Origin: Syntrophus sp. (in: bacteria)
GTDB lineage: Bacteria > Desulfobacterota > Syntrophorhabdia > Syntrophorhabdales > Syntrophorhabdaceae
Length of the DNA: 64,000 nt
Direction of reading: 5' to 3'
Assembly (NCBI GenBank): GCA_013824835.1
Contig: PNOM01000004.1
Span: 1 to 64,000 of the forward strand
The number at the start of each line of letters is the position of its first letter. The stretch's first letter is position 1. Below the pieces are notes generated by a model. The model made no database searches, had not been told where the DNA came from, and saw only the letters and a program-made list of their open reading frames with translations. A program made the translations under genes and the position numbers. Positions 1 to 64,000 of the stretch are shown in pieces.

Positions 1-156
1 CTCGAAGAAACGACATTTATAATGGAGAGAGCTGGTAAGGTGATGGGGATCGCTTGGCACAAAAGGAAGTCCGGCAAGATCTTCTTCAGCGAAGACACAG
101 CCTTCATTATCATGGTTGAGCATCGCCTTATCAAGAAGCCAGTCTACGGCCCTCAT
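1..156 (-). CDS. Unrecognised protein, N-terminal part, runs off the left edge
   Basis: On the minus strand a reading frame opens at an ATG at 156 and continues without a stop to base 1, so at least 52 residues are encoded and the C-terminus lies outside the window. The peptide has mixed composition (MRAVDWLLDKAMLNHDNEG at its start) with normal acidic and aromatic content, which looks more like protein than like a shadow frame. The frame is open for a further 18 codons upstream of this ATG, and no good ribosome binding site was seen, so the start is uncertain. It lies 67 bases downstream of the DUF362-like gene on the same strand and could be the next gene of that operon. No family was recognised. 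Confidence 0.35.
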   Translation of the reverse strand, partial: MRAVDWLLDKAMLNHDNEGCVFAEEDLAGLPFVPSDPHHLTSSLHYKCRFFE

Positions 157-223
157 GATATTATCTACGGGATATTGTTGCGAAGACTTTGTATGGATCG
201 TAGTGGAGAGTTATCATAGCCAT

Positions 224-1114
224 CTACAGAAGGATATCTTCTTTCCAGCCAATTCGTCTGATATCAATCCTTTTTATGTCGGAAACCCCGAGGTGATACT
301 TATATTCTGCAACGGTAATATGGATTGGTGCTACATCAAGAGGCCTGTCTTCCCCGAAATGGGCGATCCGCTTGAGCCGGAGAAGCTCGGCGCCAACCGC
401 ATCAACTGCAACGGGGTCGGTTCCCATGATAAGCCCTTTGTAGGGCCAGACATACCGTCTGTCAAAGAAGTTGGCGCCTCTCCCGTAGAATTGGGGCGTG
501 AGCGCAACCAGAATATTGAGACGGGTCTTCCCCTTTACCATAGGGAGTGTCCATATCTTTCCCAGGTCAGAACAGCCATTGTCATGATACGCCGATGGTG
601 TAGGTACAAACATTATGTAATTTTTCAGGCAGCTTCCTACCCCGGCCCAGTGGTGCACTCTTGTGGGGCGGACGTTGATAAGGGCGGTGGAGTTTACGAA
701 TATTGGATTGTCCTTTACCCCTCGATCATCTATGGAAATGTTTTTTTCCTCAACGCCAATATCCATAATACGTTGCTTAATTGCCTTCTCCAGTTCTGCA
801 GGTGTTGAAAGGTATCGCCATACATTACTCTTTATTCCGACAATATCGGTCTTCTTGAAGTAGGTCCTCCACCCGCTGATAGGATCTTTTTCGTCGGCAA
901 GGACCCTTACCGCCTCGTCGAGCATGGACTGCAGGACCTTTTCGTTTATCTCGCCCTGGGGCCCCAAAACGTTGGAATCGCGAATGAGGATTACCTTTGA
1001 TCTCGATTGTGCCATTCCTTCGAAGGGGACCATGGAGCCGAGGCCCGCTGAAAGAAGAACCCCTGCAGTTCCTTTGATGAAGTCACGACGGGTTATTGCT
1101 CCTTTGGTTTTCAT
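224..1114 (-). CDS. Tat-exported DUF362-like protein
   Basis: A 296-residue protein that starts with a twin-arginine signal: R9-R10 followed by DFIK, then a hydrophobic stretch over about residues 15-30 and a likely cleavage site near residues 33-37. It is therefore predicted to be folded in the cytoplasm and exported by Tat. The body resembles the DUF362 family, whose function is unsettled and whose members often carry iron-sulfur domains; no cysteine-rich ferredoxin motif is visible here. The start codon overlaps the stop of the upstream DUF6599-like gene as ATGA, so the two are translationally coupled and probably work together in the periplasm. A divergent tatC lies about 20 kb away. The family call rests on overall resemblance only. 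Confidence 0.7.
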   Translation of the reverse strand: MKTKGAITRRDFIKGTAGVLLSAGLGSMVPFEGMAQSRSKVILIRDSNVLGPQGEINEKVLQSMLDEAVRVLADEKDPISGWRTYFKKTDIVGIKSNVWRYLSTPAELEKAIKQRIMDIGVEEKNISIDDRGVKDNPIFVNSTALINVRPTRVHHWAGVGSCLKNYIMFVPTPSAYHDNGCSDLGKIWTLPMVKGKTRLNILVALTPQFYGRGANFFDRRYVWPYKGLIMGTDPVAVDAVGAELLRLKRIAHFGEDRPLDVAPIHITVAEYKYHLGVSDIKRIDIRRIGWKEDILL

Positions 1115-2073
1115 CTATCCTCCTTTGACAACGCAGTGTCTGTAGCCTTAATAAGACGCATTGCCAATGCTTCATCAGGTGCGTCAAAAACGATGATTAC
1201 AAAGCGCCCGCTTTTATTAAGGACCGTCCATCTGTTGTTCTCTGTCTTCACCGAGCTCTTCCCGGATGCATCGGGCATGTAAGCCCTCCGGAATTCCATA
1301 AGAGCGCCATCTGCATGGGTTTCCGTGGGGTATTTTACGAGAAGGAGATGAAGCTTACCCTTTTCTGATCCGTATTGGGCAAGGAAAACATCCGTTTCCC
1401 CGGAAAGATTCAGAATATTTGCGTGAGAAATAAAAAAGCGCTGGTTGAGAAGGATATGGCTATGGAGAAACCATGATTGTTTCCTTGAATAAGGTGGTCC
1501 TCCTACGGGAAGACGGTCCATGATTCCCGGCGGTTTACCGGTCTCTGCTATTGATACGGCGATGTGACGGCCTATATGTAGTGTGGCGGCCTCTATTTCT
1601 TTTCCGGCGCTGTCACCGTAAACACTGACAAAATATGGTCCTTTCCAGAAGCGAAGGAGACCGCCTCCGAAGGTTGATCCCTGGCCGATCCCTGCTTCGG
1701 GGTCGTCGTTCTCAAAGGTAAACAGTCCATAGGCGTTTTCGGCAGAGGACATCCGAAAAATTTCAGTTGTTATGGAAGACCTTCCCTGCTTTTCATATCG
1801 CAGCACGTTCAGATTCTTCATATTGTAAGCGCGGAAGAGTTCAGCGGCGCCATTCATATATTTGAAGGTTGTGTCAGGATCATACCCTGTCGGTCCCTCC
1901 GAAATCTTCCAATCCCCCATTGCAGCAGGCCAGAGAACAGGTTCTTTCATGCGCGCCCCCTCATCACAAAACAGAGTAAAGGGAAAAAGCAATCCCAAAA
2001 AGATAAACTGCGGCAAAAACATCAACAGTACAACGATTTGTCTCCGAAAGCAGCCTTTCCCTGAAAAAATCAT
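1111..2073 (-). CDS. Secreted DUF6599-like protein
   Basis: A 320-residue protein with a basic N-terminus and a hydrophobic segment at about residues 13-35, which reads as a signal peptide or single membrane anchor. The mature part contains a YMNGAAELFRAY stretch followed by a region about tyrosine- and phenylalanine-rich strands, the pattern I associate with DUF6599-family proteins of unknown function. It is the first gene of a two-gene unit: its TGA overlaps the ATG of the Tat-exported DUF362-like gene. An AAAGGTG Shine-Dalgarno sequence lies five bases before the ATG. The role is unknown; the coupling suggests an envelope protein pair. Confidence 0.65.
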   Translation of the reverse strand: MIFSGKGCFRRQIVVLLMFLPQFIFLGLLFPFTLFCDEGARMKEPVLWPAAMGDWKISEGPTGYDPDTTFKYMNGAAELFRAYNMKNLNVLRYEKQGRSSITTEIFRMSSAENAYGLFTFENDDPEAGIGQGSTFGGGLLRFWKGPYFVSVYGDSAGKEIEAATLHIGRHIAVSIAETGKPPGIMDRLPVGGPPYSRKQSWFLHSHILLNQRFFISHANILNLSGETDVFLAQYGSEKGKLHLLLVKYPTETHADGALMEFRRAYMPDASGKSSVKTENNRWTVLNKSGRFVIIVFDAPDEALAMRLIKATDTALSKEDR

Positions 2074-2182
2074 AATGACACCTTTAATAATTTTACCATA
2101 TCACGATGCGGGTTGAATACAGTATTATTCTGCCTTCATTATCTATCTTCTCTGCGCCCAGCATATTATCTCCCGTGTTTTG

Positions 2183-2417
2183 TTGCCTGAAGCATTACGG
2201 CGCTCCATTGAGATGAAGGCAAGGGCATATTTTTCCCAAGGACGAACTTGGGGAGATAGTGCCCTTTCTTGAAGACTTGCTGCGCTATGATTGTGAATCC
2301 GGATGGAAACGCCTGTTTCCAAAGCTCTATAGATTTTTTGTAGATCGCTTCGAAGAGGGCTGGGACAAAGGCCCGAATGCGCCGTGGCATGACTGGCTTC
2401 GCAATAGGTACTGGTGA
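2183..2417 (+). pseudogene. Short frameshifted reading frame, protein-like
   Basis: From a TTG at 2183 one frame reads LPEALRRSIEMKARAYF and then loses sense. The frame offset by one continues from 2238 as KDELGEIVPFLEDLL and on to a TGA at 2415, ending in a tryptophan-rich tail (PWHDWLRNRYW). The two halves join if one base is removed from the five-T run at 2230-2234, giving a product of about 77 residues. No clear ribosome binding site or family was recognised. It is either a decayed gene, a fragment of a larger lost gene, or an intact gene broken by a homopolymer sequencing error. Bases 2418-2562 before the histidine kinase hold no gene that I can see. Confidence 0.4.
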
Positions 2418-2562
2418 GTAGAGCAGGAAAACTGTGATCAGAAGTGATGCTGCAATCTACGTCTGTTTTCACGGATAATTGCTGACGAAATAAGGAAATT
2501 ATCGTCCCAAAATAAAAGATGTGATATACTTATAGCAGAAGGTAATTTGGGAGCGGGCCACA

Positions 2563-4932
2563 TTGGAAGATACGGATAAAACCAAAGAAGAATTGTGTCT
2601 TGAACTTGCTGCAATGCGTATCCAGTTTGACAGACTGGAGGTTATGCGCACAGATGCGGAAGAGGCGCTGAGGCAGAGTGAGGCCAAATACCGCCATTTC
2701 TACGAGAATGTGGCAGAGGGTATATTTCAGACCACCCCTGACGGACATTTGATAAGCGTGAACCCTGCCCTCGCTAAAATGTACGGGTGTGAATTGCCCC
2801 AGGAGATGGTAGAAACCCTTACCGACATCGAAAAACAGCTCTATGTCGACCCAGGCGACAGGGTGCGGTTCAAAAAGATTTTAGAGAAAGATGGTGTGGT
2901 ATCGAACTTTGAGGTCAGGTTCCGCCGCAAGGATGGACAGATCAGGTGGCTCTCCATAAATGCCCATGCAGTGAGGGATGGAGATGGAAATATTGCCTGC
3001 CATGAAGGATGTGCGGAAGATATTACCAGCCGCAAAGAGTCGGAAGAAGCGCTACGGAAGGAGCGGGAAACATTTTTCACCATCCTTGAGAATGATCCTA
3101 CCGGTGTTGCCATGATTGACCCAAACGGCGCATACCAGTACATAAATCCCGAATTCACCCGTATTACAGGGTATACCCTGCAGGATATTCCTAACGGGAA
3201 AAACTGGTTTTTGAAGTCATTCCCCGATCCGGCATATCGGGAAAAGGTGATCCGTACCTGGAAAAAGGACAGACTTCTGGAGACAGGCAAATGTTCGGAT
3301 CGTGAATTCACCGTCACCTGCAAGGACGGGAGCCCCCGGGATATAGATATCAGGACCACATTCATGAAGGACTTCAGCATCTCTGTGTTTAGAGATGTCA
3401 CCGAGCGTAGACAGGCGGAAAAGACCCTCCGTGAATCAGAGACCAAATACCGCACTGTGGTCGAGGATTCCCTCGTTGGTTTCTCCATCATCCAGGATGG
3501 CTATTTCAGGTTTGTTAATAAAAGGTTCTGCGAGATGTTTGGATATGCCTACGAGGAGATTGTGGATACATTTGGTCCAGGGGACCTTACCCACCCGGAT
3601 GACAGAAAAAGGGTAGATGAGACCGTGCAAAAACAGATTGGCGGTGAGATTGAACATATCGAATATGACTTCAGGTCCCTCAGGAAGGACGGGAAGGTCA
3701 TCACCGTCAAGGCTCTGGGGAGCACCATCCTTTATCGGGGACGACTTGCGGCTGTGGGAAGTATTATTGATATTACCAGCACCAGGGAGAGAGAGTTGGA
3801 GGGTAAGCTCCGTCAGGCCCAGAAGATGGGGGCCATCGGCACCCTGGCAGGGGGCATTGCCCACGACTTCAACAATATCCTTACCGTTCTCACAGGGTAT
3901 GGCGAACTCCTTAAGATGGAGACCACTGAAGGGGATCGTCTCCGGCAATACGCAGACCAGATACTGACTGCTTCAATGAAGGCGGCCCAGCTCACCAGGA
4001 GCCTCCTGACCTTTAGCAGACAGCAGCCCACGGTTTTAAGCCCCCTCCATATAAACAATGTCATCAGGGAAACAGAAAAGCTTCTGAATAGGCTCATCAC
4101 CGAGGATATTGCCCTTCATACCATACTTGCAGCCGAAGATATAATAGTCATGGCGGATGTCACGCAGATCGACCAGATACTCTTCAATCTTGCCACTAAT
4201 GCACGGGATGCCATGCCGAAAGGGGGTGCTCTGACTATAGAGACAAGGAGCATCAGTATAGACCATGACTTTGTGGAAATCCATGGGTTCGGCGAACCGG
4301 GACAATATGTGCTTATATCCGTCTCTGATACGGGCATCGGCATGGACAGTAAGGCACGGGAACAGATGTTCGATCCTTTCTATACCACAAAGGAGGTGGG
4401 GAAGGGAACCGGCCTCGGTCTCTCCACGGTATACGGGATTGTCATGCAGCATAACGGATATATTAATGTCTACAGTGAACCGCAGATGGGAACCACGTTC
4501 CACATCTACCTCCCCGCAACGTCGGCAGCATCTGAAGAAGCAGCCAATGCCTCCGAGATCAGGGGAGGGACAGAGACCCTCCTTATTGCAGAAGACAATG
4601 ACGCAGTAAGGCATGCCATGAGCGACATGCTCCGGAAGTACGGCTATACGGTGATAGGGGCCATCGATGGTCAGGATGCAGTGGAGATATTTGCCCGTGA
4701 CGGGGATATAGACCTCATTATTCTCGATTCTGTTATGCCGAAAAAGAACGGGAGAGAGACCTATGAGGAGATTAAGAACATCAAACCGGGCATAAAAGTG
4801 CTCTTTATCAGCGGCTATACACGAGATATTATCCTTGATAAAGGGATCAGGGATAAGGAATTCCCTTTTATACCGAAGCCTGTATTACCCACTACACTGC
4901 TTCAGACATTACGGGAAATACTTGACAAGTAG
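2563..4932 (+). CDS. Hybrid histidine kinase with three PAS domains and a receiver
   Basis: A 789-residue soluble sensor kinase. A short coiled-coil N-terminus is followed by three PAS domains at about residues 40-160, 165-285 and 290-415, each ending in a PAC-type DITxR/DVTERR motif. The dimerisation domain has the phosphoacceptor His434 in GIAHDFNN, the ATPase domain has the NATNARDAMPKGG N-box, a DTGIGM G1 box and GKGTGLGLSTV G2 box, and a C-terminal receiver at about 670-789 carries the phosphoacceptor Asp722. No membrane segment is seen. Translation starts at TTG 2563 behind a GGGAG sequence. It is monocistronic as far as can be seen, so its target is unknown. Its PAS2-PAS3 region resembles the sensor at the right end of the window. 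Confidence 0.93.
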   Translation: MEDTDKTKEELCLELAAMRIQFDRLEVMRTDAEEALRQSEAKYRHFYENVAEGIFQTTPDGHLISVNPALAKMYGCELPQEMVETLTDIEKQLYVDPGDRVRFKKILEKDGVVSNFEVRFRRKDGQIRWLSINAHAVRDGDGNIACHEGCAEDITSRKESEEALRKERETFFTILENDPTGVAMIDPNGAYQYINPEFTRITGYTLQDIPNGKNWFLKSFPDPAYREKVIRTWKKDRLLETGKCSDREFTVTCKDGSPRDIDIRTTFMKDFSISVFRDVTERRQAEKTLRESETKYRTVVEDSLVGFSIIQDGYFRFVNKRFCEMFGYAYEEIVDTFGPGDLTHPDDRKRVDETVQKQIGGEIEHIEYDFRSLRKDGKVITVKALGSTILYRGRLAAVGSIIDITSTRERELEGKLRQAQKMGAIGTLAGGIAHDFNNILTVLTGYGELLKMETTEGDRLRQYADQILTASMKAAQLTRSLLTFSRQQPTVLSPLHINNVIRETEKLLNRLITEDIALHTILAAEDIIVMADVTQIDQILFNLATNARDAMPKGGALTIETRSISIDHDFVEIHGFGEPGQYVLISVSDTGIGMDSKAREQMFDPFYTTKEVGKGTGLGLSTVYGIVMQHNGYINVYSEPQMGTTFHIYLPATSAASEEAANASEIRGGTETLLIAEDNDAVRHAMSDMLRKYGYTVIGAIDGQDAVEIFARDGDIDLIILDSVMPKKNGRETYEEIKNIKPGIKVLFISGYTRDIILDKGIRDKEFPFIPKPVLPTTLLQTLREILDK

Positions 4933-5071
4933 CGAAAATTTGAGAACACAGTCGTTTGGTCAATGAAGGCAACCAGAAATTTCTTGAAAGACATCATGTC
5001 CGGGGAAGGTTTCGCGCAATGGAAGGGATTCATATGTTTTTGAAAAGAGCGTTGTCTTTTTTTAGGTAGAT

Positions 5072-6427
5072 ATGCCTATGAATAGAGACAGGCTCAGGGT
5101 ATTAAAAGAGGGACAGGGAAGGCAGGGAGGTCCGGTTGTATACTGGATGAGCCGTGACCAGCGGGTGGATGATAACTGGGCGCTCCTCTATGCCCAGGAA
5201 GCGGCACTGGAACGGAAAGCACCTTTAATTGTGGTATTTACCCTGGCAAAAGAGTTTTTAAACGCGACGATTCGTCAGTACAGGTTTATGCTGAAAGGGC
5301 TTGAAAAGGTGAGCAACGAACTGGCTGACCTGAATATACCTTTTTACCTTCTCATGGGAAGCCCGGACCAGGAGATAACACGTTTCATAGATAAACATAG
5401 CAGTGCCCTTCTTGTTACTGATTTTGACCCGATGCGCATTAAAAGGGCTTGGAAAAAGACGGTATGCGATAGCATCAGTATTCCCTTCCATGAGGTGGAT
5501 GCCCACAATATTGTCCCATGCTGGAAGGCTTCGCCAAAGCAGGAGTACGGCGCATTCACATTCAGACCCAAAATAAGGCGTCTCCTTGAAGACTATCTGG
5601 AGACCTTTCCGAATGTTGAAAAACATCCCTTTCTATGGGGGAAAGAAGGGGATAACGGCATCAACCGGGGCGAAATTGAAGGCAGCCTGAAGGTGAATAC
5701 AAAAATCAGCGAGGTTGGGTGGGTATTGCCGGGAGCAGATGAGGCGCAGGCAGCCCTCCGTAATTTCCTTAAAGACAGAATATCCGTCTATTCAATGGAC
5801 AGGAATGATCCGAATAAAAAAGGACAATCACGCCTCTCTCCCTATCTCCACTTCGGACAAATATCTGCCCAGAGGGTGGTCCTTGAGGTGGAAAAAGGCG
5901 CTGTGCCAGGGGATGCACATGAGATTTTTCTGGAAGAACTTATCGTGAGGAGAGAGCTCTCGGACAATTTCTGCTTTTATAACGACCGCTATGATTCATT
6001 TGAAGGATTTCCAGAATGGGCGAAGAGAACACTCAATGAGCACCGGGGGAACCATAGAGGGTATGTATATTCCCTTACCCAGTTTGAAGGAGCAGAAACT
6101 CATGACGAGCTCTGGAATGCATCCCAGATGGAAATGGTGAAGGGAAAGATGCACGGCTATATGCGAATGTATTGGGCAAAGAAGATACTTGAGTGGACAG
6201 GGTCGCCTGAGGAGGCTATAGAAATTGCCATATACCTGAACGACAAATATGAGCTTGATGGAAGAGACCCTAATGGCTATACCGGTATAGCCTGGTCTAT
6301 CGGGGGAGTCCATGACCGCCCCTGGGGTACAAGAAATATATTCGGCTCAATCCGCTATATGAGCTATAAAGGATGTAAATCAAAATTTAATATTCCTTCA
6401 TATGTTCATTATGTGACAGCCTTATAA
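5072..6427 (+). CDS. phr: Class II CPD photolyase
   Basis: A 451-residue deoxyribodipyrimidine photolyase of class II, the flavin enzyme that splits cyclobutane pyrimidine dimers in light. The N-terminal half is the alpha/beta antenna region (PVVYWMSRDQRVDDNWAL). The C-terminal FAD domain shows the class II hallmarks LSPYLHFGQIS, an EELIVRRELSDNFC block and the GVHDRPWGTRNIFG/IRYMSYKGC end. Length is normal for the family. The ATG at 5072 follows GTAGAT-type weak ribosome binding sequence; a second ATG two codons later is possible. The gene stands alone on the plus strand after the histidine kinase. The 138 bases between them hold no supported gene. Confidence 0.95.
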   Translation: MPMNRDRLRVLKEGQGRQGGPVVYWMSRDQRVDDNWALLYAQEAALERKAPLIVVFTLAKEFLNATIRQYRFMLKGLEKVSNELADLNIPFYLLMGSPDQEITRFIDKHSSALLVTDFDPMRIKRAWKKTVCDSISIPFHEVDAHNIVPCWKASPKQEYGAFTFRPKIRRLLEDYLETFPNVEKHPFLWGKEGDNGINRGEIEGSLKVNTKISEVGWVLPGADEAQAALRNFLKDRISVYSMDRNDPNKKGQSRLSPYLHFGQISAQRVVLEVEKGAVPGDAHEIFLEELIVRRELSDNFCFYNDRYDSFEGFPEWAKRTLNEHRGNHRGYVYSLTQFEGAETHDELWNASQMEMVKGKMHGYMRMYWAKKILEWTGSPEEAIEIAIYLNDKYELDGRDPNGYTGIAWSIGGVHDRPWGTRNIFGSIRYMSYKGCKSKFNIPSYVHYVTAL

Positions 6428-6474
6428 GCTATGGGCAGATGCGTCTGTTATGCCTTACGGAGAAAGAAGGCCCG

Positions 6475-6678
6475 CTACCCATTCTTCCTTCTTATTTCAG
6501 TGACAGTCTCTCCTCCGACTCCCCAGTTATCTGTATCAACTTCGTCAATAACCACAAAGGTGGTCTTCGGATTCTTACCGAGTACATGATGGAGCAACTG
6601 AGTTACCCCTTCTATGAGCTGTGTCTTCTGTGCTGCAGTAACCCCTTCCTTTGTTACCTTGATGTTAACGTAAGGCAT
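6475..6678 (-). CDS. 4-oxalocrotonate tautomerase family protein
   Basis: A 67-residue protein of the small tautomerase superfamily. After removal of the initiator methionine it begins with Pro1, the catalytic base of the family, in PYVNIKVTKEGVT. The rest (LIEGVTQLLHHVLGKNP, then a FVVIDEVDTDNWGVGG stretch with the GxGG turn) fits the beta-alpha-beta fold of subunits that form hexamers. An AAGGAGG Shine-Dalgarno sequence precedes the ATG by five bases. The substrate cannot be told from the sequence; aromatic-degradation enzymes, which often accompany 4-OT, are not encoded nearby. It lies downstream of nuoN on the same strand, 133 bases away. Confidence 0.92.
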   Translation of the reverse strand: MPYVNIKVTKEGVTAAQKTQLIEGVTQLLHHVLGKNPKTTFVVIDEVDTDNWGVGGETVTEIRRKNG

Positions 6679-6811
6679 AAAAACCTCCTTCTGTAGGATT
6701 TGTTGGGTATAGTCTACCCTACTCCACGCATGACCGCCTCAAAAAAGTAATTTTGATAATTTAAGGGTATAAAATGATAAAAAACTTACAGGGTTGGAGC
6801 CTTTTAAGCAA

Positions 6812-8209
6812 TCAGAGGGCAGCCCTGAACACCTCAAAAATCCCGAAGGGCAGGATGCCCATATAGAGGATAAGAAAAACAAAGATGTAGCACATTGCTT
6901 TCTGGTGAAAGGTAAGGGAAAGGGGTTCTATGCGAGAAGCCTCTTTGGAGTAACTCATCCGGACAAGGTTCAGATAGTAGAAAATGGAGATGACTGTATT
7001 CGCAGCGCCAATGATTACTATAGAAAGATAACCTTCTTTAAAAGCGCTTGTAAAAAGGAAAAGCTTTCCCGCAAACCCGCCGGTCGGCGGAATACCCGCA
7101 AGCGAAAAGGCTGCAACTGCAAGGGTTAAGGCGAGAAGGGGTGCCCGTCGGGAGAGACCTACAAGGTCATTAAGTTCTATATTTTCACCCCTCTTGGAGA
7201 GGAGCATGATTACATAGAAACATGCAAGGTTCATGAGGAGATAGACAGTAATGTAGTATATGGCTGCAGTATTGCCGTCCTTGCTGAAGGCGAGTATGCC
7301 CATCATGAGATATCCGGCATGAGCAATGCCGGAATAGGCGAGGAGCCTCTTGATATCCTTCTGGACAAGACCTACGATATTGCCGAAGGTCATTGAAAGG
7401 GCAGCAAGAACAATGAGAATATTAACGATCTGAGCCGATACGGTAGGGACAGACATGGTAAGTCTTATGAGAAGTGCAGTGCCGGCGATCTTTGGTATGG
7501 TGGCAATAAATGTAGTGGTAATATTAGATGCCCCCTCATAGATATCAGGCGCCCAGAAATGGAATGGAAAGAGGGAGAGTTTAAAGAAAAAACCTGAGAG
7601 GGTGAGGACTAATGCAAGAATGCCGTAGGGTTGACTGAGAAAAGTAGGGAGAATGCGGGCAATATCAGTAAGAAAGGTAGATTCACAGATGCCGTATATA
7701 TAGCTCATGCCGTAGAGCATGGTGCCGGTTGCGGTTGCGCCGAAGAAAAGATATTTGACTGCCGCCTCTAACTGGACCTTTGATTGTCCTTTTCTCAGGG
7801 GGACGATCACATAAAGGCTATAAGAAGAGATCTCAAGGGCTATTACAATAGTGATAAGCTCAACAGAGCTTACAAGCATCATGAGCCCAAGAACGGAGAA
7901 GGCAAGAAACATGAAGTATTCCGGAAGGAATTCCTCATCAATTTCATCCGTTTTTTCAAACATGAAGGCCATGAGACAGAACCCATAGGCGAGCAATGCC
8001 TTAAAAAGTTGGGAGAAGAGATCAATCTTGTATGCGCCGCAAAACAGTTCTCCTTTCGAGAAGATGGAAAACAGGGATATGGCGAGTGGTACAATAGAGA
8101 TCAGACGAACAAAGGAATAAGATGACCCTTTCTTTTTTTTGACAGAAATAAAGAGAAATAGTATTGCAAAAAGGAGCATCGATATTTCAGGCAGCAGAAG
8201 ATTAAGCAT
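6812..8209 (-). CDS. nuoN: NADH-quinone oxidoreductase subunit N (proton-pumping antiporter-like)
   Basis: A 465-residue membrane protein with about 14 hydrophobic helices. It is the antiporter-like subunit of complex I next to the NuoK/NuoJ end of the membrane arm. Features seen include an EISSYSLYVIV helix with the conserved glutamate, FFFKLSLFPFHFWAPDIYEGA with the conserved lysine and histidine, and RLLAYSGIAHAGYL. The length is normal for NuoN. It is the last gene of the nuo operon, starting 11 bases after nuoM ends. No clear terminator was seen in the 133 bases after it. Confidence 0.95.
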   Translation of the reverse strand: MLNLLLPEISMLLFAILFLFISVKKKKGSSYSFVRLISIVPLAISLFSIFSKGELFCGAYKIDLFSQLFKALLAYGFCLMAFMFEKTDEIDEEFLPEYFMFLAFSVLGLMMLVSSVELITIVIALEISSYSLYVIVPLRKGQSKVQLEAAVKYLFFGATATGTMLYGMSYIYGICESTFLTDIARILPTFLSQPYGILALVLTLSGFFFKLSLFPFHFWAPDIYEGASNITTTFIATIPKIAGTALLIRLTMSVPTVSAQIVNILIVLAALSMTFGNIVGLVQKDIKRLLAYSGIAHAGYLMMGILAFSKDGNTAAIYYITVYLLMNLACFYVIMLLSKRGENIELNDLVGLSRRAPLLALTLAVAAFSLAGIPPTGGFAGKLFLFTSAFKEGYLSIVIIGAANTVISIFYYLNLVRMSYSKEASRIEPLSLTFHQKAMCYIFVFLILYMGILPFGIFEVFRAAL

Positions 8210-8220
8210 AATTGAACCCC

Positions 8221-9717
8221 TTAATGGAGATAATTCTGTAATTGGCTGCTAAGATGAGCCAGTGTCTTTTCCACAGTCAGCACAAAGGGACGGGGGAAAA
8301 GACCCATCCAGATCACGAACACGACCAAAGGAGCCAGATAAATGATCTCTCTGAGATTCATGTCAGGGATGATCCTTTTATCCTCTCTGCCCCATACGAT
8401 CTGTTTCAGGAGACGCAGTGTATATGCAGCCGCAATGATTGCACCGACAACAGCAAGAAAACCTGCAATCTTATTATTAATAAACGTTCCGATGAGTATA
8501 TATAGTTCGCCGACAAAGTTGTTGGTACCTGGAAAGGCGAAGGATGATATGGCAAAGAGACCGAAAAAGCCTACATATACGGGCATTATTGGGCCGAGCC
8601 CTGCATTGTCATAAATCTCCCGGCTATGGGTTCTTTCGTATACAATGCCAACGCAGAGAAAAAGACCGCCTGTGGTAATACCATGGTTAAGCATCTGAAG
8701 CAAGGCCCCTTCGAATCCGAAAAGGGTCAGGGTGAAAATTCCGAGGGTTGCAAAGCCCATATGGGCGACGCTCGAATAGGCGATCAGTTTCTTCATATCG
8801 GTCTGACTTAAGCAGACGAATCCGCCGTAAATGATCCCGATTACGGACAATATGATCATGAGAGGGGCGAAGTACACGCTTGCCGCAGGGGTTATGGGGA
8901 GGCAGAACCTCAAGAAGCCGTATGTTCCCATCTTAAGGAGCACGCTTGCAAGAAAGACGCTTCCTACAGTAGGCGCTTCCGTATGGGCCGCAGGCAACCA
9001 TGTGTGGAATGGAAACATGGGCACTTTAATCGCAAAGGCTAATGCAAAGGCGCAGAATACCCATACCTGGAATGTGAAGGTGAAATCCTTTACGAACATG
9101 GCCGCAGGAATGCTGAAGGTCCCTGTTTTCAGGTATACGGCAATGATGGCAACAAGGAGAAAAACACTGCCGAAGAGGGTGTATATAAAGAACTTTATAG
9201 ACGCGTAGTCTTTCCTGGGCCCTCCCCAGACGGCAATTAGAAGGTACATTGGGATAAGCATGGCCTCCCAGAAGACGTAGAAGAGAATAAAGTCAAGGGC
9301 GCTGAAGACTCCGATCATCGCAGCCTCCATCATAAGGATGCAAAACATGAATTCCTTAACCCGGTTCTGTATGGCAGACCATGAGGAGAGAACGCAAAGC
9401 GGGGTAAGTAAGGTTGTGAGAAGTATGAGAAAAATTGTTATCCCGTCAATGCCGAGGGTATAGTTTATATTGAAGGAAGGGATCCATGGAAGAAGCTCGC
9501 CGAACTGGAAGAGGTGGGTATCAGTTTTAAAGTTGGTATAGAGCAGAAGGGAGCAAAGAAAGGTGATGATCCCTGTGATGAGGGCGGTTACCTTCATCGA
9601 CTTCTCGCTTTTCATGAAGAGAAGCAGACATGCGCCTGCGAGGGGGAGAAAAATCGTAGTCGAAAGGATCGGAAATGCGAGAGAATTCATTATGAGGTAC
9701 TGTTCCATTTGTATCAT
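8221..9717 (-). CDS. nuoM: NADH-quinone oxidoreductase subunit M
   Basis: A 498-residue antiporter-like complex I subunit with about 14 transmembrane helices. It carries the family motifs NYTLGIDGIT, an FYVFWEAMLIPMYLLI helix with the conserved glutamate, KVPMFPFHTWLPAAHTEAPT with the conserved lysine and histidine, and KKLIAYSSVAHMGF. These charged residues line the proton path in known structures. It sits between the NuoL-like gene (4 bases away) and nuoN (11 bases away), the standard L-M-N order. Confidence 0.96.
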   Translation of the reverse strand: MIQMEQYLIMNSLAFPILSTTIFLPLAGACLLLFMKSEKSMKVTALITGIITFLCSLLLYTNFKTDTHLFQFGELLPWIPSFNINYTLGIDGITIFLILLTTLLTPLCVLSSWSAIQNRVKEFMFCILMMEAAMIGVFSALDFILFYVFWEAMLIPMYLLIAVWGGPRKDYASIKFFIYTLFGSVFLLVAIIAVYLKTGTFSIPAAMFVKDFTFTFQVWVFCAFALAFAIKVPMFPFHTWLPAAHTEAPTVGSVFLASVLLKMGTYGFLRFCLPITPAASVYFAPLMIILSVIGIIYGGFVCLSQTDMKKLIAYSSVAHMGFATLGIFTLTLFGFEGALLQMLNHGITTGGLFLCVGIVYERTHSREIYDNAGLGPIMPVYVGFFGLFAISSFAFPGTNNFVGELYILIGTFINNKIAGFLAVVGAIIAAAYTLRLLKQIVWGREDKRIIPDMNLREIIYLAPLVVFVIWMGLFPRPFVLTVEKTLAHLSSQLQNYLH

Positions 9718-9721
9718 TCTG

Positions 9722-11482
9722 TTACCTGCCCATTAAAATAAACCAGATGATGAAGAAAAATATGAATAATGACATCCCCACGTAGGCCTGAATTCTTCCT
9801 GTTTGAAGTTTTCTTACAACAAAGCCGAGGGTCCTGACTGAAACTGCAGATCCGTCAACAATGCCATCGATTACGGTTCTATCAAAGGCATAGGATATTT
9901 TTGCGTTTATGAAAAGAAGTCTAAGGCCAAGGGTCCTGTATAATTCACCCCAGAAGGCATCGATAGGGCTTACGATCCTGTTGTCGATCCACATGAAGAT
10001 TCTCCCACCCTTCCTGTAGATGTAATCGACGTCGAGGTTCATCTTGTCCTCAGGGGAAAGCTTCTTTACGAGAAGGAAAAAGACAAGTCCTGTAAAGGAG
10101 AGTATCTGGAGCATCTCAGCGAAGTGATGGGATGTATAGGGATGGTATTCTGATTTATAAGGCAGAAGAATATAAAGCGCATCGGGAAATACACCTATTA
10201 AAAAACAAAGGGCAGATGTAAGACCCATTGCCCAAAGCATATTCCTGGGAGGTTCTTTTGCTTCAATGGGCGCTTCTTTGCCGAAAAAGGCGAAGTATGT
10301 TACCTTCAAGCCAACGGAAAGGAACGTACCGATGCCCGCAAGATTCATAAGCCCAAAAAGCCAGAGCCGTCCTGTCTCATGGGCAGATGCTGTAATCATT
10401 GATTTGCTTACAAAGCCGCTGAAGAAGGGGAATCCCGAGATAGATATGGCGCCCACGATGTAAAAGATCATGGTGAGGGGCATATACTTATAGAGGCCGC
10501 CAAGTTTCGATAGCTTTGCGGTGCCGGTCATATAAAGGATAGATCCAGCGCCCATGAAAAGGAGCGCCTTGTAGAGTATATGCGCGAAGGCATGAGCACA
10601 TGCCCCATTCAGGGCAAGTTCAGTTCCTATCCCTATTCCGGCAACCATGTATCCTACCTGGCTCACGATGTGATAGGCAAGGACGCGGCGTATATCATTT
10701 TCAATGACTGCATAGAAGACTCCATATACGGTCATTGCTGTGCCCATAACTGCAAGGATCTCAAAACCGGGAAAACCCCTTAAAAGCACGTAGACTGCGG
10801 TTTTTGTGGTAAAGGCACACATTAAAACTGCCCCTTCCACGGTAGACTCGGGATAGGCATCAGGAAGCCATGCATGGAGCGGTATTACTGCGGCATTAAG
10901 GCAAAATCCTGCAAGTATAAGATATTCTGGAAGGGATGCCTGGTCAGGAAAGATCCTGGTAAAGGTAAAATTGCCGGTTTTCGCATAATAGAGCATCATG
11001 CCCATAAAGAACAGGAGGCCTCCGAATATGTGGATAAGGAGATATCTGTACCCTGCGTCGATCGATCTTTGTTCTTTTCTGTACCAGACCAGAAATACTG
11101 AGGAAAAGGCCATAATCTCCCAGAAGATAAAAAGGGTCAGGTAATCCCCTGAGAAGATTGCCCCTAAAGAACTTCCTATATAAAAGGAGCCTGCGATATA
11201 ATGTCCGTCTTCTTTCCGGTGGAGTCCGTAAAGGGCGCCGAGAAAGGCCATTATGGTGAAGACCCATGCAAAGATAAGGCTCAGTTTGTCAACTCTGCCG
11301 AAAACAACATTTGCATTGAGAAAACGGTATGCACCGTATGTGCCTGCCTGCATAAGGGCAACGTCGATTATGGAAAGTATGGGGATGAGTAGGGCAATCC
11401 CTTTTTTTGCCTTACCTTTGAAAAAGGGGAGGAGAAGGCTGCCGATAAAGAAAAATAGTGCCGGATGTACCCACTTATCCAT
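9722..11482 (-). CDS. NuoL-like / MrpA-D-type antiporter subunit of complex I
   Basis: A 586-residue antiporter-like subunit if started at the ATG at 11482 (MDKWVHP); a longer frame runs to 11530 but overlaps the upstream gene by 56 bases. The core has an IFWEIMAFSSVFLVWY helix, AVIPLHAWLPDAYPESTVEGA and RRVLAYHIVSQVGYM. The C-terminal part after about residue 480 is unlike plain MrpD proteins: it ends with DRTVIDGIVDGSAV, then LQTGRIQAYVG and a final hydrophobic helix, the pattern of the NuoL lateral helix and its anchor. I therefore place it as the NuoL equivalent, consistent with its position before nuoM. The core alone looks closer to the MrpD branch, so automatic annotation may call it a Na+/H+ antiporter. 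Confidence 0.78.
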   Translation of the reverse strand: MDKWVHPALFFFIGSLLLPFFKGKAKKGIALLIPILSIIDVALMQAGTYGAYRFLNANVVFGRVDKLSLIFAWVFTIMAFLGALYGLHRKEDGHYIAGSFYIGSSLGAIFSGDYLTLFIFWEIMAFSSVFLVWYRKEQRSIDAGYRYLLIHIFGGLLFFMGMMLYYAKTGNFTFTRIFPDQASLPEYLILAGFCLNAAVIPLHAWLPDAYPESTVEGAVLMCAFTTKTAVYVLLRGFPGFEILAVMGTAMTVYGVFYAVIENDIRRVLAYHIVSQVGYMVAGIGIGTELALNGACAHAFAHILYKALLFMGAGSILYMTGTAKLSKLGGLYKYMPLTMIFYIVGAISISGFPFFSGFVSKSMITASAHETGRLWLFGLMNLAGIGTFLSVGLKVTYFAFFGKEAPIEAKEPPRNMLWAMGLTSALCFLIGVFPDALYILLPYKSEYHPYTSHHFAEMLQILSFTGLVFFLLVKKLSPEDKMNLDVDYIYRKGGRIFMWIDNRIVSPIDAFWGELYRTLGLRLLFINAKISYAFDRTVIDGIVDGSAVSVRTLGFVVRKLQTGRIQAYVGMSLFIFFFIIWFILMGR

Positions 11483-11720
11483 AAAAATCATTGTCCTTTG
11501 CGAGAAATAAATGAGCAATGCCCTTTGCAACCTTTATAAGCAGAAAACAGCCCACGATACCGAATATGGTCCAGAAGGCATATATCTTGTCAATAAGATA
11601 ATGGGCGTCAGCCCGTGATAACAGTACATCAAAGAGAACCAGGGCAATAAGATAGACGATAAGCACCTTTTTTAATGCTGCCATGTGGGATCGCAGGAAT
11701 TCGATATATTTCAGTATCAT
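11475..11720 (-). CDS. Small two-helix membrane protein in the nuo operon
   Basis: An 81-residue protein with two hydrophobic segments at about residues 15-33 (KVLIVYLIALVLFDVLL) and 47-66 (YAFWTIFGIVGCFLLIKV). Its ATG overlaps the end of the upstream MrpD-like gene and its C-terminus overlaps the start of the NuoL-like gene by 8 bases, so it is tightly coupled to both. No family was recognised. Because it sits only between the two antiporter-like genes, it may be an accessory or assembly subunit of the enlarged membrane arm. That role is inference from position. Confidence 0.8.
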   Translation of the reverse strand: MILKYIEFLRSHMAALKKVLIVYLIALVLFDVLLSRADAHYLIDKIYAFWTIFGIVGCFLLIKVAKGIAHLFLAKDNDFYG

Positions 11721-13189
11721 GAGAAAAGCCTTCCTATCATATTGATAAAGAAATTGGGAAAGATACCAAGAAGTACGGATATGAGAGAAGCAAGTACCAA
11801 GGGGACGACCATAGTCATGGGGGCTTCTTTAATTCCTGCCCTGCTCCATGAACGATTTTTACCCTGGAAAAAGGCCTTGATGGTGATGGGTGCGAAGTAG
11901 GCCACATTCAGGATCGTACTTGCCATAAGTACAACAAGAATGGGCATATTACTAATCTCAAGGGCGCCATTCAGGAGATACCATTTTGTAACAAAACCTG
12001 CTACAGGTGGCGCTCCGATCATACTTAGAGAAGCGATCGCAAAGGCACCCATAGTAAAGGGCATTGCATAGCCTAATCCCTCCATATTACTGATCTTTTT
12101 ATTGTGTGTTGCTACGTAGATAGCGCCTGCGCAGAAAAAGAGGGTAATCTTGCTGAATCCGTGGTTTACGATATGAAGGATGCCGCCGGTGATTCCAGAC
12201 ACATCAAGGAGCGCGACCCCCAGGACGATGTATGATAGCTGGCTGATTGTTGAATAGGCGAGCCGTGCCTTGAGATCATCCTTTGTAAGGGCAATAATTG
12301 AAGCTGCAAGAATAGTGAAGGAAACCACGTAGGCAGTGCAGATACCGAGATTCAGATTCTGAAGGAGTTCTACCCCGAAAGTGGAGAGCATTACCCTTGA
12401 TATACAGAAGACGCCTGCCTTCACAACAGCAACGGCATGGAGCAGAGCGCTTACCGGGGTGGGGGCAACCATTGCGGAAGGGAGCCAGTTGTGGAGAGGC
12501 ATAATGGCAGCCTTAGCAAAACCGGCAATAAAAAGGACATACGTGATGCTTACCCAGAATCCATCAGCATTTTTCGGGAAGATGCCGCCGGTAATATTGT
12601 CTGCAAAATCGAGGGTTCCTGTGAATATATAGGTAAGGACCACTGCGGGAAGAAGAAAGCCCTTGGATGTTCCCATGAGATAGACAAAGTACTTCTTTGC
12701 GCCGGCGTAACCTTCCTCGTCCTGATGATGAGCAACGAGGGGATAGGTAAAGAGCGAGATAATTTCATAGAAAAGGTAGAGAGAAAAGAGACTTCCCGAA
12801 AAGGCAACGCCCTGAGCCCCGACTATGGCAATGGCAAAACACGTATAATACCGTGTCTGGCTGTGCTCTTTAAGGGTCCTCATATATCCTATGTTATAGA
12901 AAGTCGCGAAAATCCAGAGGAAGGAGGATACGATGCCGAAAATCAGCGAAAGTGCATCAACCCTGAAGTTGAGTGATATTCCCGGAGCAATGGTTGATAG
13001 GGTGTAGATAATCCTATTACCCTCAAGAATAGTGGGAACCATATATGCCACGGATATGAAGGTAAGCACGGACCCGGCCACAGACCAGAATTCCCGGATG
13101 TTCTGTTTTTTCCCGGACAGGGATATGAGAAGGGTCGTTATGAGAACGATTACTATAGGTATGAGAGGTTGTACACTTTCAATCAGCAT
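11717..13189 (-). CDS. Extra MrpD-like antiporter subunit in the nuo operon
   Basis: A 490-residue, 13-14-helix protein of the proton-conducting antiporter family (MrpD/NuoM/NuoN). It has FYLFYEIISLFTYPLVAHH-type helix residues with the conserved glutamate, a FAKAAIMPLHNWLPSAM stretch with lysine and histidine, and KARLAYSTISQLSY. It lacks the NuoL-type C-terminal lateral helix. It lies between nuoK and the small membrane protein, where the standard operon goes directly from nuoK to nuoL. The complex would thus contain four antiporter-like subunits instead of three. It could alternatively work as part of a separate Mrp-like antiporter, but no other mrp genes are present. Confidence 0.85.
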   Translation of the reverse strand: MLIESVQPLIPIVIVLITTLLISLSGKKQNIREFWSVAGSVLTFISVAYMVPTILEGNRIIYTLSTIAPGISLNFRVDALSLIFGIVSSFLWIFATFYNIGYMRTLKEHSQTRYYTCFAIAIVGAQGVAFSGSLFSLYLFYEIISLFTYPLVAHHQDEEGYAGAKKYFVYLMGTSKGFLLPAVVLTYIFTGTLDFADNITGGIFPKNADGFWVSITYVLFIAGFAKAAIMPLHNWLPSAMVAPTPVSALLHAVAVVKAGVFCISRVMLSTFGVELLQNLNLGICTAYVVSFTILAASIIALTKDDLKARLAYSTISQLSYIVLGVALLDVSGITGGILHIVNHGFSKITLFFCAGAIYVATHNKKISNMEGLGYAMPFTMGAFAIASLSMIGAPPVAGFVTKWYLLNGALEISNMPILVVLMASTILNVAYFAPITIKAFFQGKNRSWSRAGIKEAPMTMVVPLVLASLISVLLGIFPNFFINMIGRLFS

Positions 13190-13195
13190 GGTCTA

Positions 13196-13522
13196 TCAGT
13201 CCTTCATCTCCTTAAGCTTTTCACCTTCTATATGTTTATATTTTCTGAAAATGAGAATGATAATACCCAGGGCGATGGCCGCTTCTGCTGCGGAAATACC
13301 CATGATAAAAAGGGTAAAGACCTGCCCTGCCGCATCCCCTGCCTTGGAAAATCTGTTAAAGGCGACATAATTGAGGCCTGCCCCATTCATAATCAACTCA
13401 AGGGATATGAGCATCCCTATGAGGGTCCGTCGGTACAGCATACCCAATATACCTGCAGAGAGGAGAAAGAGGGCAACAAATAGGTAAATATTCAAGTTGT
13501 TGTAAAGGAGTGTTCCTGTCAT
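13196..13522 (-). CDS. nuoK: NADH-quinone oxidoreductase subunit K
   Basis: A 108-residue protein with three transmembrane helices. It has the complex I subunit K signature GMLYRRTLIGMLISLELIMNGAGLN with the conserved membrane glutamate in helix 2, and AAEAAIALGIIILIFR with the second glutamate in helix 3. It is slightly longer than the usual 100 residues because of a charged C-terminal tail. Its start overlaps the stop of nuoJ by 4 bases and the MrpD-like gene follows after 6 bases. Confidence 0.96.
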   Translation of the reverse strand: MTGTLLYNNLNIYLFVALFLLSAGILGMLYRRTLIGMLISLELIMNGAGLNYVAFNRFSKAGDAAGQVFTLFIMGISAAEAAIALGIIILIFRKYKHIEGEKLKEMKD

Positions 13523-14028
13523 TTTTCCCCCTTGGAGAAAAGGGCAAGCATGATTGCGCCAATAATACTCACTACAATAAGCAGGGAGATTAACTCAAAA
13601 GGAAGCATGTAGGTATCAAAAAAGGCCCTGCCGATGTCTTTTGTGGTAATCACGGACAACTTTTTGTCTGTCCGGCATGTCCCCATAATAAAATTAACAA
13701 AGACAAAGAATGTAAAGACAGGCACAATAAGGGCTGTAAGTATCTTGGATAAGCCGGTCCAGCCTTTAGGCGCCTTCATGTGGAGGTAATGGGGGCCGGC
13801 GATCATGACGGCAAAGACGATGAGAACCGAGATGGCGCCCACATATATGAGAATCTGCATCATGGCAATGAAGGGGGCATTGAGAAATATATAGAGGCCC
13901 GAAATGCCGAACATAGTGACTATGAGGGAGAGGAGGGCATAGATCATGGAGCTCGTCAGCGCAGTTGCCAAGGCACTAAAGAGGGTAAGGAGCATGATGA
14001 GGATAAAAACTATTTCGCCAAAGGTCAT
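13519..14028 (-). CDS. nuoJ: NADH-quinone oxidoreductase subunit J
   Basis: A 169-residue membrane subunit of complex I with five hydrophobic helices. The conserved third helix region is visible as FIAMMQILIYVGAISVLIVFAVMI, with the YVGAI pi-bulge region of the family. It follows nuoI directly (the two genes abut) and overlaps nuoK by 4 bases, the canonical I-J-K order. Confidence 0.95.
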   Translation of the reverse strand: MTFGEIVFILIMLLTLFSALATALTSSMIYALLSLIVTMFGISGLYIFLNAPFIAMMQILIYVGAISVLIVFAVMIAGPHYLHMKAPKGWTGLSKILTALIVPVFTFFVFVNFIMGTCRTDKKLSVITTKDIGRAFFDTYMLPFELISLLIVVSIIGAIMLALFSKGEK

Positions 14029-14478
14029 CTATTTCCTCTTCTCATATTCTTTTACAAGGTCAAATTGACACTCTGCCCGTGTGTAGACCGCGCGATTATA
14101 ATCCGCTGAGAAGGCAAGAGCATCAAAATTGCATGTTTCAACGCATATGCCGCATTGGCTGCATGTGGTGAAATCAAGTATATACTCGGTACAGGTCTTT
14201 TTCTTTTCGCCTTCTTTCTTCTCCCCTTCGATTTTTTTAATCGAGTGTGAGGGGCATGCTTTGACGCAAGCCATACAGACGACACACTTTGTGCGGTCAG
14301 GGTTTTCCTCATCGCCGACAAGCTTTGTGTGGCCCCGGAACCTTGGCGGTATCTCGCACGTTTGTCTCGGGTACTGAACGGTGACTACAGGCATAAAGAA
14401 GGTTTTGAGGGTCACTCCCAATCCTGTGATGAGAGAGTAAGCACCTTTAATAATCGCAGAGGGAGACGTCATACTCAT
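14029..14478 (-). CDS. nuoI: NADH-quinone oxidoreductase subunit I (two [4Fe-4S] clusters)
   Basis: A 149-residue ferredoxin-like subunit of the peripheral arm. It has the two expected CxxCxxCxxxCP-type motifs, CVVCMACVKACPSH and CSQCGICVETCNFDAL, which bind clusters N6a and N6b in characterised enzymes. A longer frame reaches 14544, but it would overlap nuoH by 70 bases; the ATG at 14478 overlaps the nuoH TGA as ATGA and removes residues with no family counterpart, so I use it. A lysine/glutamate-rich insert separates the two motifs. Confidence 0.94.
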   Translation of the reverse strand: MSMTSPSAIIKGAYSLITGLGVTLKTFFMPVVTVQYPRQTCEIPPRFRGHTKLVGDEENPDRTKCVVCMACVKACPSHSIKKIEGEKKEGEKKKTCTEYILDFTTCSQCGICVETCNFDALAFSADYNRAVYTRAECQFDLVKEYEKRK

Positions 14479-15449
14479 AGTATTTTTAACATACCTCCGG
14501 TAATGAGCAGCCACAGAAAAGAGACGGGTATCAGCACCTTCCATGAGAAGTTGAGGAGTTGATCAAACCTCACCCGCGGGAAGGTCCACCTGAACCAGAC
14601 GATAATGAAAGCAAGTGCATAAGTTTTTATAAAGAACCATATAATACCGGGTAGAATTGGTCCCTGATAGCCGCCAAGAAAGAAAATAGTCGCTACAGCG
14701 CAGATGATGAATATGTTCGAATACTCTGCGAGAAAGAAGAGGGCGAACCTCATACCTGAATACTCCGTATGAAATCCTGCTACAAGCTCGCTTTCAGCCT
14801 CGGCAAGGTCAAAAGGTGTTCTGTTGGTTTCAGCCACCCCTGCTATAAAGTATATCAGGAAAGGAATAGGGTGATACACAACGAACCATATTCCTTTCTG
14901 AGCTTCCACAACATCCTTCAAGGAGAAGGAATTACACATGAAGATAACAGGAAGGAGCGCGAGGAGAAGGGGTATTTCATAGGCAATGTTCTGGGCAACA
15001 CTTCTCATGGCGCCAATGAGCGAGTATTTATTGTTAGAGCCCCATCCGGCAAGGAGGAGGGAGAGTACGGACAGGGAGGAAAAGGCAAATATTACAAGTA
15101 TCCCCACATTGATATCTTTCACCTGCAAGAACGAATCAAAGGGGATTACCACGAAAGATACAAGGACGGGTATAAAAATAACAATTGGAGCCAGAAAATA
15201 AAGGGGTTTTTTGACATCTTCCGGGGTAATAATATCCTTACCGAGGAGCTTTATGCCATCGGCAATGGCCTGAATAAGGCCGAAGGGGCCGACTTCCTTG
15301 GGGCCTATCCTTCTCTGCATATGCCCTGAGACCTTCCGCTCGACCCATGTAAGGATCAACACATTGACCACAACTACTACGAGTACACCAACGAGGCCGA
15401 TGACGTTCCTTACTACCTCTTTGCCAACTATGTTTATGATTTCGTTCAT
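14475..15449 (-). CDS. nuoH: NADH-quinone oxidoreductase subunit H
   Basis: A 324-residue membrane subunit that forms the quinone pocket and links the two arms of complex I. Signatures seen are WVERKVSGHMQRRIGPKEVG in the first loop, SLIGAMRSVAQNIAYEIPLLL, and the acidic FDLAEAESELVAGFHTEYSGM loop. Length is normal. It lies 34 bases downstream of nuoCD, since nuoEFG are absent, and its stop codon overlaps the nuoI start. Confidence 0.97.
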   Translation of the reverse strand: MNEIINIVGKEVVRNVIGLVGVLVVVVVNVLILTWVERKVSGHMQRRIGPKEVGPFGLIQAIADGIKLLGKDIITPEDVKKPLYFLAPIVIFIPVLVSFVVIPFDSFLQVKDINVGILVIFAFSSLSVLSLLLAGWGSNNKYSLIGAMRSVAQNIAYEIPLLLALLPVIFMCNSFSLKDVVEAQKGIWFVVYHPIPFLIYFIAGVAETNRTPFDLAEAESELVAGFHTEYSGMRFALFFLAEYSNIFIICAVATIFFLGGYQGPILPGIIWFFIKTYALAFIIVWFRWTFPRVRFDQLLNFSWKVLIPVSFLWLLITGGMLKIL

Positions 15450-15483
15450 TCTTTGATCTTCTCGGTTTTTCGAATCCAGTTTT

Positions 15484-17058
15484 TCATCTGTCTATCTCCG
15501 GTATGACAAGATCAAGACTTCCAAGACTGGAAACAGCATCAGCGATAAGGGTTCCTTGTGCAAGATAGGGGAAGATGATGAGGTTTGAAAAAGAGGGTAC
15601 CCGCCAATGCATCCTGTATGGGGTGTCCGTCCCATCGCTCACAATATAGACCCCAACTTCTCCACGGGGGGATTCAACGGTGTGGTATACATCTCCCTTT
15701 GGCGGTTTCATCTTCTTGGGCACCTTTTCAGTCACATAGGGCCCTTCGGGAAGCATATCAAGGGCCTGCTCTATGATCTTCAGACTTACTTCCATGTCAT
15801 GTACCCTGATCATATACCTGTCAAGGGCATCGCCGGTCATCTCGTGAGGCACATCGAAGGCGATACGGTCATAGGCTGCGTATGGTTCAACCTTCCTGAT
15901 ATCATAGGGAATGCCCACACTGCGAAGAACAGGCCCAGAGAATCCGTATTTCCTCGCTTTTTCCGAGTCCAGAATACCTATGCCCCTTGTCCTGTTGATA
16001 AATATGACATTTTTTGTAACGAGGGTCTCATACATTTTAAACCGTTCGTACAACCTTTTCACAAAAGCTCTGGTACCCTCTACAAACTGTTCATCAACAT
16101 CGTTGTAAAGGCCGCCGAACCTCATGTAGCAATAGGTGAGTCTTGAGCCCGTGATCCTTTCAAGGATGTCGTTGATCTGCTCCCTGTCATCAAACACATA
16201 GAGAAAGGGTGTAAGTCCGCCCAGGTCGGCGAGGTATGCGCCAAGCCAGAGGAGATGGCTTGAAAGCCTGTTTAACTCAATGGTAATTGTTCTTATAATC
16301 TGTGCCCTTTCAGGCACAGGGATGCCGCAAAGTTTTTCTACTGTACAGACGTATGCAGCATTAAAACTCATGGGTCCCAGATAATCCATGCGGCCCGTGT
16401 TGGGCAGGAACTGCATAAACCCTCGGTTTTCACCCATTTTTTCCTGCATCCTGTGGAGATATCCAAGGACTGGTTCGGCTGAAATCACATACTCACCATC
16501 CATCTTCAGTACTACTCTCAAGACACCATGGGTGCTCGGGTGCTGAGGTCCCAGATTGATGGTAAAGGCGTCTTCCTCTTCCTCAACATTGAAGGCAGAA
16601 AGCCTCTTTTTGTCTTCCGGCGGAACTGGCACTTTTCCCTTGCGCAGGGGATAAAAGTCTATCCCGTCATGGAGGAAGAAATAGCCCATATTTGGATGAT
16701 TATCAAAGACTACTCCGAAAAATTCATGTATTTCTCTCTCGTACCAGGCTGCACCATCAAATATATTGGACATGGTGGCCACGTGAGGATTGGCAGGATC
16801 TATTCTGAGCGCCACCTTTGTCCTGCATAAAAAGCGATAATTGTTGAAGAAATAAAGCACCTCAAGGTAGTCCTTGTAGTCTACGCAGAGCATGTCTTCG
16901 AGATAAAACTTCTCGTCGTCGAAAAATTGTACTATTTTGTTAAGATTATCTTTCGAAGCAGATATGCTGATATTGTAGCCTCTTTCCGCATAGGCCGTTT
17001 CCGTTGCCTCTGCTCCGGCAACGGCTGTATTGAGCTTCTTTATGACGTCGGTTACCAT
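15484..17058 (-). CDS. nuoCD: Fused NADH-quinone oxidoreductase subunits C and D
   Basis: A 524-residue fusion. Residues 1 to about 145 are the 30-kDa NuoC domain, with the [18 protein letters not shown] signature. A linker with EEEEDAF leads into the 49-kDa NuoD domain (about 165-524), which begins [17 protein letters not shown], the quinone-site loop. [14 protein letters not shown] and the C-terminal [13 protein letters not shown] region also match. NuoC-NuoD fusions are known from enterobacteria and several other lineages. The start overlaps the end of nuoB by 7 bases. No nuoE, F or G follows. Confidence 0.96.
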
Positions 17059-17564
17059 TTGGCCTCTGGTGTGGGGAATCGCCTTGTGCCGGTCAATTTT
17101 TCCTCCAGTTTGAGAAAGCCTTCGAGAAGGGCCTCAGGCCTCGGAGGACAACCAGGTACATATACATCTACAGGAACGAGAAGGTCAACGCCTTCAATAA
17201 GATTATACTGATCTTCGAATACAAAAGGTCCGCCCGATATGGCGCAATTACCCATGGCGATTACCCATTTGGGTTCCGGCATCTGATCATAAAGGGTCTT
17301 GAGCAGGGGGGCCATTTTCTTTGTAACCGTTCCGGAAACGATCATTACATCTGCTTGCCGGGGTGACGCTCTGAAAATCTCACACCCGAACCGTGCAATG
17401 TCAAACTTTGCCATGGCCGCTGCCATCATCTCGATGGCGCAACATGCAAGCCCAAAGGTCATGGGCCAGAGGGCATTTGCCCTGGCGAGGTTGAGTATCT
17501 GGTCAAGAAGGGCGAATTTTATAATTGGATCTTTCGTTTCCAGGTAAACACTCCTTTTCCCCAT
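17052..17564 (-). CDS. nuoB: NADH-quinone oxidoreductase subunit B (N2 cluster)
   Basis: A 170-residue subunit that holds the terminal iron-sulfur cluster N2. The ligands are visible: tandem Cys41-Cys42 in [10 protein letters not shown], Cys107 in MGNCAISGG, and Cys139 in [14 protein letters not shown]. The only plausible start is the ATG at 17564, which lies within the last 46 bases of nuoA in another frame, so the two genes overlap and are probably translationally coupled. Downstream it overlaps nuoCD by 7 bases. Confidence 0.96.
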
Positions 17565-17899
17565 GCATAGATGATTGCAGGCGCAAGAATAAGGACAAAG
17601 GCAAGCAATGAGTAAAACTCATAGGCCTTTGCGCCTTTTGTATAGCTCACTGCTATGGGGAAGAGATAAAGGACATCAACATCAAAAGCGATAAATATGA
17701 GGGCGTATATATAATAAGAGGCGCTGTATCTGATCCATGCGCCGCCAAAGGGTTTAACGCCACATTCATAGGTGGTAAGAGTTTTCTTTCCACTCGTGCG
17801 GGGGGCCACCAAATAGGAAATTAATACGGGCGCGAGGGTGAAAACAATCGCTACCACAAAGAAAAGAAGGACAGGAAAAAATTCGGTCAAAGTATCCAT
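17519..17899 (-). CDS. nuoA: NADH-quinone oxidoreductase subunit A
   Basis: A 126-residue protein with three transmembrane helices. It shows the [21 protein letters not shown] loop region and [13 protein letters not shown], the conserved acidic second helix of NuoA. It is the first gene of the nuo operon and has a sigma70-type promoter just upstream. The C-terminal [12 protein letters not shown] tail is normal for the family even though it overlaps the start of nuoB. Confidence 0.96.
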
Positions 17900-17914
17900 T
17901 ATCAGCCTATATTG

Positions 17915-17944
17915 TATTTAGTATGTTTGCTGATCGTTTGTCAA
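17915..17944 (-). promoter_or_regulatory. Sigma70-type promoter of the nuo operon
   Basis: On the minus strand a perfect -35 hexamer TTGACA (17939-17944) is followed after 18 bases by TAAATA (17915-17920). The -10 ends 16 bases before the nuoA ATG, so the predicted leader is very short. No other promoter-like site was needed to explain the operon. Confidence 0.65.
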
Positions 17945-18376
17945 GACTTTTTGTGAAAATATTCCCATGCAATGTCATTCCCCTGTATTTATGCATATAA
18001 AATCCTGATTAATATGTAATTAAATCTCACAAAGCACCATGTTTTATCCATATTCCCCTTAACGTATGATGTACTTCCCCGTCCCGGGAACAGCAAGCAG
18101 TTGCATCATTATTTCGGATAAGCAATTCCTATACCACACGGGATTCGCATGACCGGTTTTGAGAAAAAAAACCACAACACAGTGTGTTTGCAGAGATTAT
18201 CCTCTTGCCCACGAAAGGCAAATCATCAGGATAGAAAGGCGCCACCTGTATACTAATGTTACAAAACCAGATACTCGATCGCCTTGCTCGCAATGACATC
18301 TGACATAAAATAGATTATAGAATTAGAAACGGAATAAGGGATTTGGTATCACGCCGTCGCTACGGGCTCCGGCATG
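17945..18376. other. Intergenic region without a gene
   Basis: About 430 bases between the nuo promoter and the end of the lytic transglycosylase gene. I see no coding frame with protein-like composition. Bases 18273-18304 contain CTTGCTCGCAATGAC, which resembles the core of dispersed REP-like elements (GTCATTGCGAGC type) common in proteobacterial intergenic DNA; only one copy is seen here, so this is tentative. Confidence 0.4.
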
Positions 18377-18399
18377 GGCCGGTATCGTTGCTACCGGCC
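18377..18399 (-). terminator. Hairpin at the end of the lytic transglycosylase gene
   Basis: GGCCGGTA and TACCGGCC form a perfect 8-bp stem with a 7-base loop; the stem overlaps the TAG stop codon of the transglycosylase gene. No T-run follows on the minus strand, so it may be an mRNA-stabilising or Rho-type end rather than a classic intrinsic terminator. Confidence 0.4.
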
Positions 18400-19467
18400 T
18401 TCTGACACGACAGTTATGTAGGGATAATTCTTTATTCGTCTCATGAAGGTTTCCTTTTTCTCAAAGGGCACGTTTATGGCGTATGTACCCTTGGGAAGCC
18501 GGTATTTTCTCAGATGGAGGTTGAAGTTCCTGAAGGTTCTGTAGGGCGCTTCCATACATTTTGCAAATATATTAATATGGGTCTCCCGGTCAAGGTCGAG
18601 GGATATTTCGGTGAGGTTCACAGGTTTATATAATGTCTTCTCATCTATATATATGCCGAAACGCTCCCGGTTTTTTATGATCTCTTTAATAGCAGCAATC
18701 CTTAAGATGTACCGTTCTGTCTCCTCGGGGAGATAGAGGTCGAAGAAATCTTTCGTTTCCTGGTTTTCTATGGCCTCCCGCAATCTGCCTGCCCCGGCGT
18801 TGTATGCGGCCATGGCAATGAGCCAATCCCCGAATTCTCCATGGAGCCTCCTGAGATGGGTTAAGCCCGCCCTCGTTGCCTTCTTTATGTTGTATCTCTC
18901 ATCAATATGGTCGTTTACAGAGAGTCCTTCTCTTTTTCCTGTTTCCTTGATGAACTGCCATATTCCTCCGGCACTGGCCGGGGATATAGCGCGGGGATTA
19001 AGGTAGCTCTCTGTGATTGCGAGATAGATAAGATCAGGGGGCAGGGCCATTCGTTGGATCTCCCCGTTGATCATGTCTGAATACTTGAGATACCGCTTAA
19101 CGAGTATTGTCAGAAGACCCTTATTCTCTAGAAAGAGGAAGAATTCCCTCTCATATCTCTCCCGTGTATCCTCTCTTGTGAGGGGTATCCTTTTATCACA
19201 TAATGTAAGAGGGTCTGAGATGTAATCAATTCTATAGATTTCAGTTTCACTTTGTAAACGTGCCACCTCTTTTTCGAGGTCCGAAACCCTTTTTTCAACG
19301 GTAGTTCCTTTTTTATGGGATGTTTGAGCATCCCCGTGGGCTGGAAGGCCAATGCAAAGAATCTGAATAATTATGAAGGTGCATATAAAGCGCAGCGTTC
19401 CTCTGTGCCTTCGAACTTTCTTGTGTACCCTGTTCAATCTGCGCCCCCTTTCTTTTCCCCTTTTCAC
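18391..19467 (-). CDS. Lytic transglycosylase, SLT domain
   Basis: A 358-residue peptidoglycan lytic transglycosylase. Residues 24-43 form a signal peptide or anchor, about 55-77 a short coiled coil, and about 135-265 the SLT lysozyme-like domain with catalytic Glu153 in ITESYLNPRA, followed by SPASAGGIWQFI and AMAAYNAGAGRLREAI. The architecture resembles MltD-like enzymes, but I see no LysM repeats in the C-terminal part, which instead has a basic domain ending in an NVPFEKKETF segment. The ATG at 19467 is 7 bases after the small coiled-coil gene. It may act in cell-wall remodelling; a link to the flagellum is not shown. Confidence 0.9.
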   Translation of the reverse strand: MKRGKERGRRLNRVHKKVRRHRGTLRFICTFIIIQILCIGLPAHGDAQTSHKKGTTVEKRVSDLEKEVARLQSETEIYRIDYISDPLTLCDKRIPLTREDTRERYEREFFLFLENKGLLTILVKRYLKYSDMINGEIQRMALPPDLIYLAITESYLNPRAISPASAGGIWQFIKETGKREGLSVNDHIDERYNIKKATRAGLTHLRRLHGEFGDWLIAMAAYNAGAGRLREAIENQETKDFFDLYLPEETERYILRIAAIKEIIKNRERFGIYIDEKTLYKPVNLTEISLDLDRETHINIFAKCMEAPYRTFRNFNLHLRKYRLPKGTYAINVPFEKKETFMRRIKNYPYITVVSEGR

Positions 19468-19474
19468 TCTTTTT

Positions 19475-19699
19475 TCATACTCCTTCTTTTACCATCCGCA
19501 TGAGTATGTTGATACGGTTGCTCATCCGCTCCATGAGGTGTTTCATATCGACCTGAAGAGAGCTGAGGCCCTCATATTTTTTCTTGTATATTGTATCGAT
19601 CTCCATTCTCCAGTGTTCCAGTATCTCAGCCTCCTTCTTGTTCGACTCTATTTCAAACTTTTTTTTCAGTTCTCTCGCGAGTTTTTCATTCATCTCCAT
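19475..19699 (-). CDS. Small charged coiled-coil protein
   Basis: A 74-residue hydrophilic, lysine- and glutamate-rich protein predicted to be mostly helical (KLARELKKKFEIE at the start, then HLMERMSNRINIL). An AGGAG sequence lies seven bases before the ATG at 19699, inside the end of the dedA-like gene, which it overlaps by 14 bases; a second ATG at 19693 is also possible. The lytic transglycosylase starts 7 bases after it. No family was recognised. It is probably a real gene because it bridges two coupled genes with a good ribosome binding site. Confidence 0.7.
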   Translation of the reverse strand: MEMNEKLARELKKKFEIESNKKEAEILEHWRMEIDTIYKKKYEGLSSLQVDMKHLMERMSNRINILMRMVKEGV

Positions 19700-20261
19700 A
19701 GGATTTCTCCTCCCTTTTTTTTACCACATGTCTGTAAATTACGATGAGCAGCAGCACGCCGACGAGCACTGCCGGAACTATGTAAAGCTCATATTTCCTC
19801 ACATCGTTGACAAAGATCAATACTACCTGTCCGAACAGGTAGCCGATAAGGGAAACCATTACGCTCCAGAGAAGGGCGCTCAATGTGCTGTAGAGGAAGA
19901 AGGTGCGTTTCTTCAAATCTGTACACCCAAGGAGCAGTAAGATGATTCCTCTTACACCGACAAAAAACCGCACGAGAAATATGATGTAATTGCCGGACCT
20001 CTTGATAATGCTGTTTGCCAGGTGTATTCTGTTTCGGAGAAATGCATATCTCTGGATGATCTTTCTGCCAAAATATTTTCCAAGAAAAAAGAATGTACAG
20101 TCACCTGCAAAGGTCCCTGCAAAGGCCCACAACATGACCCGTTTAAGGTCCATGTAGTGTAGTTTGGAAAAGATGCCCCCAAGGAGAACGGTAGTTTCAC
20201 CCTCAAGAAAGGTGCCTATAAGGATCGCAATATAACCGTATTGAGCGATGTAATTTTCCAT
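19686..20261 (-). CDS. DedA/SNARE-associated family membrane protein
   Basis: A 191-residue integral membrane protein of the DedA (VTT domain) family. The signatures are GYIAILIGTFLEGETTVLLGG at the N-terminus, AGTFAGDCTFFFLGKYFGR, and RFFVGVRGIILLLLG, which contain the conserved glutamate, aspartate and arginine residues tied to lipid flipping and proton-dependent activity in the family. Recent work links DedA proteins to undecaprenyl-phosphate or phosphatidylethanolamine translocation; which applies here is unknown. It starts 76 bases after tatC and overlaps the small coiled-coil gene. Confidence 0.93.
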   Translation of the reverse strand: MENYIAQYGYIAILIGTFLEGETTVLLGGIFSKLHYMDLKRVMLWAFAGTFAGDCTFFFLGKYFGRKIIQRYAFLRNRIHLANSIIKRSGNYIIFLVRFFVGVRGIILLLLGCTDLKKRTFFLYSTLSALLWSVMVSLIGYLFGQVVLIFVNDVRKYELYIVPAVLVGVLLLIVIYRHVVKKREEKSYGDE

Positions 20262-20337
20262 TGTCTACATTCTATATAGATTATAAAACTAAGGTCAACA
20301 AAGATTTGCACACTCCTGTCTTTTCAGCCCGGTCGGG

Positions 20338-21090
20338 TTACCCCGTAGGCGCCCCTGCGCTGTCCTTCTCCTCCTGCCCGTTACAAGTGAATTTATTACT
20401 TTTTTTCTCGCTTATCTTCATGAGGAGGATGCCGATTTCAAAAAGGATATAGGTGGGCACTGCAAGGAGCATCATATTGTATATATCCGGCGTTGGTGTG
20501 ATCAGAGCAGAGGCAACGGTTATGAAAAGAATTGCGTAGCGCCTGGTCTTTGTAAGGTTTTTTGCCTTTACGAGCCCTATTTTGTTCAGGATCAAAAGGA
20601 TGATAGGCACCTCGAAGGTGATCCCGAAGGCAAATATCATGGCTGCAGAGAATACGACGAATCGCTGAACAGAGATCATTGCCTTTATATGGCCGGTTCC
20701 ATACCCGAGAAGGAACGAGATGCCGGAAGGAAGGACTACAAAATAGCAGAAAAGGCCTCCCAGATAAAAGAGCAGTATGGAAAAGAAAACAAAGGCATAT
20801 CCCTGGATGGGTTTTAAGGGGGTGACAGAGCGAAACTCATGCCATATGAGATAGATCAGTATAGGGAGAGAAAAAAAAACACCCCCATAAAGGGCAATCT
20901 CAACGGATGCGAGAAATGCCTCGGGAAAGCTCAGATAGTAGACCTGGATATTCGCAGTCTTGAGAAGGATAAGGATAAGGCTTTTGGCATAGACGAAGCT
21001 GATGATAGCTGCCAGCGTTACAACAGCAAGGGCCTTATACAGAAAGCGTTGAACCCCTCCTAAAGCCCTGAAGAGTTTTTCTCTATCCAT
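20338..21090 (-). CDS. tatC: Divergent TatC-family translocase subunit
   Basis: A 250-residue protein with six hydrophobic helices, similar to TatC over the LFCYFVVLPSGISFLLGYG, FAFGITFEVPIILLIL and LITPTPDIYNMMLLAVPTYILFEIG stretches. TatC recognises twin-arginine signals. The N-terminal HLxELRxR-type motif is not present, and where E. coli TatC has its ALYKHERR loop with Glu103, this protein reads SVTPLKPIQ, so the usual signal-peptide-binding glutamate seems missing. The Glu170 equivalent in FEVP is kept. The ATG overlaps the DUF502 gene by 31 bases. No tatA or tatB is nearby. It may be a second, specialised TatC. Confidence 0.8.
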   Translation of the reverse strand: MDREKLFRALGGVQRFLYKALAVVTLAAIISFVYAKSLILILLKTANIQVYYLSFPEAFLASVEIALYGGVFFSLPILIYLIWHEFRSVTPLKPIQGYAFVFFSILLFYLGGLFCYFVVLPSGISFLLGYGTGHIKAMISVQRFVVFSAAMIFAFGITFEVPIILLILNKIGLVKAKNLTKTRRYAILFITVASALITPTPDIYNMMLLAVPTYILFEIGILLMKISEKKSNKFTCNGQEEKDSAGAPTG

Positions 21091-21692
21091 TTTAGCTCGA
21101 TCCGGGAGGTTCCCAGAGAAATGATATACTTCAAGGCATCATCGACGGCCATGTCGAGGAATGTGAGTTCCTGTTCAGGTACCATGATGAGATATCCTGA
21201 CGTGGGATTGGGTGTAGTTGGTATAAAAACGGAACAAATGGTCTCTCTTTCCCGGCCCGCTATCCTGTTGGTGATAAAGCCGATTGCGTACCTTTTTTTA
21301 AAGGGAAATTCCGCGAGGACAACCTCTTTAAAGGCCTTCTTTTTTTCCGAGGAAAATGCGTCGGTCATATCCTTTACCGAGTTGTATATGCCTTTTACAA
21401 AAGGTATTCTGGTGAGAAAGGTTTCTCCCAGACGGAGCAGCCTTTTCCCCATATAATTAGTAGCAAAAATACCGGTAACATAGACGATGATAATGAATAG
21501 AAAGAAACCGGCAACAGGGGGTATGTCCATCTCTTTTCCAGTGACGGTTGAAACAACCTTATTGATGACCGGGTATATTACGGCGTCTACCGATGAAACC
21601 ACGAGATAGATGATATAGATGGTTATGATCACCGGGATGAGGATAAAAAGGCCTGCAAGAAACTTCGCTTTTACGTGTTTTGTAATATCCAT
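21060..21692 (-). CDS. DUF502 family membrane protein
   Basis: A 210-residue protein with two N-terminal transmembrane helices (about residues 10-32 and 55-78) and a soluble C-terminal domain. It has the family features GKRLLRLGETFLTRIPFVKGIYNSVKD and VFIPTTPNPTSGYLIMVP. The biochemical role of DUF502 proteins is unknown; they are common in bacteria and plants. It is the first gene of the DUF502-tatC-dedA stretch, with a promoter-like sequence just upstream, and it overlaps tatC by 31 bases. Confidence 0.9.
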   Translation of the reverse strand: MDITKHVKAKFLAGLFILIPVIITIYIIYLVVSSVDAVIYPVINKVVSTVTGKEMDIPPVAGFFLFIIIVYVTGIFATNYMGKRLLRLGETFLTRIPFVKGIYNSVKDMTDAFSSEKKKAFKEVVLAEFPFKKRYAIGFITNRIAGRERETICSVFIPTTPNPTSGYLIMVPEQELTFLDMAVDDALKYIISLGTSRIELKWIEKNSSGL

Positions 21693-21702
21693 TATGTCAC
21701 AT

Positions 21703-21729
21703 AGTATAATTGAATAAGGGGAAAGTCAA
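21703..21729 (-). promoter_or_regulatory. Possible sigma70-type promoter of the DUF502-tatC operon
   Basis: Minus strand: TTGACT (21724-21729) and TATACT (21703-21708) with a 15-base spacer, or TACTAT (21701-21706) with 17 bases. The site sits directly upstream of the DUF502 ATG at 21692. The short spacer or weaker -10 makes this moderate evidence. Confidence 0.45.
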
Positions 21730-21747
21730 ATCTGAGCAGACCCCTTT

Positions 21748-22674
21748 TTATGGGAGATTCTGTCTTTTATCCATTTGCCAGCAACTTCCTTTATGGTGTT
21801 TTGCATTGCTCTTCATGGTTGAGGCGATTTCCGTCAGCTCCCCATAGTGGGTGAAAGCTCGCTGTCTGTTGTGTGTAATGCCTATGGAGAGGGCGATTAT
21901 GGGAAATTGTTTTATGTTTCCCTGACGGTCCATGGATTGGATTGAGCCCCGCTCTCTGTCTTCCGAGTCGTAAAAGGTGGGAATGATCCTATCAAAGGAG
22001 TTTATGATCTCTTCAGCAGCCTCTTCGATCACATTGAAATCCATGATGAACACAAAATCGTCACCCCCGATGTGGCCTACGAAGCTGTCCTTGGGCTGAA
22101 TGCCTTTTGCTGTGTTGAGGATGAGCCTTCCTGTTACCTTTATGACTTCATCGCCCCGGCTGAATCCATAGTAATCATTGAAAGGTTTGAAATGGTCAAG
22201 ATCCGCATAGGCGAAGGCGAATTCGTTGCCGTTGTCAAACCTGTCCTGAATCTGCTTGTTTATGGAGATATTGCCGGGGAGGCGTGTTAAGGGGTTAATC
22301 TCAATCATCCTTTCCGACCTGATAGTGGAGAGCTCGGTTCTTGTTATCAGCTCTTTCGTGATTTCTTCTTTCCAAAGAAAATCCTCCACAAGGAGGTTCT
22401 CCCATTGAAAAGATGTAGGTTCTGAATTGTTCAAGATGGCCAGGACGGGTAACTGGCTAAAGATGGGATCTTCCTTCAAGTTGCTGAGGATAGTGATGGT
22501 GTTGTGGTCATCGAGGTCGACATCGAGTATTATGAGATTGGGAATAGAGTTATAGATGTAATCGAGGGCGGCCTGCATTGTCTTGAAGGCAACCACCCTG
22601 TAACAATCCTGGAGCATCTTTTCGATGATGCTCATGAGGGCCATGTCTGGGGAAATGAGTACGATTGTCTTCAT
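21748..22674 (-). CDS. Receiver-GGDEF diguanylate cyclase
   Basis: A 308-residue response regulator. The N-terminal receiver has its phosphoacceptor Asp51 in LIILDVDLDD. The GGDEF domain runs from about residue 130, with the AYADLDHFKPFNDYYGFSRGDE substrate-binding stretch and the active-site motif GGDDF at 203-207, a variant compatible with cyclase activity. The RxxD inhibitory site is not present (QPKD at that place), so product inhibition is probably lacking. It follows the HDOD gene by 14 bases. It probably makes c-di-GMP, which would fit the PilZ and HD-GYP proteins encoded a few kilobases away. Confidence 0.92.
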   Translation of the reverse strand: MKTIVLISPDMALMSIIEKMLQDCYRVVAFKTMQAALDYIYNSIPNLIILDVDLDDHNTITILSNLKEDPIFSQLPVLAILNNSEPTSFQWENLLVEDFLWKEEITKELITRTELSTIRSERMIEINPLTRLPGNISINKQIQDRFDNGNEFAFAYADLDHFKPFNDYYGFSRGDEVIKVTGRLILNTAKGIQPKDSFVGHIGGDDFVFIMDFNVIEEAAEEIINSFDRIIPTFYDSEDRERGSIQSMDRQGNIKQFPIIALSIGITHNRQRAFTHYGELTEIASTMKSNAKHHKGSCWQMDKRQNLP

Positions 22675-22688
22675 AGAGGTGAAGGGTT

Positions 22689-23525
22689 TTAGGCGAAGAG
22701 GCCCTCAGAAGCCTCTACTGCTACCTCCATATCCTTCAGCACCTCCTGCAGGTCTGCTTCCGAGAGATCCAATAACTTCCATGCAGTCTGGTTAACTGCC
22801 GGCACCCAGGGGTCACCGGCAAAGCCTAAACCCCGTGCCCTCATGAGAACGTCGGATACATGAATTATTGCCGTCTCTACCCGTGTGTACTGCGATGATC
22901 CCGGTCTATGGTGGTTTCCGATAATCTCCACGAGGTTCCTTGGAAAACTCCATTTCTCTGTCATCCAAACACCTATTTCCGCATGGTTCACACCGAAAAA
23001 ATCCCGCTCTGCCTCGTAGATGGAGATTCCCTTATTTGCAACATCGTTGATTAATGTCTCGTATTCCTTAGGGAACTGGAGGATGAGAATAACCTTTCCG
23101 AAGTCATGGAGGAGCCCCGCTACAGAGACCTCCTCGAACTCCTTTATGCCCTTTTTCTTCGCCAGGGTCCGCGCTGCTGCAGCACAGCCGAGTGAGTGTT
23201 CCCAGAGGCCGATCATGGATTTTTGCATGAGATCGAAAACAGATACCCCGAGAAGAAGTCCTTTTACCACATTCAGGCCGAGAAGCATTACCCCTTGCGA
23301 TACCGTCGATATTCTTCCGGGAAAGCCATAAATAGGGGAGTTGACCATCTTCAGTATTTTAGTAGCAAGAACGGGATCATTCGAAATTAACTTGCTGATC
23401 TGCATAAGGGACGTCTTCGGGTTCTCCATCAACTCCATGAGCTGTCTCAGTACGCTTGGAATTGTGGGAAGGGTTTGGAGATTTTCGACTTTTCTACGAA
23501 GGGCCTTTATGTCAATATCATCCAT
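22689..23525 (-). CDS. HDOD domain signalling protein
   Basis: A 278-residue protein made of a single HDOD domain: LPTIPSVLRQLMELMENP, then ISKLISNDPVLATKILKMVNS, GLLHDFGKVIL and ETAIIHVSDVL. HDOD proteins are catalytically inactive relatives of HD phosphohydrolases and serve as scaffolds in signalling, often with c-di-GMP proteins. Its start overlaps the upstream 98-residue gene by 8 bases and the GGDEF gene follows, so the three form one signalling operon. Confidence 0.93.
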   Translation of the reverse strand: MDDIDIKALRRKVENLQTLPTIPSVLRQLMELMENPKTSLMQISKLISNDPVLATKILKMVNSPIYGFPGRISTVSQGVMLLGLNVVKGLLLGVSVFDLMQKSMIGLWEHSLGCAAAARTLAKKKGIKEFEEVSVAGLLHDFGKVILILQFPKEYETLINDVANKGISIYEAERDFFGVNHAEIGVWMTEKWSFPRNLVEIIGNHHRPGSSQYTRVETAIIHVSDVLMRARGLGFAGDPWVPAVNQTAWKLLDLSEADLQEVLKDMEVAVEASEGLFA

Positions 23526-23814
23526 ATAGGTCCTCCATATGTTTCTTGACCACCCTTTTTAAGACATCCATATAGGGTGCTGTTTCCACATTGCTGAACC
23601 GTCTATCCAGGTCGACCAGCATCTGGTCCAGGGAAGAGCCTGCGCCTTGCTCCCCCTTTATGTAAACAGCCTCTATGTCCATATTGTGTATCTTTCGTAT
23701 TAACGAGTCGGTAAGTTCTGTTTCTTCAGGGAGAATGAGGATCCCGCTCGCATTTGTAACCGGCTTCGACAAAATCATACCCGGTTTCAGGTTTTCTGCA
23801 AGTATTTTCGGCAC
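23518..23814 (-). CDS. Small protein resembling the N-terminal part of HD-GYP regulators
   Basis: A 98-residue soluble protein. The first half (LKPGMILSKPVTNASGILILPEE-type sequence, then DSLIRKIHNMDIEAVYI) matches the short beta domain often found in front of HD-GYP domains. No catalytic residues are present. Translation starts at GTG 23814 behind an AAGGAG sequence. It is the first gene of the operon with the HDOD and GGDEF genes and overlaps the HDOD gene by 8 bases. The function is not known; it may be a partner or sensor piece for those proteins. Confidence 0.75.
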   Translation of the reverse strand: MPKILAENLKPGMILSKPVTNASGILILPEETELTDSLIRKIHNMDIEAVYIKGEQGAGSSLDQMLVDLDRRFSNVETAPYMDVLKRVVKKHMEDLYG

Positions 23815-23851
23815 GTTCCGTTCTCCTTAATGTAATGCAAAGATCTGGAAA

Positions 23852-23880
23852 ACTATATCAAATAACCTTCGAATAATCAA
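23852..23880 (-). promoter_or_regulatory. Sigma70-type promoter of the HDOD-GGDEF operon
   Basis: Minus strand: TTGATT (23875-23880), a 17-base spacer, and TATAGT (23852-23857), in the gap between motB and the 98-residue gene. The -10 lies about 37 bases before the GTG start. Spacing is ideal and the -10 matches five of six bases. Confidence 0.6.
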
Positions 23881-23902
23881 ACAATGGGCAAAGCCGTCAC
23901 GT

Positions 23903-24643
23903 TTATCCCGCGCCGTTTGCTATGCCCAGTGGACCCATATCGCTTGATTTTTCAATGATGATCTCTATCCTTCTGTTGAGTGCCCGGTTTTTGGGGCTTG
24001 TGTTGGGTATCAGGGGGCGATACTCCGCATATCCTACCGCTGATGTTTTTTCAGGCGGGAAACTGCCCTTTTCCACCATGAACCGTACCACTTCCGTTGC
24101 CCTTCTCACGGAAAGCTCCCAGTTTGATTTAAAATCCCTGGTGCTGATGGAAACATTATCTGTATGCCCCTCAATCCGGATATGCCTGTTTACCTTTTTA
24201 ACAATGGGCATGATCTTTGTGAGGGTGTTTTTGGCGTTTTCTTTCAGATCTGCCTTGCCTTCATCGAAAAAGGCATTGTCAAGAGCCCTTATCACAATGC
24301 CCCTTTCATCTACAAACACAGTAAGGTTTTGATCATGGTTGTCCAGGGGGGCAACATTTTTAATCTCTTCTTCGAGTTGTTTTCTGATCGCGCTGTTGAT
24401 TGTTTCTGCCGGTATAATGCTGTTTATTGCAGTGTTAGTCGAATTTCCCTCTTTTTGAGTACTTGTACCTCCGGAAAAAATAGTCCTCAGATGTGAAGTG
24501 ACTTCCTGATATTTCTGGGCATCCTGTTTTGAGAAGGTATACATCATAATGAAAAAGGCAAGGAGCAGAGTAATAAGGTCTGCATAGGTGAGGAGCCACC
24601 TCTCGTGGTTTTCATGTTCCTCTTCCCTTCTTTTCCTTTTCAT
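23903..24643 (-). CDS. motB: Flagellar motor stator protein MotB
   Basis: A 246-residue stator subunit. It has a charged N-terminal cytoplasmic tail, one transmembrane helix at about 17-36 that carries the proton-binding Asp22 in YADLITLLLAF, a periplasmic plug/linker, and an OmpA-like peptidoglycan-binding domain at about 115-235 with IEGHTDNV and NWELSVRRATEVVRF. With MotA it converts ion flow to flagellar torque. The start overlaps motA by 4 bases (ATGA). The linker contains a Thr/Asn-rich segment near residues 55-70. Confidence 0.95.
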   Translation of the reverse strand: MKRKRREEEHENHERWLLTYADLITLLLAFFIMMYTFSKQDAQKYQEVTSHLRTIFSGGTSTQKEGNSTNTAINSIIPAETINSAIRKQLEEEIKNVAPLDNHDQNLTVFVDERGIVIRALDNAFFDEGKADLKENAKNTLTKIMPIVKKVNRHIRIEGHTDNVSISTRDFKSNWELSVRRATEVVRFMVEKGSFPPEKTSAVGYAEYRPLIPNTSPKNRALNRRIEIIIEKSSDMGPLGIANGAG

Positions 24644-25407
24644 AGGTCCTCGCTGGTTTTCTTATTGGGAAGGAGAAAGGAAAGGAGCTTCATCTTTATT
24701 ACCCGGGGATTATCTCCCATGGCCAGTGATACTACCCCCTCGCTGATGATTTCAAGGTGAAGGGCCTCTTCCTGATGCTTTGCTTTTAACTTGTCCGCAA
24801 TAGGCAGGTAAATCAGGTTTGCGAGGGCGACGCCCCATAGTGTTGCGATGAAGGCGCTTGCAATGGATGACGCCATATTGGCGCTGCTATCCATCCTGGA
24901 GAGGGCATGGATCAGTCCAAGAACAGTCCCTATAATCCCGAGAGTAGGGGAGAAGCCGCCAAGTTTTTGAAAAAATGCAGACCCTGCCTTATGCCTTTCC
25001 TCAATGTATGAAATCTCAATATCAAGGATCTCCCGTATTTTGTTTGTCTCAAAACCGTCGATTGCGAGCTGGATAGCCTTTTTAAGAAAAGAATCATTCA
25101 CCCGCGACATTTCCTTTTCAAGGCTCAGAAGCCCGTTTTTCCGTGATTTCTGGGAAAGGTCGAAGATAACCTCTATCAGTTCCTGTGAATTAAGTCTTTT
25201 TTCAAAAAATACAACCCCTAAAAGCTTTGGTATGCTGATCAGTTGACTGAAGGAGGTGGTGATTGCTGCTGCGCCGAAGGTGCCGAAGATGACAAGAATC
25301 ATGGCTGGCATCTGGAACAGGGCAGATATGTGCCCCCCCTCCATAAGAAATGCGATGAGCACCGCCCCGATGCCTATAATCAGTCCAAAAACGGTAGTTA
25401 TGTCCAT
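24640..25407 (-). CDS. motA: Flagellar motor stator protein MotA
   Basis: A 255-residue stator subunit with four transmembrane helices: two at the N-terminus (GLIIGIGAVLIAFLMEGG, then an alanine-rich helix) and two at about residues 150-210 (LGIIGTVLGLIHALSRM and SIASAFIATLWGVALANL). The cytoplasmic loop carries the charged residues that meet FliG. It precedes motB with a 4-base overlap and follows the PilZ gene by 6 bases, so it belongs to the sigma28-driven operon that begins near 28.5 kb. The ion (H+ or Na+) cannot be settled from sequence alone. Confidence 0.95.
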   Translation of the reverse strand: MDITTVFGLIIGIGAVLIAFLMEGGHISALFQMPAMILVIFGTFGAAAITTSFSQLISIPKLLGVVFFEKRLNSQELIEVIFDLSQKSRKNGLLSLEKEMSRVNDSFLKKAIQLAIDGFETNKIREILDIEISYIEERHKAGSAFFQKLGGFSPTLGIIGTVLGLIHALSRMDSSANMASSIASAFIATLWGVALANLIYLPIADKLKAKHQEEALHLEIISEGVVSLAMGDNPRVIKMKLLSFLLPNKKTSEDL

Positions 25408-25413
25408 AAGGTC

Positions 25414-25992
25414 TTATCCCGTGGTTTCTTTTGTTTCCCGCAGCTTTGCCCGCTCCCTGTTAAATATATAGTTAATCAGAAAATCACGGTCATAATCATT
25501 GATAACGAGGAATTTCAATGCAATTTCCCATACACTCCGATTATTCTCCCTTGCTTCCCAGGCCCGTATAACCTGGCAAAGAGTTAAAATCATGACGAAA
25601 GGAGAAAGGGGTAGGGCAATCTTCAGCTCAACAAAACCTTCTTCACGTAAAGGCTTGTCGGAGGTAAATTTGATCCCTGAGCCGCTTATATCCACTTGCG
25701 TAAAGAGGTTCTTGTATGGGCCTTCTGTTTTCTGCTGTCCGAGAAGACCTAATATCATATCCAGCTTTCTATCAATCAGTTTTAAATAAGCGTAGAGTTC
25801 GTTACCTTCACTTTTTGTACGGGAAATAGTATCGTTCAGAAAGAGTGTTTCGAACAGCTTATCCGGTTTGTGCGTAGGATTACCGCGTATGATGTGTTCG
25901 AGATGCACAAACTCTTCATGGCTAATTTGCCTGAATTCTATAGGGAGACGGTCATCAATCCTGAAAAACTCTCGCTCATTAGGTTCGCTCAT
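25414..25992 (-). CDS. PilZ domain protein (probable c-di-GMP receptor)
   Basis: A 192-residue protein with PilZ features: an RxxxR motif (R11-IDD-R15) near the N-terminus and a DxSxxG motif in TQVDISGSGIKFTSD, about residue 105-120. These bind c-di-GMP in characterised PilZ proteins. A helical segment of about 75 residues separates the two. It lies between the HD-GYP gene (4-base overlap) and motA (6 bases), which suggests a role in c-di-GMP control of motor function, as YcgR plays in E. coli. That role is inference from position. Confidence 0.82.
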   Translation of the reverse strand: MSEPNEREFFRIDDRLPIEFRQISHEEFVHLEHIIRGNPTHKPDKLFETLFLNDTISRTKSEGNELYAYLKLIDRKLDMILGLLGQQKTEGPYKNLFTQVDISGSGIKFTSDKPLREEGFVELKIALPLSPFVMILTLCQVIRAWEARENNRSVWEIALKFLVINDYDRDFLINYIFNRERAKLRETKETTG

Positions 25993-27500
25993 GCCTCATC
26001 ACTCATCATTGTGATAAAAACATTTGCTATATCAGGGTCAAACTGGACACCATTACATTTTTTGATCTCATCCAGGGCCGTTTCTCTTGAGAGGGCATTC
26101 CTGTATGGTCTATTGGTAGTCATGGCATCGTAAGCGTCACATACAGCAATTATGCGTGCGCACCGTGGTATGTCCTCTCCGGGAAGCGTATCGGGATAAC
26201 CTCTGCCATCGAACCTCTCGTGGTGATGCCGTATGATCTTTGCTTCGCTTGAGAGGATTTCGAACCTGTTCAATATCTCTTCCCCGTATGCGGAATGATC
26301 CTTCATAATCTGGTACTCTTCATCGGTCAGTTTTCCTGATTTCAGTAATATGGAGTCAGGCACGCCGATCTTGCCGAGGTCATGTATAGGCCCTACGACG
26401 CGAATCACGTCTTCCTCATAGTCGATTAAACCTATGGCCCTGCCCAGCTGCAGGCTTGACCCGGTAACCCGCTTGCAATGGCCTTCCGTGTAGGAATCCC
26501 TTTTGTTGATAGCTGAAATAAGTGATGTGAGGGTATGGAGGACGCTTTCAAAGAGGCTCTCGTAGAGCATCCTGTTTTCGATCTGGGTTGATGCCTTTTC
26601 TGCGATAAGCTTAAGGAAGAAGACGTCGCTTTCAGGAAAGGCATTTTTTCTGGTCCCGTTTGTTTTTCTGTTTACCATAATGAAGCCTATACGTTCACCT
26701 TTTATGGTAAGGGGCAGATAGAGTTTTCTTCCTATTGAGAAAAAACGTTTTGATGAAAAGGAGTCCATGGGGAGGTTGTCTGCCAGGGGAATCCTTTTCT
26801 CATTTATCACTTCATTAATGTTGCTGTTGTCTTTGAAAAGGATTAATTCGTTTTTATCATTATCTACGATGTAGTATCCACATGATTGTACCTCCATTAC
26901 CTCGCTGATGATATGGATCATTTTATCATACACATCATCGAATATGTTCAGGGAGTTGAACTTATTAGATATATGGTACATGGTGGTCAATTCTTTGATT
27001 TTATTCTGTAACTCCCTGTTTAACATCTCAATCTTCTTTTTGTCTTCAAGGGTATGGAGAAAACTTTCTTTCTCAACAAGCAGTTCCCTCTCCCGAAGTA
27101 CTCTCATCATGGTAAGCATGAGTTTATCGAACTCAAAAGGCTTCATCAGGAAATCAGAGGCGCCTTTCTTCATAGCCTCTACCACGAAATTGGGGTCATG
27201 TTGGCCTGTGATCATGATAACCGCTATAGTGGGGTTATTAATCTTGATATTGTCCAGCAGGGATATACCATTCACATCAGGCAGATTGATGTCGAGAATG
27301 ACGATCTCCACCTCTTCCCTGCTTAAAACCTCGAGCCCCCCCCTGCCTGTAGATGCCGTGTGTACCGTGCAGCCGTTGAGGCAAAGGAAGTCAGACAGGA
27401 TTTCAACGATATCCGGACTATCATCAACGAGAAGAACCTTCGATCCTTCTATCATGAATAGATCCGATTGGTTACCGATATATTCGGACGCAAGTCTCAC
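25989..27500 (-). CDS. Response regulator with GAF and HD-GYP domains
   Basis: A 503-residue protein. A receiver occupies about residues 20-140 (LLVDDSPDIVEIL, phosphoacceptor in VIILDINLPD), then a coiled coil, a GAF-like domain at about 170-315, and a C-terminal HD-GYP domain with HDLGKIGVPDSIL and RHHHERFDGRGYPDTL. The catalytic HD and the GYP residues are intact, so it should hydrolyse c-di-GMP. The start is GTG at 27500, overlapping the stop of the upstream regulator gene; an internal ATG at 27455 is an alternative. It probably lowers c-di-GMP near the PilZ and Mot proteins. Confidence 0.93.
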   Translation of the reverse strand: MRLASEYIGNQSDLFMIEGSKVLLVDDSPDIVEILSDFLCLNGCTVHTASTGRGGLEVLSREEVEIVILDINLPDVNGISLLDNIKINNPTIAVIMITGQHDPNFVVEAMKKGASDFLMKPFEFDKLMLTMMRVLRERELLVEKESFLHTLEDKKKIEMLNRELQNKIKELTTMYHISNKFNSLNIFDDVYDKMIHIISEVMEVQSCGYYIVDNDKNELILFKDNSNINEVINEKRIPLADNLPMDSFSSKRFFSIGRKLYLPLTIKGERIGFIMVNRKTNGTRKNAFPESDVFFLKLIAEKASTQIENRMLYESLFESVLHTLTSLISAINKRDSYTEGHCKRVTGSSLQLGRAIGLIDYEEDVIRVVGPIHDLGKIGVPDSILLKSGKLTDEEYQIMKDHSAYGEEILNRFEILSSEAKIIRHHHERFDGRGYPDTLPGEDIPRCARIIAVCDAYDAMTTNRPYRNALSRETALDEIKKCNGVQFDPDIANVFITMMSDEA

Positions 27501-28066
27501 TGAATCAGAAACCTTCCTTTTCTCAATTTTCCCAGTTTGATAATCTCGTTTATTATCTTTTCTGTATCATTTCCCGCAGGCTCATTCTGTTCAACCTTGG
27601 CATTGTTCTGTTTCTTGTATCGCTCAAGCTCTTCATAGAAGCTCGCAAGCTTTTTGAATAGCTGTGCATTCACCTTTTTGAGCATAATCTTGTCTTTTAC
27701 GTTTTTTACTACTACCCGCAGTTCTTCCATTCTGAAGGGTTTTACAATATAATCAAAGGCGCCTACCTTGATTGCCTCGATGGCGGTGTCAAGTGACGCA
27801 TAGCCGGTGATAATGATAAACTCTGTGGTATTGTCCTGTTTTTTTACGATCTCTTTGATCAGCTCAATGCCTGTGAGTTCCGGCATATTAAGGTCTGTAA
27901 TGATGAGGTCATAAGGGTTTTTATTATATTTTGCCAGTGCCTCTTTCCCGTTGTTTGCCCCTTCCACGGAATCGCCCTCATCTTTAAGATACTCTCCGAG
28001 GATTTCTCTCAATTCCTTATTGTCATCCACGATGAGTATGCGGAAAAATTCCTCTTTTTTATTCAT
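27497..28066 (-). CDS. CheY-like response regulator with C-terminal helical extension
   Basis: A 189-residue regulator. The receiver fills residues 10-130, with ILIVDDNKELREIL, phosphoacceptor in LIITDLNMPE and the conserved lysine in YIVKPFRMEEL. The remaining 60 residues are charged and helical, with no recognised output domain. The frame extends to a GTG at 28087, but the ATG at 28066 has a GAGGG ribosome binding sequence five bases upstream and is preferred. It is translationally coupled to the HD-GYP gene, and it lies in the motility operon. Confidence 0.88.
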   Translation of the reverse strand: MNKKEEFFRILIVDDNKELREILGEYLKDEGDSVEGANNGKEALAKYNKNPYDLIITDLNMPELTGIELIKEIVKKQDNTTEFIIITGYASLDTAIEAIKVGAFDYIVKPFRMEELRVVVKNVKDKIMLKKVNAQLFKKLASFYEELERYKKQNNAKVEQNEPAGNDTEKIINEIIKLGKLRKGRFLIQ

Positions 28067-28140
28067 GAACCCTCGCACAATATTCACTCTTGTAATTTGT
28101 TATCGGACATGGTTGTGAAAACTTAAGGAGTAACTGGCGG

Positions 28141-28464
28141 CTACTCTGACTTATCTAAAAAGACGGGCATGGGCGGAAAAGGAAATTTCGGGGAGTATGC
28201 TTTTGATGCTTTTCTGTTTTTCGCTAACCTTTCCATTTCCTGGAGCAGCTTGGTACGTTCTTGCTTGAGTCTTTCAAGAATCTTCTTTTCTTTTGAGAGG
28301 AAGTCTTTGATTTCATCATCCGTAAGCTCGATTCTATGGTTTATGAGGTCCATGGCATAGGGTTCTCTTTCAAGGAGGTATTCGATGAACTTGTCTATGT
28401 CTTTTCCAGGCATAGCACGGTCAGTCAGTTTCATGAACGAAAGCTTCAGGTCTTCAGCATCCAT
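28141..28464 (-). CDS. Unrecognised 107-residue helical protein, sigma28-driven
   Basis: A small soluble protein, mostly charged helix from about residue 45 to 90 (EIKDFLSKEKKILERLKQER), with a proline-rich end (FPFPPMPVFLDK). The length and coiled-coil character resemble flagellar chaperones or FliT-like proteins, but I do not recognise a family. A sigma28-type promoter ends 19 bases upstream of the ATG, so it is the first gene of the motility/signalling operon. That regulation is the best clue to its role: it is probably a flagellar or chemotaxis accessory protein. Confidence 0.7.
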   Translation of the reverse strand: MDAEDLKLSFMKLTDRAMPGKDIDKFIEYLLEREPYAMDLINHRIELTDDEIKDFLSKEKKILERLKQERTKLLQEMERLAKNRKASKAYSPKFPFPPMPVFLDKSE

Positions 28465-28482
28465 ATCTATTCCTTAATGATA

Positions 28483-28509
28483 TTATCGTCCATACAGGAA
28501 ATTCCTTAA
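28483..28509 (-). promoter_or_regulatory. Sigma28 (FliA) promoter of the motility/mot operon
   Basis: Minus strand: TTAAGGAA (28502-28509), 11-base spacer, GACGATAA (28483-28490). The consensus is TAAAGTTT-N11-GCCGATAA; the -10 matches seven of eight bases and the spacing is exact. It lies just upstream of the 107-residue gene that starts the operon reaching to motAB. Confidence 0.75.
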
Positions 28510-28567
28510 GTGCTTAAGACTCATCCCCGTGATCCATGGAGGTGCCATGTTTGCGTCCACAGACCTG

Positions 28568-29971
28568 TCATTGCTCGGCCATGCATTGCTTGGCCTCCGT
28601 ATTGTTTGGTTCTATCTCCAGGACTTTACTGAAATAGAACACGGCAGTATCTTTGAGCCCGGCTTCTGAACATAAGCGGGCTAACGCAAGAGCTGCTTCG
28701 ACATTATCAGGTGTTCTCTCGAGGATGTCCTGGTAGCAACCGATAGCCTCATCTATTTCCCCTGTGTGCAGATAGACACCTGCCATATTCATTCTGTAGT
28801 CAATCTTGTCAGGATCCAGCTTTACGGCTATCTTCAGATGATGCAGTGCCTTGTCAATGCTATTGTCCTGGAAATAGAGAACGCCGATATCGTTATGGGT
28901 TTCCTGATTGTCTTTGTCTATTTCGAGGATTATCTCAAATTGCTTAATTGCTAATGCTGTTTTTCCTTTTTCATGCAGTAAAACAGCTTGCTCATAAAGT
29001 TTTTTTGCCATATTCTTTTCTAATGATTCATGTTGATCTTCATCTGGTTTGGTCTCTTCAGGCCTTTGTATCTCTTTTGAATCATCATTAGAAGATGCCC
29101 TTCCGGCAATATCAAGCTTGTCGATCAACGGACGGATCAGATCAACCATATCAAGTTTCTTGTAATGCTCAAAGAAACCTTCGGCAAGTTTATCAAGGTC
29201 AGGACGTCTGATGGTTTCCATACACAAATCTGCCCATTTTTCTGCATCAGCAGACAGGAAACAATGCTCAACCCAATCCTGATTATAGCAGCGTTCCACA
29301 ACCACAATCGAACGATTATTGAGTAAATATAAAACCCTTGAGGACAAATGGTCTGTCCCGCGGGCCTGGTTCGGCGCAAGGTTGATTCGTGCCCTTGCAA
29401 TCAAATCATTCCGGAATATCGCCGCATCGTCAAAAACACATAATACGTTGCCTCCCCTCATTTTCAGTTCGTCTATCATCATTTTTCGGTGAGGAGTAAG
29501 TGAACCGTAAAATAGAAAATCAATATCCTTCTTTTTCTTGTGGACTATCTCTTCCATTGAAGAAAGATATCCAACCCGGGGAAACATCTCTGCGTCAATT
29601 CCAAACTGCTTCAACTGTCTTTTATTTGACTCAAGGCTTTCCCAAACTGCTTCTGCCTGTCGCAGAATGGGCAGATAAACAGTGGAATAAGATTCTTGAA
29701 CGGGCCAGGCGTTGATCGTCTTTTCCGAGAGAACTTCTGACTGCATTACAACATATTTCCCTGCTTGCTTTAATTGCTCAATGGCGGTAGGGTCTGTAAG
29801 GTTGTGGGCTCCGAAAATGATATTTATCCGGTCAGAATAAAGCTTGTTTCTCACCATGCAGCATTCGTACCCTGCCGCCTCGATTGTGTAACAAAAGTAC
29901 TTGCAAGAATCATAAAGAAAATGAGAAAATCTGTACCCTTCGGGTGCAATAAGACAAACCGAAAATCGCAT
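28568..29971 (-). CDS. CgeB-like glycosyltransferase with C-terminal TPR domain
   Basis: A 467-residue protein if started at the ATG at 29971; the preceding in-frame ATG at 29986 lies within what reads as the GAGGAG ribosome binding site. The N-terminal 280 residues resemble the CgeB/GT-B type of glycosyltransferase (FLFYGSLTPHRKMMIDEL, ARINLAPNQARGTDHLSSRVLYLL). A charged linker leads to about four TPR repeats from residue 315 to the end (AKKLYEQAVLLHEKGKTALA and repeats). TPR-glycosyltransferase fusions are typical of enzymes that modify proteins, including flagellins. It is the distal gene of the glycan island, 30 to 45 bases after the first radical SAM gene. Confidence 0.78.
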   Translation of the reverse strand: MRFSVCLIAPEGYRFSHFLYDSCKYFCYTIEAAGYECCMVRNKLYSDRINIIFGAHNLTDPTAIEQLKQAGKYVVMQSEVLSEKTINAWPVQESYSTVYLPILRQAEAVWESLESNKRQLKQFGIDAEMFPRVGYLSSMEEIVHKKKKDIDFLFYGSLTPHRKMMIDELKMRGGNVLCVFDDAAIFRNDLIARARINLAPNQARGTDHLSSRVLYLLNNRSIVVVERCYNQDWVEHCFLSADAEKWADLCMETIRRPDLDKLAEGFFEHYKKLDMVDLIRPLIDKLDIAGRASSNDDSKEIQRPEETKPDEDQHESLEKNMAKKLYEQAVLLHEKGKTALAIKQFEIILEIDKDNQETHNDIGVLYFQDNSIDKALHHLKIAVKLDPDKIDYRMNMAGVYLHTGEIDEAIGCYQDILERTPDNVEAALALARLCSEAGLKDTAVFYFSKVLEIEPNNTEAKQCMAEQ

Positions 29972-30016
29972 TGTTTTACTCCTCATCTGTTTTGTTAATT
30001 AATACAGCTTATTGTT

Positions 30017-31420
30017 TTATAAAAGCTCCAAATTCATTACACGTATCTCATTAAACTTATCACGGTAATAATCTAATTGCTCAAAGCTCATATTTTTTGG
30101 TTTCAAATAATACTGTTGAACTTTCTGTACGGGATCCAGATCAATTTCGCCTTTCCAAATCTGTTCTTCAGAGAAGGTTGTGAGCGAAAGCCCTTCCTTT
30201 TTGGCCTGATCAAATACCTTTGTGCCAGGGAAGGGGATAAGATTAAATACATAGTTCAGGTCCGCCTTGAGTTCTACGAGAAGATCATAGGTGTCCTGAA
30301 GGGTCTGCGGAGTATCTTCAGGAAAGCCCATAATAGACATTGTACTCACGCGCATTCCGTTGTCCTTGAGCAATTTCTTGGCACGAAATATTTGTTCGCG
30401 CGATAAATTTTTATTGATAACGGTATTACGCATATAGTCATTTCCGTGCTCAATAGGAAGCCGGGCAAATACACAACCAGCCTTGCCCAGTGCATATGCA
30501 ATATCTTCATCCACTCTGCCCAGATAAAGCCCGCATGTCGGTTCAAATTGAATGTTCAGTTTCCGTTGAATAATCTGGTTGCAAATTTCAATTACATGAT
30601 CTTTATTAAGATTGACGTTGTCATCGATAAACCCGAAATAGTTCATCCCATACTCTTTATTCAGGTGCTCAATTTCATCAACAACTTTCATTGGGGAACG
30701 CATCCGAAACGTGCGCCCCATTGTTTTATGACAAGCGCAGAAATTGCAATTAAATGGACAACTACGGGAGGTAAGAATAGGAACTGAAAGTTGAATATTC
30801 AAATCCTTGGGGTTGTGCCACCCCGTGTGATCCGAATAGTAATCCTCCAGCCTGATTAAATCCCATGCAGCCTGGGGAAGGGCATCCAGGTCAGCAATAT
30901 AGCTCTTGCGGGGGTTGGTGATTACTTTGCCGTTAACGCGGTATGTAATCGCCTGAATGAATTCGAGATCAGTCAGTTTTCTGTTTTCAACAGCTTTTGC
31001 TAAAGCGACGACTTGCTCTTCACCTTCGCCCAGAATGACCGAGTCAATGGCAGGGCAGTTGTTGAGAATCTCCTCTGCAAATAGTGTAGGATGAGCTCCG
31101 CCCACTGTTAAATGAATATCCGGCGCTATCTTTCGAATACGATCCGTTGCCTTAATGATGAATGGAAGATGTTGGCTTACAAAACAATTGAACCCGATTA
31201 TCGTAGGGTTCAACTTGCTTATATGCTGTTCAATCATGGATAGCAAACCCTCATCTGAAGAATCACCCGCTTCAATTGGTGCAATCGATAAATCTAAAAC
31301 AGTAGGGGCGTATCCGGCGTCACGCAGCACTGCTGCAAGGCAGATTAGCGATACCGGTATGGTACCTTTTGACTCTTGCATCCAGCTTAACTTCCTGCAG
31401 TTTATTAATAGCACATTCAT
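30017..31420 (-). CDS. B12-binding radical SAM enzyme
   Basis: A 467-residue protein with a cobalamin-binding-like N-terminal domain (about residues 1-145, ending in VILGEGEEQVVALA) and a radical SAM core with the cluster motif Cys221-x3-Cys225-x2-Cys228 in SRSCPFNCNFC. The core also shows FGFIDDNVNLNKDHV and STMSIMGFPEDTPQTL. This class includes methyltransferases that act on unactivated carbons and other unusual enzymes. Its start overlaps the stop of the second such enzyme (ATGA). The substrate is unknown; within this island a sugar or glycan methylation is a reasonable guess. Confidence 0.85.
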   Translation of the reverse strand: MNVLLINCRKLSWMQESKGTIPVSLICLAAVLRDAGYAPTVLDLSIAPIEAGDSSDEGLLSMIEQHISKLNPTIIGFNCFVSQHLPFIIKATDRIRKIAPDIHLTVGGAHPTLFAEEILNNCPAIDSVILGEGEEQVVALAKAVENRKLTDLEFIQAITYRVNGKVITNPRKSYIADLDALPQAAWDLIRLEDYYSDHTGWHNPKDLNIQLSVPILTSRSCPFNCNFCACHKTMGRTFRMRSPMKVVDEIEHLNKEYGMNYFGFIDDNVNLNKDHVIEICNQIIQRKLNIQFEPTCGLYLGRVDEDIAYALGKAGCVFARLPIEHGNDYMRNTVINKNLSREQIFRAKKLLKDNGMRVSTMSIMGFPEDTPQTLQDTYDLLVELKADLNYVFNLIPFPGTKVFDQAKKEGLSLTTFSEEQIWKGEIDLDPVQKVQQYYLKPKNMSFEQLDYYRDKFNEIRVMNLELL

Positions 31421-33333
31421 TGTATGTCCTCCGTGTAATCCATGCCTACTAAATTGGAAATATCAATCACATTCTTGACGCTTTTGTAGTTAGTGCCTAT
31501 CTGTGCTTCTATATAGCCAATGTGATATGGTGCTGTCACAACAACTGTTTCTATCCCTTCATTCGCAATAACATCCGGGGAGTAAATTTGTATCCCGAAT
31601 AAATCCTTGTTTTGTTTACTGGTACAAATGTCAATAGGGAAGATGTTTGCATCATGTAACACATCAGAATTACGGAAAATGTCCATCGCGTGATAGGTCA
31701 TGCCCCAAAAAGCAAGCTTCCCATGTTTTCTCAATAACTTTAAAACGTTGACATCTATATTTGAACGGATAGTTGAATTCAGTGGCGGATTGAATTGTTG
31801 CCCGCACTTTTGACAAACGATAAAGTTAGGCTTAAAGAGGCGCACGTTTTCCCAGTTATTTTTTGTTCCGCATACGCTACACTCCCCATTTAAACAGATA
31901 CAACCATCTCTATCGTTAATACTGTATACTTCAAAAGAAGAGAGTAACTTTGTATTGCTTAGAGCGGCCTCCATCAATTCCTTTGTAAATACCTGAAATT
32001 CATCGTCTGTCATCTTTGATATATTGAGTTGAGGGCATCCGTCTCTAAGGAATTGAACTTTATCCTTAATGATGCCCTTCTCACATGCATATTTATAGAT
32101 ATGAGTCCCTGGAAATGCGGTAATAAGTCTCAAGCTTGCACTATATTCAGGATGCTCTTTCCACCAATTAAGTGTATTGTTCGCCGTTTCTAAAGTCTCT
32201 TCTATATCGCCGAAAATAAATCCTGCGCTAATGGGTATCCCTGTGTCATACACCAATTTGAGAGTCCGTTCTATCTGTTCAATAGTAATGCCTTTTCTCA
32301 TGCTTTTCAGTATTCGATTGTCTGCACTTTCCAATCCAAAGCCCATGGTAATGCAGTTTCCCTCTTTAAGCAAGGGAAGCATCTCCGGGGTTATATCGTC
32401 AACCCTGAACCCTCCCAACCATTTGATATTGTACTTCTTGATCCGCAAACAAAACTCTTCAAGACGGGAGATGTCCCGTGCAAACAACTCATCCGACAAG
32501 GCCAGGCTCTCGACCTTGTAATTGGATACAAGGTAGTCCAGTTCTTCAAAAAAGCCGTCCAATGAACGCTGTCGATATTTTCTGCCCACAGTGTGAAAAC
32601 AAAAGGTGCAACCGTAAGGGCATGAACGACTTGATATCATTGCAAGGGTATTGCTTTCAATAAAGCCAATGATTCCAAGTGTCGCCGCCAGATTCTTTTC
32701 CAATTCGAATCCCTCATAGTCAGGCCATGGGATTGAGTCGATATCCGCAATTTCTTTGCGGTGTTTGGTGATTGTGTAGTCGCTTTCATTTTCCAATGTG
32801 GATCCGCAAGAATTGATGCCGGGTTTGTTAAAGATATGATGGTTTGATTTAAATATCAATCCATCCACAGCAGTGAGATCGCCTTTGTTTTCCAGTGCGC
32901 GGCATAGCTCAACGCCGGTAACCTCCCCTTCGCCGATTACCCCTATATCAACATATTCCAGGGCATCCATTGCCACAACCGGGTCACTTGTGATGATCCC
33001 TCCCCCTACGACAGTTACAATGCTCTCGTTAATCTTTTTCGCAGTTTCGATGATGGGCCTGACCATGCTGTATTGTGCCGAGAGCGCACCAACCATTACC
33101 ACATGTATATCGTCATTCTCAAACCTGCTTTTCAGGATATCGTAAAGAGTTCCATCACAATGATTAAGATTGAGAGTGAATACGTTGAAGCCTGCCTTTT
33201 TCATGCTTGAAGACACATAAGCAATGCCCAATGGAAAGCCATAGCTGTCTCCGATATTTCGTACAAAACGCGGCATAACCAACAGGTAGTTTAATTTATT
33301 GATTAACTGGTCGCCTGAAGTCTTCTTCAACAT
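31417..33333 (-). CDS. B12-binding radical SAM enzyme with zinc-ribbon and Rossmann-like C-terminus
   Basis: A 638-residue protein. The cobalamin-binding-like domain covers about residues 15-160 (TVVGGGIITSDP, GVIGEGEVTGVEL) and the radical SAM core has Cys238-x3-Cys242-x2-Cys245 in SRSCPYGCTFC. After about residue 470 come two CxxC pairs (ECSVCG and VCQKCG) that look like a zinc ribbon, then a terminal Rossmann-like module from about residue 545 with KLAFWGMTYHAMDIF and a VVVTAPYH strand. That module recurs in five other proteins of the island. The added C-terminus is unusual for the class. Confidence 0.83.
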   Translation of the reverse strand: MLKKTSGDQLINKLNYLLVMPRFVRNIGDSYGFPLGIAYVSSSMKKAGFNVFTLNLNHCDGTLYDILKSRFENDDIHVVMVGALSAQYSMVRPIIETAKKINESIVTVVGGGIITSDPVVAMDALEYVDIGVIGEGEVTGVELCRALENKGDLTAVDGLIFKSNHHIFNKPGINSCGSTLENESDYTITKHRKEIADIDSIPWPDYEGFELEKNLAATLGIIGFIESNTLAMISSRSCPYGCTFCFHTVGRKYRQRSLDGFFEELDYLVSNYKVESLALSDELFARDISRLEEFCLRIKKYNIKWLGGFRVDDITPEMLPLLKEGNCITMGFGLESADNRILKSMRKGITIEQIERTLKLVYDTGIPISAGFIFGDIEETLETANNTLNWWKEHPEYSASLRLITAFPGTHIYKYACEKGIIKDKVQFLRDGCPQLNISKMTDDEFQVFTKELMEAALSNTKLLSSFEVYSINDRDGCICLNGECSVCGTKNNWENVRLFKPNFIVCQKCGQQFNPPLNSTIRSNIDVNVLKLLRKHGKLAFWGMTYHAMDIFRNSDVLHDANIFPIDICTSKQNKDLFGIQIYSPDVIANEGIETVVVTAPYHIGYIEAQIGTNYKSVKNVIDISNLVGMDYTEDIQ

Positions 33334-33409
33334 GGTATTGCCTCTCTTTGTGCAAATATTAGCTTAGTGCAGAACCTAACCGCGTTCATGTATTTCCGGC
33401 CGATTCTCA
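33334..33409. other. Gap inside the glycan island
   Basis: A 76-base gap between the first FkbM-type gene and the longer B12 radical SAM gene. I see no promoter or hairpin, so transcription probably continues through it. Confidence 0.3.
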
Positions 33410-34195
33410 TCAGCTATTTTCAAGTGTTTCTGAAGCTGTTTTGGATAGATAAATTGAGTTTGCAGCCCACATTCTATCTCGCCTGGTATACAGAAATGGG
33501 GAAATATCCCAAAGTTGATATCCCAGGGAACCAAGGTATGCCGACAAATCGGAATAGTTCGTCTGGCCTTCATAGCAGTCTGCAAAGGTAGTCTCCACAT
33601 AGATTGCGGAAATTATCCCTCCTTGTAATTGAGCATGAGCTCCTTTTAATACGGTTAGCTCCGATCCTTGAACATCAATCTTGAGAATGTCAATTTTTAA
33701 ACAATCTGACTCGATGCAGTAGTTGTCCAGTGTTTCAGTTTGAATACTTATCAGTTCATAATCGTATTTATGCTCAACGCTGATAGTGCGCATCCGTTCA
33801 GTCGGGCTGAGCAGAGAGGCAGCTTCAGAAATCCTGGTCGCGTGAAAAGGGGCTGTTTTTACAGAATCGGATAATGCCACACTACTCAAGAATATTCCGG
33901 GAGTATTCCCCCATTTTTCATACAGTATTGCAAATGTAGGCGGATTAGGTTCGAAGGAATGTATCTCGGCCTCAGGCCACACCTGTCTGAATTTTTCAAT
34001 GCTCTGCCCGACATTAGCGCCAACATCAAAGATTGTTGGAATGACAATCCCGAGTTTAGTTATTAGTCGTTGCAGACGTGAAAAGGATTCTCTTTCGCGA
34101 TCCTCCAGGTTAATGGTTTTCCCGAATATCTCTTGTCCGGGACCTATGCTCGAATTACCGCTTTTCTCAAAAATGTTTTTATTGTCGTCTTTCAT
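33410..34195 (-). CDS. FkbM family SAM-dependent methyltransferase
   Basis: A 261-residue methyltransferase of the FkbM family, which usually O-methylates sugars or macrolides. The SAM-binding motif is TIFDVGANVGQSIEKF, followed by IHSFEPNPPTF and the family block ILKIDVQGSELTVLKGA. The ATG at 34195 (MKDDNK) has GGGG six bases upstream and is preferred to the one at 34207. It lies in the middle of the island, 24 bases after the C-methyltransferase-like gene. A second FkbM protein is encoded at 41.3-42.5 kb, so at least two methylations are likely. Confidence 0.9.
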   Translation of the reverse strand: MKDDNKNIFEKSGNSSIGPGQEIFGKTINLEDRERESFSRLQRLITKLGIVIPTIFDVGANVGQSIEKFRQVWPEAEIHSFEPNPPTFAILYEKWGNTPGIFLSSVALSDSVKTAPFHATRISEAASLLSPTERMRTISVEHKYDYELISIQTETLDNYCIESDCLKIDILKIDVQGSELTVLKGAHAQLQGGIISAIYVETTFADCYEGQTNYSDLSAYLGSLGYQLWDISPFLYTRRDRMWAANSIYLSKTASETLENS

Positions 34196-34219
34196 TATGC
34201 ACCCCAAAAATATATGTCC

Positions 34220-35371
34220 TCATAATTGAATAATCTTACCCGCAAATGAGGCTGACTGTTCAATTTCTTTACGCATTTGCAGCGAGTATTGAGAATAGGG
34301 CAAAACTAATACTGTTTCTTTAGAGAGGGTTCCTATTTCCCGGGCATCCTCAATGGTGATTCCACGAATCTTGCGCCCTATCTTTGCCGGGGATGCATCG
34401 AATAATCGATCCACTTGCTCAAGTTGCGGCAAACTTCCCATGAGCAGCATCGCATACTGAGATACGCCCCACAGTGCTATTGGTCTATTGTCTTGCAGAA
34501 GATCACCCTTCGTCAACAGGGGCAGGGTGAACCGCGGGCCCGTGACCATGTCGGGTTGATTTATTGTGTGGTCCGATATACATCGGAATTGTCCAACCAG
34601 GAACAGGCATTGAACATCTGCTTGATTTTTTGAAAACGGTGTAGATGCTACTCTTGTTACCTCGATACAAGACTGTGCGGCAAGGTTGGAAAAACTATCC
34701 TTGCAAAAGTGGTTCAGGTGCTCAAAATAGAGTTCATACCAACGCATTACCCTGGGCGAAAGATAAGATGCTGCATCCGGCACTTCTATATAGACTAATG
34801 CATCCGGGGCGTTGCGGATAAGTTCTTTCAGCATATCCAACGGTCTAAGCAGATGTTCCAGAACATGTGAAATTACCACCGTACTGATGCCTGTTTCGGG
34901 ATGCAAAGCAGCATATTCTTCAATGGATGTGTAAATATCTAATCCGGCATTGAGTCCAACATTCCTGCTTTTTTCAGAAGGCTCTATGCCTGCGGCAGAA
35001 AAACCATGGTGAAGACATCGGGCTACAAATCCCCCTTGGCCGCATCCAACATCAAGAATTGTTCCCTTGGGGTCCGGATGCAAATTATCGATGATTCTGT
35101 CATATCGATCTGCATTATCGTCAGACAGGCTTCCTGATCCGCCAAGGCTCGATGCAGCGTAGTGTTCGTTGCGACGATAGTATTCCTGTAGCTGCCCTTC
35201 CGTAAAGGCAACATCATCATACATCATGCCGCACTCACTGCATTGTATGAGAGTTTTTGTGCCCGGGATTCCCAGGTCATCAAAAAGGGCATATGTCAAC
35301 AGTCCAAGAACAGTTCCCGACCGTTTTTCACAGATTGGGCAGGTTCTCAGAGGTGTGCATGTTTGCTCCAT
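34220..35371 (-). CDS. C-methyltransferase-like protein for a deoxysugar
   Basis: A 383-residue protein with the three-part layout of NDP-hexose C-methyltransferases (TylCIII type). A zinc site is formed by Cys11, Cys14, Cys44 and Cys47 (CPIC and CSEC). The SAM motif is GTILDVGCGQGGF at about 103-115, with VVISHVLEHLLRP and YFEHLNHFCKDSF typical of the family. The C-terminal third is a Rossmann-like module, IALWGVSQYAMLLM onward. Known members methylate C3 of 4-keto-6-deoxysugars, the kind of substrate made by RfbF and RfbG here. The assignment to C-methylation is from layout, not from tested residues. Confidence 0.75.
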   Translation of the reverse strand: MEQTCTPLRTCPICEKRSGTVLGLLTYALFDDLGIPGTKTLIQCSECGMMYDDVAFTEGQLQEYYRRNEHYAASSLGGSGSLSDDNADRYDRIIDNLHPDPKGTILDVGCGQGGFVARCLHHGFSAAGIEPSEKSRNVGLNAGLDIYTSIEEYAALHPETGISTVVISHVLEHLLRPLDMLKELIRNAPDALVYIEVPDAASYLSPRVMRWYELYFEHLNHFCKDSFSNLAAQSCIEVTRVASTPFSKNQADVQCLFLVGQFRCISDHTINQPDMVTGPRFTLPLLTKGDLLQDNRPIALWGVSQYAMLLMGSLPQLEQVDRLFDASPAKIGRKIRGITIEDAREIGTLSKETVLVLPYSQYSLQMRKEIEQSASFAGKIIQL

Positions 35372-35375
35372 AATG

Positions 35376-36695
35376 TCAGTTCCTGTCCATCATAATGGTT
35401 TTACATACAGTTTCAAGTTCCGGGTCACTTCCCAGCATGTTGAGATAATGAAAGGGTGTCCCCCGTGTCTTTGATGTAAAGTCTTTGTGAAATATATTGG
35501 AACAGTCCCGGTGCAGTGCTTCTTCGAAGGTCTGTCGTTCTTCAGAATTTCCCAATGAAGCAAGAAATAGGTGGGAAGGGCTGCCGCACTTAACGCCGTC
35601 TATTGACGGTAGTTGCAATATCCGTGGCTGTTTCGGAAGGCTGAGGATTTCATCAAAAATAGCATGAAAAGCCTCAATGCTGTGCTCTATCCCACACTCT
35701 TCCATAACAAAGCGATGACCGCCAGCCGCGAGCCTGTTGCGTTCAGCAGGATTCTCCATCAGCATATGAAGGGCTGTTGAGAAATCGGCAGCGTTCTTTG
35801 CAACAAGTCCTGTCTCCCCATGGTAGATAATAGCTTCCTCAGGAGGATTAGCCAGGACCACCGGGACAGCGCCAAAAGCCATTGCCTCGATCAACACCTG
35901 CTCCCCGGTCCCGTAGTGCCTTGGGGTCAATGGATAAGCAAAGGCGTGGAGTTGCTTAAAAATAGTCATCGGATCAGTCACAGGTCCAAGGATATTGAAA
36001 CAGGATTCGAGGTTCATGGCTACCGCTCTTTTGCGCAGTTCCTCGTGAGCGGGGCCGCCAGCCACTATGAAAGGAGAAGGAATCGCGGCATTGGCGCACA
36101 AGCTGAGGAAGTCGGGATGCATCTTGACCGATTCTACGGTGCCTAAATATCCTGCCTGAAAAGGATTCGATTTTTCACAAGTAACCTCGGAACCCTCGGG
36201 TATCCCGGAACAACTACGGATAACGCGAAGTCTTGATTTAATCCCCTCCGGAAGCATCTGAACAGCAGGCGCTGTGAAAGATGTTTTCGTTGAAAAGATA
36301 AACCTGTCGGCCATTTCAAAGAGTGCGGGGAAAAATGTTTGCGGTGGGAAAAAGCCATTGACATGGGACCACATTATAAGTCTTGTCGCAGGAAGTCCTT
36401 GAAACAAGAAGCGCATAATAAGAGGATGATTCCACCAGTGTGCAAGGACTATGTCAGCCCCATCCAGAAGAGCCGGCAGTTCTTCCTGTCGTTTTACGGC
36501 AATTTCGTCTATCCAGGGAATGCGATGCTTGTCGCAATGCCTTTGCGTGACTTCGTTAAGATATTCCAGAGAGGCCACAGTATGTTTGTAAGGGCATCCA
36601 GGAATTGACTCTGCTGCCAGAATGGATCGTATGACTGAGCCAACCCCGCCGCCTGCATGAGGGAGAATATGAAGAATATTGTATTGACGTTGCAT
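35376..36695 (-). CDS. Glycosyltransferase family 4 (GT-B) protein
   Basis: A 439-residue glycosyltransferase. The N-terminus is ILHILPHAGGGVGSVIRSIL, with the glycine-rich loop of GT-B enzymes. The C-terminal half carries AGYLGTVESVKMHPDF and EQVLIEAMAFGAVPVVLANPPEE, the conserved nucleotide-sugar-binding EX7E-type region. About 70 residues after the usual end form an extra C-terminal segment. It may transfer the modified deoxysugar made by the island. Its start is one base from the end of the first radical SAM/SPASM gene, so the genes are cotranscribed. Confidence 0.85.
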   Translation of the reverse strand: MQRQYNILHILPHAGGGVGSVIRSILAAESIPGCPYKHTVASLEYLNEVTQRHCDKHRIPWIDEIAVKRQEELPALLDGADIVLAHWWNHPLIMRFLFQGLPATRLIMWSHVNGFFPPQTFFPALFEMADRFIFSTKTSFTAPAVQMLPEGIKSRLRVIRSCSGIPEGSEVTCEKSNPFQAGYLGTVESVKMHPDFLSLCANAAIPSPFIVAGGPAHEELRKRAVAMNLESCFNILGPVTDPMTIFKQLHAFAYPLTPRHYGTGEQVLIEAMAFGAVPVVLANPPEEAIIYHGETGLVAKNAADFSTALHMLMENPAERNRLAAGGHRFVMEECGIEHSIEAFHAIFDEILSLPKQPRILQLPSIDGVKCGSPSHLFLASLGNSEERQTFEEALHRDCSNIFHKDFTSKTRGTPFHYLNMLGSDPELETVCKTIMMDRN

Positions 36696-36696
36696 G

Positions 36697-37947
36697 TCAG
36701 TATCGTTCCTCTTCGCTTATTTTTGCGTAGATTCCACAGTAACGATGAATGCCGTGATTCCTGCATCTGACACATAGAGAAGACGTCATGCGTTGGGTAG
36801 TGATATTTTCGATGGAGGTCTCAAGAAAGTTCCCAGCGCAGGTGTTCCTCTCCGGGTCATAGTACATCATGCATGTGGAAACGGAAAGATCGGCATTGAT
36901 CATTACCACTCTAAGGGAATCGCAGTCCAGCGAGGCTTCTGCCTTTGCCATTGCAAGCCCTTCATCGATATCTATCAATAACAGCTTTCTCGCGCGGTGA
37001 GCTGCGTCTGGAAGCGGTGTGCCTTCACAGTACCCCAATACATCATCGAGAGATATAAGATATGCCGGGACAGGATGGAATTCGAAGTCGAATCTGCTGC
37101 ACATCTCGGCTACCTGTTCTTGTTGTATGCCAATGCTGTGCTTGTAACGGTGATAGTAAAGCTCAACTTTCATTTCAGGATATATTTCTTGCCGCAGACC
37201 GGCAATTGTTTCAACATTAGAAACAAAAGCATTCCAGTTGCCGCCAGTGTGTGTGATCCCGTAACTTTCACCTGTTCCTGAGACAGATATGCGCAGGCAC
37301 TCCGGGCGCGATTCGATCAAGGCACGGAAGTCCGCTGCATAGTTCAAATTACTGGATATTGTACAGAGTATGCTGTTTGCCCTGGCGTAGCGGACTATAT
37401 CGGGAAGATACTTATTGAGTGTTGGCTCTCCCCACTGATAGAGCTGGATGTTTCCAACGAATGGATCTTCCCTGCGAATCTTCGTAATCACCTTTTTAAA
37501 GGTATCAAGGCTCATCATTCTTGTTGAACGTTTGTTTGTACGATACCCTCCTCTTGGGCAGGATATGCAGTGAAGATTGCAAATCCCGGAGACTTCCACC
37601 ACGTAATCACGCGGTTTAAGGCTGCTGTATGCTACATAGCTGACATTGCGGATAAAACCGCAGGATTCAAGAAAACCGGACACTTCATGTTCAAAGAAAA
37701 AGACTGCAATAATAACAAATGTAGAATCGACTGCACCGGGTTCGCTCAGAACCTCTGGGGCAAATACAGGAAGGCCCGCTAAAAAACGGCCATGCAAGTC
37801 CGGATTTCTGTCTATGAAGCCTGCAGGTTCAATGCCATGCTCTCTGAGGGCACGAACCACACCCCTGCCCTGACTTCCTGCACCATAAACCAGAATCTGC
37901 TTGCCTTCAGACACCCTGGCAGTCAACAGTTCAAGATATTGTGTCAT
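36697..37947 (-). CDS. Radical SAM/SPASM enzyme with N-terminal Rossmann module (paralog 1)
   Basis: A 416-residue fusion. Residues 12-105 form a Rossmann-like module (QILVYGAGSQGRGVVRAL, then GFIDRNPDLHG). The radical SAM core begins with Cys123-x3-Cys127-x2-Cys130 in SGICNLHCISCPRGG. Blocks shared with the next two proteins are LYQWGEPTLN, ISSNL, and SGTGESYGITHTGG. A cysteine-rich SPASM-like C-terminus (STCMMYYDPERN, SLCVRCRNHGIHRYC) should bind auxiliary clusters. It overlaps the next paralog by 4 bases. Function unknown; SPASM enzymes modify peptides, sugars or alcohols. Confidence 0.83.
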   Translation of the reverse strand: MTQYLELLTARVSEGKQILVYGAGSQGRGVVRALREHGIEPAGFIDRNPDLHGRFLAGLPVFAPEVLSEPGAVDSTFVIIAVFFFEHEVSGFLESCGFIRNVSYVAYSSLKPRDYVVEVSGICNLHCISCPRGGYRTNKRSTRMMSLDTFKKVITKIRREDPFVGNIQLYQWGEPTLNKYLPDIVRYARANSILCTISSNLNYAADFRALIESRPECLRISVSGTGESYGITHTGGNWNAFVSNVETIAGLRQEIYPEMKVELYYHRYKHSIGIQQEQVAEMCSRFDFEFHPVPAYLISLDDVLGYCEGTPLPDAAHRARKLLLIDIDEGLAMAKAEASLDCDSLRVVMINADLSVSTCMMYYDPERNTCAGNFLETSIENITTQRMTSSLCVRCRNHGIHRYCGIYAKISEEERY

Positions 37948-39188
37948 CTATTGGTCTCCGCTTCGTCAAGCCGCTTTTCAACAAGGTAAACACCTGTGAA
38001 CTGGTGTATTCCCCGTTTTTTACATTCCATGCAAAGCCGGCTTTTCCGCTTCCGCTCCATAATTTCCTTGAGTGGTATTTCAAGAAAGTTTTCAGCGATA
38101 AAAGGGCGGAAATAAACCCCGCATTCCCGCACACTGCAATCCCAGTTAATGGGGAAACATCTCTCTTCGGGGCAGGGCTTATCAGCCCGTTCGCGCGCCC
38201 TTGCAATGCCTTCGTCCAGGCCCATCAGGAGCATTGGAAGGGTTTTCTGAGCCTCGGGAGACAGTTCCTTGCCGTCAATATAATCCATCACAGCATCGGC
38301 AGGGTAGAGATAAGCAGGACTGGGCCTGAAAATAAGGGAGAGTTCCTTACAGAGGGCTTCCATCCTCAGATAGTCATCTCCGATATTATGTTTGTAGAGA
38401 TGATAGTTTAGCGTTATCTGCATTTCCGGGTGAATACGGTCGCGGAGTTCGGCAAGCTTATGAAGGTTTGACAAAAAGAGATCCCATTTCCCTCCGGTAT
38501 GAGTCAATTCATAGCTTTCTCCCCATCCGGAACAGGAAATCTTGAACCAGTCCGGCCGGGCCTCAACCACGGCTTCGAGATTCTTCGCAAAGTTAAGGTT
38601 GGACGAGATAGCGGAGAGCACCCTCGCATCGCGCGTCATGCGGATTATTTCAGGAAGTTCGCTGTTGAGCAAGGGCTCTCCCCATGTGTAGAGTTGAATA
38701 CTTCCCAACAGAGGGATTTCAAGAATGAGCTTGTCGAGCACCTGCCCATAGGTGGCGGCGCTCATGTGCCCTTTGGCAGGTTGTGAATGGTCATTGCCGC
38801 GAGGGCATGATATGCACCTGAGGTTGCACATGCCGGCGACGTCTATGCTGGGGTCAATATCATTGAGTTCCCGGCACAGGATGTAATCCTTGCCATGTTT
38901 CAGACCAACTTTGCTGCAATGATCACCAATCTCCAGGTCAAAATGACCCGATGCTGCGATAATAACCCCGTCACCGGAACGAACCAATTCGAATAGATCG
39001 TCCGGTTTTCGAATATCATAACCAAGGGCTTTTCTGCCCTGAAGCGATTCAGCGCTGTCAAGAAACGAAGTAACAGGTATTGATACCCTCTCCAGCGACC
39101 GGCAAACTCCCTGACCGACAATCATCGCCCCCCAAACGAAAACCTTTTTGTTTGAGCAAATTTGGCGTAATTCTTCTACGGTAATCAT
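37944..39188 (-). CDS. Radical SAM/SPASM enzyme with N-terminal Rossmann module (paralog 2)
   Basis: A 414-residue paralog of its neighbours. The N-terminal module is VFVWGAMIVGQGVCRSL with SFLDSAESLQG; the cluster motif is Cys121-x3-Cys125-x2-Cys128 in AGMCNLRCISCPRGN. Shared blocks are LYTWGEPLLNSELPEI, ISSNLNF and SGWGESYELTHTGGKWD. The SPASM region has CFPINWDCSVRECGVYF and SRLCMECKKRGIHQF; the final cysteine found in the other two paralogs is replaced here by phenylalanine-threonine. It lies 3 bases after paralog 3 and overlaps paralog 1 by 4 bases, so the trio is a tandem array from duplication. Confidence 0.83.
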   Translation of the reverse strand: MITVEELRQICSNKKVFVWGAMIVGQGVCRSLERVSIPVTSFLDSAESLQGRKALGYDIRKPDDLFELVRSGDGVIIAASGHFDLEIGDHCSKVGLKHGKDYILCRELNDIDPSIDVAGMCNLRCISCPRGNDHSQPAKGHMSAATYGQVLDKLILEIPLLGSIQLYTWGEPLLNSELPEIIRMTRDARVLSAISSNLNFAKNLEAVVEARPDWFKISCSGWGESYELTHTGGKWDLFLSNLHKLAELRDRIHPEMQITLNYHLYKHNIGDDYLRMEALCKELSLIFRPSPAYLYPADAVMDYIDGKELSPEAQKTLPMLLMGLDEGIARARERADKPCPEERCFPINWDCSVRECGVYFRPFIAENFLEIPLKEIMERKRKSRLCMECKKRGIHQFTGVYLVEKRLDEAETNR

Positions 39189-39191
39189 GCT

Positions 39192-40475
39192 TCATTCTTC
39201 CTTTTGTATTGGTATACTGGATTTTAACGTGATGAGTTTTTCATCGCCGTAGACACAATAGGCCCTGTGTATGCCCTTTTCCATACATTTACGGCAGTGT
39301 TCGCTGCTAATGCGGGCAGCCTCGATTTCATCAAGGCTCGCTGAAAGGAAGTCCTTATCTAAGAGCGTAAGGGCAGGATCATACCACTCCATGCAATGCG
39401 CTATTGACAGATCCCAATCGATCCATAGATGATCCATGAAAAAACAAGGACGACTTTTTTCATCACGGGCAATTTTCATGACATCCTTAACCTGGAGAAA
39501 CTGCAGTTCACCGGTCATTTTTGCGGCATCCGTGGTTGGTGCACCCTGGTCAACCAGGGCGATATTGTCAAGTGGGGCCAGAGCAGCATGTCGGTAACGG
39601 AGCGTGAAGTCCAATTCATCACAAAGTGCCTGAATTTTTGAAAAATCTTCCCGGTTGTGAGAATAGATATGAAAAAAGAACTCGACCAGCATTTCAGGAT
39701 GATGGCGTTGTCTGTAATCAGATAACTTCATGCAATTGGCAAGGAAGATATCCCAATTGGCGCCGGTATGGGTAGTTTCATAGTTTGCCCCCCAGCCTGA
39801 GTTAGAGATACGGAACCAGTCGGGGCCGGCCTGGACAACATCCTCGAAATCCTTCTTCATAGAAAGATTGCTGGATATCGCAGAAAGAAGACCCTTTTGC
39901 CTTGTAATGTTTATAATCTCAGGCAAAGCTTGATTGAGAAGGGGTTCCCCCCAGTTGTAGAGTGTTAGTATTCCTGTCCAGGGGTCGTCCCGAAGTATTT
40001 TGTCAACAAGCCTGCCATAAGTTTCAGCGGACATAAACCCCGGTTTGCGATGCCGCGGCCAGTTGCCTCGAGGACATGATATGCACCGCAGGTTACACAT
40101 GCCTGAAACATCAATCTGGTAATTGAACCGGCGCAATTCACCAAAAACTGTGAAATCTTCACCCTTAAGCCAGCCTTCTCTCTCGCATCTTTCAGCAATT
40201 TCGTCAGCATAGAATCCTGATGCTATTACAATGAAAGACCTTGCTGTTGACTCTTTCTTAAAAAAACTGACAGGATCCATGATCGACAATTCAAAGGCTG
40301 AAGTGCCGGCAAGAGAAGGAGAGCTGTCAATATAGCCGGTTGCGTTAATTCCTTGCCTTCCCAAAGCGAGACGAGCAGCATAACCTTCATGACGGGCGCC
40401 CCAGATGAATACGTTGCGCCCTGCAATCTGGTTCACAAGATTTTTAGGGTCTGATAGTGGATTTTCCTTCAGCAT
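39192..40475 (-). CDS. Radical SAM/SPASM enzyme with N-terminal Rossmann module (paralog 3)
   Basis: A 427-residue protein, the first transcribed of the trio. The Rossmann-like module is VFIWGARHEGYAARLAL with GYIDSSPSLAG; the radical SAM motif is Cys127-x3-Cys131-x2-Cys134 in SGMCNLRCISCPRGN. LYNWGEPLLNQALPEI and SGWGANYETTHTGANWD match the paralogs. The SPASM-like end has LSIAHCMEWYDP and SEHCRKCMEKGIHRAYC. It starts about 50 bases after the CmcI-like gene. The conserved tryptophan-glycine-glutamate and threonine-histidine-threonine-glycine blocks probably form the active site, but the reaction cannot be told. Confidence 0.83.
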   Translation of the reverse strand: MLKENPLSDPKNLVNQIAGRNVFIWGARHEGYAARLALGRQGINATGYIDSSPSLAGTSAFELSIMDPVSFFKKESTARSFIVIASGFYADEIAERCEREGWLKGEDFTVFGELRRFNYQIDVSGMCNLRCISCPRGNWPRHRKPGFMSAETYGRLVDKILRDDPWTGILTLYNWGEPLLNQALPEIINITRQKGLLSAISSNLSMKKDFEDVVQAGPDWFRISNSGWGANYETTHTGANWDIFLANCMKLSDYRQRHHPEMLVEFFFHIYSHNREDFSKIQALCDELDFTLRYRHAALAPLDNIALVDQGAPTTDAAKMTGELQFLQVKDVMKIARDEKSRPCFFMDHLWIDWDLSIAHCMEWYDPALTLLDKDFLSASLDEIEAARISSEHCRKCMEKGIHRAYCVYGDEKLITLKSSIPIQKEE

Positions 40476-40525
40476 TTATAGTACCCCTCTAACCCCGATA
40501 AACGGGATAAGTGCGTTTTTTTCTT

Positions 40526-41308
40526 TTATTTTTTTACACATTTTAAGTACCCATCCGGGGCAACGGTAATAAGAAGTTTATTCTCAATATCCTTATCTAC
40601 CATAAACCGGTTATTTGTTTTTAAAAACTCCCGGACCGCTGTTTTGGGGTTGTTTCCCGGTCCCCAGGGCCGGTCAGAAAACATATCAGCAGGCATATCT
40701 TCAACTAAAGTATCAAAAACGCAGCAATAACTGCCAACTGAAACGAGCGAAGCATATGCCTCCAGTTCTGCTAAAACATGCTCGTGAGTGTGGTTTGAAT
40801 CAAGGCAGACCAGGATGCATTCATATTTTTTTGCACGATTGTGCACCTCGGCGATCACCTCCGGCGCAATGCTGGAGCCCTGGATCATATCTATTTTGTG
40901 TGCCAGGGGGTGGGCTTCAATCGCTTCCCGGTTATGAGCACGTATATCAATATCCAAACCTAATACCCGCCGCTTACCGGACTTGGGGTCAAGAACTGTG
41001 CCGGCTGCCACGGCGTCGCAATAATCGAGTATTGCCAGCATGGAAGCGCTCATTATCAACGAACCTCCGTGCGCTATGCCGGTCTCAATAATCAAGTCCG
41101 GGCGGACTTGCCAGATAATTTCCTGCATAGCAATCATATCTTGGGGTACCTGGATGATCGGGCGACCTAAATATTTAAAATTATAACCATATTTATATGG
41201 GGAGACATCGCAAAGCCATTGTAGCGTTAAATTATACAAGGCTTTATCAGCACTGATGCGCGCTATGCTTTCTTTCACTTCCTGCTCAAATTGATCAACG
41301 TAATTCAT
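40526..41308 (-). CDS. CmcI-like (cephalosporin hydroxylase family) protein
   Basis: A 260-residue protein of the CmcI family, whose members are Rossmann-fold SAM-dependent methyltransferases despite the name. It shows YKYGYNFKYLGRPIIQVPQD, the motif DLIIETGIAHGGSLI for SAM, VLGLDIDIRAHN, and LVCLDSNHTHEHVLAEL. Homologs are frequent in lipopolysaccharide and rhamnose-containing glycan loci. It lies between the second FkbM gene (20 bases) and paralog 3 of the radical SAM trio. It probably methylates a sugar hydroxyl. Confidence 0.87.
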   Translation of the reverse strand: MNYVDQFEQEVKESIARISADKALYNLTLQWLCDVSPYKYGYNFKYLGRPIIQVPQDMIAMQEIIWQVRPDLIIETGIAHGGSLIMSASMLAILDYCDAVAAGTVLDPKSGKRRVLGLDIDIRAHNREAIEAHPLAHKIDMIQGSSIAPEVIAEVHNRAKKYECILVCLDSNHTHEHVLAELEAYASLVSVGSYCCVFDTLVEDMPADMFSDRPWGPGNNPKTAVREFLKTNNRFMVDKDIENKLLITVAPDGYLKCVKK

Positions 41309-41328
41309 TTATCAAACTCCTCCAGTCA

Positions 41329-42465
41329 TCAGTGCTTGTGGATCCTGTTTCCCCGTGGGACCCAACAATATAAAACCGACTCTGCAAATATCGGGGAATG
41401 CTGACGAATTGCTATGCTATATTCAGGCACAAGGCTTTTAACATATTCCGCTATTTCAAAAAGGTGAGCAGTGGTATGATAGATACTCAATGCCATCTTC
41501 GGTTTAAATTGACGAATTGTTTTATTTGCACCATGGAGCATCGCTAATTCCATGCCTTCAATATCCGCCTTGATAAACGTTGCAGGGCGACCTGCCAGAT
41601 AGCTGTCAAGGGCGTAACAACGAATATTTCCCCCTTGATCATTATCTCCGGGGCTATCGTTGTTGAGAGAGGTATTTGCAAGCACGTTAGACATAGATAA
41701 TGTCAATCTTTTGTTCTTGTCGGCCAATCCGGCATTTTCACAAATAATAGCGGATTCTGAAATCACCCATTCTCTACGGAGTCTTTCAACGCGGTGTTTC
41801 ATTGCGATCAGTTGAGGTTCTCCCGGCTCAAATGCATAAATTTGCGTAAAGACTCCGCTGCACATCCAGATGAACTTTTCTATCGTATCTCCGACATATG
41901 CACCGGCATCAATGAAGTGATCATTTCCGAAATTTATGAACTCAGGAAGGGCAAAATACTGGTTAGCCTCCATGACTGCGGCACAGTAGGAGTTGTCTCC
42001 TGTAAGCATTGTTTTCAAAATTCCGTCATAGCTCAATTTCGATTGATCGTCACTTAACAGATTGTTGCGGACACGAGCGAAACGCTCCATATTCTTAATC
42101 AGATAAAAAGCATCGAATGGCAGGCTGTCAATTCCAAGGTTTGCCAGTTGATGCTGCACTGAAAGCGCGCCATTGCGAATCGTTATAAAGACTGTTGGCG
42201 CTGACGCAACAGAGGCATCCTGTGGAGGAACAACACGGATGCCCCCGAACAATGTGCCCTGCTTAACAGGATCATTATCTGCAAAGCAAAGGACGCGAGT
42301 CCCGATATTCTTTAGATATCTGGCTGCGATATGGCCATGAGGCCCGGCGCCAAAGATCACTACACCTTGAGCCAAGTCATTCTCTGTTAAGGAAAAGGTC
42401 TTCTCGATGTCTGAAACAAGCGCTACAATCTCTCTCCAGCTTCTTGCTGTTTTGTTATGAATCAT
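41329..42465 (-). CDS. FkbM methyltransferase with N-terminal Rossmann module
   Basis: A 378-residue protein. Residues about 30-115 form the recurring Rossmann-like module (GVVIFGAGPHGHIAARYL, CFADNDPVKQG). The FkbM methyltransferase domain follows, with HFIDAGAYVGDTIEKF, IYAFEPGEPQLIAM, and TFIKADIEGMELAMLHGAN. The ATG overlaps the SDR gene by 4 bases. This two-domain form of FkbM proteins occurs in other glycan loci. It likely O-methylates a sugar of the glycan made here. Confidence 0.88.
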   Translation of the reverse strand: MIHNKTARSWREIVALVSDIEKTFSLTENDLAQGVVIFGAGPHGHIAARYLKNIGTRVLCFADNDPVKQGTLFGGIRVVPPQDASVASAPTVFITIRNGALSVQHQLANLGIDSLPFDAFYLIKNMERFARVRNNLLSDDQSKLSYDGILKTMLTGDNSYCAAVMEANQYFALPEFINFGNDHFIDAGAYVGDTIEKFIWMCSGVFTQIYAFEPGEPQLIAMKHRVERLRREWVISESAIICENAGLADKNKRLTLSMSNVLANTSLNNDSPGDNDQGGNIRCYALDSYLAGRPATFIKADIEGMELAMLHGANKTIRQFKPKMALSIYHTTAHLFEIAEYVKSLVPEYSIAIRQHSPIFAESVLYCWVPRGNRIHKH

Positions 42466-43334
42466 TCTTTATCCCCAATGTTGTCCAGGAACCGATCCAG
42501 CCGATCCCGGTTCCCCCAGAAGGCCATGGGCTCATAATCCGGGTAAGGGTAGTGCCCAAGATCAAGTTCGATATTCCAACCCTTTTCCTCTAACCATTGT
42601 TCCACCAGCTTGCGGACAGAGACAGGCTGTCCGGTACACACGTTGATTACACCTGGATCATCCTTGTATAAGGTCAGCAGAACGATAAGCCGCGCCACTT
42701 CACCGACAGGGAGGTAATCACGCATTTGTTCACCGCCGGACATTTTAAAGGTTTTATCTCCTCGCGCTATCGCTTCTTTGAGTAACGGGTAAAGAGAACT
42801 TTTAGGTTGTCCTTCCCCGAACATATAAAAAAGTCTCGCCCATGTTAAAGAAAACGGGCGGACTTTCTGCAAAAACTGAAGCTGTCTCCGCAGGGTATCC
42901 TTGGCGCAACCATAAGGATTTTGAGGATTCGCAGGCAGATCTTCCGATAATGGACCCGATTGCATGCCATATTCAAAACATGTGCCTGCAACGAGGAGCG
43001 AAGGCAAACCAGCTTCGATCATCCTTTTAAGAAAAGAATACTGTCCGGGTAATTCGGTTTCAAAATGATGCAAAGATCTGTAATTCGGCAGACCATCCCA
43101 GGCAAGATGGATAAGGGCATCCGGACAACCCAGCGCGGTGAAGCAATCCGGGTGTGGGCGGGCAATGTCCATTTCGATAATATCTACCCTGTCAATCCAG
43201 TCCGACAGATGGTCGGCATTGCGGGTAACGGCAACTACTTTCAGGGAATGATTCATCAAATGCGCCATAACATGCCTTCCCAAAAACCCCGAGGCCCCTG
43301 TAACAGCAACCTTCAGTGGGAGCGCGGTCATCAT
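42462..43334 (-). CDS. NAD(P)-dependent epimerase/reductase (extended SDR)
   Basis: A 290-residue extended short-chain dehydrogenase. It has the nucleotide-binding TGASGFLGRHVM, a serine/threonine region AGTCFEYGMQSGPLSED, and the catalytic YxxxK in NPYGCAKDTL. Family members in this context reduce or epimerise NDP-4-keto-6-deoxysugars. Because rfbF, rfbG and an RmlC-like gene precede it, it is the likely C4-reductase that finishes the CDP-deoxysugar. Its ATG overlaps the RmlC-like gene by 4 bases. Confidence 0.9.
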   Translation of the reverse strand: MMTALPLKVAVTGASGFLGRHVMAHLMNHSLKVVAVTRNADHLSDWIDRVDIIEMDIARPHPDCFTALGCPDALIHLAWDGLPNYRSLHHFETELPGQYSFLKRMIEAGLPSLLVAGTCFEYGMQSGPLSEDLPANPQNPYGCAKDTLRRQLQFLQKVRPFSLTWARLFYMFGEGQPKSSLYPLLKEAIARGDKTFKMSGGEQMRDYLPVGEVARLIVLLTLYKDDPGVINVCTGQPVSVRKLVEQWLEEKGWNIELDLGHYPYPDYEPMAFWGNRDRLDRFLDNIGDKE

Positions 43335-43909
43335 AAAGTAACTCCCTCAAAATTTTCATCAATAAAGGAATGATGTTTGTCTTTTTCGGATGTTTCGGTC
43401 ATAACAAGAGGCCAGATGATTCCAAGACTTGTATCAGTGACATTAAGGGCGCCTTCTGACTGCGGGTGGAATGATGCAGACACCAGATAGATCACTTCGC
43501 AATTTTCGCTGAGCGCCTGGAAGCCATGGGCAAACCCTTCAGGGATCAGCAGGCTTCTCTTATTGGCAGCAGACAGGATTTCGCCGTGCCAGCGCAGGAA
43601 GGTGGGAGAGCCTTTTCGGATATCGACTGCCACATCAAATATCTCACCCTTGAGGCAACTGACGATCTTAACTTCAGCATGGGGCGGATACTGGAAATGA
43701 AGCCCGCGAACAGCACCCCTGTTCCTGGTGAAGGTGTGGTTGATCTGGGCTATGCTTTTTTTTAAACCAGGCTGAAAAAATTCGTCGGCACAAAAAAAAC
43801 GGCTGAAAAAACCCCTGTGATCCTCAATGGGATTGCGTTGAGCAATCATTAACCCGGCAATAGGAGTGGTTTGAAAATCAAAACGTTTAACAGGCGTATC
43901 CTCACTCAT
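43331..43909 (-). CDS. RmlC-like NDP-sugar epimerase with altered active site
   Basis: A 192-residue cupin of the dTDP-4-dehydrorhamnose 3,5-epimerase family. It keeps DHRGFFSRFF, RGLHFQ with the catalytic histidine, IFDVAVDIRKGSPTF and IPEGFAHGFQAL. Where Salmonella RmlC has ATNYYSPSSEG with catalytic Tyr138, this protein reads VSASFHPQSEG, so the tyrosine is serine. The enzyme may therefore epimerise only one carbon, use another acid, or not be an epimerase. Substrate is presumably the CDP-4-keto-6-deoxyglucose made by RfbF and RfbG. A 60-base gap with a hairpin separates it from rfbG. Confidence 0.85.
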   Translation of the reverse strand: MSEDTPVKRFDFQTTPIAGLMIAQRNPIEDHRGFFSRFFCADEFFQPGLKKSIAQINHTFTRNRGAVRGLHFQYPPHAEVKIVSCLKGEIFDVAVDIRKGSPTFLRWHGEILSAANKRSLLIPEGFAHGFQALSENCEVIYLVSASFHPQSEGALNVTDTSLGIIWPLVMTETSEKDKHHSFIDENFEGVTL

Positions 43910-43946
43910 ATTAAATCCTCGAAAAATTTTTATACTAATTAATGAC

Positions 43947-43964
43947 CCTGCTGCTTGCAGCAGG
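43947..43964 (-). terminator. Hairpin between rfbG and the RmlC-like gene
   Basis: CCTGCTGC and GCAGCAGG form a near-perfect inverted repeat (effective 7-bp stem, 4-base loop) six bases after the rfbG stop codon. There is no T-run on either strand, so it more likely tunes transcript stability or partial read-through than ends transcription. Confidence 0.4.
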
Positions 43965-43969
43965 AATCA

Positions 43970-45064
43970 TCAAGTCCATACAAGCCTCTTGTTAGTCCTG
44001 TCAATCATGTAATTTTTTAAATTGTCGATGCTCAGCACTCTGCCGTTTTCATAAAATTCTTTATACCACCTTGTTGCTATTGCAAGGGTCTTTTCGATGT
44101 TCCAAAGGGGTTTCCAACGAAGTATTGCATGCGCTTTTGAACAGTCAAGCTTAAGCAAGCCCGCTTCATGAGGGGCATTCGTATCCGTCTTTATTTCGTA
44201 TTCTATTTTATCCCATTCCTTTTTAATTTCCATTAATACGGTCTCAACATCAATGGTGCTCTCATTATCGGGTCCGAAGTTCCATCCTTCTGCGAGATCT
44301 GTCCTGCCTTCCAGAAGTTTTTGCCCGAGCATTAAATATCCGGATAATGGTTCAAGTACATGCTGCCATGGACGGGTTGCCCTTGGGTTTCTTATAATGA
44401 CTTTCTCGTTCTTGCTTGCAGCTTTCATAATATCAGGCATCAATCTGTCAGCAGCCCAGTCGCCGCCGCCGATAACATTGCCTGCACGTACACTTGCCAG
44501 AAGAACGTTATGTGTTCTGCCGTAATCCCTGAGATTGAAAAATGAATTACGATAGCTTGAAGTGACGATTTCGGCGCACCCCTTGGAAGCGCTATATGGA
44601 TCATAACCGCCCATAGGATCATTCTCGCGGTATCCCCAAAACCATTCTTTATTTTCGTAACATTTATCACTGGTAATATTCACTATTACCCGTACAGAGG
44701 CTGTGTGCCGGCACGCTTCAAACAGATTTATTGTTCCCATTATGTTTGTTTCTAATGTCTCAACGGGGTTGTTGTATGAGTATCTTACCAGTGGCTGAGC
44801 CGCAAGGTGGAAAACGATTTCCGGCCTGTGGTTTTTCAGGGCGGAACGAATAGCATCTATATCCCGTATATCCCCTGAAATAGAGGGCATATTTAAGTCC
44901 AACAATTGAAAATGATTCGGCTGCGACGGGGGATGAAGCGAAAACCCAACAACATTCGCCCCAAGCTCTTTCAGCCATAATGCAAGCCAGGAGCCTTTAA
45001 AGCCCGAATGGCCTGTAATGAACACCCGTTTGTTTTCCCAAAAATTATCATTTATAGACAACAT
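43970..45064 (-). CDS. rfbG: CDP-glucose 4,6-dehydratase
   Basis: A 364-residue SDR enzyme that turns CDP-glucose into CDP-4-keto-6-deoxyglucose. It shows VFITGHSGFKGSWLALWL, the FKG variant of the NAD-binding loop typical of CDP-glucose dehydratases, VFHLAAQPLVRYSY, and YxxxK in YDPYSASKG. The frame is open to 45133, but the first 23 codons overlap rfbF; the ATG at 45064 is 5 bases after the rfbF stop and gives the usual family N-terminus. The gene pair rfbF-rfbG is standard. Confidence 0.95.
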   Translation of the reverse strand: MLSINDNFWENKRVFITGHSGFKGSWLALWLKELGANVVGFSLHPPSQPNHFQLLDLNMPSISGDIRDIDAIRSALKNHRPEIVFHLAAQPLVRYSYNNPVETLETNIMGTINLFEACRHTASVRVIVNITSDKCYENKEWFWGYRENDPMGGYDPYSASKGCAEIVTSSYRNSFFNLRDYGRTHNVLLASVRAGNVIGGGDWAADRLMPDIMKAASKNEKVIIRNPRATRPWQHVLEPLSGYLMLGQKLLEGRTDLAEGWNFGPDNESTIDVETVLMEIKKEWDKIEYEIKTDTNAPHEAGLLKLDCSKAHAILRWKPLWNIEKTLAIATRWYKEFYENGRVLSIDNLKNYMIDRTNKRLVWT

Positions 45065-45068
45065 TATG

Positions 45069-45845
45069 TTAATCCCATACCTTCCAGGGTGCGTTGCCGG
45101 TCTTCCACAGTTCTTCCAATAAAGCCTTATCACGCATCATATCCATGGGCTGCCAGAAACCACAGTGCCGGTAGGCCATGAACTGCTGGTCTGCCGATAT
45201 TCTTTGCAGGGGATCCAATTCGAGATTAACACTGTCTTCGCTAAGATAATCAAAAACCTCAGGCTCCATCACAAAAAATCCACCGTTAATCCAACTGTTA
45301 TCACCTCTTGGTTTTTCTTTGAAACCCTTTACTTCACCGACTTCAGATATATCAAGCGCACCAAACCTGCCGAGCGGCTGAGCCGCGGTAACCGTGACAC
45401 ACTTCCCGTGAGACCTGTGAAATTTTATCAGTTCGTTAATATTAATATCTGAAACTCCATCACCATAGGTAAGCAGAAAGGGTTCATTGCCGACGTATTT
45501 TTGAATACGCTTGACCCTGCCACCCGTTGCCGTTGCATATCCTGTATCTACCAGGGTAACGGTCCATTTTTCTGCATAGTGCTGATGGGTAAATATCTCT
45601 TTCCCGTTTTTAAAATTAAAAGTTACATCTGATTCATAAATCAGATAATTTATAAAGTATTCTTTGATTACATTGCCTTTATATCCAAGGCATATGATAA
45701 ATTCGTTGAAGCCGTAATGAGAGTAAATCTTCATTATGTGCCAAAGCATCGGCCGGTCGCCAATTTCTATCATAGGTTTCGGTTTCAAGTGCGATTCTTC
45801 GCTAATTCGGGTGCCTATGCCACCGGCCAGAATGACTACCTTCAC
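45069..45845 (-). CDS. rfbF: Glucose-1-phosphate cytidylyltransferase
   Basis: A 258-residue nucleotidyltransferase making CDP-glucose from CTP and glucose-1-phosphate. The N-terminus KVVILAGGIGTRISEESHLK has the nucleotide-binding signature, followed by KPKPMIEIGDRPMLWHIMK and FLLTYGDGVSDININELI. I start it at GTG 45845 behind GGGGG at five bases, giving the usual family N-terminus; a longer frame to 45884 would run into the sigma54 promoter. It is the first gene of the glycan island and commits sugar to the CDP branch. RfbH, needed for 3,6-dideoxyhexoses, is absent. Confidence 0.95.
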   Translation of the reverse strand: MKVVILAGGIGTRISEESHLKPKPMIEIGDRPMLWHIMKIYSHYGFNEFIICLGYKGNVIKEYFINYLIYESDVTFNFKNGKEIFTHQHYAEKWTVTLVDTGYATATGGRVKRIQKYVGNEPFLLTYGDGVSDININELIKFHRSHGKCVTVTAAQPLGRFGALDISEVGEVKGFKEKPRGDNSWINGGFFVMEPEVFDYLSEDSVNLELDPLQRISADQQFMAYRHCGFWQPMDMMRDKALLEELWKTGNAPWKVWD

Positions 45846-45879
45846 GTTGCCCCCATACAATAAGGATATCAATATAACC

Positions 45880-45895
45880 AGCAAGTATTATGCCA
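45880..45895 (-). promoter_or_regulatory. Sigma54 promoter of the glycan island
   Basis: Minus strand TGGCATAATACTTGCT, an exact match to the sigma54 consensus TGGCAYRN4TTGCW with correct GG-to-GC spacing. It lies 35 bases upstream of the rfbF GTG. The same class of site precedes flgF and the GH108-like gene, tying the glycan island to the flagellar programme. Confidence 0.8.
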
Positions 45896-46155
45896 AAATA
45901 TGGATATATGCGATGTAAAGGCTTTATGGGATGTGGATGTTGCTTGAAAACATTAATTAAACATCATTACTGCTGCATGTTAAACGTATGTAGTTATCTT
46001 TAACTCAACCCTGATTTTGTACCATATCTTGTAGGTTATGAAAATATTTACGGCTCAAGCGCCTATAAATGACAATAATTTGACAATATTATTTTGAATC
46101 GATCTGTGACATCATTCAACGTCCCATTGACTGTATCTGGGGTTATCAGTTTCTT
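45896..46155. other. Intergenic region between the glycan island and fliS
   Basis: About 260 A/T-rich bases. I see no protein-like frame. An enhancer for a sigma54 activator could lie here, but no specific site was recognised. An 8-bp inverted repeat (GTATCTGG at 46133-46140 with CCAGATAC at 46168-46175) spans the end of fliS with a long loop and was not called a terminator. Confidence 0.4.
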
Positions 46156-46578
46156 TCAAGCAATTCCAGATACTGTTTTTACCTTATTTTCCGGGGAAAA
46201 TCGTTTTTGCTTCTCGTTTTCATAGGCCCCTTCAAAACCCTCGTTTATCTTCGTGAGCAGGGACTTGCACTCGTCAATGCCCTTTATATCAAGACTAAAT
46301 TGGATGTTTCTCAGCCGTCTGATAAGGTAGACATATAAGCTTGAAAGATTTCTCGGTATCTCTCCATAGGATCTATCGAGGGAGCTGTCAAGGATTTCGA
46401 TTGCTGTCATGATTTTTGACAGTTCACGGTCTTTCACCAGATAGTTCTGATTTTCTATGGCATGTTTTACAATCTCAAGCTTCTCCAAAATAATTTGATA
46501 AACTTTAAGTAATACCTTCGGCGTATCATCCAGGTTTACGCTTCTCTCGACATTGCGGTACGCTTCGTATGGGTTCAT
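46156..46578 (-). CDS. fliS: Flagellin export chaperone FliS
   Basis: A 140-residue four-helix chaperone that binds the C-terminus of flagellin. The N-terminal MNPYEAYRNVERSVNLDDTPKVLLKVYQ is characteristic. The ATG at 46578 follows AAAAGGA by six bases and is the family start; the frame extends further up to 46620 only by overlapping fliD. The C-terminal 30 residues are charged and extend slightly past the usual end. It is the last gene of the fliC-flaG-fliD-fliS series. Confidence 0.92.
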   Translation of the reverse strand: MNPYEAYRNVERSVNLDDTPKVLLKVYQIILEKLEIVKHAIENQNYLVKDRELSKIMTAIEILDSSLDRSYGEIPRNLSSLYVYLIRRLRNIQFSLDIKGIDECKSLLTKINEGFEGAYENEKQKRFSPENKVKTVSGIA

Positions 46579-46597
46579 ATATGTTCCTTTTGGATAA

Positions 46598-48421
46598 TTA
46601 CCAAGTCTGTTTCCTGGCATCAGACGTATTGGTTAAGAACGTTTTTAAGGTGTTCGATTGGCTGATGAGTGACTCAAGGGCATTGTACCTCTTTCGCATC
46701 AGATCCGCCTGTCGTTCAAACCGCGCATCCATTTCTGCAAGCCTGGAATTGAGGCTTGTGATCTCGTTCTGGACCGACTCTGTGATATCTTTTAAGGTGC
46801 CCGTATAAGGGTCTACATAGACATTCATCTTGTCGTACAGAGAGGTGCCGAAATTCTTGAGGAGGGTTACCACATCCCCCCTGTTGTTCAAGAGGGCTTT
46901 TTTGAGGGCATCGGTATCCATGCTTATCGTGCCGTTACCCGCAAAGGCTATGCCCGCGGAGGAGAGGGTTTTGTAAAGGGTGTTACTGCTTGTCTCGGCA
47001 AAGAGCGCATTGGTAATGTTGTTTTTGATCGTAGCAAGGTTTACATCGCCGAGCAGGGCCTTGGAATCGGTGGCGCTGTACGTGTTCTGTTGCTTTATGG
47101 CAGTGAGTATATCACTGATGTTCCCGATATATGTGGTGAGTTTATCGATGAGCGTATCGTTGTCTGCTAAGATTTTGACTTGAATGGGCGTGGCGCTGGC
47201 GGTAGTACCTGCCAGGTTGAGTGTTATGCCCTCTATCGCTTTTGTTACTGCGTTGGAGCTGGAAGTAATGGGAAAGCCGTCTACTTTCAGGGAGGCATCC
47301 TGACCCGCAGTGATCGTATTCTTTCTTGTTCCCTCAAGTATGCCGAGCGTCTCCAGTACGTTGTTCTGGTCGGCCAGGTCCGATAGTCCCACGTTCGTTA
47401 GCTTCAGCTTGTAGGTTGTCACAAAGTCGTCGTCGGTGACGCTCACTACAGATGCCACGGTCCCCGTAGGAGGATCTGCATTTATGGCGGCGGCAATGGA
47501 GTTGAGAGTAGCCGTGGAAAGGTCGATCGCATAAGTCTTATCCTTTATCGTCACTAATCCTGACTGAGGAGCAGTGAGGCCAAGAAGTGTACTGATCTTT
47601 TTGTCAGGGGTGTCTGACTCCTTTGTGCTATCCCTGTAGGTGTCGCTCAGCACGTCCGACCCGGAGGCATGGGCAAGCTGTTTCGTGCCCGTGTGAAGTG
47701 TGAGTTGTTCCAGCACAGTCGAGTTGCTTCCGTTTTTCAGGGACATGCCCTCTGCGCCCTCTGCGTCCGACTGTAGGGTAAGCCGGTATTCCGTCGCGGA
47801 AACACCGATAATAGCAGCAGTAATACCGGAGCTTACACTATTTATCTTTGTCATCACCCCAGCGAGGGTGTCGGTGGCGAGTATGTTGACAGTTCTGTTG
47901 TTTACCACAAGATCGCCACCCGTAAAACTTGGATTCAGAACATTCAGGGCTGTATTTTTTGAGGTAAAAATATCGGAGTTTATCTTTTCTGCCTTTGCAA
48001 GGGCAGAGATCTCCACCGAGTATGTACCGGGACCGGCGGCTTTATCCACAGAGACATTCATGATGTCGGCGGTTTTTACCTCCGAATCCGCACAGTAAAG
48101 AGAAGAATAGAACAACTTATAACCGTCATCGGAATTGAACTTCTCCGTATCGTTTATCAGTGTGGTTAGAGCGGAAAGGGATGTATTAAACGTCTGCCAG
48201 GCGGTAAGCTTGTTCTCGTAGTCTTTTTTACTCCTTGTGTAAGGGGCTTGGTTTGCCGCTTTCTTGGCAGCGATTGTCTTCTCAACAAGGGTTTCCCAGT
48301 CTATGCCGCTTGTTAATCCTGCACTTTGAAAGCCTTTACCGGTGCTCGTAATGCTCGTAGTGCTCGTAATGCTGGGAGTTGCGGGGCTTGTAGTGCTGCT
48401 GATCGCTGTGCTGTCGGCCAT
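46598..48421 (-). CDS. fliD: Flagellar filament cap protein FliD
   Basis: A 607-residue filament cap protein. It opens with a Ser/Thr-rich tail of about 28 residues containing imperfect SITSTTS-type repeats, then the FliD N-domain with FQSAGLTSGIDWETLVEK. The C-terminal FliD domain has AGIAFAGNGTISMDTDALKKAL and ends in a coiled coil (SLNSRLAEMDARFERQADLM). It caps the growing filament and helps flagellin fold. It starts 4 bases after flaG ends. The Ser/Thr tail is longer than I would expect and is a possible glycosylation target, which is speculative. Confidence 0.95.
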   Translation of the reverse strand: MADSTAISSTTSPATPSITSTTSITSTGKGFQSAGLTSGIDWETLVEKTIAAKKAANQAPYTRSKKDYENKLTAWQTFNTSLSALTTLINDTEKFNSDDGYKLFYSSLYCADSEVKTADIMNVSVDKAAGPGTYSVEISALAKAEKINSDIFTSKNTALNVLNPSFTGGDLVVNNRTVNILATDTLAGVMTKINSVSSGITAAIIGVSATEYRLTLQSDAEGAEGMSLKNGSNSTVLEQLTLHTGTKQLAHASGSDVLSDTYRDSTKESDTPDKKISTLLGLTAPQSGLVTIKDKTYAIDLSTATLNSIAAAINADPPTGTVASVVSVTDDDFVTTYKLKLTNVGLSDLADQNNVLETLGILEGTRKNTITAGQDASLKVDGFPITSSSNAVTKAIEGITLNLAGTTASATPIQVKILADNDTLIDKLTTYIGNISDILTAIKQQNTYSATDSKALLGDVNLATIKNNITNALFAETSSNTLYKTLSSAGIAFAGNGTISMDTDALKKALLNNRGDVVTLLKNFGTSLYDKMNVYVDPYTGTLKDITESVQNEITSLNSRLAEMDARFERQADLMRKRYNALESLISQSNTLKTFLTNTSDARKQTW

Positions 48422-48425
48422 CTGA

Positions 48426-48743
48426 TCACACCTTCTTATTCGATGTCTCTTGTATAATCTGCTGAAATCTTTTCATAAAAGTTATTGAGTCGGTCCCCGG
48501 GACTTGCCGTACGACCTCTTGATTCTGACTGTCAATAACCGTAATAACAACCCGGTCAATATCGGTATCATAGTTCATTCTTACCGTTTTGACAGACAGG
48601 GTTTCCTGCTTCACCTTTTCCGCAACCTTTGCTGCCTCTTCATCTCTATGTGGCGCCTGGACATCCTTAACTGCCCGCTTGTCATGCGGGGAGCTGATTT
48701 GCGGCTTCGCAATGGAAATATTTTTTAAAATGTCTATATCCAT
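48426..48743 (-). CDS. flaG: FlaG family flagellar protein
   Basis: A 105-residue protein of the FlaG family, whose members influence filament length. The family core is VRMNYDTDIDRVVITVIDSQNQEVVRQVPG followed in part by SITFMKRFQQI; the N-terminal 45 residues are charged and disordered. It sits between the flagellin gene and fliD, the standard place. No promoter was found in the gap to fliC, so it is likely read through from the flagellin promoter past the hairpin there. Confidence 0.9.
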   Translation of the reverse strand: MDIDILKNISIAKPQISSPHDKRAVKDVQAPHRDEEAAKVAEKVKQETLSVKTVRMNYDTDIDRVVITVIDSQNQEVVRQVPGTDSITFMKRFQQIIQETSNKKV

Positions 48744-48763
48744 GGCATCACATACCTTTTTTG

Positions 48764-48791
48764 ATTGCCCCCCTCGTGTGAGGGGGGCAAT
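48764..48791 (-). terminator. Strong hairpin between fliC and flaG
   Basis: ATTGCCCCCCTC and GAGGGGGGCAAT form a perfect 12-bp stem with a 4-base loop, 13 bases after the flagellin stop. On the minus strand it is followed by CAAAAAAG, not by a T-run. It should protect the flagellin mRNA or lower read-through into flaG-fliD-fliS, giving excess flagellin over cap and chaperone. Confidence 0.65.
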
Positions 48792-48804
48792 ATGTCGTTA
48801 ATTG

Positions 48805-49629
48805 TTACCCTTTCAACAGGGATAGTGCCATCTGTGGGGCCTGGTTCGCCTGAGACAGCATCGATACTCCTGACTGCTGCAGTATCTGGGCCTTGGTAAA
48901 GTCGGCCATCTCTCCGGCAAAGTCCGCGTCGGTGATGGTCGAGTTTGCAGCTTTCGTATTCTCGTACATGGATGTCATGTTGTCGACCTGGAACTGGATC
49001 TGGTTCATTGTAGCGCCGATAGTTGCCTTGTTCGTGTTGATTGAGGCAATGGCAGTGTCCACAGCCGTGATATATGCCTGGGCGCTGGCAACAGAGTCTA
49101 AGCCGCCGGTGGCGAGGGATGTGGCACCTATAGATGCTGCACTGACAGAGACCTGACTGAAGGATACCTGTTCAGATGTGCTGTTTGTGTCGCCCAACTG
49201 GAAGGTAAAGGTGCCGGTGCCAAAGACAGCCGTGTCGCCGTACTTAGTGGAAGTACTGATGTTATCAAGTGCTGTTTCGAGTTTGTTTGATTCTGTTTCG
49301 AGCTTATCCCTGTCTACAGTGTTCGATGATGCAGCCTGGGTAGCAAGCTCTTTCAACCGTAAGAGGATGTTACTCGCAGTATTCATCGCGCTTTCTGCAG
49401 TCTGCAGCATGCCGATAGCCTGGTTGCCGTTGTCAATGCCCTTGGCAAGGGATGCAGCCTTCACGTTCAGTTTTAAAGAGATTGCCGCGCCGGCAGCGTC
49501 ATCTTTTGCCGAGGCCACCTTGGTGCCTGAAGAGAGTCTCTGTAGGGCCTTGTCCTGAGTAGCCTGGTTCGCTGATAAATATTTCTGTGTGTTGATTGAA
49601 GCAGTGTTTGTTGCGATTCTAAAAGCCAT
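48805..49629 (-). CDS. fliC: Flagellin
   Basis: A 274-residue flagellin. The N-terminal D0/D1 part includes ASINTQKYLSANQATQDKAL, LSSGTKVASAKDDAAGAAIS; the C-terminal D1/D0 part includes TKAQILQQSGVSMLSQANQ and ends in a run that matches the FliS-binding tail. The variable middle is very short, so the filament has nearly no D2/D3 domain. Surface glycans, if present, would sit on Ser/Thr of the D1 region, which is rich in both. An AGGGAGG ribosome binding site lies seven bases before the ATG, in a structured leader with a sigma28 promoter. Confidence 0.97.
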   Translation of the reverse strand: MAFRIATNTASINTQKYLSANQATQDKALQRLSSGTKVASAKDDAAGAAISLKLNVKAASLAKGIDNGNQAIGMLQTAESAMNTASNILLRLKELATQAASSNTVDRDKLETESNKLETALDNISTSTKYGDTAVFGTGTFTFQLGDTNSTSEQVSFSQVSVSAASIGATSLATGGLDSVASAQAYITAVDTAIASINTNKATIGATMNQIQFQVDNMTSMYENTKAANSTITDADFAGEMADFTKAQILQQSGVSMLSQANQAPQMALSLLKG

Positions 49630-49731
49630 GGTAAACCTCCCTGTTTTTTTTATTTTGGCATCATGCCAAATTTTTTAGGGACTTAAATGAGAAGCCTTTT
49701 CACCTCCCTTTGTTGCTGTCTGTCCCTTATG
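49630..49731 (-). promoter_or_regulatory. Structured flagellin leader with GGA motifs (probable CsrA target)
   Basis: The predicted leader of about 100 bases has three GGA motifs (minus strand; 49723-49725, 49705-49707 and 49638-49640). The last is part of the ribosome binding site, and the second sits in an AGGGAGG sequence that mimics one. TTTGGC and GCCAAA make a small hairpin (49655-49671) just before it, and AGGGAC can pair with GTCCCT. CsrA binds GGA motifs; csrA and fliW are encoded just upstream. Confidence 0.6.
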
Positions 49732-49737
49732 AATGTA

Positions 49738-49764
49738 TTATCGGCAAGGGATCTCAAAACTTAA
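49738..49764 (-). promoter_or_regulatory. Sigma28 (FliA) promoter of fliC
   Basis: Minus strand: TTAAGTTT (49757-49764), 11-base spacer, GCCGATAA (49738-49745). The -10 is a perfect match to the sigma28 consensus and the -35 differs by one base. Confidence 0.9.
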
Positions 49765-49772
49765 GTATAGTT

Positions 49773-51461
49773 TTAAGAATTAAATGAAGAGGAGGATTTG
49801 GCAGCAAATAAACCTATGCTCTGCTGCATATAAAGGGCAGCTTTCTTTTCATTTATTTGAAGAAGCTCCTTGTCCAATCGGATGATATTCTCCAGGGACG
49901 GTACCTTGTCCGGCGCCATTGCCTGAAAAAGGTCCAGTGAGCATGCCAGCATCTTTTCCCAATCTTCTTTCAGGGCTGCAATATATATGTCAGCAGCCTT
50001 CAGCTCGATATCTTTCTGACCATTCAGCCTCTCAAGCAACCCGGATGCCTCTTCGTATCGGCACGTATCTATATATATTGAGAGTAGCCTTTTCGAAAGC
50101 TCACTGTCGTTTTCAAAAACAGGCCCCCATTCTGATGCCAGGGCTATGGCCTTATCGAGAAGACGAAGCCCTTCATAACAGAGCATGAGGGCGGATAGAC
50201 AATTTCTTGTTTGTTGACCCAACCTTAAGGCAGTCTCAAGCTCGGAGGCGGCATCGGCCATATGTCCCTGATAAATATGGCACATCCCTGTTTTATAGTG
50301 ATATTTCCCGGTTCCAGGCGTCATTTTGGAGAGCGCAGTGGTCAGACTCTCCGGGTCCCGAAGTATTATGAATGTATCGGATATTGAATCGAGGAGATGG
50401 GGATCAGTTCCGCTTTCTTTGAGCGCCTTTACGGCATACTCTTTCGCATCAAGTCGCCGTCTTTCTTTGGCGCAGCAGAACCCTGCATAAGCATGGAGCC
50501 CTGCGAGCATCTGAGGTTTGTTTACCGGGAAGGTACCCATTTCAATACCGATCTTCTCGGCAGCCGCCAACTCTTTCAGGGCGCCCGGATAATCTCCTTC
50601 GCGCATGAGAATATTGCCCAGATAATAACAGCAAAAAAAGTCTGTGCCGAAGGTGTTTTTCAAATCCGCTATATAGGTTTTTGCGTCCCCATAACTTCCT
50701 TGGGCAGCCAGTACGTTGATCAGATCCAGATAAGACATCCGCCAGTATTCAGTGGTTCTGAAGAACTTGTCATTCTTTGCGTCCTCAATAATCTTTTTGT
50801 AAAGTATCTCAGACTCTTTAACCCTGTGGAGCCCCATGGTGGTCTTGGCCCGGAAAAACCTTACAATAATATCACCTTTCTTTTCTGCCTGTTCCGCCTC
50901 CAGTATTTTGAGATTTCTCTCAAGCTTCTGTACAATATTCTCCGGACTGATATAACCATGATGCACTATACGGAGTTGGGTGACGAGGGTCAATATACCG
51001 GATCTTCTCAAAGAATAGTTGGGCTGCTCATGCACCCTCCCTTCGAATAAGATATCCTTTCTCCTGGGGAAGAGGCGCACCTGATAATATTCATCCTTGC
51101 GGTCTTCAGACAGCAGTTGCACTAAAAAATGAAAAGCCTTTCCACGATGTATTTTCAGGATTTTTCTCAGTTCGCCCGGATGATTCGATTGAAATTCATC
51201 GTCGCCGTCAAGCCACAGGATATAGTCTTTTGTGGCGTGCCTGATGGATTCATTCCTCGCTGCGGAAAAATCATCACACCAGTCGAAGTGAAATACCTTT
51301 GCTCCAAACTCTCTGGCTATCTCCACAGTTCTATCTTTCGATCCCGTATCAACAACAATCAACTCATCAGCAACACCCCTTACGGAGGCAAGCGCCCTGG
51401 GGAGATTCTCTTCCTCATTCTTTACTATCATGCAGACAGAGAGGGAGGGATATTTTGACAT
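49773..51461 (-). CDS. GT2 glycosyltransferase with TPR domain, probable flagellin glycosyltransferase
   Basis: A 562-residue protein. The first 230 residues are a family 2 glycosyltransferase: LSVCMIVKNEEENLPRAL, VVDTGSKDRTVEIA, and the metal-binding LWLDGDDEF (DxD-like). Residues about 230-560 are helical TPR-like repeats (YLGNILMREGDYPGALKELA and others). GT2-TPR proteins that sit beside flagellin genes in other bacteria glycosylate flagellin. Its place between fliW and fliC, coupled to fliW (one base apart), makes flagellin the likely acceptor. It may transfer the first sugar, to which the island at 28.6-45.9 kb adds. Confidence 0.85.
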   Translation of the reverse strand: MSKYPSLSVCMIVKNEEENLPRALASVRGVADELIVVDTGSKDRTVEIAREFGAKVFHFDWCDDFSAARNESIRHATKDYILWLDGDDEFQSNHPGELRKILKIHRGKAFHFLVQLLSEDRKDEYYQVRLFPRRKDILFEGRVHEQPNYSLRRSGILTLVTQLRIVHHGYISPENIVQKLERNLKILEAEQAEKKGDIIVRFFRAKTTMGLHRVKESEILYKKIIEDAKNDKFFRTTEYWRMSYLDLINVLAAQGSYGDAKTYIADLKNTFGTDFFCCYYLGNILMREGDYPGALKELAAAEKIGIEMGTFPVNKPQMLAGLHAYAGFCCAKERRRLDAKEYAVKALKESGTDPHLLDSISDTFIILRDPESLTTALSKMTPGTGKYHYKTGMCHIYQGHMADAASELETALRLGQQTRNCLSALMLCYEGLRLLDKAIALASEWGPVFENDSELSKRLLSIYIDTCRYEEASGLLERLNGQKDIELKAADIYIAALKEDWEKMLACSLDLFQAMAPDKVPSLENIIRLDKELLQINEKKAALYMQQSIGLFAAKSSSSFNS

Positions 51462-51462
51462 G

Positions 51463-51864
51463 TTACTTTTGTGTTTCTTTTACAGCGAAGGGGACGGAGA
51501 CGCCATAGGATTCATTTTGCAGAATAATCTGCGTAAAAAGACCTTCTTTTATGTTGAGCACCACAGGTGATCTCAAGTTTATAAACAGTACGTTATCTTC
51601 CGGCCTCACGATGCAAAGCACTGCGATATTGTCAACTGCATCCCCGGAAAGGTTCAGTCTATTCATGGTATCGTCTTCCAATTCAAAGTTATAATCGTCG
51701 AATATACGATATGGATTAACCATAACAAACGAAAAGGATGTATTATTACATACGAGGAGGCGAAAGGGCGATGTCTCGCCAAATTCATTCCGCATTACAT
51801 AATTCTCATATTCTTCAAATCCTAATATTTTGCCTCTAAGTAATACATCACTCATTGTATTCAC
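51463..51864 (-). CDS. fliW: Flagellar assembly factor FliW
   Basis: A 133-residue protein of the FliW family. Signatures include FGETSPFRLLVCNNTSFSFVMVNPY and VLCIVRPEDNVLFINLRSPVV. FliW binds flagellin and, when free, CsrA, lifting CsrA repression of flagellin translation. It starts inside the last 17 bases of csrA, so the two are coupled. Confidence 0.94.
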   Translation of the reverse strand: MNTMSDVLLRGKILGFEEYENYVMRNEFGETSPFRLLVCNNTSFSFVMVNPYRIFDDYNFELEDDTMNRLNLSGDAVDNIAVLCIVRPEDNVLFINLRSPVVLNIKEGLFTQIILQNESYGVSVPFAVKETQK

Positions 51865-52084
51865 CTATGACTCTCTTAATTGCTTCAAGATTATTAAGGG
51901 CCGATCCTTTGTTTGCACCCTCAATCTCCCGTAATAGTTCTTCTCTTATTATCGTGTATTTGCCGGGGGCCTCGATTCCCAGCCTCACCTTTCCTTTGTC
52001 CGCTTCTATAAGGACGATCCTTATATCACCATCCTTACATTTTATCAGGATACCTTCATTCCGTTTTCGAGAGAGAACAAGCAT
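51848..52084 (-). CDS. csrA: RNA-binding translational regulator CsrA
   Basis: A 78-residue CsrA. MLVLSRKRNEGILI and the IRIVLIEADKGKVRLGIEAP stretch are typical, as is IIREEL near residue 45. The last 25 residues form a longer helical tail than in E. coli (61 residues), the kind found with FliW partners. It is expected to bind the GGA motifs of the fliC leader. It lies between flgL (13 bases) and fliW (overlap 17 bases). Confidence 0.95.
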   Translation of the reverse strand: MLVLSRKRNEGILIKCKDGDIRIVLIEADKGKVRLGIEAPGKYTIIREELLREIEGANKGSALNNLEAIKRVIGEYNE

Positions 52085-52097
52085 TCCTATCCTCAGC

Positions 52098-52994
52098 CTA
52101 TATGTAATTAAGAATATTCATTTTCTGCATTTTTGTGAGGACGGTAAGCGATGCTTCATATATATTGTTGAGGGTGGTATAGTCGCTATATGCCTGAATC
52201 GTGTCTACATCCATAATGTCCGACATGACGGTCTGCAGGTTTATGTTGTTATTCGTCAGCGTGTCGGTAAGGCTCGAAACCTTATTGATATAGGTGCCGA
52301 CATAGGAGATATTGTTTGCGGCAAGGTCAACTGCGTTACCTATCTTGTCCAGGGAGCCGGAGATCCCAGTCGTGCTATTGCTTTCCAGGGCGTCCTTAAG
52401 GTCTTTCAATGCAGCAAACATATTGTCAGTAGATCCAATGGCGGTGCCGAAGAAGGTTTGTCCCGAGATACCCATCTTTTCGGTCTGGCCGCTCGAGGTT
52501 TGTACCTTGAGGACATCACTGGACCCGTTAAATGTGACGGAATAGTCCGCATTCAGGGTAAAGGCCGCGGTATTTGACTTTTTTCCGCCAAAGATATAGG
52601 TGTTGCCCACCTTTGTGTTCCCCGCAGTCACGAGTTGCTCGATCAAACCCTCTACATTGGTTGCGGCATCCTTCCGGGTCGTTGCATTCTGGGTATCTGA
52701 TGCCATGGTGGTGGCGAGCTGTTTTGCAGTGTTTAAGACTCCCTTAACGGTGTTTGCCGTGGTCTCATAATATCCGCCAAGGGTCGTGAGGCGTTGAAGG
52801 TTTTTCAGATACTGAATGTTTGTGTTATTCTGGGTTTGCAATTGCATATACTCCGCTGTTCCGACCGGGTCGTCGGAAGGGGTGAGTATCTTCCTGGATG
52901 ATGAGATCATTTCTTCGATTTTATTCATTCGTTCTTTCGAGGTTGCTATGCTGCTTTGAAAGCTTTGAAATCTGTAACTGTCAGTTACTCTCAT
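52098..52994 (-). CDS. flgL: Hook-filament junction protein FlgL
   Basis: A 298-residue flagellin-like junction protein. The N-terminus carries KERMNKIEEMISSSRKILTPSDDPVGTAEYM, the FlgL form of the flagellin D0/D1 motif; the C-terminus has MDVDTIQAYSDYTTLNNIYEASLTVL and ends with MNILNYI. It joins FlgK to the filament. Its start overlaps flgK by 4 bases. Confidence 0.94.
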   Translation of the reverse strand: MRVTDSYRFQSFQSSIATSKERMNKIEEMISSSRKILTPSDDPVGTAEYMQLQTQNNTNIQYLKNLQRLTTLGGYYETTANTVKGVLNTAKQLATTMASDTQNATTRKDAATNVEGLIEQLVTAGNTKVGNTYIFGGKKSNTAAFTLNADYSVTFNGSSDVLKVQTSSGQTEKMGISGQTFFGTAIGSTDNMFAALKDLKDALESNSTTGISGSLDKIGNAVDLAANNISYVGTYINKVSSLTDTLTNNNINLQTVMSDIMDVDTIQAYSDYTTLNNIYEASLTVLTKMQKMNILNYI

Positions 52995-54352
52995 CTTGCC
53001 ACCGCTAAGAGACTCTGCAGAAGCTCATCTGCAACAGTAAAGAGCCGCGAAGCGGCCTGATAGGCATATTGGAATTTGATGAGGTTTGCCATTTCATCGT
53101 CGATGGATACGCCTGATACGCTTGCACGCTGAGCAGTCAGTATGCTTAAGGCGTCCGAGGAATATTCGGCTGCCTTATTTGCATTTGATGTGAGCTGCCC
53201 GATTCTGCTTGCTATGGATGATGCGAAGTCAGTGAAGGTCAAAGTGCCGTTGCCGCAAAGTTTTTCGTCTATCAGGGAGGCCATCGCAAGCGCAATATCA
53301 TTGCCTGTCGGAGAGTTATCGGGATCTGAAGAGGCGGTAAGGAGTGACGGATCATTTGCCAGACTTGTTGAAACCGCAATATTTCCTGCGCTGGTGCCTT
53401 GAAAAAAACTTGTGGTGGAAGATACCCCGCCTATTGTCGTTGTCCACTTCACATTATCGATAAGGGCAGTAGACAGATCATAAAGCTTACTGAGGAATTC
53501 AGGCGTATAGGTGTCTCTCGTGTCGATCATGGCCTTAAGCTTCCCGCTTCTGATCTGATCGGTAATGTCCGTGACAGTGCCACCCCCATCCTTCCATGCC
53601 ACATTTGCGTAACCTGTTGTTTCGTCCGGAACCGCGGTGAGTGTCCACGCGCATTCGTACTCAACAAGGGGTTTGCCGCCTGTGGTGAGGACGGTAGTCC
53701 TCCCGTACTTGTCGTCGAAGGTGGTGATATCCATTTTCTTCGAGAGCTTGCCAAGGAGCGCGGTTTTCTGGTCAAGGTAACTGTTTTTGCTGCTGCTGCT
53801 GTCTGCCATTCCTGATGACTCGATTATGTGTGTATTTAAGCCTGCGATGGAAGAAAGCATGCCGTTTATGGAGTCAACGTTTGACAGTACCTGGTCATTA
53901 CACTCGGCCTGAAGATCTTTCAAGTCAGTATACATGGCATTGATCGACTGGGTAAGCATATCCCCGCGTGATACAATGGTTTGCAACATTCCAGTATTCT
54001 GCGGGTCTGTCGACAGGTTTTGCCATGCATTAAAATAGCTGGTAAGGTTGCTTGAAAGCTGTGAGTTGTCTTCGTTGAGAAACCCTTCAATTCTGGTAAG
54101 ATACGTTGATAATACCGACTGTTCCTCTGCGTCTGAATTCTTGCCCCGTATGGAGCTTTCCAGATACCTGTCGTAATATCGCGTGATTGTCGTGACGCTT
54201 ACCCCATTGGGCGATGCCTCTTCTAAGACGGCCTCCTGCCGTGCATAGCCCGTGGTGTTTACATTCGCAATATTGTTGGAAGTGACCTGGACGGACGTCT
54301 GTGCCGCAGAGAGGGCCCCCTTTGCGATATTGAGTATCGAGGAAAGATTCAC
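52991..54352 (-). CDS. flgK: Hook-filament junction protein FlgK
   Basis: A 453-residue junction protein, on the short side for FlgK. The N-terminus has [30 protein letters not shown]-type rod/hook residues, and the C-terminus has GVSIDDEMANLIKFQYAYQAASRLF, the typical end of axial proteins. It follows flgN directly (start and stop abut) and overlaps flgL by 4 bases. Confidence 0.95.
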   Translation of the reverse strand: MNLSSILNIAKGALSAAQTSVQVTSNNIANVNTTGYARQEAVLEEASPNGVSVTTITRYYDRYLESSIRGKNSDAEEQSVLSTYLTRIEGFLNEDNSQLSSNLTSYFNAWQNLSTDPQNTGMLQTIVSRGDMLTQSINAMYTDLKDLQAECNDQVLSNVDSINGMLSSIAGLNTHIIESSGMADSSSSKNSYLDQKTALLGKLSKKMDITTFDDKYGRTTVLTTGGKPLVEYECAWTLTAVPDETTGYANVAWKDGGGTVTDITDQIRSGKLKAMIDTRDTYTPEFLSKLYDLSTALIDNVKWTTTIGGVSSTTSFFQGTSAGNIAVSTSLANDPSLLTASSDPDNSPTGNDIALAMASLIDEKLCGNGTLTFTDFASSIASRIGQLTSNANKAAEYSSDALSILTAQRASVSGVSIDDEMANLIKFQYAYQAASRLFTVADELLQSLLAVAR

Positions 54353-54781
54353 TTAGACGCTCCTTGACAGTAAAAGGGAAATCCTCTCTCTCTTTTTTCC
54401 ATAAACGGATCTGTTTAAAAGGCCGACAATATTTTCTATGGATGATTTTACGTGGTCCATGGAGAAGGATAAGAGTTTCATATTTTTCTCCATGCCCCTT
54501 CTCACATCTTTTATCGTGAGGTTCATATCACTGCACAGGGCTCCCCATGTTTTCCCGTCTTTCATGGTCTCCATGTCAAGGCCGTCCTCGATGAGTTTCT
54601 CCTTTTCGTGTTTCAGAAATTCAAGTCTCTTTAAGATCGCTTCCTTCCGGTTGCTTTCTTCAATGATGCCTTCCAGGGAAAAGGAGATGATATTATCCCT
54701 CTCCTCCTTAAGCACCTTGGAAAGGTCCTTCAGGAGACCCAGCTCTTTTCGTGTGATTTCAAAAATCAGCTCTTCTTTCAT
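54353..54781 (-). CDS. flgN: FlgN-like chaperone
   Basis: A 142-residue, almost wholly helical charged protein (KELGLLKDLSKVLKEERDNI, SNRKEAILKRLEFLKHEKEKLI) with the size and location of FlgN, the export chaperone for FlgK and FlgL. It lies between flgM (2 bases) and flgK (abutting). The sequence of FlgN proteins is poorly conserved, so the call rests partly on position. Confidence 0.83.
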   Translation of the reverse strand: MKEELIFEITRKELGLLKDLSKVLKEERDNIISFSLEGIIEESNRKEAILKRLEFLKHEKEKLIEDGLDMETMKDGKTWGALCSDMNLTIKDVRRGMEKNMKLLSFSMDHVKSSIENIVGLLNRSVYGKKRERISLLLSRSV

Positions 54782-54783
54782 GG

Positions 54784-55101
54784 CTACAATAGTTGGTCAA
54801 GAAAGTGGCTTTTGAGTATACTCCTCGCAACCATCTCTCCCTTGATGTTGTATGTATTTGCCTTAATAGATTCACGAATCTGATCGACCTTGTCCTGTTG
54901 TATGACCGGCGCTGCCTTTACCCTTTCCTTGATTCTCTCAATCTCTGCTTTTCTGCTTGTCAATTCTACTGTGTCTGTGAGATTTCCATCGACTTTTTCA
55001 TCAATCCCTTTTGACCCTTTTTCTTTTAAGAGCTTAAGCTGATTGGGCTTGGTGAGGGTGTCAAGCAAATTGGTTTTCTTGTCATTTTCTACCTTCATCA
55101 C
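54784..55101 (-). CDS. flgM: Anti-sigma28 factor FlgM
   Basis: A 105-residue protein. The C-terminal half matches FlgM: DTVELTSRKAEIERIKERVK, then VDQIRESIKANTYNIKGEMVARSIL, the sigma28-binding helices. The N-terminal half is charged and disordered as usual. A near-perfect sigma28 promoter precedes it inside the end of flgJ, which would give the classic FlgM/FliA feedback. Confidence 0.93.
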   Translation of the reverse strand: MMKVENDKKTNLLDTLTKPNQLKLLKEKGSKGIDEKVDGNLTDTVELTSRKAEIERIKERVKAAPVIQQDKVDQIRESIKANTYNIKGEMVARSILKSHFLDQLL

Positions 55102-55113
55102 GTACCTCCTGTT

Positions 55114-55431
55114 CTACTTAGCCGTATTATCGCCATTTTCTTGTGAAACTTTAGTATCTTCCGCTCTTTCCATGTATTTTAACATCATATCTTTTATGCC
55201 CAGCCCTTTTTTGGCGAGGTAGTCGCCGAGCTTCTCGTACATTATTGCCTTATAGGTCTCTTCTTCATAGCTCTTCTTTTTTGAAATGTTTGTGGTTTTA
55301 TCAAGTTCTTTTAACATTGAGGTGATGAAAAATGATTCAAAATCCTGGCCGATCTTCTCAAGGGACTTGCCCCCTTTTGATTTTGCCGGTTCACTGTATG
55401 AGGGAATGGTGTTCGCCAATGGTTTTATCAT
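55114..55431 (-). CDS. flgJ: Rod-binding protein (FlgJ N-terminal domain only)
   Basis: A 105-residue protein equal to the rod-binding half of FlgJ: KIGQDFESFFITSMLKELDK, then EETYKAIMYEKLGDYLAKKGLGIKDMML. The peptidoglycan-hydrolysing half found in enterobacterial FlgJ is absent, as in many other lineages. A GH108-like muramidase gene nearby with its own sigma54 promoter could supply that activity. The start overlaps flgI by 4 bases and the 3' end holds the flgM promoter. Confidence 0.93.
   Translation of the reverse strand: MIKPLANTIPSYSEPAKSKGGKSLEKIGQDFESFFITSMLKELDKTTNISKKKSYEEETYKAIMYEKLGDYLAKKGLGIKDMMLKYMERAEDTKVSQENGDNTAK
55127..55153 (-). promoter_or_regulatory. Sigma28 (FliA) promoter of flgM operon
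   Basis: Minus strand: TAAAGTTT (55146-55153), 11-base spacer, GGCGATAA (55127-55134). The -35 is perfect and the -10 matches seven of eight. It lies inside the end of flgJ and can drive flgM-flgN-flgK-flgL-csrA-fliW and the GT2-TPR gene. Confidence 0.85.
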
Positions 55432-56600
55432 ATGACCTCCAGCTCAGCATACAACGCACCGGCAGCCTTTATGGTCTGTAGTATGACAATCATGTCTCTC
55501 GGTGAGACGCCAATTGCGTTCAAGGCATTTACCAGCTCGCGTATGGTAACGCCGCCTTCCATGACGATAAACTTGCTCTTCTGTTCCTCAACCTTGATTT
55601 TTGTATCAGGCGTTACTACGGTCTGTCCCATGGAGAAGGGCATCGGCTGGCTTACCTTCGTATCCTCTTTGATCTGGACGCTGAGATTCCCATGAGATAT
55701 TGCCACAGTTGAGATCCTTACATTCTCTCCTATAACAACGGTGCCGTTTTTTTCATCGACAACAATCTTTGCCTGTCCATCCGGTTTTATGTCAAGATTT
55801 TCTATCATTGACAAGAATTTGACAGGGTTTGACTTTAATTCCTCCGGGGTGGTGACGCTAATTGTGCCCCCGTCTTTTGCCCGGGCAGCCCCTTCGAACA
55901 TCGTATTAATCCTTTCCACTACCCGCCTTGTGCTCGTGAAATCAGGGGTGCGCAGGGAGATCATGATGGTGTCAAGCTTATTATAATGATCGTAATTCAG
56001 CTCCCGTTCTACGGTCACGCCGTTGGCTATCCTTCCTACAGTAGGATGGTTTTTCGTGACTGATGCCCCCACCCCGCTTGCAAGAAAGCCGCCCACAACA
56101 ATCGGGCCCTGTGCCATGCCATATATCTCACCGTCCACACCTCTGAGAGGGGTAAGAACTAATACGCCGCCTTCGATGCTGGTAGCATCTCCGATAGAAG
56201 AGACGACCACATCGATTTTATTGCCCATTTTTGAGAAAGGTGGAAGGTCTGCAGTTACCACTACGGCAGCAATGTTTTTAACCTTTGCGACAGCAGGGTC
56301 AACCCTGACGCCCATTTTTTCGAGCATATTTGAAAGGGACTGATTCGTAAAGATTGTGTTGGTCTTATCGCCTGTTCCCTTTAAACCGATAACGAGGCCG
56401 TATCCTATGAGCTGATTTGACCTGACGCCGTTTATGTAGGAGATATCCTTTATACGTGCCGCCTGAGAGGACTGTACCGTAAGAAACAGGAATAATAGTG
56501 CGAAGCAAGAAGCGAGAAGGAAGAAACTGGCGAGCAAATTTGGCGCTCGGAGTGAACCATCTTGCGTTGCCTTCGATCTGTCAATTCTGCTATTTTTCAT
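55428..56600 (-). CDS. flgI: Flagellar P-ring protein FlgI
   Basis: A 390-residue periplasmic P-ring protein. It has a signal peptide at about residues 20-46, then ARIKDISYINGVRSNQLIGYGLVIGLKGTGD, NPVKFLSMIENLDI and GVTIRELVNALNAIGVSPRDMIVILQ, all typical. Its N-terminus is some 15 residues longer than usual before the signal, and an internal methionine is lacking, so the start is likely correct. It overlaps flgJ by 4 bases. Confidence 0.96.
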   Translation of the reverse strand: MKNSRIDRSKATQDGSLRAPNLLASFFLLASCFALLFLFLTVQSSQAARIKDISYINGVRSNQLIGYGLVIGLKGTGDKTNTIFTNQSLSNMLEKMGVRVDPAVAKVKNIAAVVVTADLPPFSKMGNKIDVVVSSIGDATSIEGGVLVLTPLRGVDGEIYGMAQGPIVVGGFLASGVGASVTKNHPTVGRIANGVTVERELNYDHYNKLDTIMISLRTPDFTSTRRVVERINTMFEGAARAKDGGTISVTTPEELKSNPVKFLSMIENLDIKPDGQAKIVVDEKNGTVVIGENVRISTVAISHGNLSVQIKEDTKVSQPMPFSMGQTVVTPDTKIKVEEQKSKFIVMEGGVTIRELVNALNAIGVSPRDMIVILQTIKAAGALYAELEVI

Positions 56601-56612
56601 GTTTTCCTCTTT

Positions 56613-56645
56613 TCACTCAAAACTCAACATTCATCACTCAACACT
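56613..56645. repeat. Short ACTCAA-type direct repeats between flgH and flgI
   Basis: The gap between flgH and flgI holds several spaced copies of ACTCAA/ACTCAAC (CACTCAAAACTCAACATTCA onward). Its minus-strand form is a GTTGAG/TTGAG series, similar in style to the GTTCAA repeats at 60971-61030. The origin is unknown; such microsatellite-like repeats are common in intergenic DNA of some Desulfobacterota. Confidence 0.45.
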
Positions 56646-56649
56646 GTAC

Positions 56650-57357
56650 TCAGAATGGCCATACAAGGTCGAATACCCGTGCAAGCCAGCCTGGTCTCTG
56701 TTTTTCGCCGATAACTCCAATGCCTGTATATATTATCTTTGCATCAGCAACCTGCGTTGAGAGGACGGAGTTATCATAGGCGATATCCCGGGGCCTCACA
56801 AGACCCTGAAGCAATATCTCCTTTTTTTCGTTGTTAATGTATATTTCCCGTTTTCCCACTATCGCGAGGTTGCCGCTCGGAAGTACGTCCACAACCTTTG
56901 CCGAAATGCTGGCGCTTAAAGACCCGCCTCTTGTGGTGGAGCCTGATCCGGAGAAATCATTTTGGGTGTTTGCGTTCAGGAGTTGAGCAGCAGTTAGATA
57001 GGGATGGTTGCTAATATATTTTACCTCCTGCCCGAATAAATTAGGGATGCCCGCATGGATGTTGGAACTTCTTTTGGTATCAGTGCTCGCCTGCTCTGAT
57101 GCCGAGGAGACTTCAACAATATTGATTGTAATAATGTCGCCGATGCCCTTTGCCCGCTGGTCTACAAAGAAGGTGTTTGTTACCTGCTCACCCTTGAATA
57201 TGGTGCCGGTTCTTGTCCCGTCAGTCGGTCTCGCATACTTATAGGTATTGTCGATTACGAAAGGCTCATTTTTAATGCGCGACATCTCCATCTGTGAAAC
57301 AGTATTGCAGGAAACTGCTGTAAAGAGAGAAAGGGTCATTAAAAATATGTTTTTCAT
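56650..57357 (-). CDS. flgH: Flagellar L-ring lipoprotein FlgH
   Basis: A 235-residue outer-membrane lipoprotein of the L-ring. It has a type II signal with lipobox AVSC, the Cys at about residue 17. The core shows RAKGIGDIITINIVEVSSASEQAS and SGNLAIVGKREIYINNEKKEILLQGLVRP, and a GIGVIGEKQRPGWLARVFD end. The presence of FlgH and FlgI implies a Gram-negative envelope. It starts 9 bases after flgA. Confidence 0.96.
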   Translation of the reverse strand: MKNIFLMTLSLFTAVSCNTVSQMEMSRIKNEPFVIDNTYKYARPTDGTRTGTIFKGEQVTNTFFVDQRAKGIGDIITINIVEVSSASEQASTDTKRSSNIHAGIPNLFGQEVKYISNHPYLTAAQLLNANTQNDFSGSGSTTRGGSLSASISAKVVDVLPSGNLAIVGKREIYINNEKKEILLQGLVRPRDIAYDNSVLSTQVADAKIIYTGIGVIGEKQRPGWLARVFDLVWPF

Positions 57358-57366
57358 AGGGAACTC

Positions 57367-58143
57367 CTAAAATTGGACAGAGACACGGTTGCTCCCGGTC
57401 ACTTTCCCGAATACCTCTTTACCTGAGTTCATGTTCTTTACCCGTATGGTCTCGCCTATTTTGCCTTTATCAAGTGCTTTTCCCATGGTATGGATCACGA
57501 GCCTCGGGTTTTCTGCTAACACATTCACGATATCGCCTCTCTGGACGAGTATGTGGTCTTCAAGGACATCCAGGGTGATAACAGTACCGGCTGACAGATC
57601 TTTTCTGAACCTTTTACCTGTGATCTCATCTTTTGTCAGAGGATGTTTTGTCACCCCGGTAAGATAGGTATCTTTCTCAATGAAATCATCGAAGGAAACG
57701 GGGTCGCCTCTTTTTACGCCCTGCCTTAGAATGAAGAGATGTCTCTTTTTATAAATCTTAAAAGGTATGTAAGCGCTTTTTTCTCTCGTTTCTTTTGACT
57801 CATACTCGACTATACAGATGCCTTCGCCCTGTCCATCAGGTACCTTCGAAAAGTTTATACTTTTTACCTTTGTTTTCCCTTTCAGGACAGCAGGTATGGT
57901 GTTTACGAATTTTACCTGAACCTCATCCTGCCCGCTATAAAAATCATTAATAAAATTGATAAGTTTTACTTCAATCAGAGATCTCTCCTGAGAGAAGGCC
58001 ATGCCGGAGGCGACGAACAATAAAAGAGCGCACAGCAAAGAAGGCAAGGCAATATGTGCAAGTCTCCGGCCTGTCCCATGGAGTGCATTACCCATTATAC
58101 TCTTTCCGCCTGGTACCCTTTGGCGGTTGCGGAGTGGTTTCAT
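57367..58143 (-). CDS. flgA: P-ring assembly chaperone FlgA
   Basis: A 258-residue periplasmic protein with a signal peptide at about residues 27-52 and a SAF domain in the second half (FILRQGVKRGDPVSFDDF, VITLDVLEDHILVQRGDIVNVL, GETIRVKNMNSGKEVFGKV). FlgA helps FlgI assemble into the P-ring. The ATG shares one base with the flgG stop codon (TAATG), so the two are coupled. A long polar N-terminus precedes the signal peptide. Confidence 0.94.
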   Translation of the reverse strand: MKPLRNRQRVPGGKSIMGNALHGTGRRLAHIALPSLLCALLLFVASGMAFSQERSLIEVKLINFINDFYSGQDEVQVKFVNTIPAVLKGKTKVKSINFSKVPDGQGEGICIVEYESKETREKSAYIPFKIYKKRHLFILRQGVKRGDPVSFDDFIEKDTYLTGVTKHPLTKDEITGKRFRKDLSAGTVITLDVLEDHILVQRGDIVNVLAENPRLVIHTMGKALDKGKIGETIRVKNMNSGKEVFGKVTGSNRVSVQF

Positions 58144-58931
58144 TATCTCCTCACATTGTTTGCCTGCTGAAGCATTTCATCTGCTGCCTGAATGGCCTTT
58201 GAGTTTACTTCATAGGCCCTTTGACCGATAATAAGGGCGATCATCTCCTGCATGATGTTTACATTAGACGCTTCAAGGTAGCCCTGCAAGAGTGTTCCTA
58301 ATCCGTTTTCACCCGGTTTTCCTGATACAGGAGTCCCGCTCGCATCTGTTTCCTGAAAAAGGCTCTTCCCAATAGCCTTTAAACCGGATGGGTTGGGGAA
58401 GGAGGCGAGCTCCATTTTTCCCACCTGCGTGAGGGCGGACTGCCCTGGGTTCTGGACCGATACCGTTCCATCGTGACCTATAGAAACCTTGAGGGCGGTA
58501 GTTGGTATGGTGACGGCGGGCTCCATGGGGTAACCGTCGGAGGTAACAATCTTTCCGTCAGAATCTCTCTTGAGTGTTCCTGCACGGGTATATGCCTTTG
58601 TCCCGTCAGGCATGGTTACCTGGAGAAAACCTTTTCCTTCGATAGACAGGTCGAGTTCATTCTGAGTCTCCTGAAAATCACCCTGTATAAAGACCTTCTG
58701 AACCGCTGCGAGCATGGCGCCATGTCCGATCTGAACGCCCGTAGGTATCTGGTTTCCGCCTTCATTCTTTGTGCCTTGAAGCCGTAACGTCTGATACATG
58801 AGGTCCTGAAAGTCAGCCCTGCTCCTCTTGAAGCCGGTGGTATTCACGTTTGCTATGTTGTTGGAAATTACATCCAGATTCACTTGCTGTACATTCATGC
58901 CTGTTCCGGCAGTCCATAAGGCTCTTATCAT
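58143..58931 (-). CDS. flgG: Distal rod protein FlgG
   Basis: A 262-residue axial protein. It starts [36 protein letters not shown]-like, the FlgG signature, and ends with [32 protein letters not shown]. It forms the distal rod beneath the hook. It starts 9 bases after flgF ends. Confidence 0.97.
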
Positions 58932-58940
58932 GGTAACCTC

Positions 58941-59666
58941 CTAAAATCTCACTACGTCTATCAGCTTTGTCATTAAATCGTTCAAGGACTGATCAACTTT
59001 TGTGTAGGACTCATAGGCCCTCAATACATTAATCATGTCAACCATTTCCGTCATTACATTTACGTTTGAAGCCTCGTAGAACCCTTGCTTCACAGCAAAT
59101 TTTGTCGGCACAGTCTCCTGGTTGTCAGCATTCGTGTTGGTAAAGGAACTTTTGCCGAGGTTTCTGAGGCTGCGCTTATCACTGAAATCTACAATCTTGA
59201 GTGAACCGGTCAGCATCTTATCGACATAGATAGAGCCATCGTTCTCTATCATTATTTCTTTACCGCTAAGGATAATCTCACCGTTCTGTCCCATAACCGG
59301 GCTCCCGTCTGTAGTGACCAGCTTCCTGTCTTTGTTGAGGGTAAACTGGCCGTTTCTGGTGTAGGCGGTCCCGTCATTTGTAGTGACTACAAAAAAACCG
59401 TTTCCCTCAATGGCAAGGTCCAGGGTGTTACCTGTTTCCACCAGCGGGGCCTCAGAGAAGAATATGTGGGTGTCCAGTTCATTGATGGTATGGTTCTGCG
59501 ATGCAGCTTCGTTTCCCGCAGCGGGGTCGATTGCGGCAACCTTAAATGCCGGTTTGGATAATTTGAATCCTGCCGTAGCGGCATTTGCGAGATTGTTTGT
59601 GATTGCTTCCAGCCTTCTCTGGGTGACAAATTTTCCGTTCAGGGTTATTAACGCACTGTTTAGCAT
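58941..59666 (-). CDS. flgF: Proximal rod protein FlgF (FlgG-like)
   Basis: A 241-residue axial rod protein of the FlgF/FlgG family. From the ATG at 59666 it reads MLNSALITLNGKFVTQRRLEAITNNLANAATAGFK-like, and it ends EASNVNVMTEMVDMINVLRAYESYTKV. A longer frame to 59729 runs through a sigma54 promoter and is rejected. It is the first gene of the rod and ring operon flgF-G-A-H-I-J. Confidence 0.93.
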   Translation of the reverse strand: MLNSALITLNGKFVTQRRLEAITNNLANAATAGFKLSKPAFKVAAIDPAAGNEAASQNHTINELDTHIFFSEAPLVETGNTLDLAIEGNGFFVVTTNDGTAYTRNGQFTLNKDRKLVTTDGSPVMGQNGEIILSGKEIMIENDGSIYVDKMLTGSLKIVDFSDKRSLRNLGKSSFTNTNADNQETVPTKFAVKQGFYEASNVNVMTEMVDMINVLRAYESYTKVDQSLNDLMTKLIDVVRF

Positions 59667-59689
59667 GGTGACCTCATACGGTGATATTA

Positions 59690-59705
59690 TGCAATCCCTA
59701 TGCCA
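59690..59705 (-). promoter_or_regulatory. Sigma54 promoter of the flgF-flgG-flgA-flgH-flgI-flgJ operon
   Basis: Minus strand TGGCATAGGGATTGCA, a match to TGGCAYRN4TTGCW with correct spacing, 24 bases upstream of the flgF ATG. Confidence 0.85.
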
Positions 59706-59801
59706 TTGTGAATTTTGCTGTAATGTCAATGAATGTCAAAGGAAGATGAAAATAATAGGGGGGAAATAAAGAGGAAAAAATTTCCTATATAGGCAAATTT
59801 T

Positions 59802-60026
59802 TCATATGATTATATCGATTTTATTCTTGCTGATTTCAATCGAATCAGAATTAGCCTTCTCCTCATGCACGCCTTCCTGAGGCTGTTTCATCATGAAATA
59901 ATTACCTTTTTTATGTTCGCCCTGCTTGTGTTTCTTGCCGGGACTCATAAACTCTTTGGAGATTGACAATTTTCTGTCCAGTGCTTTTACCTGGCTGAGC
60001 AGATTAGTGTCAAAGGTGTCGCTCAT
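59802..60026 (-). CDS. Small lysine-rich protein after cheW
   Basis: A 74-residue hydrophilic protein (MSDTFDTNLLSQVKALDRKL at the start, then a Lys/His/Glu-rich middle and an IEISKNKIDIII end). It follows cheW by 18 bases and so is probably cotranscribed from the sigma28 promoter there. A TTG-started frame to 60041 exists but would sit right on the AGAGG sequence. No family recognised; it may be a chemotaxis or flagellar accessory protein, or not a gene. Confidence 0.5.
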   Translation of the reverse strand: MSDTFDTNLLSQVKALDRKLSISKEFMSPGKKHKQGEHKKGNYFMMKQPQEGVHEEKANSDSIEISKNKIDIII

Positions 60027-60044
60027 GTTTTTATATTGCAACCT

Positions 60045-60512
60045 CTAATTGTTCTCAATATTCTCCAGTTCCTTTCGGTCCGGGGAGGAGAATACCTTCT
60101 TCAACTCAAGGAGTATGAGGAGTCTGTCATCCAGTTTCCCTACGCCTTCGATATATTCCGACTCAATGCCGGCAACAATTGATGGGGGCGGTTCTATGGT
60201 ATTCCTTGGTATACGTAACACCTCGGATACGGAATCGACGATAAAACCGAGGACAAGCCCGTCAAGCTCTACTACTATTATTCTTGTGGCCTTATCGAAT
60301 GCACTGTTTACGAATCCCAGCCTTTTACGCAAATCAACGATAGGTATAATCTTTCCCCTTAAGTTGATTACCCCTTCTATAAAGGTGGGGGCATTCGGTA
60401 TTCTTGTAATATTCATCATACGGTTAATCTCTTGAACCTTTAATATATCTACTCCAAATTCCTCGTTTTCCAATTTGAAAGTAACCAGTTGCAATATTCT
60501 TCCGTCATCCAT
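60045..60512 (-). CDS. cheW: Chemotaxis coupling protein CheW
   Basis: A 155-residue CheW. It has QLVTFKLENEEFGVDILKVQEINRMMNITRIPNAP-like strands and GVINLRGKIIPIVDLRKRLGF, the residues that contact CheA and receptors. The C-terminus extends somewhat past the usual end. A strong AGGAGG ribosome binding site lies upstream, and a sigma28 promoter about 28 bases before the ATG. No cheA or receptor gene is in the window. Confidence 0.95.
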   Translation of the reverse strand: MDDGRILQLVTFKLENEEFGVDILKVQEINRMMNITRIPNAPTFIEGVINLRGKIIPIVDLRKRLGFVNSAFDKATRIIVVELDGLVLGFIVDSVSEVLRIPRNTIEPPPSIVAGIESEYIEGVGKLDDRLLILLELKKVFSSPDRKELENIENN

Positions 60513-60539
60513 AAGGTCTTTACCTCCTATTTTTCAATA

Positions 60540-60566
60540 TGATCGGATAAAGATAATAAAACTTAA
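60540..60566 (-). promoter_or_regulatory. Sigma28 (FliA) promoter of cheW
   Basis: Minus strand: TTAAGTTT (60559-60566), 11-base spacer, TCCGATCA (60540-60547). The -35 is identical to that of fliC and cheY and the spacing is exact; the -10 has two mismatches. Confidence 0.65.
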
Positions 60567-60608
60567 GGACTTTTGGTATAAACTGCAAGGACTTTTGGAA
60601 TAAATTGC
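60565..60608. repeat. 22-bp tandem repeat, two copies
   Basis: AAGGACTTTTGGTATAAACT-GC is followed directly by a second copy with two substitutions (60587-60608). The array abuts the -35 element of the cheW promoter, so it may be a regulatory binding site or a slippage product. Confidence 0.7.
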
Positions 60609-60736
60609 AAAAATCATTCCTTTCGCAAAAAATTGCTTGATTATTCAATCCTTTAGCAGACCGACAGGATAGAGGTGGCATATGTCAATATAATGGCATT
60701 CAGTTAAAGGGGCTCACTTCTATTAAAGGGGCTCGC
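60609..60736. other. Intergenic stretch before the 109-bp repeats
   Basis: No protein-like frame seen. Two copies of TTAAAGGGGCTC (starting about 60707 and 60724) lead into the 109-bp tandem repeat; the second one joins it. Confidence 0.4.
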
Positions 60737-60963
60737 GTCGCCCCCTCACCCGGCAGAAGCCGTGCGAGCCTCCCCCTCTCGCGACAGAAGTCGCTAAGGA
60801 AGTAATAAAATCAAGGGCTCGCGCCTGCCCCGTACTTGATACGGGGTCGCCCCCTCACCCGGCAGAAGCCGTGCGAGCCTCCCCCTCTCGCGACAGAAGT
60901 CGCTAAGGAAGTAATAAAATCAAGGGCTCGCGCCTGCCCCGTACTTGATACGGGGTCGCCCCC
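60737..60963. repeat. 109-bp tandem repeat with three hairpins per unit
   Basis: Two exact-looking copies (60737-60845 and 60846-60954) and the first nine bases of a third. Each unit contains CGGC-AGAA-GCCG, GCGAC-AGAA-GTCGC and CCCCGTA-CTTGA-TACGGGG hairpins, plus GCGAGCC/GGCTCGC complementary arms. The two small hairpins share the same AGAA loop. The unit is GC-rich compared with its surroundings. No coding frame is convincing. It sits between the divergent cheW and muramidase transcripts. Confidence 0.85.
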
Positions 60964-60970
60964 AACAACT

Positions 60971-61030
60971 TCATGTTCAAGGTTCGGGGTTCAAGGTTCA
61001 ACGTTGAACATAGAACATAGAACGTTGAAC
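60971..61030. repeat. GTTCAA/GTTGAAC repeat cluster
   Basis: Several copies of GTTCAAGGTTC and TAGAACAT, including the perfect 14-bp palindrome GTTCAACGTTGAAC (60996-61009) and a second ACGTTGAAC at 61022-61030. The cluster ends 12 bases before the sigma54 site of the muramidase gene. Confidence 0.7.
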
Positions 61031-61041
61031 AGGTTATTTGC

Positions 61042-61057
61042 TGGCACTAATATTGCA
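61042..61057 (+). promoter_or_regulatory. Sigma54 promoter of the GH108-like gene
   Basis: TGGCACTAATATTGCA matches the sigma54 consensus TGGCAC-N5-TTGCA exactly and lies 49 bases upstream of the ATG at 61106. Confidence 0.85.
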
Positions 61058-61105
61058 ATAATTCTATGAAGCGTGTTGCTACAAATCTTATTGCCGGGAG
61101 AGCAT

Positions 61106-61795
61106 ATGGCATCATATATCGATCTTGTCCAAGCCACAATGAAATATCAAAAAACGAATCTCGAAAGAAGGGGTTTCCAAAGAGCATCCGGCAATACACA
61201 GGGTATCTCTTTTGATGCGCTGCTCAACCAGTCCCTTGAGAAGGCAAAGGTGCAGTCTCCGGGTTTGCAAAGCCTTTCCAGGGGGGTTATGTCCAGACTT
61301 GATGTTGAGGATGAGATTAAATTCCGCGAATGCCTGAATTTTGTTCTCAAGCAGGAGGGGACCAAACATGTTGTCGATGATGGAGGGAAGGAGTCTTCGC
61401 GATACGGGATACTCCAGTCAACGGCTAAATCTCTTGGATATAAGGGGGATATCAAGAATATCTCGAAACAGGAGGTCGAAGCGATTTATAAAAAGATATG
61501 GGACAAATCAGGGGCCAAAGATCTCCCTCTTCCCATGAGCCTCGTTCATTTTGATACCTATGTGAACAGCCCGGCAATGGCAAGGAGGCTTTTAAAAAAA
61601 TCGGACGGAAATCTTGAGGTTTATCTGAAATCAAGGGAGCAACGGTATACACGCCTTGCTGAGGTCAGGCCGGAGACATTTAACAAATATTTGAAAGGGT
61701 GGAAAAACAGGATCGCAAGCTTGACGAATGCCGTTGCCGAATACAGGAAACTGGAAAAGGTTGCAAGCGCTCAAATATATGGTACCCAGGGATAA
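61106..61795 (+). CDS. GH108-like muramidase, probably flagellar
   Basis: A 229-residue protein. The middle, from about residue 70, matches the GH108 lysozyme family: CLNFVLKQEGTKHVVDDGGKESSRYGILQ-like, with the glutamate of the QEG motif as the likely catalytic residue, and LPMSLVHFDTYVNSPAMARRLL. GH108 enzymes are often phage endolysins, but no phage genes are nearby. The first 70 residues are unique. GGGAG lies before the ATG at 61106. The sigma54 promoter and flagellar surroundings suggest it opens the wall for the rod, in place of the missing FlgJ hydrolase. No signal peptide is seen, so it might leave through the flagellar export apparatus. Confidence 0.8.
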   Translation: MASYIDLVQATMKYQKTNLERRGFQRASGNTQGISFDALLNQSLEKAKVQSPGLQSLSRGVMSRLDVEDEIKFRECLNFVLKQEGTKHVVDDGGKESSRYGILQSTAKSLGYKGDIKNISKQEVEAIYKKIWDKSGAKDLPLPMSLVHFDTYVNSPAMARRLLKKSDGNLEVYLKSREQRYTRLAEVRPETFNKYLKGWKNRIASLTNAVAEYRKLEKVASAQIYGTQG

Positions 61796-61820
61796 AAGAT
61801 TCAATAAAATAACAAAAAAG

Positions 61821-61847
61821 TTAAGTTTCTGTTTATTAGTACGACAA
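61821..61847 (+). promoter_or_regulatory. Sigma28 (FliA) promoter of cheY-cheX
   Basis: TTAAGTTT (61821-61828), 11-base spacer, TACGACAA (61840-61847; consensus GCCGATAA, three mismatches). The -35 and the spacing equal those of fliC and cheW. Confidence 0.6.
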
Positions 61848-61899
61848 TTATTATGTAAGAGTTTCAATTTCCAAAATACCCTTGATTAGGAGGTAGTGG

Positions 61900-62274
61900 A
61901 TGAAAGTCCTTGTGGTTGACGATTTTGCTACAATGAGAAAGATAATTAAAAATGTGCTCAAGCAGATCAGTCTTGAAGATGTGGTGGAAGCGGAAAGCGG
62001 AAAACATGCCCTTGCGGTACTGAAAACTGAAAGCGTTGATTTGATTATCAGCGACTGGATTATGCCTGAGATGACGGGAATAGAATTTCTCAGGGTATGC
62101 AAGGGAGATGAGGCGTATAAAAAAATACCATTTATCATGGTGACGGCCGAGGCTCAGAAAGATAATATCATGGAGGCTATAAAAACAGGGGTTGACAATT
62201 ACATTGTAAAGCCCTTTACGCCTGACAAGCTGCAGGATGCGATCGATAAGGCACGAGCGCGCGTAGGCAAATAA
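61900..62274 (+). CDS. cheY: Chemotaxis response regulator CheY
   Basis: A 124-residue stand-alone receiver. It has LVVDDFATMRKIIKNVL with the acidic pair Asp7-Asp8, phosphoacceptor Asp52 in IISDWIMPEMTG, VTAEAQKDNIMEA and YIVKPFTPDKL. These and the length match CheY proteins that bind FliM. An AGGAGG ribosome binding site precedes the ATG, and a sigma28 promoter lies further upstream. It is followed by cheX. Confidence 0.94.
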   Translation: MKVLVVDDFATMRKIIKNVLKQISLEDVVEAESGKHALAVLKTESVDLIISDWIMPEMTGIEFLRVCKGDEAYKKIPFIMVTAEAQKDNIMEAIKTGVDNYIVKPFTPDKLQDAIDKARARVGK

Positions 62275-62298
62275 TTATACTGAACGTTGGAGGAGAGG

Positions 62299-62772
62299 AT
62301 GGACGTTAAATTTATAAATCCCTTTGTGATGGCAGCACAAACTGTATTTAAAACCATGCTTGGGATAGATGCGAGTATGGGCAAACCCATTTTAAAGGAT
62401 GTACGGGCCACATCCGGAGACGTGACCGGTATCATGGGGCTTGTGGGTGATAGAAAAGGCACTATTGCCATAAGCTTCCGAGAGAAAGGCGCGATATTTG
62501 TTTTTAAGACCCTGATCGGGGATGATTGTACGACAATTACCCCCGAAGTTGTTGATGCAATCGGTGAGTTGACAAACATCATTTCAGGCCAGGCGAGGAA
62601 AGAGTTTGAGAAGGCAAACATTAACCTTAAGGCAGCGATACCTATGGTTATTGTCGGCCACAATGTGGAATTGAATTTTATCACTAAAATTCCCATCATT
62701 TCTCTGCCCTTCAATTTTGTCGCAGATAATGGTGAGAAGGAGGTTATGTTTCTGGACTTCTCTTTTGAGTAG
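62299..62772 (+). CDS. cheX: CheY-P phosphatase CheX
   Basis: A 157-residue protein of the CheX family, which dephosphorylates CheY-P. It starts MDVKFINPFVMAAQTVFKTM and has the ExxN catalytic motif in AIGELTNIISGQA. The ATG at 62299 follows GGAGGAGAGG; a TTG at 62287 is unlikely. It lies 24 bases after cheY. Confidence 0.93.
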   Translation: MDVKFINPFVMAAQTVFKTMLGIDASMGKPILKDVRATSGDVTGIMGLVGDRKGTIAISFREKGAIFVFKTLIGDDCTTITPEVVDAIGELTNIISGQARKEFEKANINLKAAIPMVIVGHNVELNFITKIPIISLPFNFVADNGEKEVMFLDFSFE

Positions 62773-62777
62773 CAATT

Positions 62778-64000
62778 ATGGATATAGAAAGGTCTCAGCA
62801 AGTGTTGTCCAGGATTAACCCCAATAAATACAGTACCCGCCTGATGCTTATGATTCTCATGTCGGGTCTGATCCCGGTTATCATCTTTGCTGTTCTCAAT
62901 GGGTTCCTCCTTATAGGTCTTGGTGTTCTGATTGTATGTCTGGCAGTGTGCTGGGTGGGGGTGTCTTTTTCAAAAACAATACTTCGCCTGAGAGAGGCTA
63001 CGGAACAGATAAATCAGGGCAATTTCAACGTATCGGTAGAGCCATCTCTGTCCGGGGATGTCGGGGGGCTGGCAGAAGATTTTAACAGGATGGTCGATCA
63101 GTTGAGATCGACGACCGTATCAAAGAGGCTCTTGGAGGAGAGTGAGTACAAATTCAGGACTCTCGCGGAGACTACAGCTTCAGGTATTCTGATTTTTCGG
63201 AAAGAGATGTTTATTTATGCGAATCCCGCTGCAGAACATATTACCGGATATTCCTGTGATGAGCTATCAAAAATGACATTCTGGGCAATGGTGCACCCGG
63301 ATTATCAGGCGCTCATCAGAGAAGCGGGGTCTAAGCGCCTTGGTGATGAATATGTTCCTTATGGTACCTATGAGATCAAGATTATTACCAAGGATGGAAA
63401 AGAAAAGTGGGTTGATGCCACGGCAGGAACAACTTTTCTTGAAGGGAAACCCGCAGGCATGGTGACTATGTTTGATATTACCGAGCGTACACAGGCGGAG
63501 AACGCCCTTCATGGGGAACGAAAGAAATTTCAGTCCCTCATAGAGCGCGCCCCCTTTGGAATGGTAATGATGGGAAAGGATGGGACCACCCGATATATAA
63601 ATCCTAAATTCCATGAACTCTTTGGCTATGATCTTGAGGATATTCCGGACGGGAAGACATGGTTGAGAAAAGCTTTTCCGGAGGCCGATTACAGACGCCT
63701 GGTTATTGAAGCATGGTTACAAAACATCGAAAGCATAATGGGAGCCGGTGAGATGCAGCCGGTGTCCTATGCGGTAACATGCAAAAACGGGACACAAAAG
63801 ATGATCAATTTCATATCCATGGGACTCGAAGATGGCGGTTACCAGACGACCTGCGAAGACGTCACAGAGGTGATGCGTTCCGAGGATGCTTTGCGGGACT
63901 CGGAGGAGAAATACCGCAATATTATTGAGAAATCCCTTGTTGGTGTCTATATAATCCAGGATGGCCGTTTCAAATTTGTAAATCAGAAGTTTTGCGATAT
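62778..64000 (+). CDS. Membrane-bound multi-PAS sensor, N-terminal part, runs off the right edge
   Basis: The frame is open from the ATG at 62778 to the end of the window, giving at least 407 residues. Two hydrophobic helices lie at about residues 24-55 with almost no periplasmic loop, a HAMP-like segment follows (LREATEQINQGNFNVSVE), then PAS domains at about 120-240 and 245-370 and the start of a third. Each ends in a DITERT/DVTEV PAC motif. The output domain is outside the window; a histidine kinase is likely. PAS2 and PAS3 resemble those of the hybrid kinase at 2.6-4.9 kb. The ATG overlaps no gene and starts 5 bases after cheX. Confidence 0.85.
   Translation, partial: MDIERSQQVLSRINPNKYSTRLMLMILMSGLIPVIIFAVLNGFLLIGLGVLIVCLAVCWVGVSFSKTILRLREATEQINQGNFNVSVEPSLSGDVGGLAEDFNRMVDQLRSTTVSKRLLEESEYKFRTLAETTASGILIFRKEMFIYANPAAEHITGYSCDELSKMTFWAMVHPDYQALIREAGSKRLGDEYVPYGTYEIKIITKDGKEKWVDATAGTTFLEGKPAGMVTMFDITERTQAENALHGERKKFQSLIERAPFGMVMMGKDGTTRYINPKFHELFGYDLEDIPDGKTWLRKAFPEADYRRLVIEAWLQNIESIMGAGEMQPVSYAVTCKNGTQKMINFISMGLEDGGYQTTCEDVTEVMRSEDALRDSEEKYRNIIEKSLVGVYIIQDGRFKFVNQKFCD

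Follow-up and report, generated by a model that had tools for sequence, protein, structure and literature searches.

Flagellin glycans are usually made by polar enzymes, and methylated flagellin glycans are known in Shewanella. A literature search for radical SAM enzymes with CDP-glucose or with flagellin glycosylation returned no relevant report. Radical enzymes acting on sugars or cyclitols have been described elsewhere: BtrN, a twitch enzyme, is a cyclitol dehydrogenase (PMC9012708), and DesII dehydrogenates TDP-D-quinovose, an NDP-6-deoxyhexose, at C3' (PMC11434129). In Pcryo_0637, the N-terminal domain serves as the UDP platform (PMC8040287).

The window analysed here, a stretch of 64,000 nucleotides of Syntrophus sp. 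(contig PNOM01000004.1), carries three adjacent genes, rsA, rsB and rsC (Table 1), each encoding a Rossmann module, a radical SAM core and a twitch end. The trio probably performs radical chemistry on a rare sugar bound for the flagellar filament. We lean, with some caution, towards the view that it belongs to a conserved flagellin-glycosylation island and that its members carry out three different radical steps on a sugar derived from a CDP-6-deoxyhexose.

A co-inherited trio in a conserved sugar cassette

The three ORFs have the sizes and the common layout given in the earlier note, and all lie on the minus strand. They are tightly spaced in the window, with a 4-bp overlap and a 3-bp gap, and their pairwise identity of 33-41% excludes an assembly artefact. 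The same trio is found in at least 14 genomes besides the window. Its members fall into three orthologous families (A, B and C), which keep a fixed order in 15 genomes of deltaproteobacterial, gammaproteobacterial and zetaproteobacterial lineages. Paralogs from the same organism share 32-48% identity, against within-clade means of 51-58%, and these values together with the tree rule out a recent local duplication. The "triplication with divergence" proposed earlier is an old one. The three proteins are related iron-sulfur radical enzymes that parted long ago and are inherited together as a constant set.

Divergence is correlated among the families (r = 0.92), and their invariant pocket residues differ. 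Clade-specific residues are R295, H296 and F267 in family A, N261 and Y295 in family B, and Y264 and C404 in family C. This co-inheritance of distinct pockets would fit the earlier suggestion of three related steps. The fixed gene order and the co-divergence could also indicate that the three form one hetero-complex for just one step, in which one or two of them have a structural part. We consider this extremely improbable, because each protein has invariant residues of its own and because an alignment checked for loss of cluster residues found every cluster cysteine kept in all three.

Table 1. Positions of the trio, its domains and neighbouring genes in the window, in reading order.
Feature	Positions	Strand	Size or profile match
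fliS, fliD, flaG, fliC (operon for the flagellar filament, immediately upstream of cassette)	46156..49629	-	
RfbF, glucose-1-phosphate cytidylyltransferase	45069..45884	-	TIGR02623, 407.9 bits, over cut-off
RfbG, CDP-glucose 4,6-dehydratase	43970..45133	-	TIGR02622, 502 bits, over cut-off
RmlC-like sugar 3,5-epimerase	43331..43909	-	PF00908, E 3e-59
SDR sugar reductase/epimerase	42462..43334	-	PF01370, E 3e-28
FkbM methyltransferase with N-terminal module copy (about 42124-42387)	41329..42465	-	
CmcI/rhamnosyl O-methyltransferase family	40526..41308	-	PF04989, E 9.7e-96
rsA (family A; Rossmann module + radical SAM + twitch; first in reading order)	39192..40475	-	427 aa
rsA Rossmann module, P-loop GAR[HQ][ED]G	40128..40475	-	
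rsA CxxxCxxC radical SAM motif	40074..40097	-	
rsA twitch, invariant C344, C361, C394, C397; one auxiliary cluster expected	39285..39446	-	
rsB (family B)	37944..39188	-	414 aa
rsB Rossmann module, P-loop GAMIVG	38859..39188	-	
rsB CxxxCxxC radical SAM motif	38805..38828	-	
rsB twitch, C339, C356, C386, C389	38022..38174	-	
rsC (family C)	36697..37947	-	416 aa
rsC Rossmann module, P-loop GAGxQGRG	37612..37947	-	
rsC CxxxCxxC radical SAM motif	37558..37581	-	
rsC twitch, C342, C359, C392, C395	36763..36924	-	
GT4 glycosyltransferase; almost always immediately after rsC	35376..36695	-	
SAM methyltransferase with C-terminal module copy (about 34223-34495); layout like sugar C-methyltransferases	34220..35371	-	
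Second FkbM methyltransferase	33410..34207	-	
B12-binding radical SAM; weak candidate for a C-terminal copy of the module	31417..33333	-	
B12-binding radical SAM, conserved in cassette	30017..31420	-	

The cassette rfbF-rfbG-rfbC-SDR-A-B-C-GT4-MT-FkbM-CmcI-B12 rSAM is kept across classes. In 7 of 19 genomes, counting that of the window, flagellin, FlgL or other filament genes are found no more than about 17 kb from it, where about 0.6 genomes would be expected by chance. Genes for sugar biosynthesis and transfer are therefore linked to flagellin genes, as in flagellin glycosylation islands. Some cassettes (for example G313, the L019 genome) are located away from flagellin, so in some hosts the glycan may have another destination. 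The earlier note left the cassette unconnected to flagellin. Cultured hosts of the cassette include Allochromatium warmingii and Thiorhodococcus minor.

Radical SAM core and C-terminal cysteines

The CxxxCxxC core and the LYxWGEPxLN and THTGx(N/K)W blocks are all present in rsA, rsB and rsC. Family-wide motif and cysteine counts were taken over 63 relatives. All 63 contain CxxxCxxC and match PF04055 at E <=0.01, which places them in the radical SAM superfamily. The invariant C-terminal cysteines number exactly four, spaced C-x16/17-C-x28-32-C-x2-C, and the SPASM motif CX2CX5CX3C occurs in 0/63. These counts rule out a SPASM domain with seven cysteines and two auxiliary clusters, and the "SPASM-like end" of the earlier note was a misreading. 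Judged by its cysteines, the C-terminal end is a BtrN-like twitch with one predicted auxiliary cluster; the four ligands are as in BtrN, and fold matches to BtrN and EpeE agree. A candidate catalytic cysteine for epimerisation was also sought, and C404 is invariant solely in family C.

Among PDB entries the family profile matches BtrN best (E 2e-8), followed more weakly by DesII and BlsE. The fold matches include BtrN (TM-score 0.67 over BtrN), BlsE, EpeE and DesII, with the peptide-acting SkfB and SuiB also high. Among NCBIfam models the best match is TIGR04317 (W_rSAM_matur, tungsten oxidoreductase radical SAM maturase), which is matched by 63/63 relatives. The window proteins score 52, 41.5 and 45.7 bits, far under its cut-off of 380 bits, and the tungsten-maturase reading was rejected. 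A genome survey with this model yielded many sub-threshold radical SAM proteins and nothing more. NF033640, which describes twitch proteins with an N-terminal domain, was considered as a parent family; it was matched by 0/60 relatives, but equally by none of the controls.

The presence of SkfB, SuiB and EpeE among the fold matches, and of a maturase as the nearest NCBIfam model, could suggest that the trio has a peptide or protein as its substrate, working like a RiPP maturase or on flagellin directly. Considering the low TIGR04317 scores, the absent SPASM motif and the constant association with sugar enzymes in the cassette, this is very unlikely. Membership of all three proteins in a characterised family with peptide substrates was checked, and none fits; indeed no characterised family fits rsA, rsB or rsC.

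The N-terminal Rossmann module

The N-terminal Rossmann-like module is borne out by profile comparison and by a confident structure model. Its profile matches are VioB, 3nkl and PglD; by fold it matches VioB, PglB, Pcryo_0637, PerB and KijD1, with the Rex NAD(H)-binding domains best of all. PglD_N is matched by 2/63 relatives at 0.01 and NeuD_NnaD by 31/63 at 0.001. Since the Pfam PglD_N gathering score is not reached, the module is not assigned to the PglD_N/NeuD-type NDP-sugar domains, and the relationship is one of distant homology only. Copies of the module on the neighbouring FkbM and C-methyltransferase proteins align at 98-99% in hhalign, versus <=24% for seven other Rossmann controls. 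In related clusters the module is joined to other radical SAM proteins (at either end), to FkbM and to C-methyltransferases. A Rossmann module in front of radical SAM had been called unusual; its presence on two methyltransferases of the same cassette indicates that the fusion is not a one-off, and it is in fact recurrent. The module is a portable relative of the Rex NAD domains and of the VioB/PglD nucleotide-sugar domains.

The second P-loop glycine is replaced by Arg in family A and mostly by Met in family B, both replacements being conserved, and the canonical GxGxxG is lost from these two families. Strand 2 still ends in the invariant Asp. By analogy with VioB, PglD and Pcryo_0637, the module most likely grips the nucleotide end of the substrate. 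The Rex fold matches make a cofactor role possible. If the module bound NAD(H) as in Rex and gave or took electrons or hydride, each protein would work on its own, as a radical oxidoreductase or as an epimerase with two steps. The GAGxQGRG retained in family C is consistent with such a role; however, the conserved Arg and the frequent Met should hinder dinucleotide binding in A and B, and we regard it as quite improbable. It is also conceivable, though unlikely, that the trio acts after transfer, one enzyme per residue or position, on a lipid-, oligosaccharide- or flagellin-bound sugar; the module would then bind no nucleotide but either the acceptor or a partner protein. The glycosyltransferase directly after the trio, together with several methyltransferases for which a late role is likewise possible, would suit this order, as would the loss of GxGxxG. 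Against it, module relatives of known ligand bind nucleotides or NDP-sugars, and the strand-2 Asp has been kept.

Candidate pathway and comparison with known systems

The earlier note had suggested a sugar or nucleotide-linked sugar as substrate. The CDP-glucose cassette, the proximity to BtrN, the weak DesII and BlsE profile matches and the kinship of the module to VioB and PglD give this suggestion good support. For our preferred reading, three radical steps before transfer, we infer the following order. RfbF and RfbG would produce CDP-4-keto-6-deoxyglucose, which the RmlC-like epimerase and the SDR would convert to a CDP-6-deoxyhexose. As three distinct twitch-type enzymes, rsA, rsB and rsC would each cleave SAM and take a C-H hydrogen from the sugar, the N-terminal module probably holding its nucleotide end. 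The four-Cys auxiliary cluster may then accept an electron, giving a keto sugar by dehydrogenation, or the radical may be quenched, giving an epimer. Neighbouring enzymes would C- and O-methylate the oxidised or inverted sugar, and the GT4 enzyme would transfer it, the final site being flagellin.

A more specific version is put forward only tentatively: three radical SAM enzymes rewrite three positions of a CDP-6-deoxyhexose, share a portable nucleotide-gripping module with the methyltransferases of the pathway, and give rise to an undescribed flagellin sugar. The occurrence of the module on both radical enzymes and methyltransferases suggests one substrate handle passed between them. Because the trio is conserved while its pockets have diverged, it also offers a clean system for studying how twitch enzymes pick sugar positions.

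BtrN (2-deoxy-scyllo-inosamine dehydrogenase, 4M7S/4M7T) resembles the trio in its radical SAM core, its xGEPLL block and its single four-Cys auxiliary cluster. It differs in that it is without the Rossmann module and acts on a free aminocyclitol, and the match is limited to the core at about 15% identity, which excludes membership of the BtrN family. DesII (TDP-4-amino-4,6-dideoxyglucose ammonia-lyase), a weak profile and fold match, is likewise a radical SAM enzyme that acts directly on an NDP-6-deoxyhexose; it is of another size, and the excerpted source describes no PglD/Rex-like module. As for TIGR04317, no tungsten oxidoreductase is seen in the trio cassette. VioB, PglD and Pcryo_0637 have N-terminal domains homologous to the trio module by profile and fold, but there they are attached to left-handed beta-helix acetyltransferases. 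In the papers found on the flagellin glycosylation islands of Geobacillus, Aeromonas, Shewanella (sfm) and Enterobacteriaceae, radical SAM enzymes go unmentioned; in common with the locus described here, these islands tie sugar and methyltransferase genes to flagellin modification.

A co-inherited radical SAM trio

The trio (rsA, rsB and rsC) represents three real, well-conserved and uncharacterised families (A, B and C) of twitch radical SAM enzymes, encoded together in a probable flagellin-sugar island. The three adjacent open reading frames claimed in the earlier note were borne out in placement, length and motifs by an ORF and motif check; they lie head to tail, with a 4-bp overlap and a 3-bp gap, within a minus-strand gene run from 45884 to about 28568. 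An alignment of 63 relatives contains 14 invariant columns; three of them hold cysteines of the core, and another four hold C-terminal cysteines spaced C-x16/17-C-x28-32-C-x2-C. The SPASM stretch CX2CX5CX3C is absent from every member by motif check (0/63). Twitch domains are truncated SPASM domains with one auxiliary cluster, which has four cysteine ligands in BtrN versus three in MoaA (review, PMC9012708). With its four C-terminal cysteines, the trio therefore corresponds to the BtrN kind. BtrN is the closest solved relative by sequence profile (E 2e-8), and Foldseek with the rsA AlphaFold2 model (mean pLDDT 95.5, pTM 0.93) ranked SkfB, BlsE, SuiB, anSME, EpeE, BtrN, viperin and DesII in that order.

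In a maximum-likelihood tree of 67 sequences, weakly supported at some deep forks, the three proteins fall in separate groups that contain the same organisms with nearly identical branching. Pairwise identities across the families correlate at 0.92 (15 organisms having all three), with 32-48% identity between same-organism paralogs. The set is old and travels as a unit. Certain residues are invariant in one family only; some of these lie in, or immediately follow, predicted strands five and six, the region in which radical SAM enzymes usually hold the substrate. The trio proteins are the only strong family members in their own genome (next-best matches, E about 1e-5), and carriers are rare in the phylum, 3 of 395 genomes at a threshold of E 1e-60, this one included. 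Some carriers have a fourth copy. Deltaproteobacteria bacterium Smac51 has six members, all on one contig; several, at loci L022 and L023 (CP026658.1), are on a 65-kb plasmid without the A-B-C order.

The N-terminal Rossmann module

Residues 1-116 of rsA, modelled alone (pLDDT 92.3), match the fold of Rex NAD domains best, followed by 3nkl, VioB, PglB, Pcryo_0637, KijD1, PerB and a FkbM protein; sequence matches are 3nkl (E 1e-6), VioB (2e-5), Rex (2e-4) and, weakly, PglD. The corresponding domain of Pcryo_0637 is a UDP platform, and Asp residues of Pcryo_0637 and PglD are involved in UDP-sugar binding (PMC8040287). One Asp is kept in 62/62 trio-family modules and, aligned by eye, is a candidate match to theirs. 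The glycine loop reads GAR[HQ][ED]G in family A, GAMIVG in B (GASIVG or GAAIIG in a few members) and GAGxQGRG in C. Families A and B have thus lost the second glycine, which speaks against normal NAD binding by their modules.

The neighbouring FkbM protein begins with a copy of the module (hhalign 98.8%), the neighbouring methyltransferase ends with one (98.4%), and the first B12-radical SAM protein possibly carries another (64.6%); seven further Rossmann domains in the cassette, used as controls, scored 0.3-24%. Beyond the cassette, additional radical SAM proteins carry the module, one of them C-terminally, and a HAD protein probably does too.

Cassette order and flagellar linkage

The usual order, with genes assigned by curated models and read where contigs extend far enough, is RfbF, RfbG, RmlC-like, SDR, (FkbM), A, B, C, GT4, methyltransferases, CmcI type and B12-radical SAM. 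The cassette behaves as an exchangeable unit, since in genome G313 the block stands alone amid unrelated genes.

In the window the cassette starts 272 bp past fliS, behind fliC-flaG-fliD, and the arrangement in genome G016 is the same. When 17 further carriers were searched for flagellin-domain genes, five had one on the cassette contig at a distance of up to about 17 kb (Table; FlgL and FlgK were named from their sequence). No flagellin was seen in two MAGs among the carriers. Linkage was observed in 7 of 19 genomes, which are related and include some contigs too short to tell, versus about 0.6 expected. For G000 and G016 this estimate counted a single flagellin-domain gene per genome, although two were found in each; the effect is small. 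Two TPR-bearing glycosyltransferase-like proteins flanking the flagellar genes and cassette are candidates for attaching the sugar to flagellin.

Table. Trio genes, related proteins and flagellar neighbours
Locus or genome	Coordinates	Feature
Window	39192-40475	rsA (minus strand)
Window	37944-39188	rsB (minus strand)
Window	36697-37947	rsC (minus strand)
Window	49773-51461	TPR-bearing glycosyltransferase-like protein
Window	28568-29986	TPR-bearing glycosyltransferase-like protein
L010	14980-16221	Fourth family member, own clade outside A, B, C
L013	12536-13771	As L010
L016	12411-13892	As L010
L006	10056-12652	Further radical SAM proteins with a Rossmann module, distinct from the trio (two, of 461 and 402 aa), behind trio cassette
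G016, contig C89	156409-157734	Close relative of the 461-aa protein
L006	13688-15874	HAD-type protein, 728 aa; start weakly resembles module (E about 0.01)
G016		Close relative of the HAD-type protein, 725 aa
L026	12248-13567	Module and twitch-like Cys end; radical SAM domain not detected; possibly a dead (pseudo) enzyme of that class
L038	1420-2733	Radical SAM-twitch protein, module C-terminal, not N-terminal
G425		fliC, cassette contig, within about 17 kb
G434		FlgL, same range
G432		FlgL, same range
G433		fliC-flaG-fliD-fliS, same range
G430		fliC-flaG-fliD, same range

Proposed chemistry

RfbF and RfbG produce CDP-4-keto-6-deoxyglucose. No PMP-type 3-dehydrase was identified in the cassette of the window, so synthesis by the standard 3,6-dideoxy route is not evident. 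The trio substrate would be a CDP-linked or glycan-linked sugar. Dehydrogenation by at least one trio member is favoured; epimerisation may be the alternative. Other radical SAM enzymes are known to act on similar substrates: DesII oxidises TDP-D-quinovose at C3' (PMC11434129), and BtrN, with a twitch cluster, oxidises a cyclitol (PMC9012708). A keto sugar would be a fitting substrate for the adjacent methyltransferase, which is organised (Cys close to the N-terminus, then a SAM domain and a C-terminal module) similarly to sugar C-methyltransferases such as KijD1.
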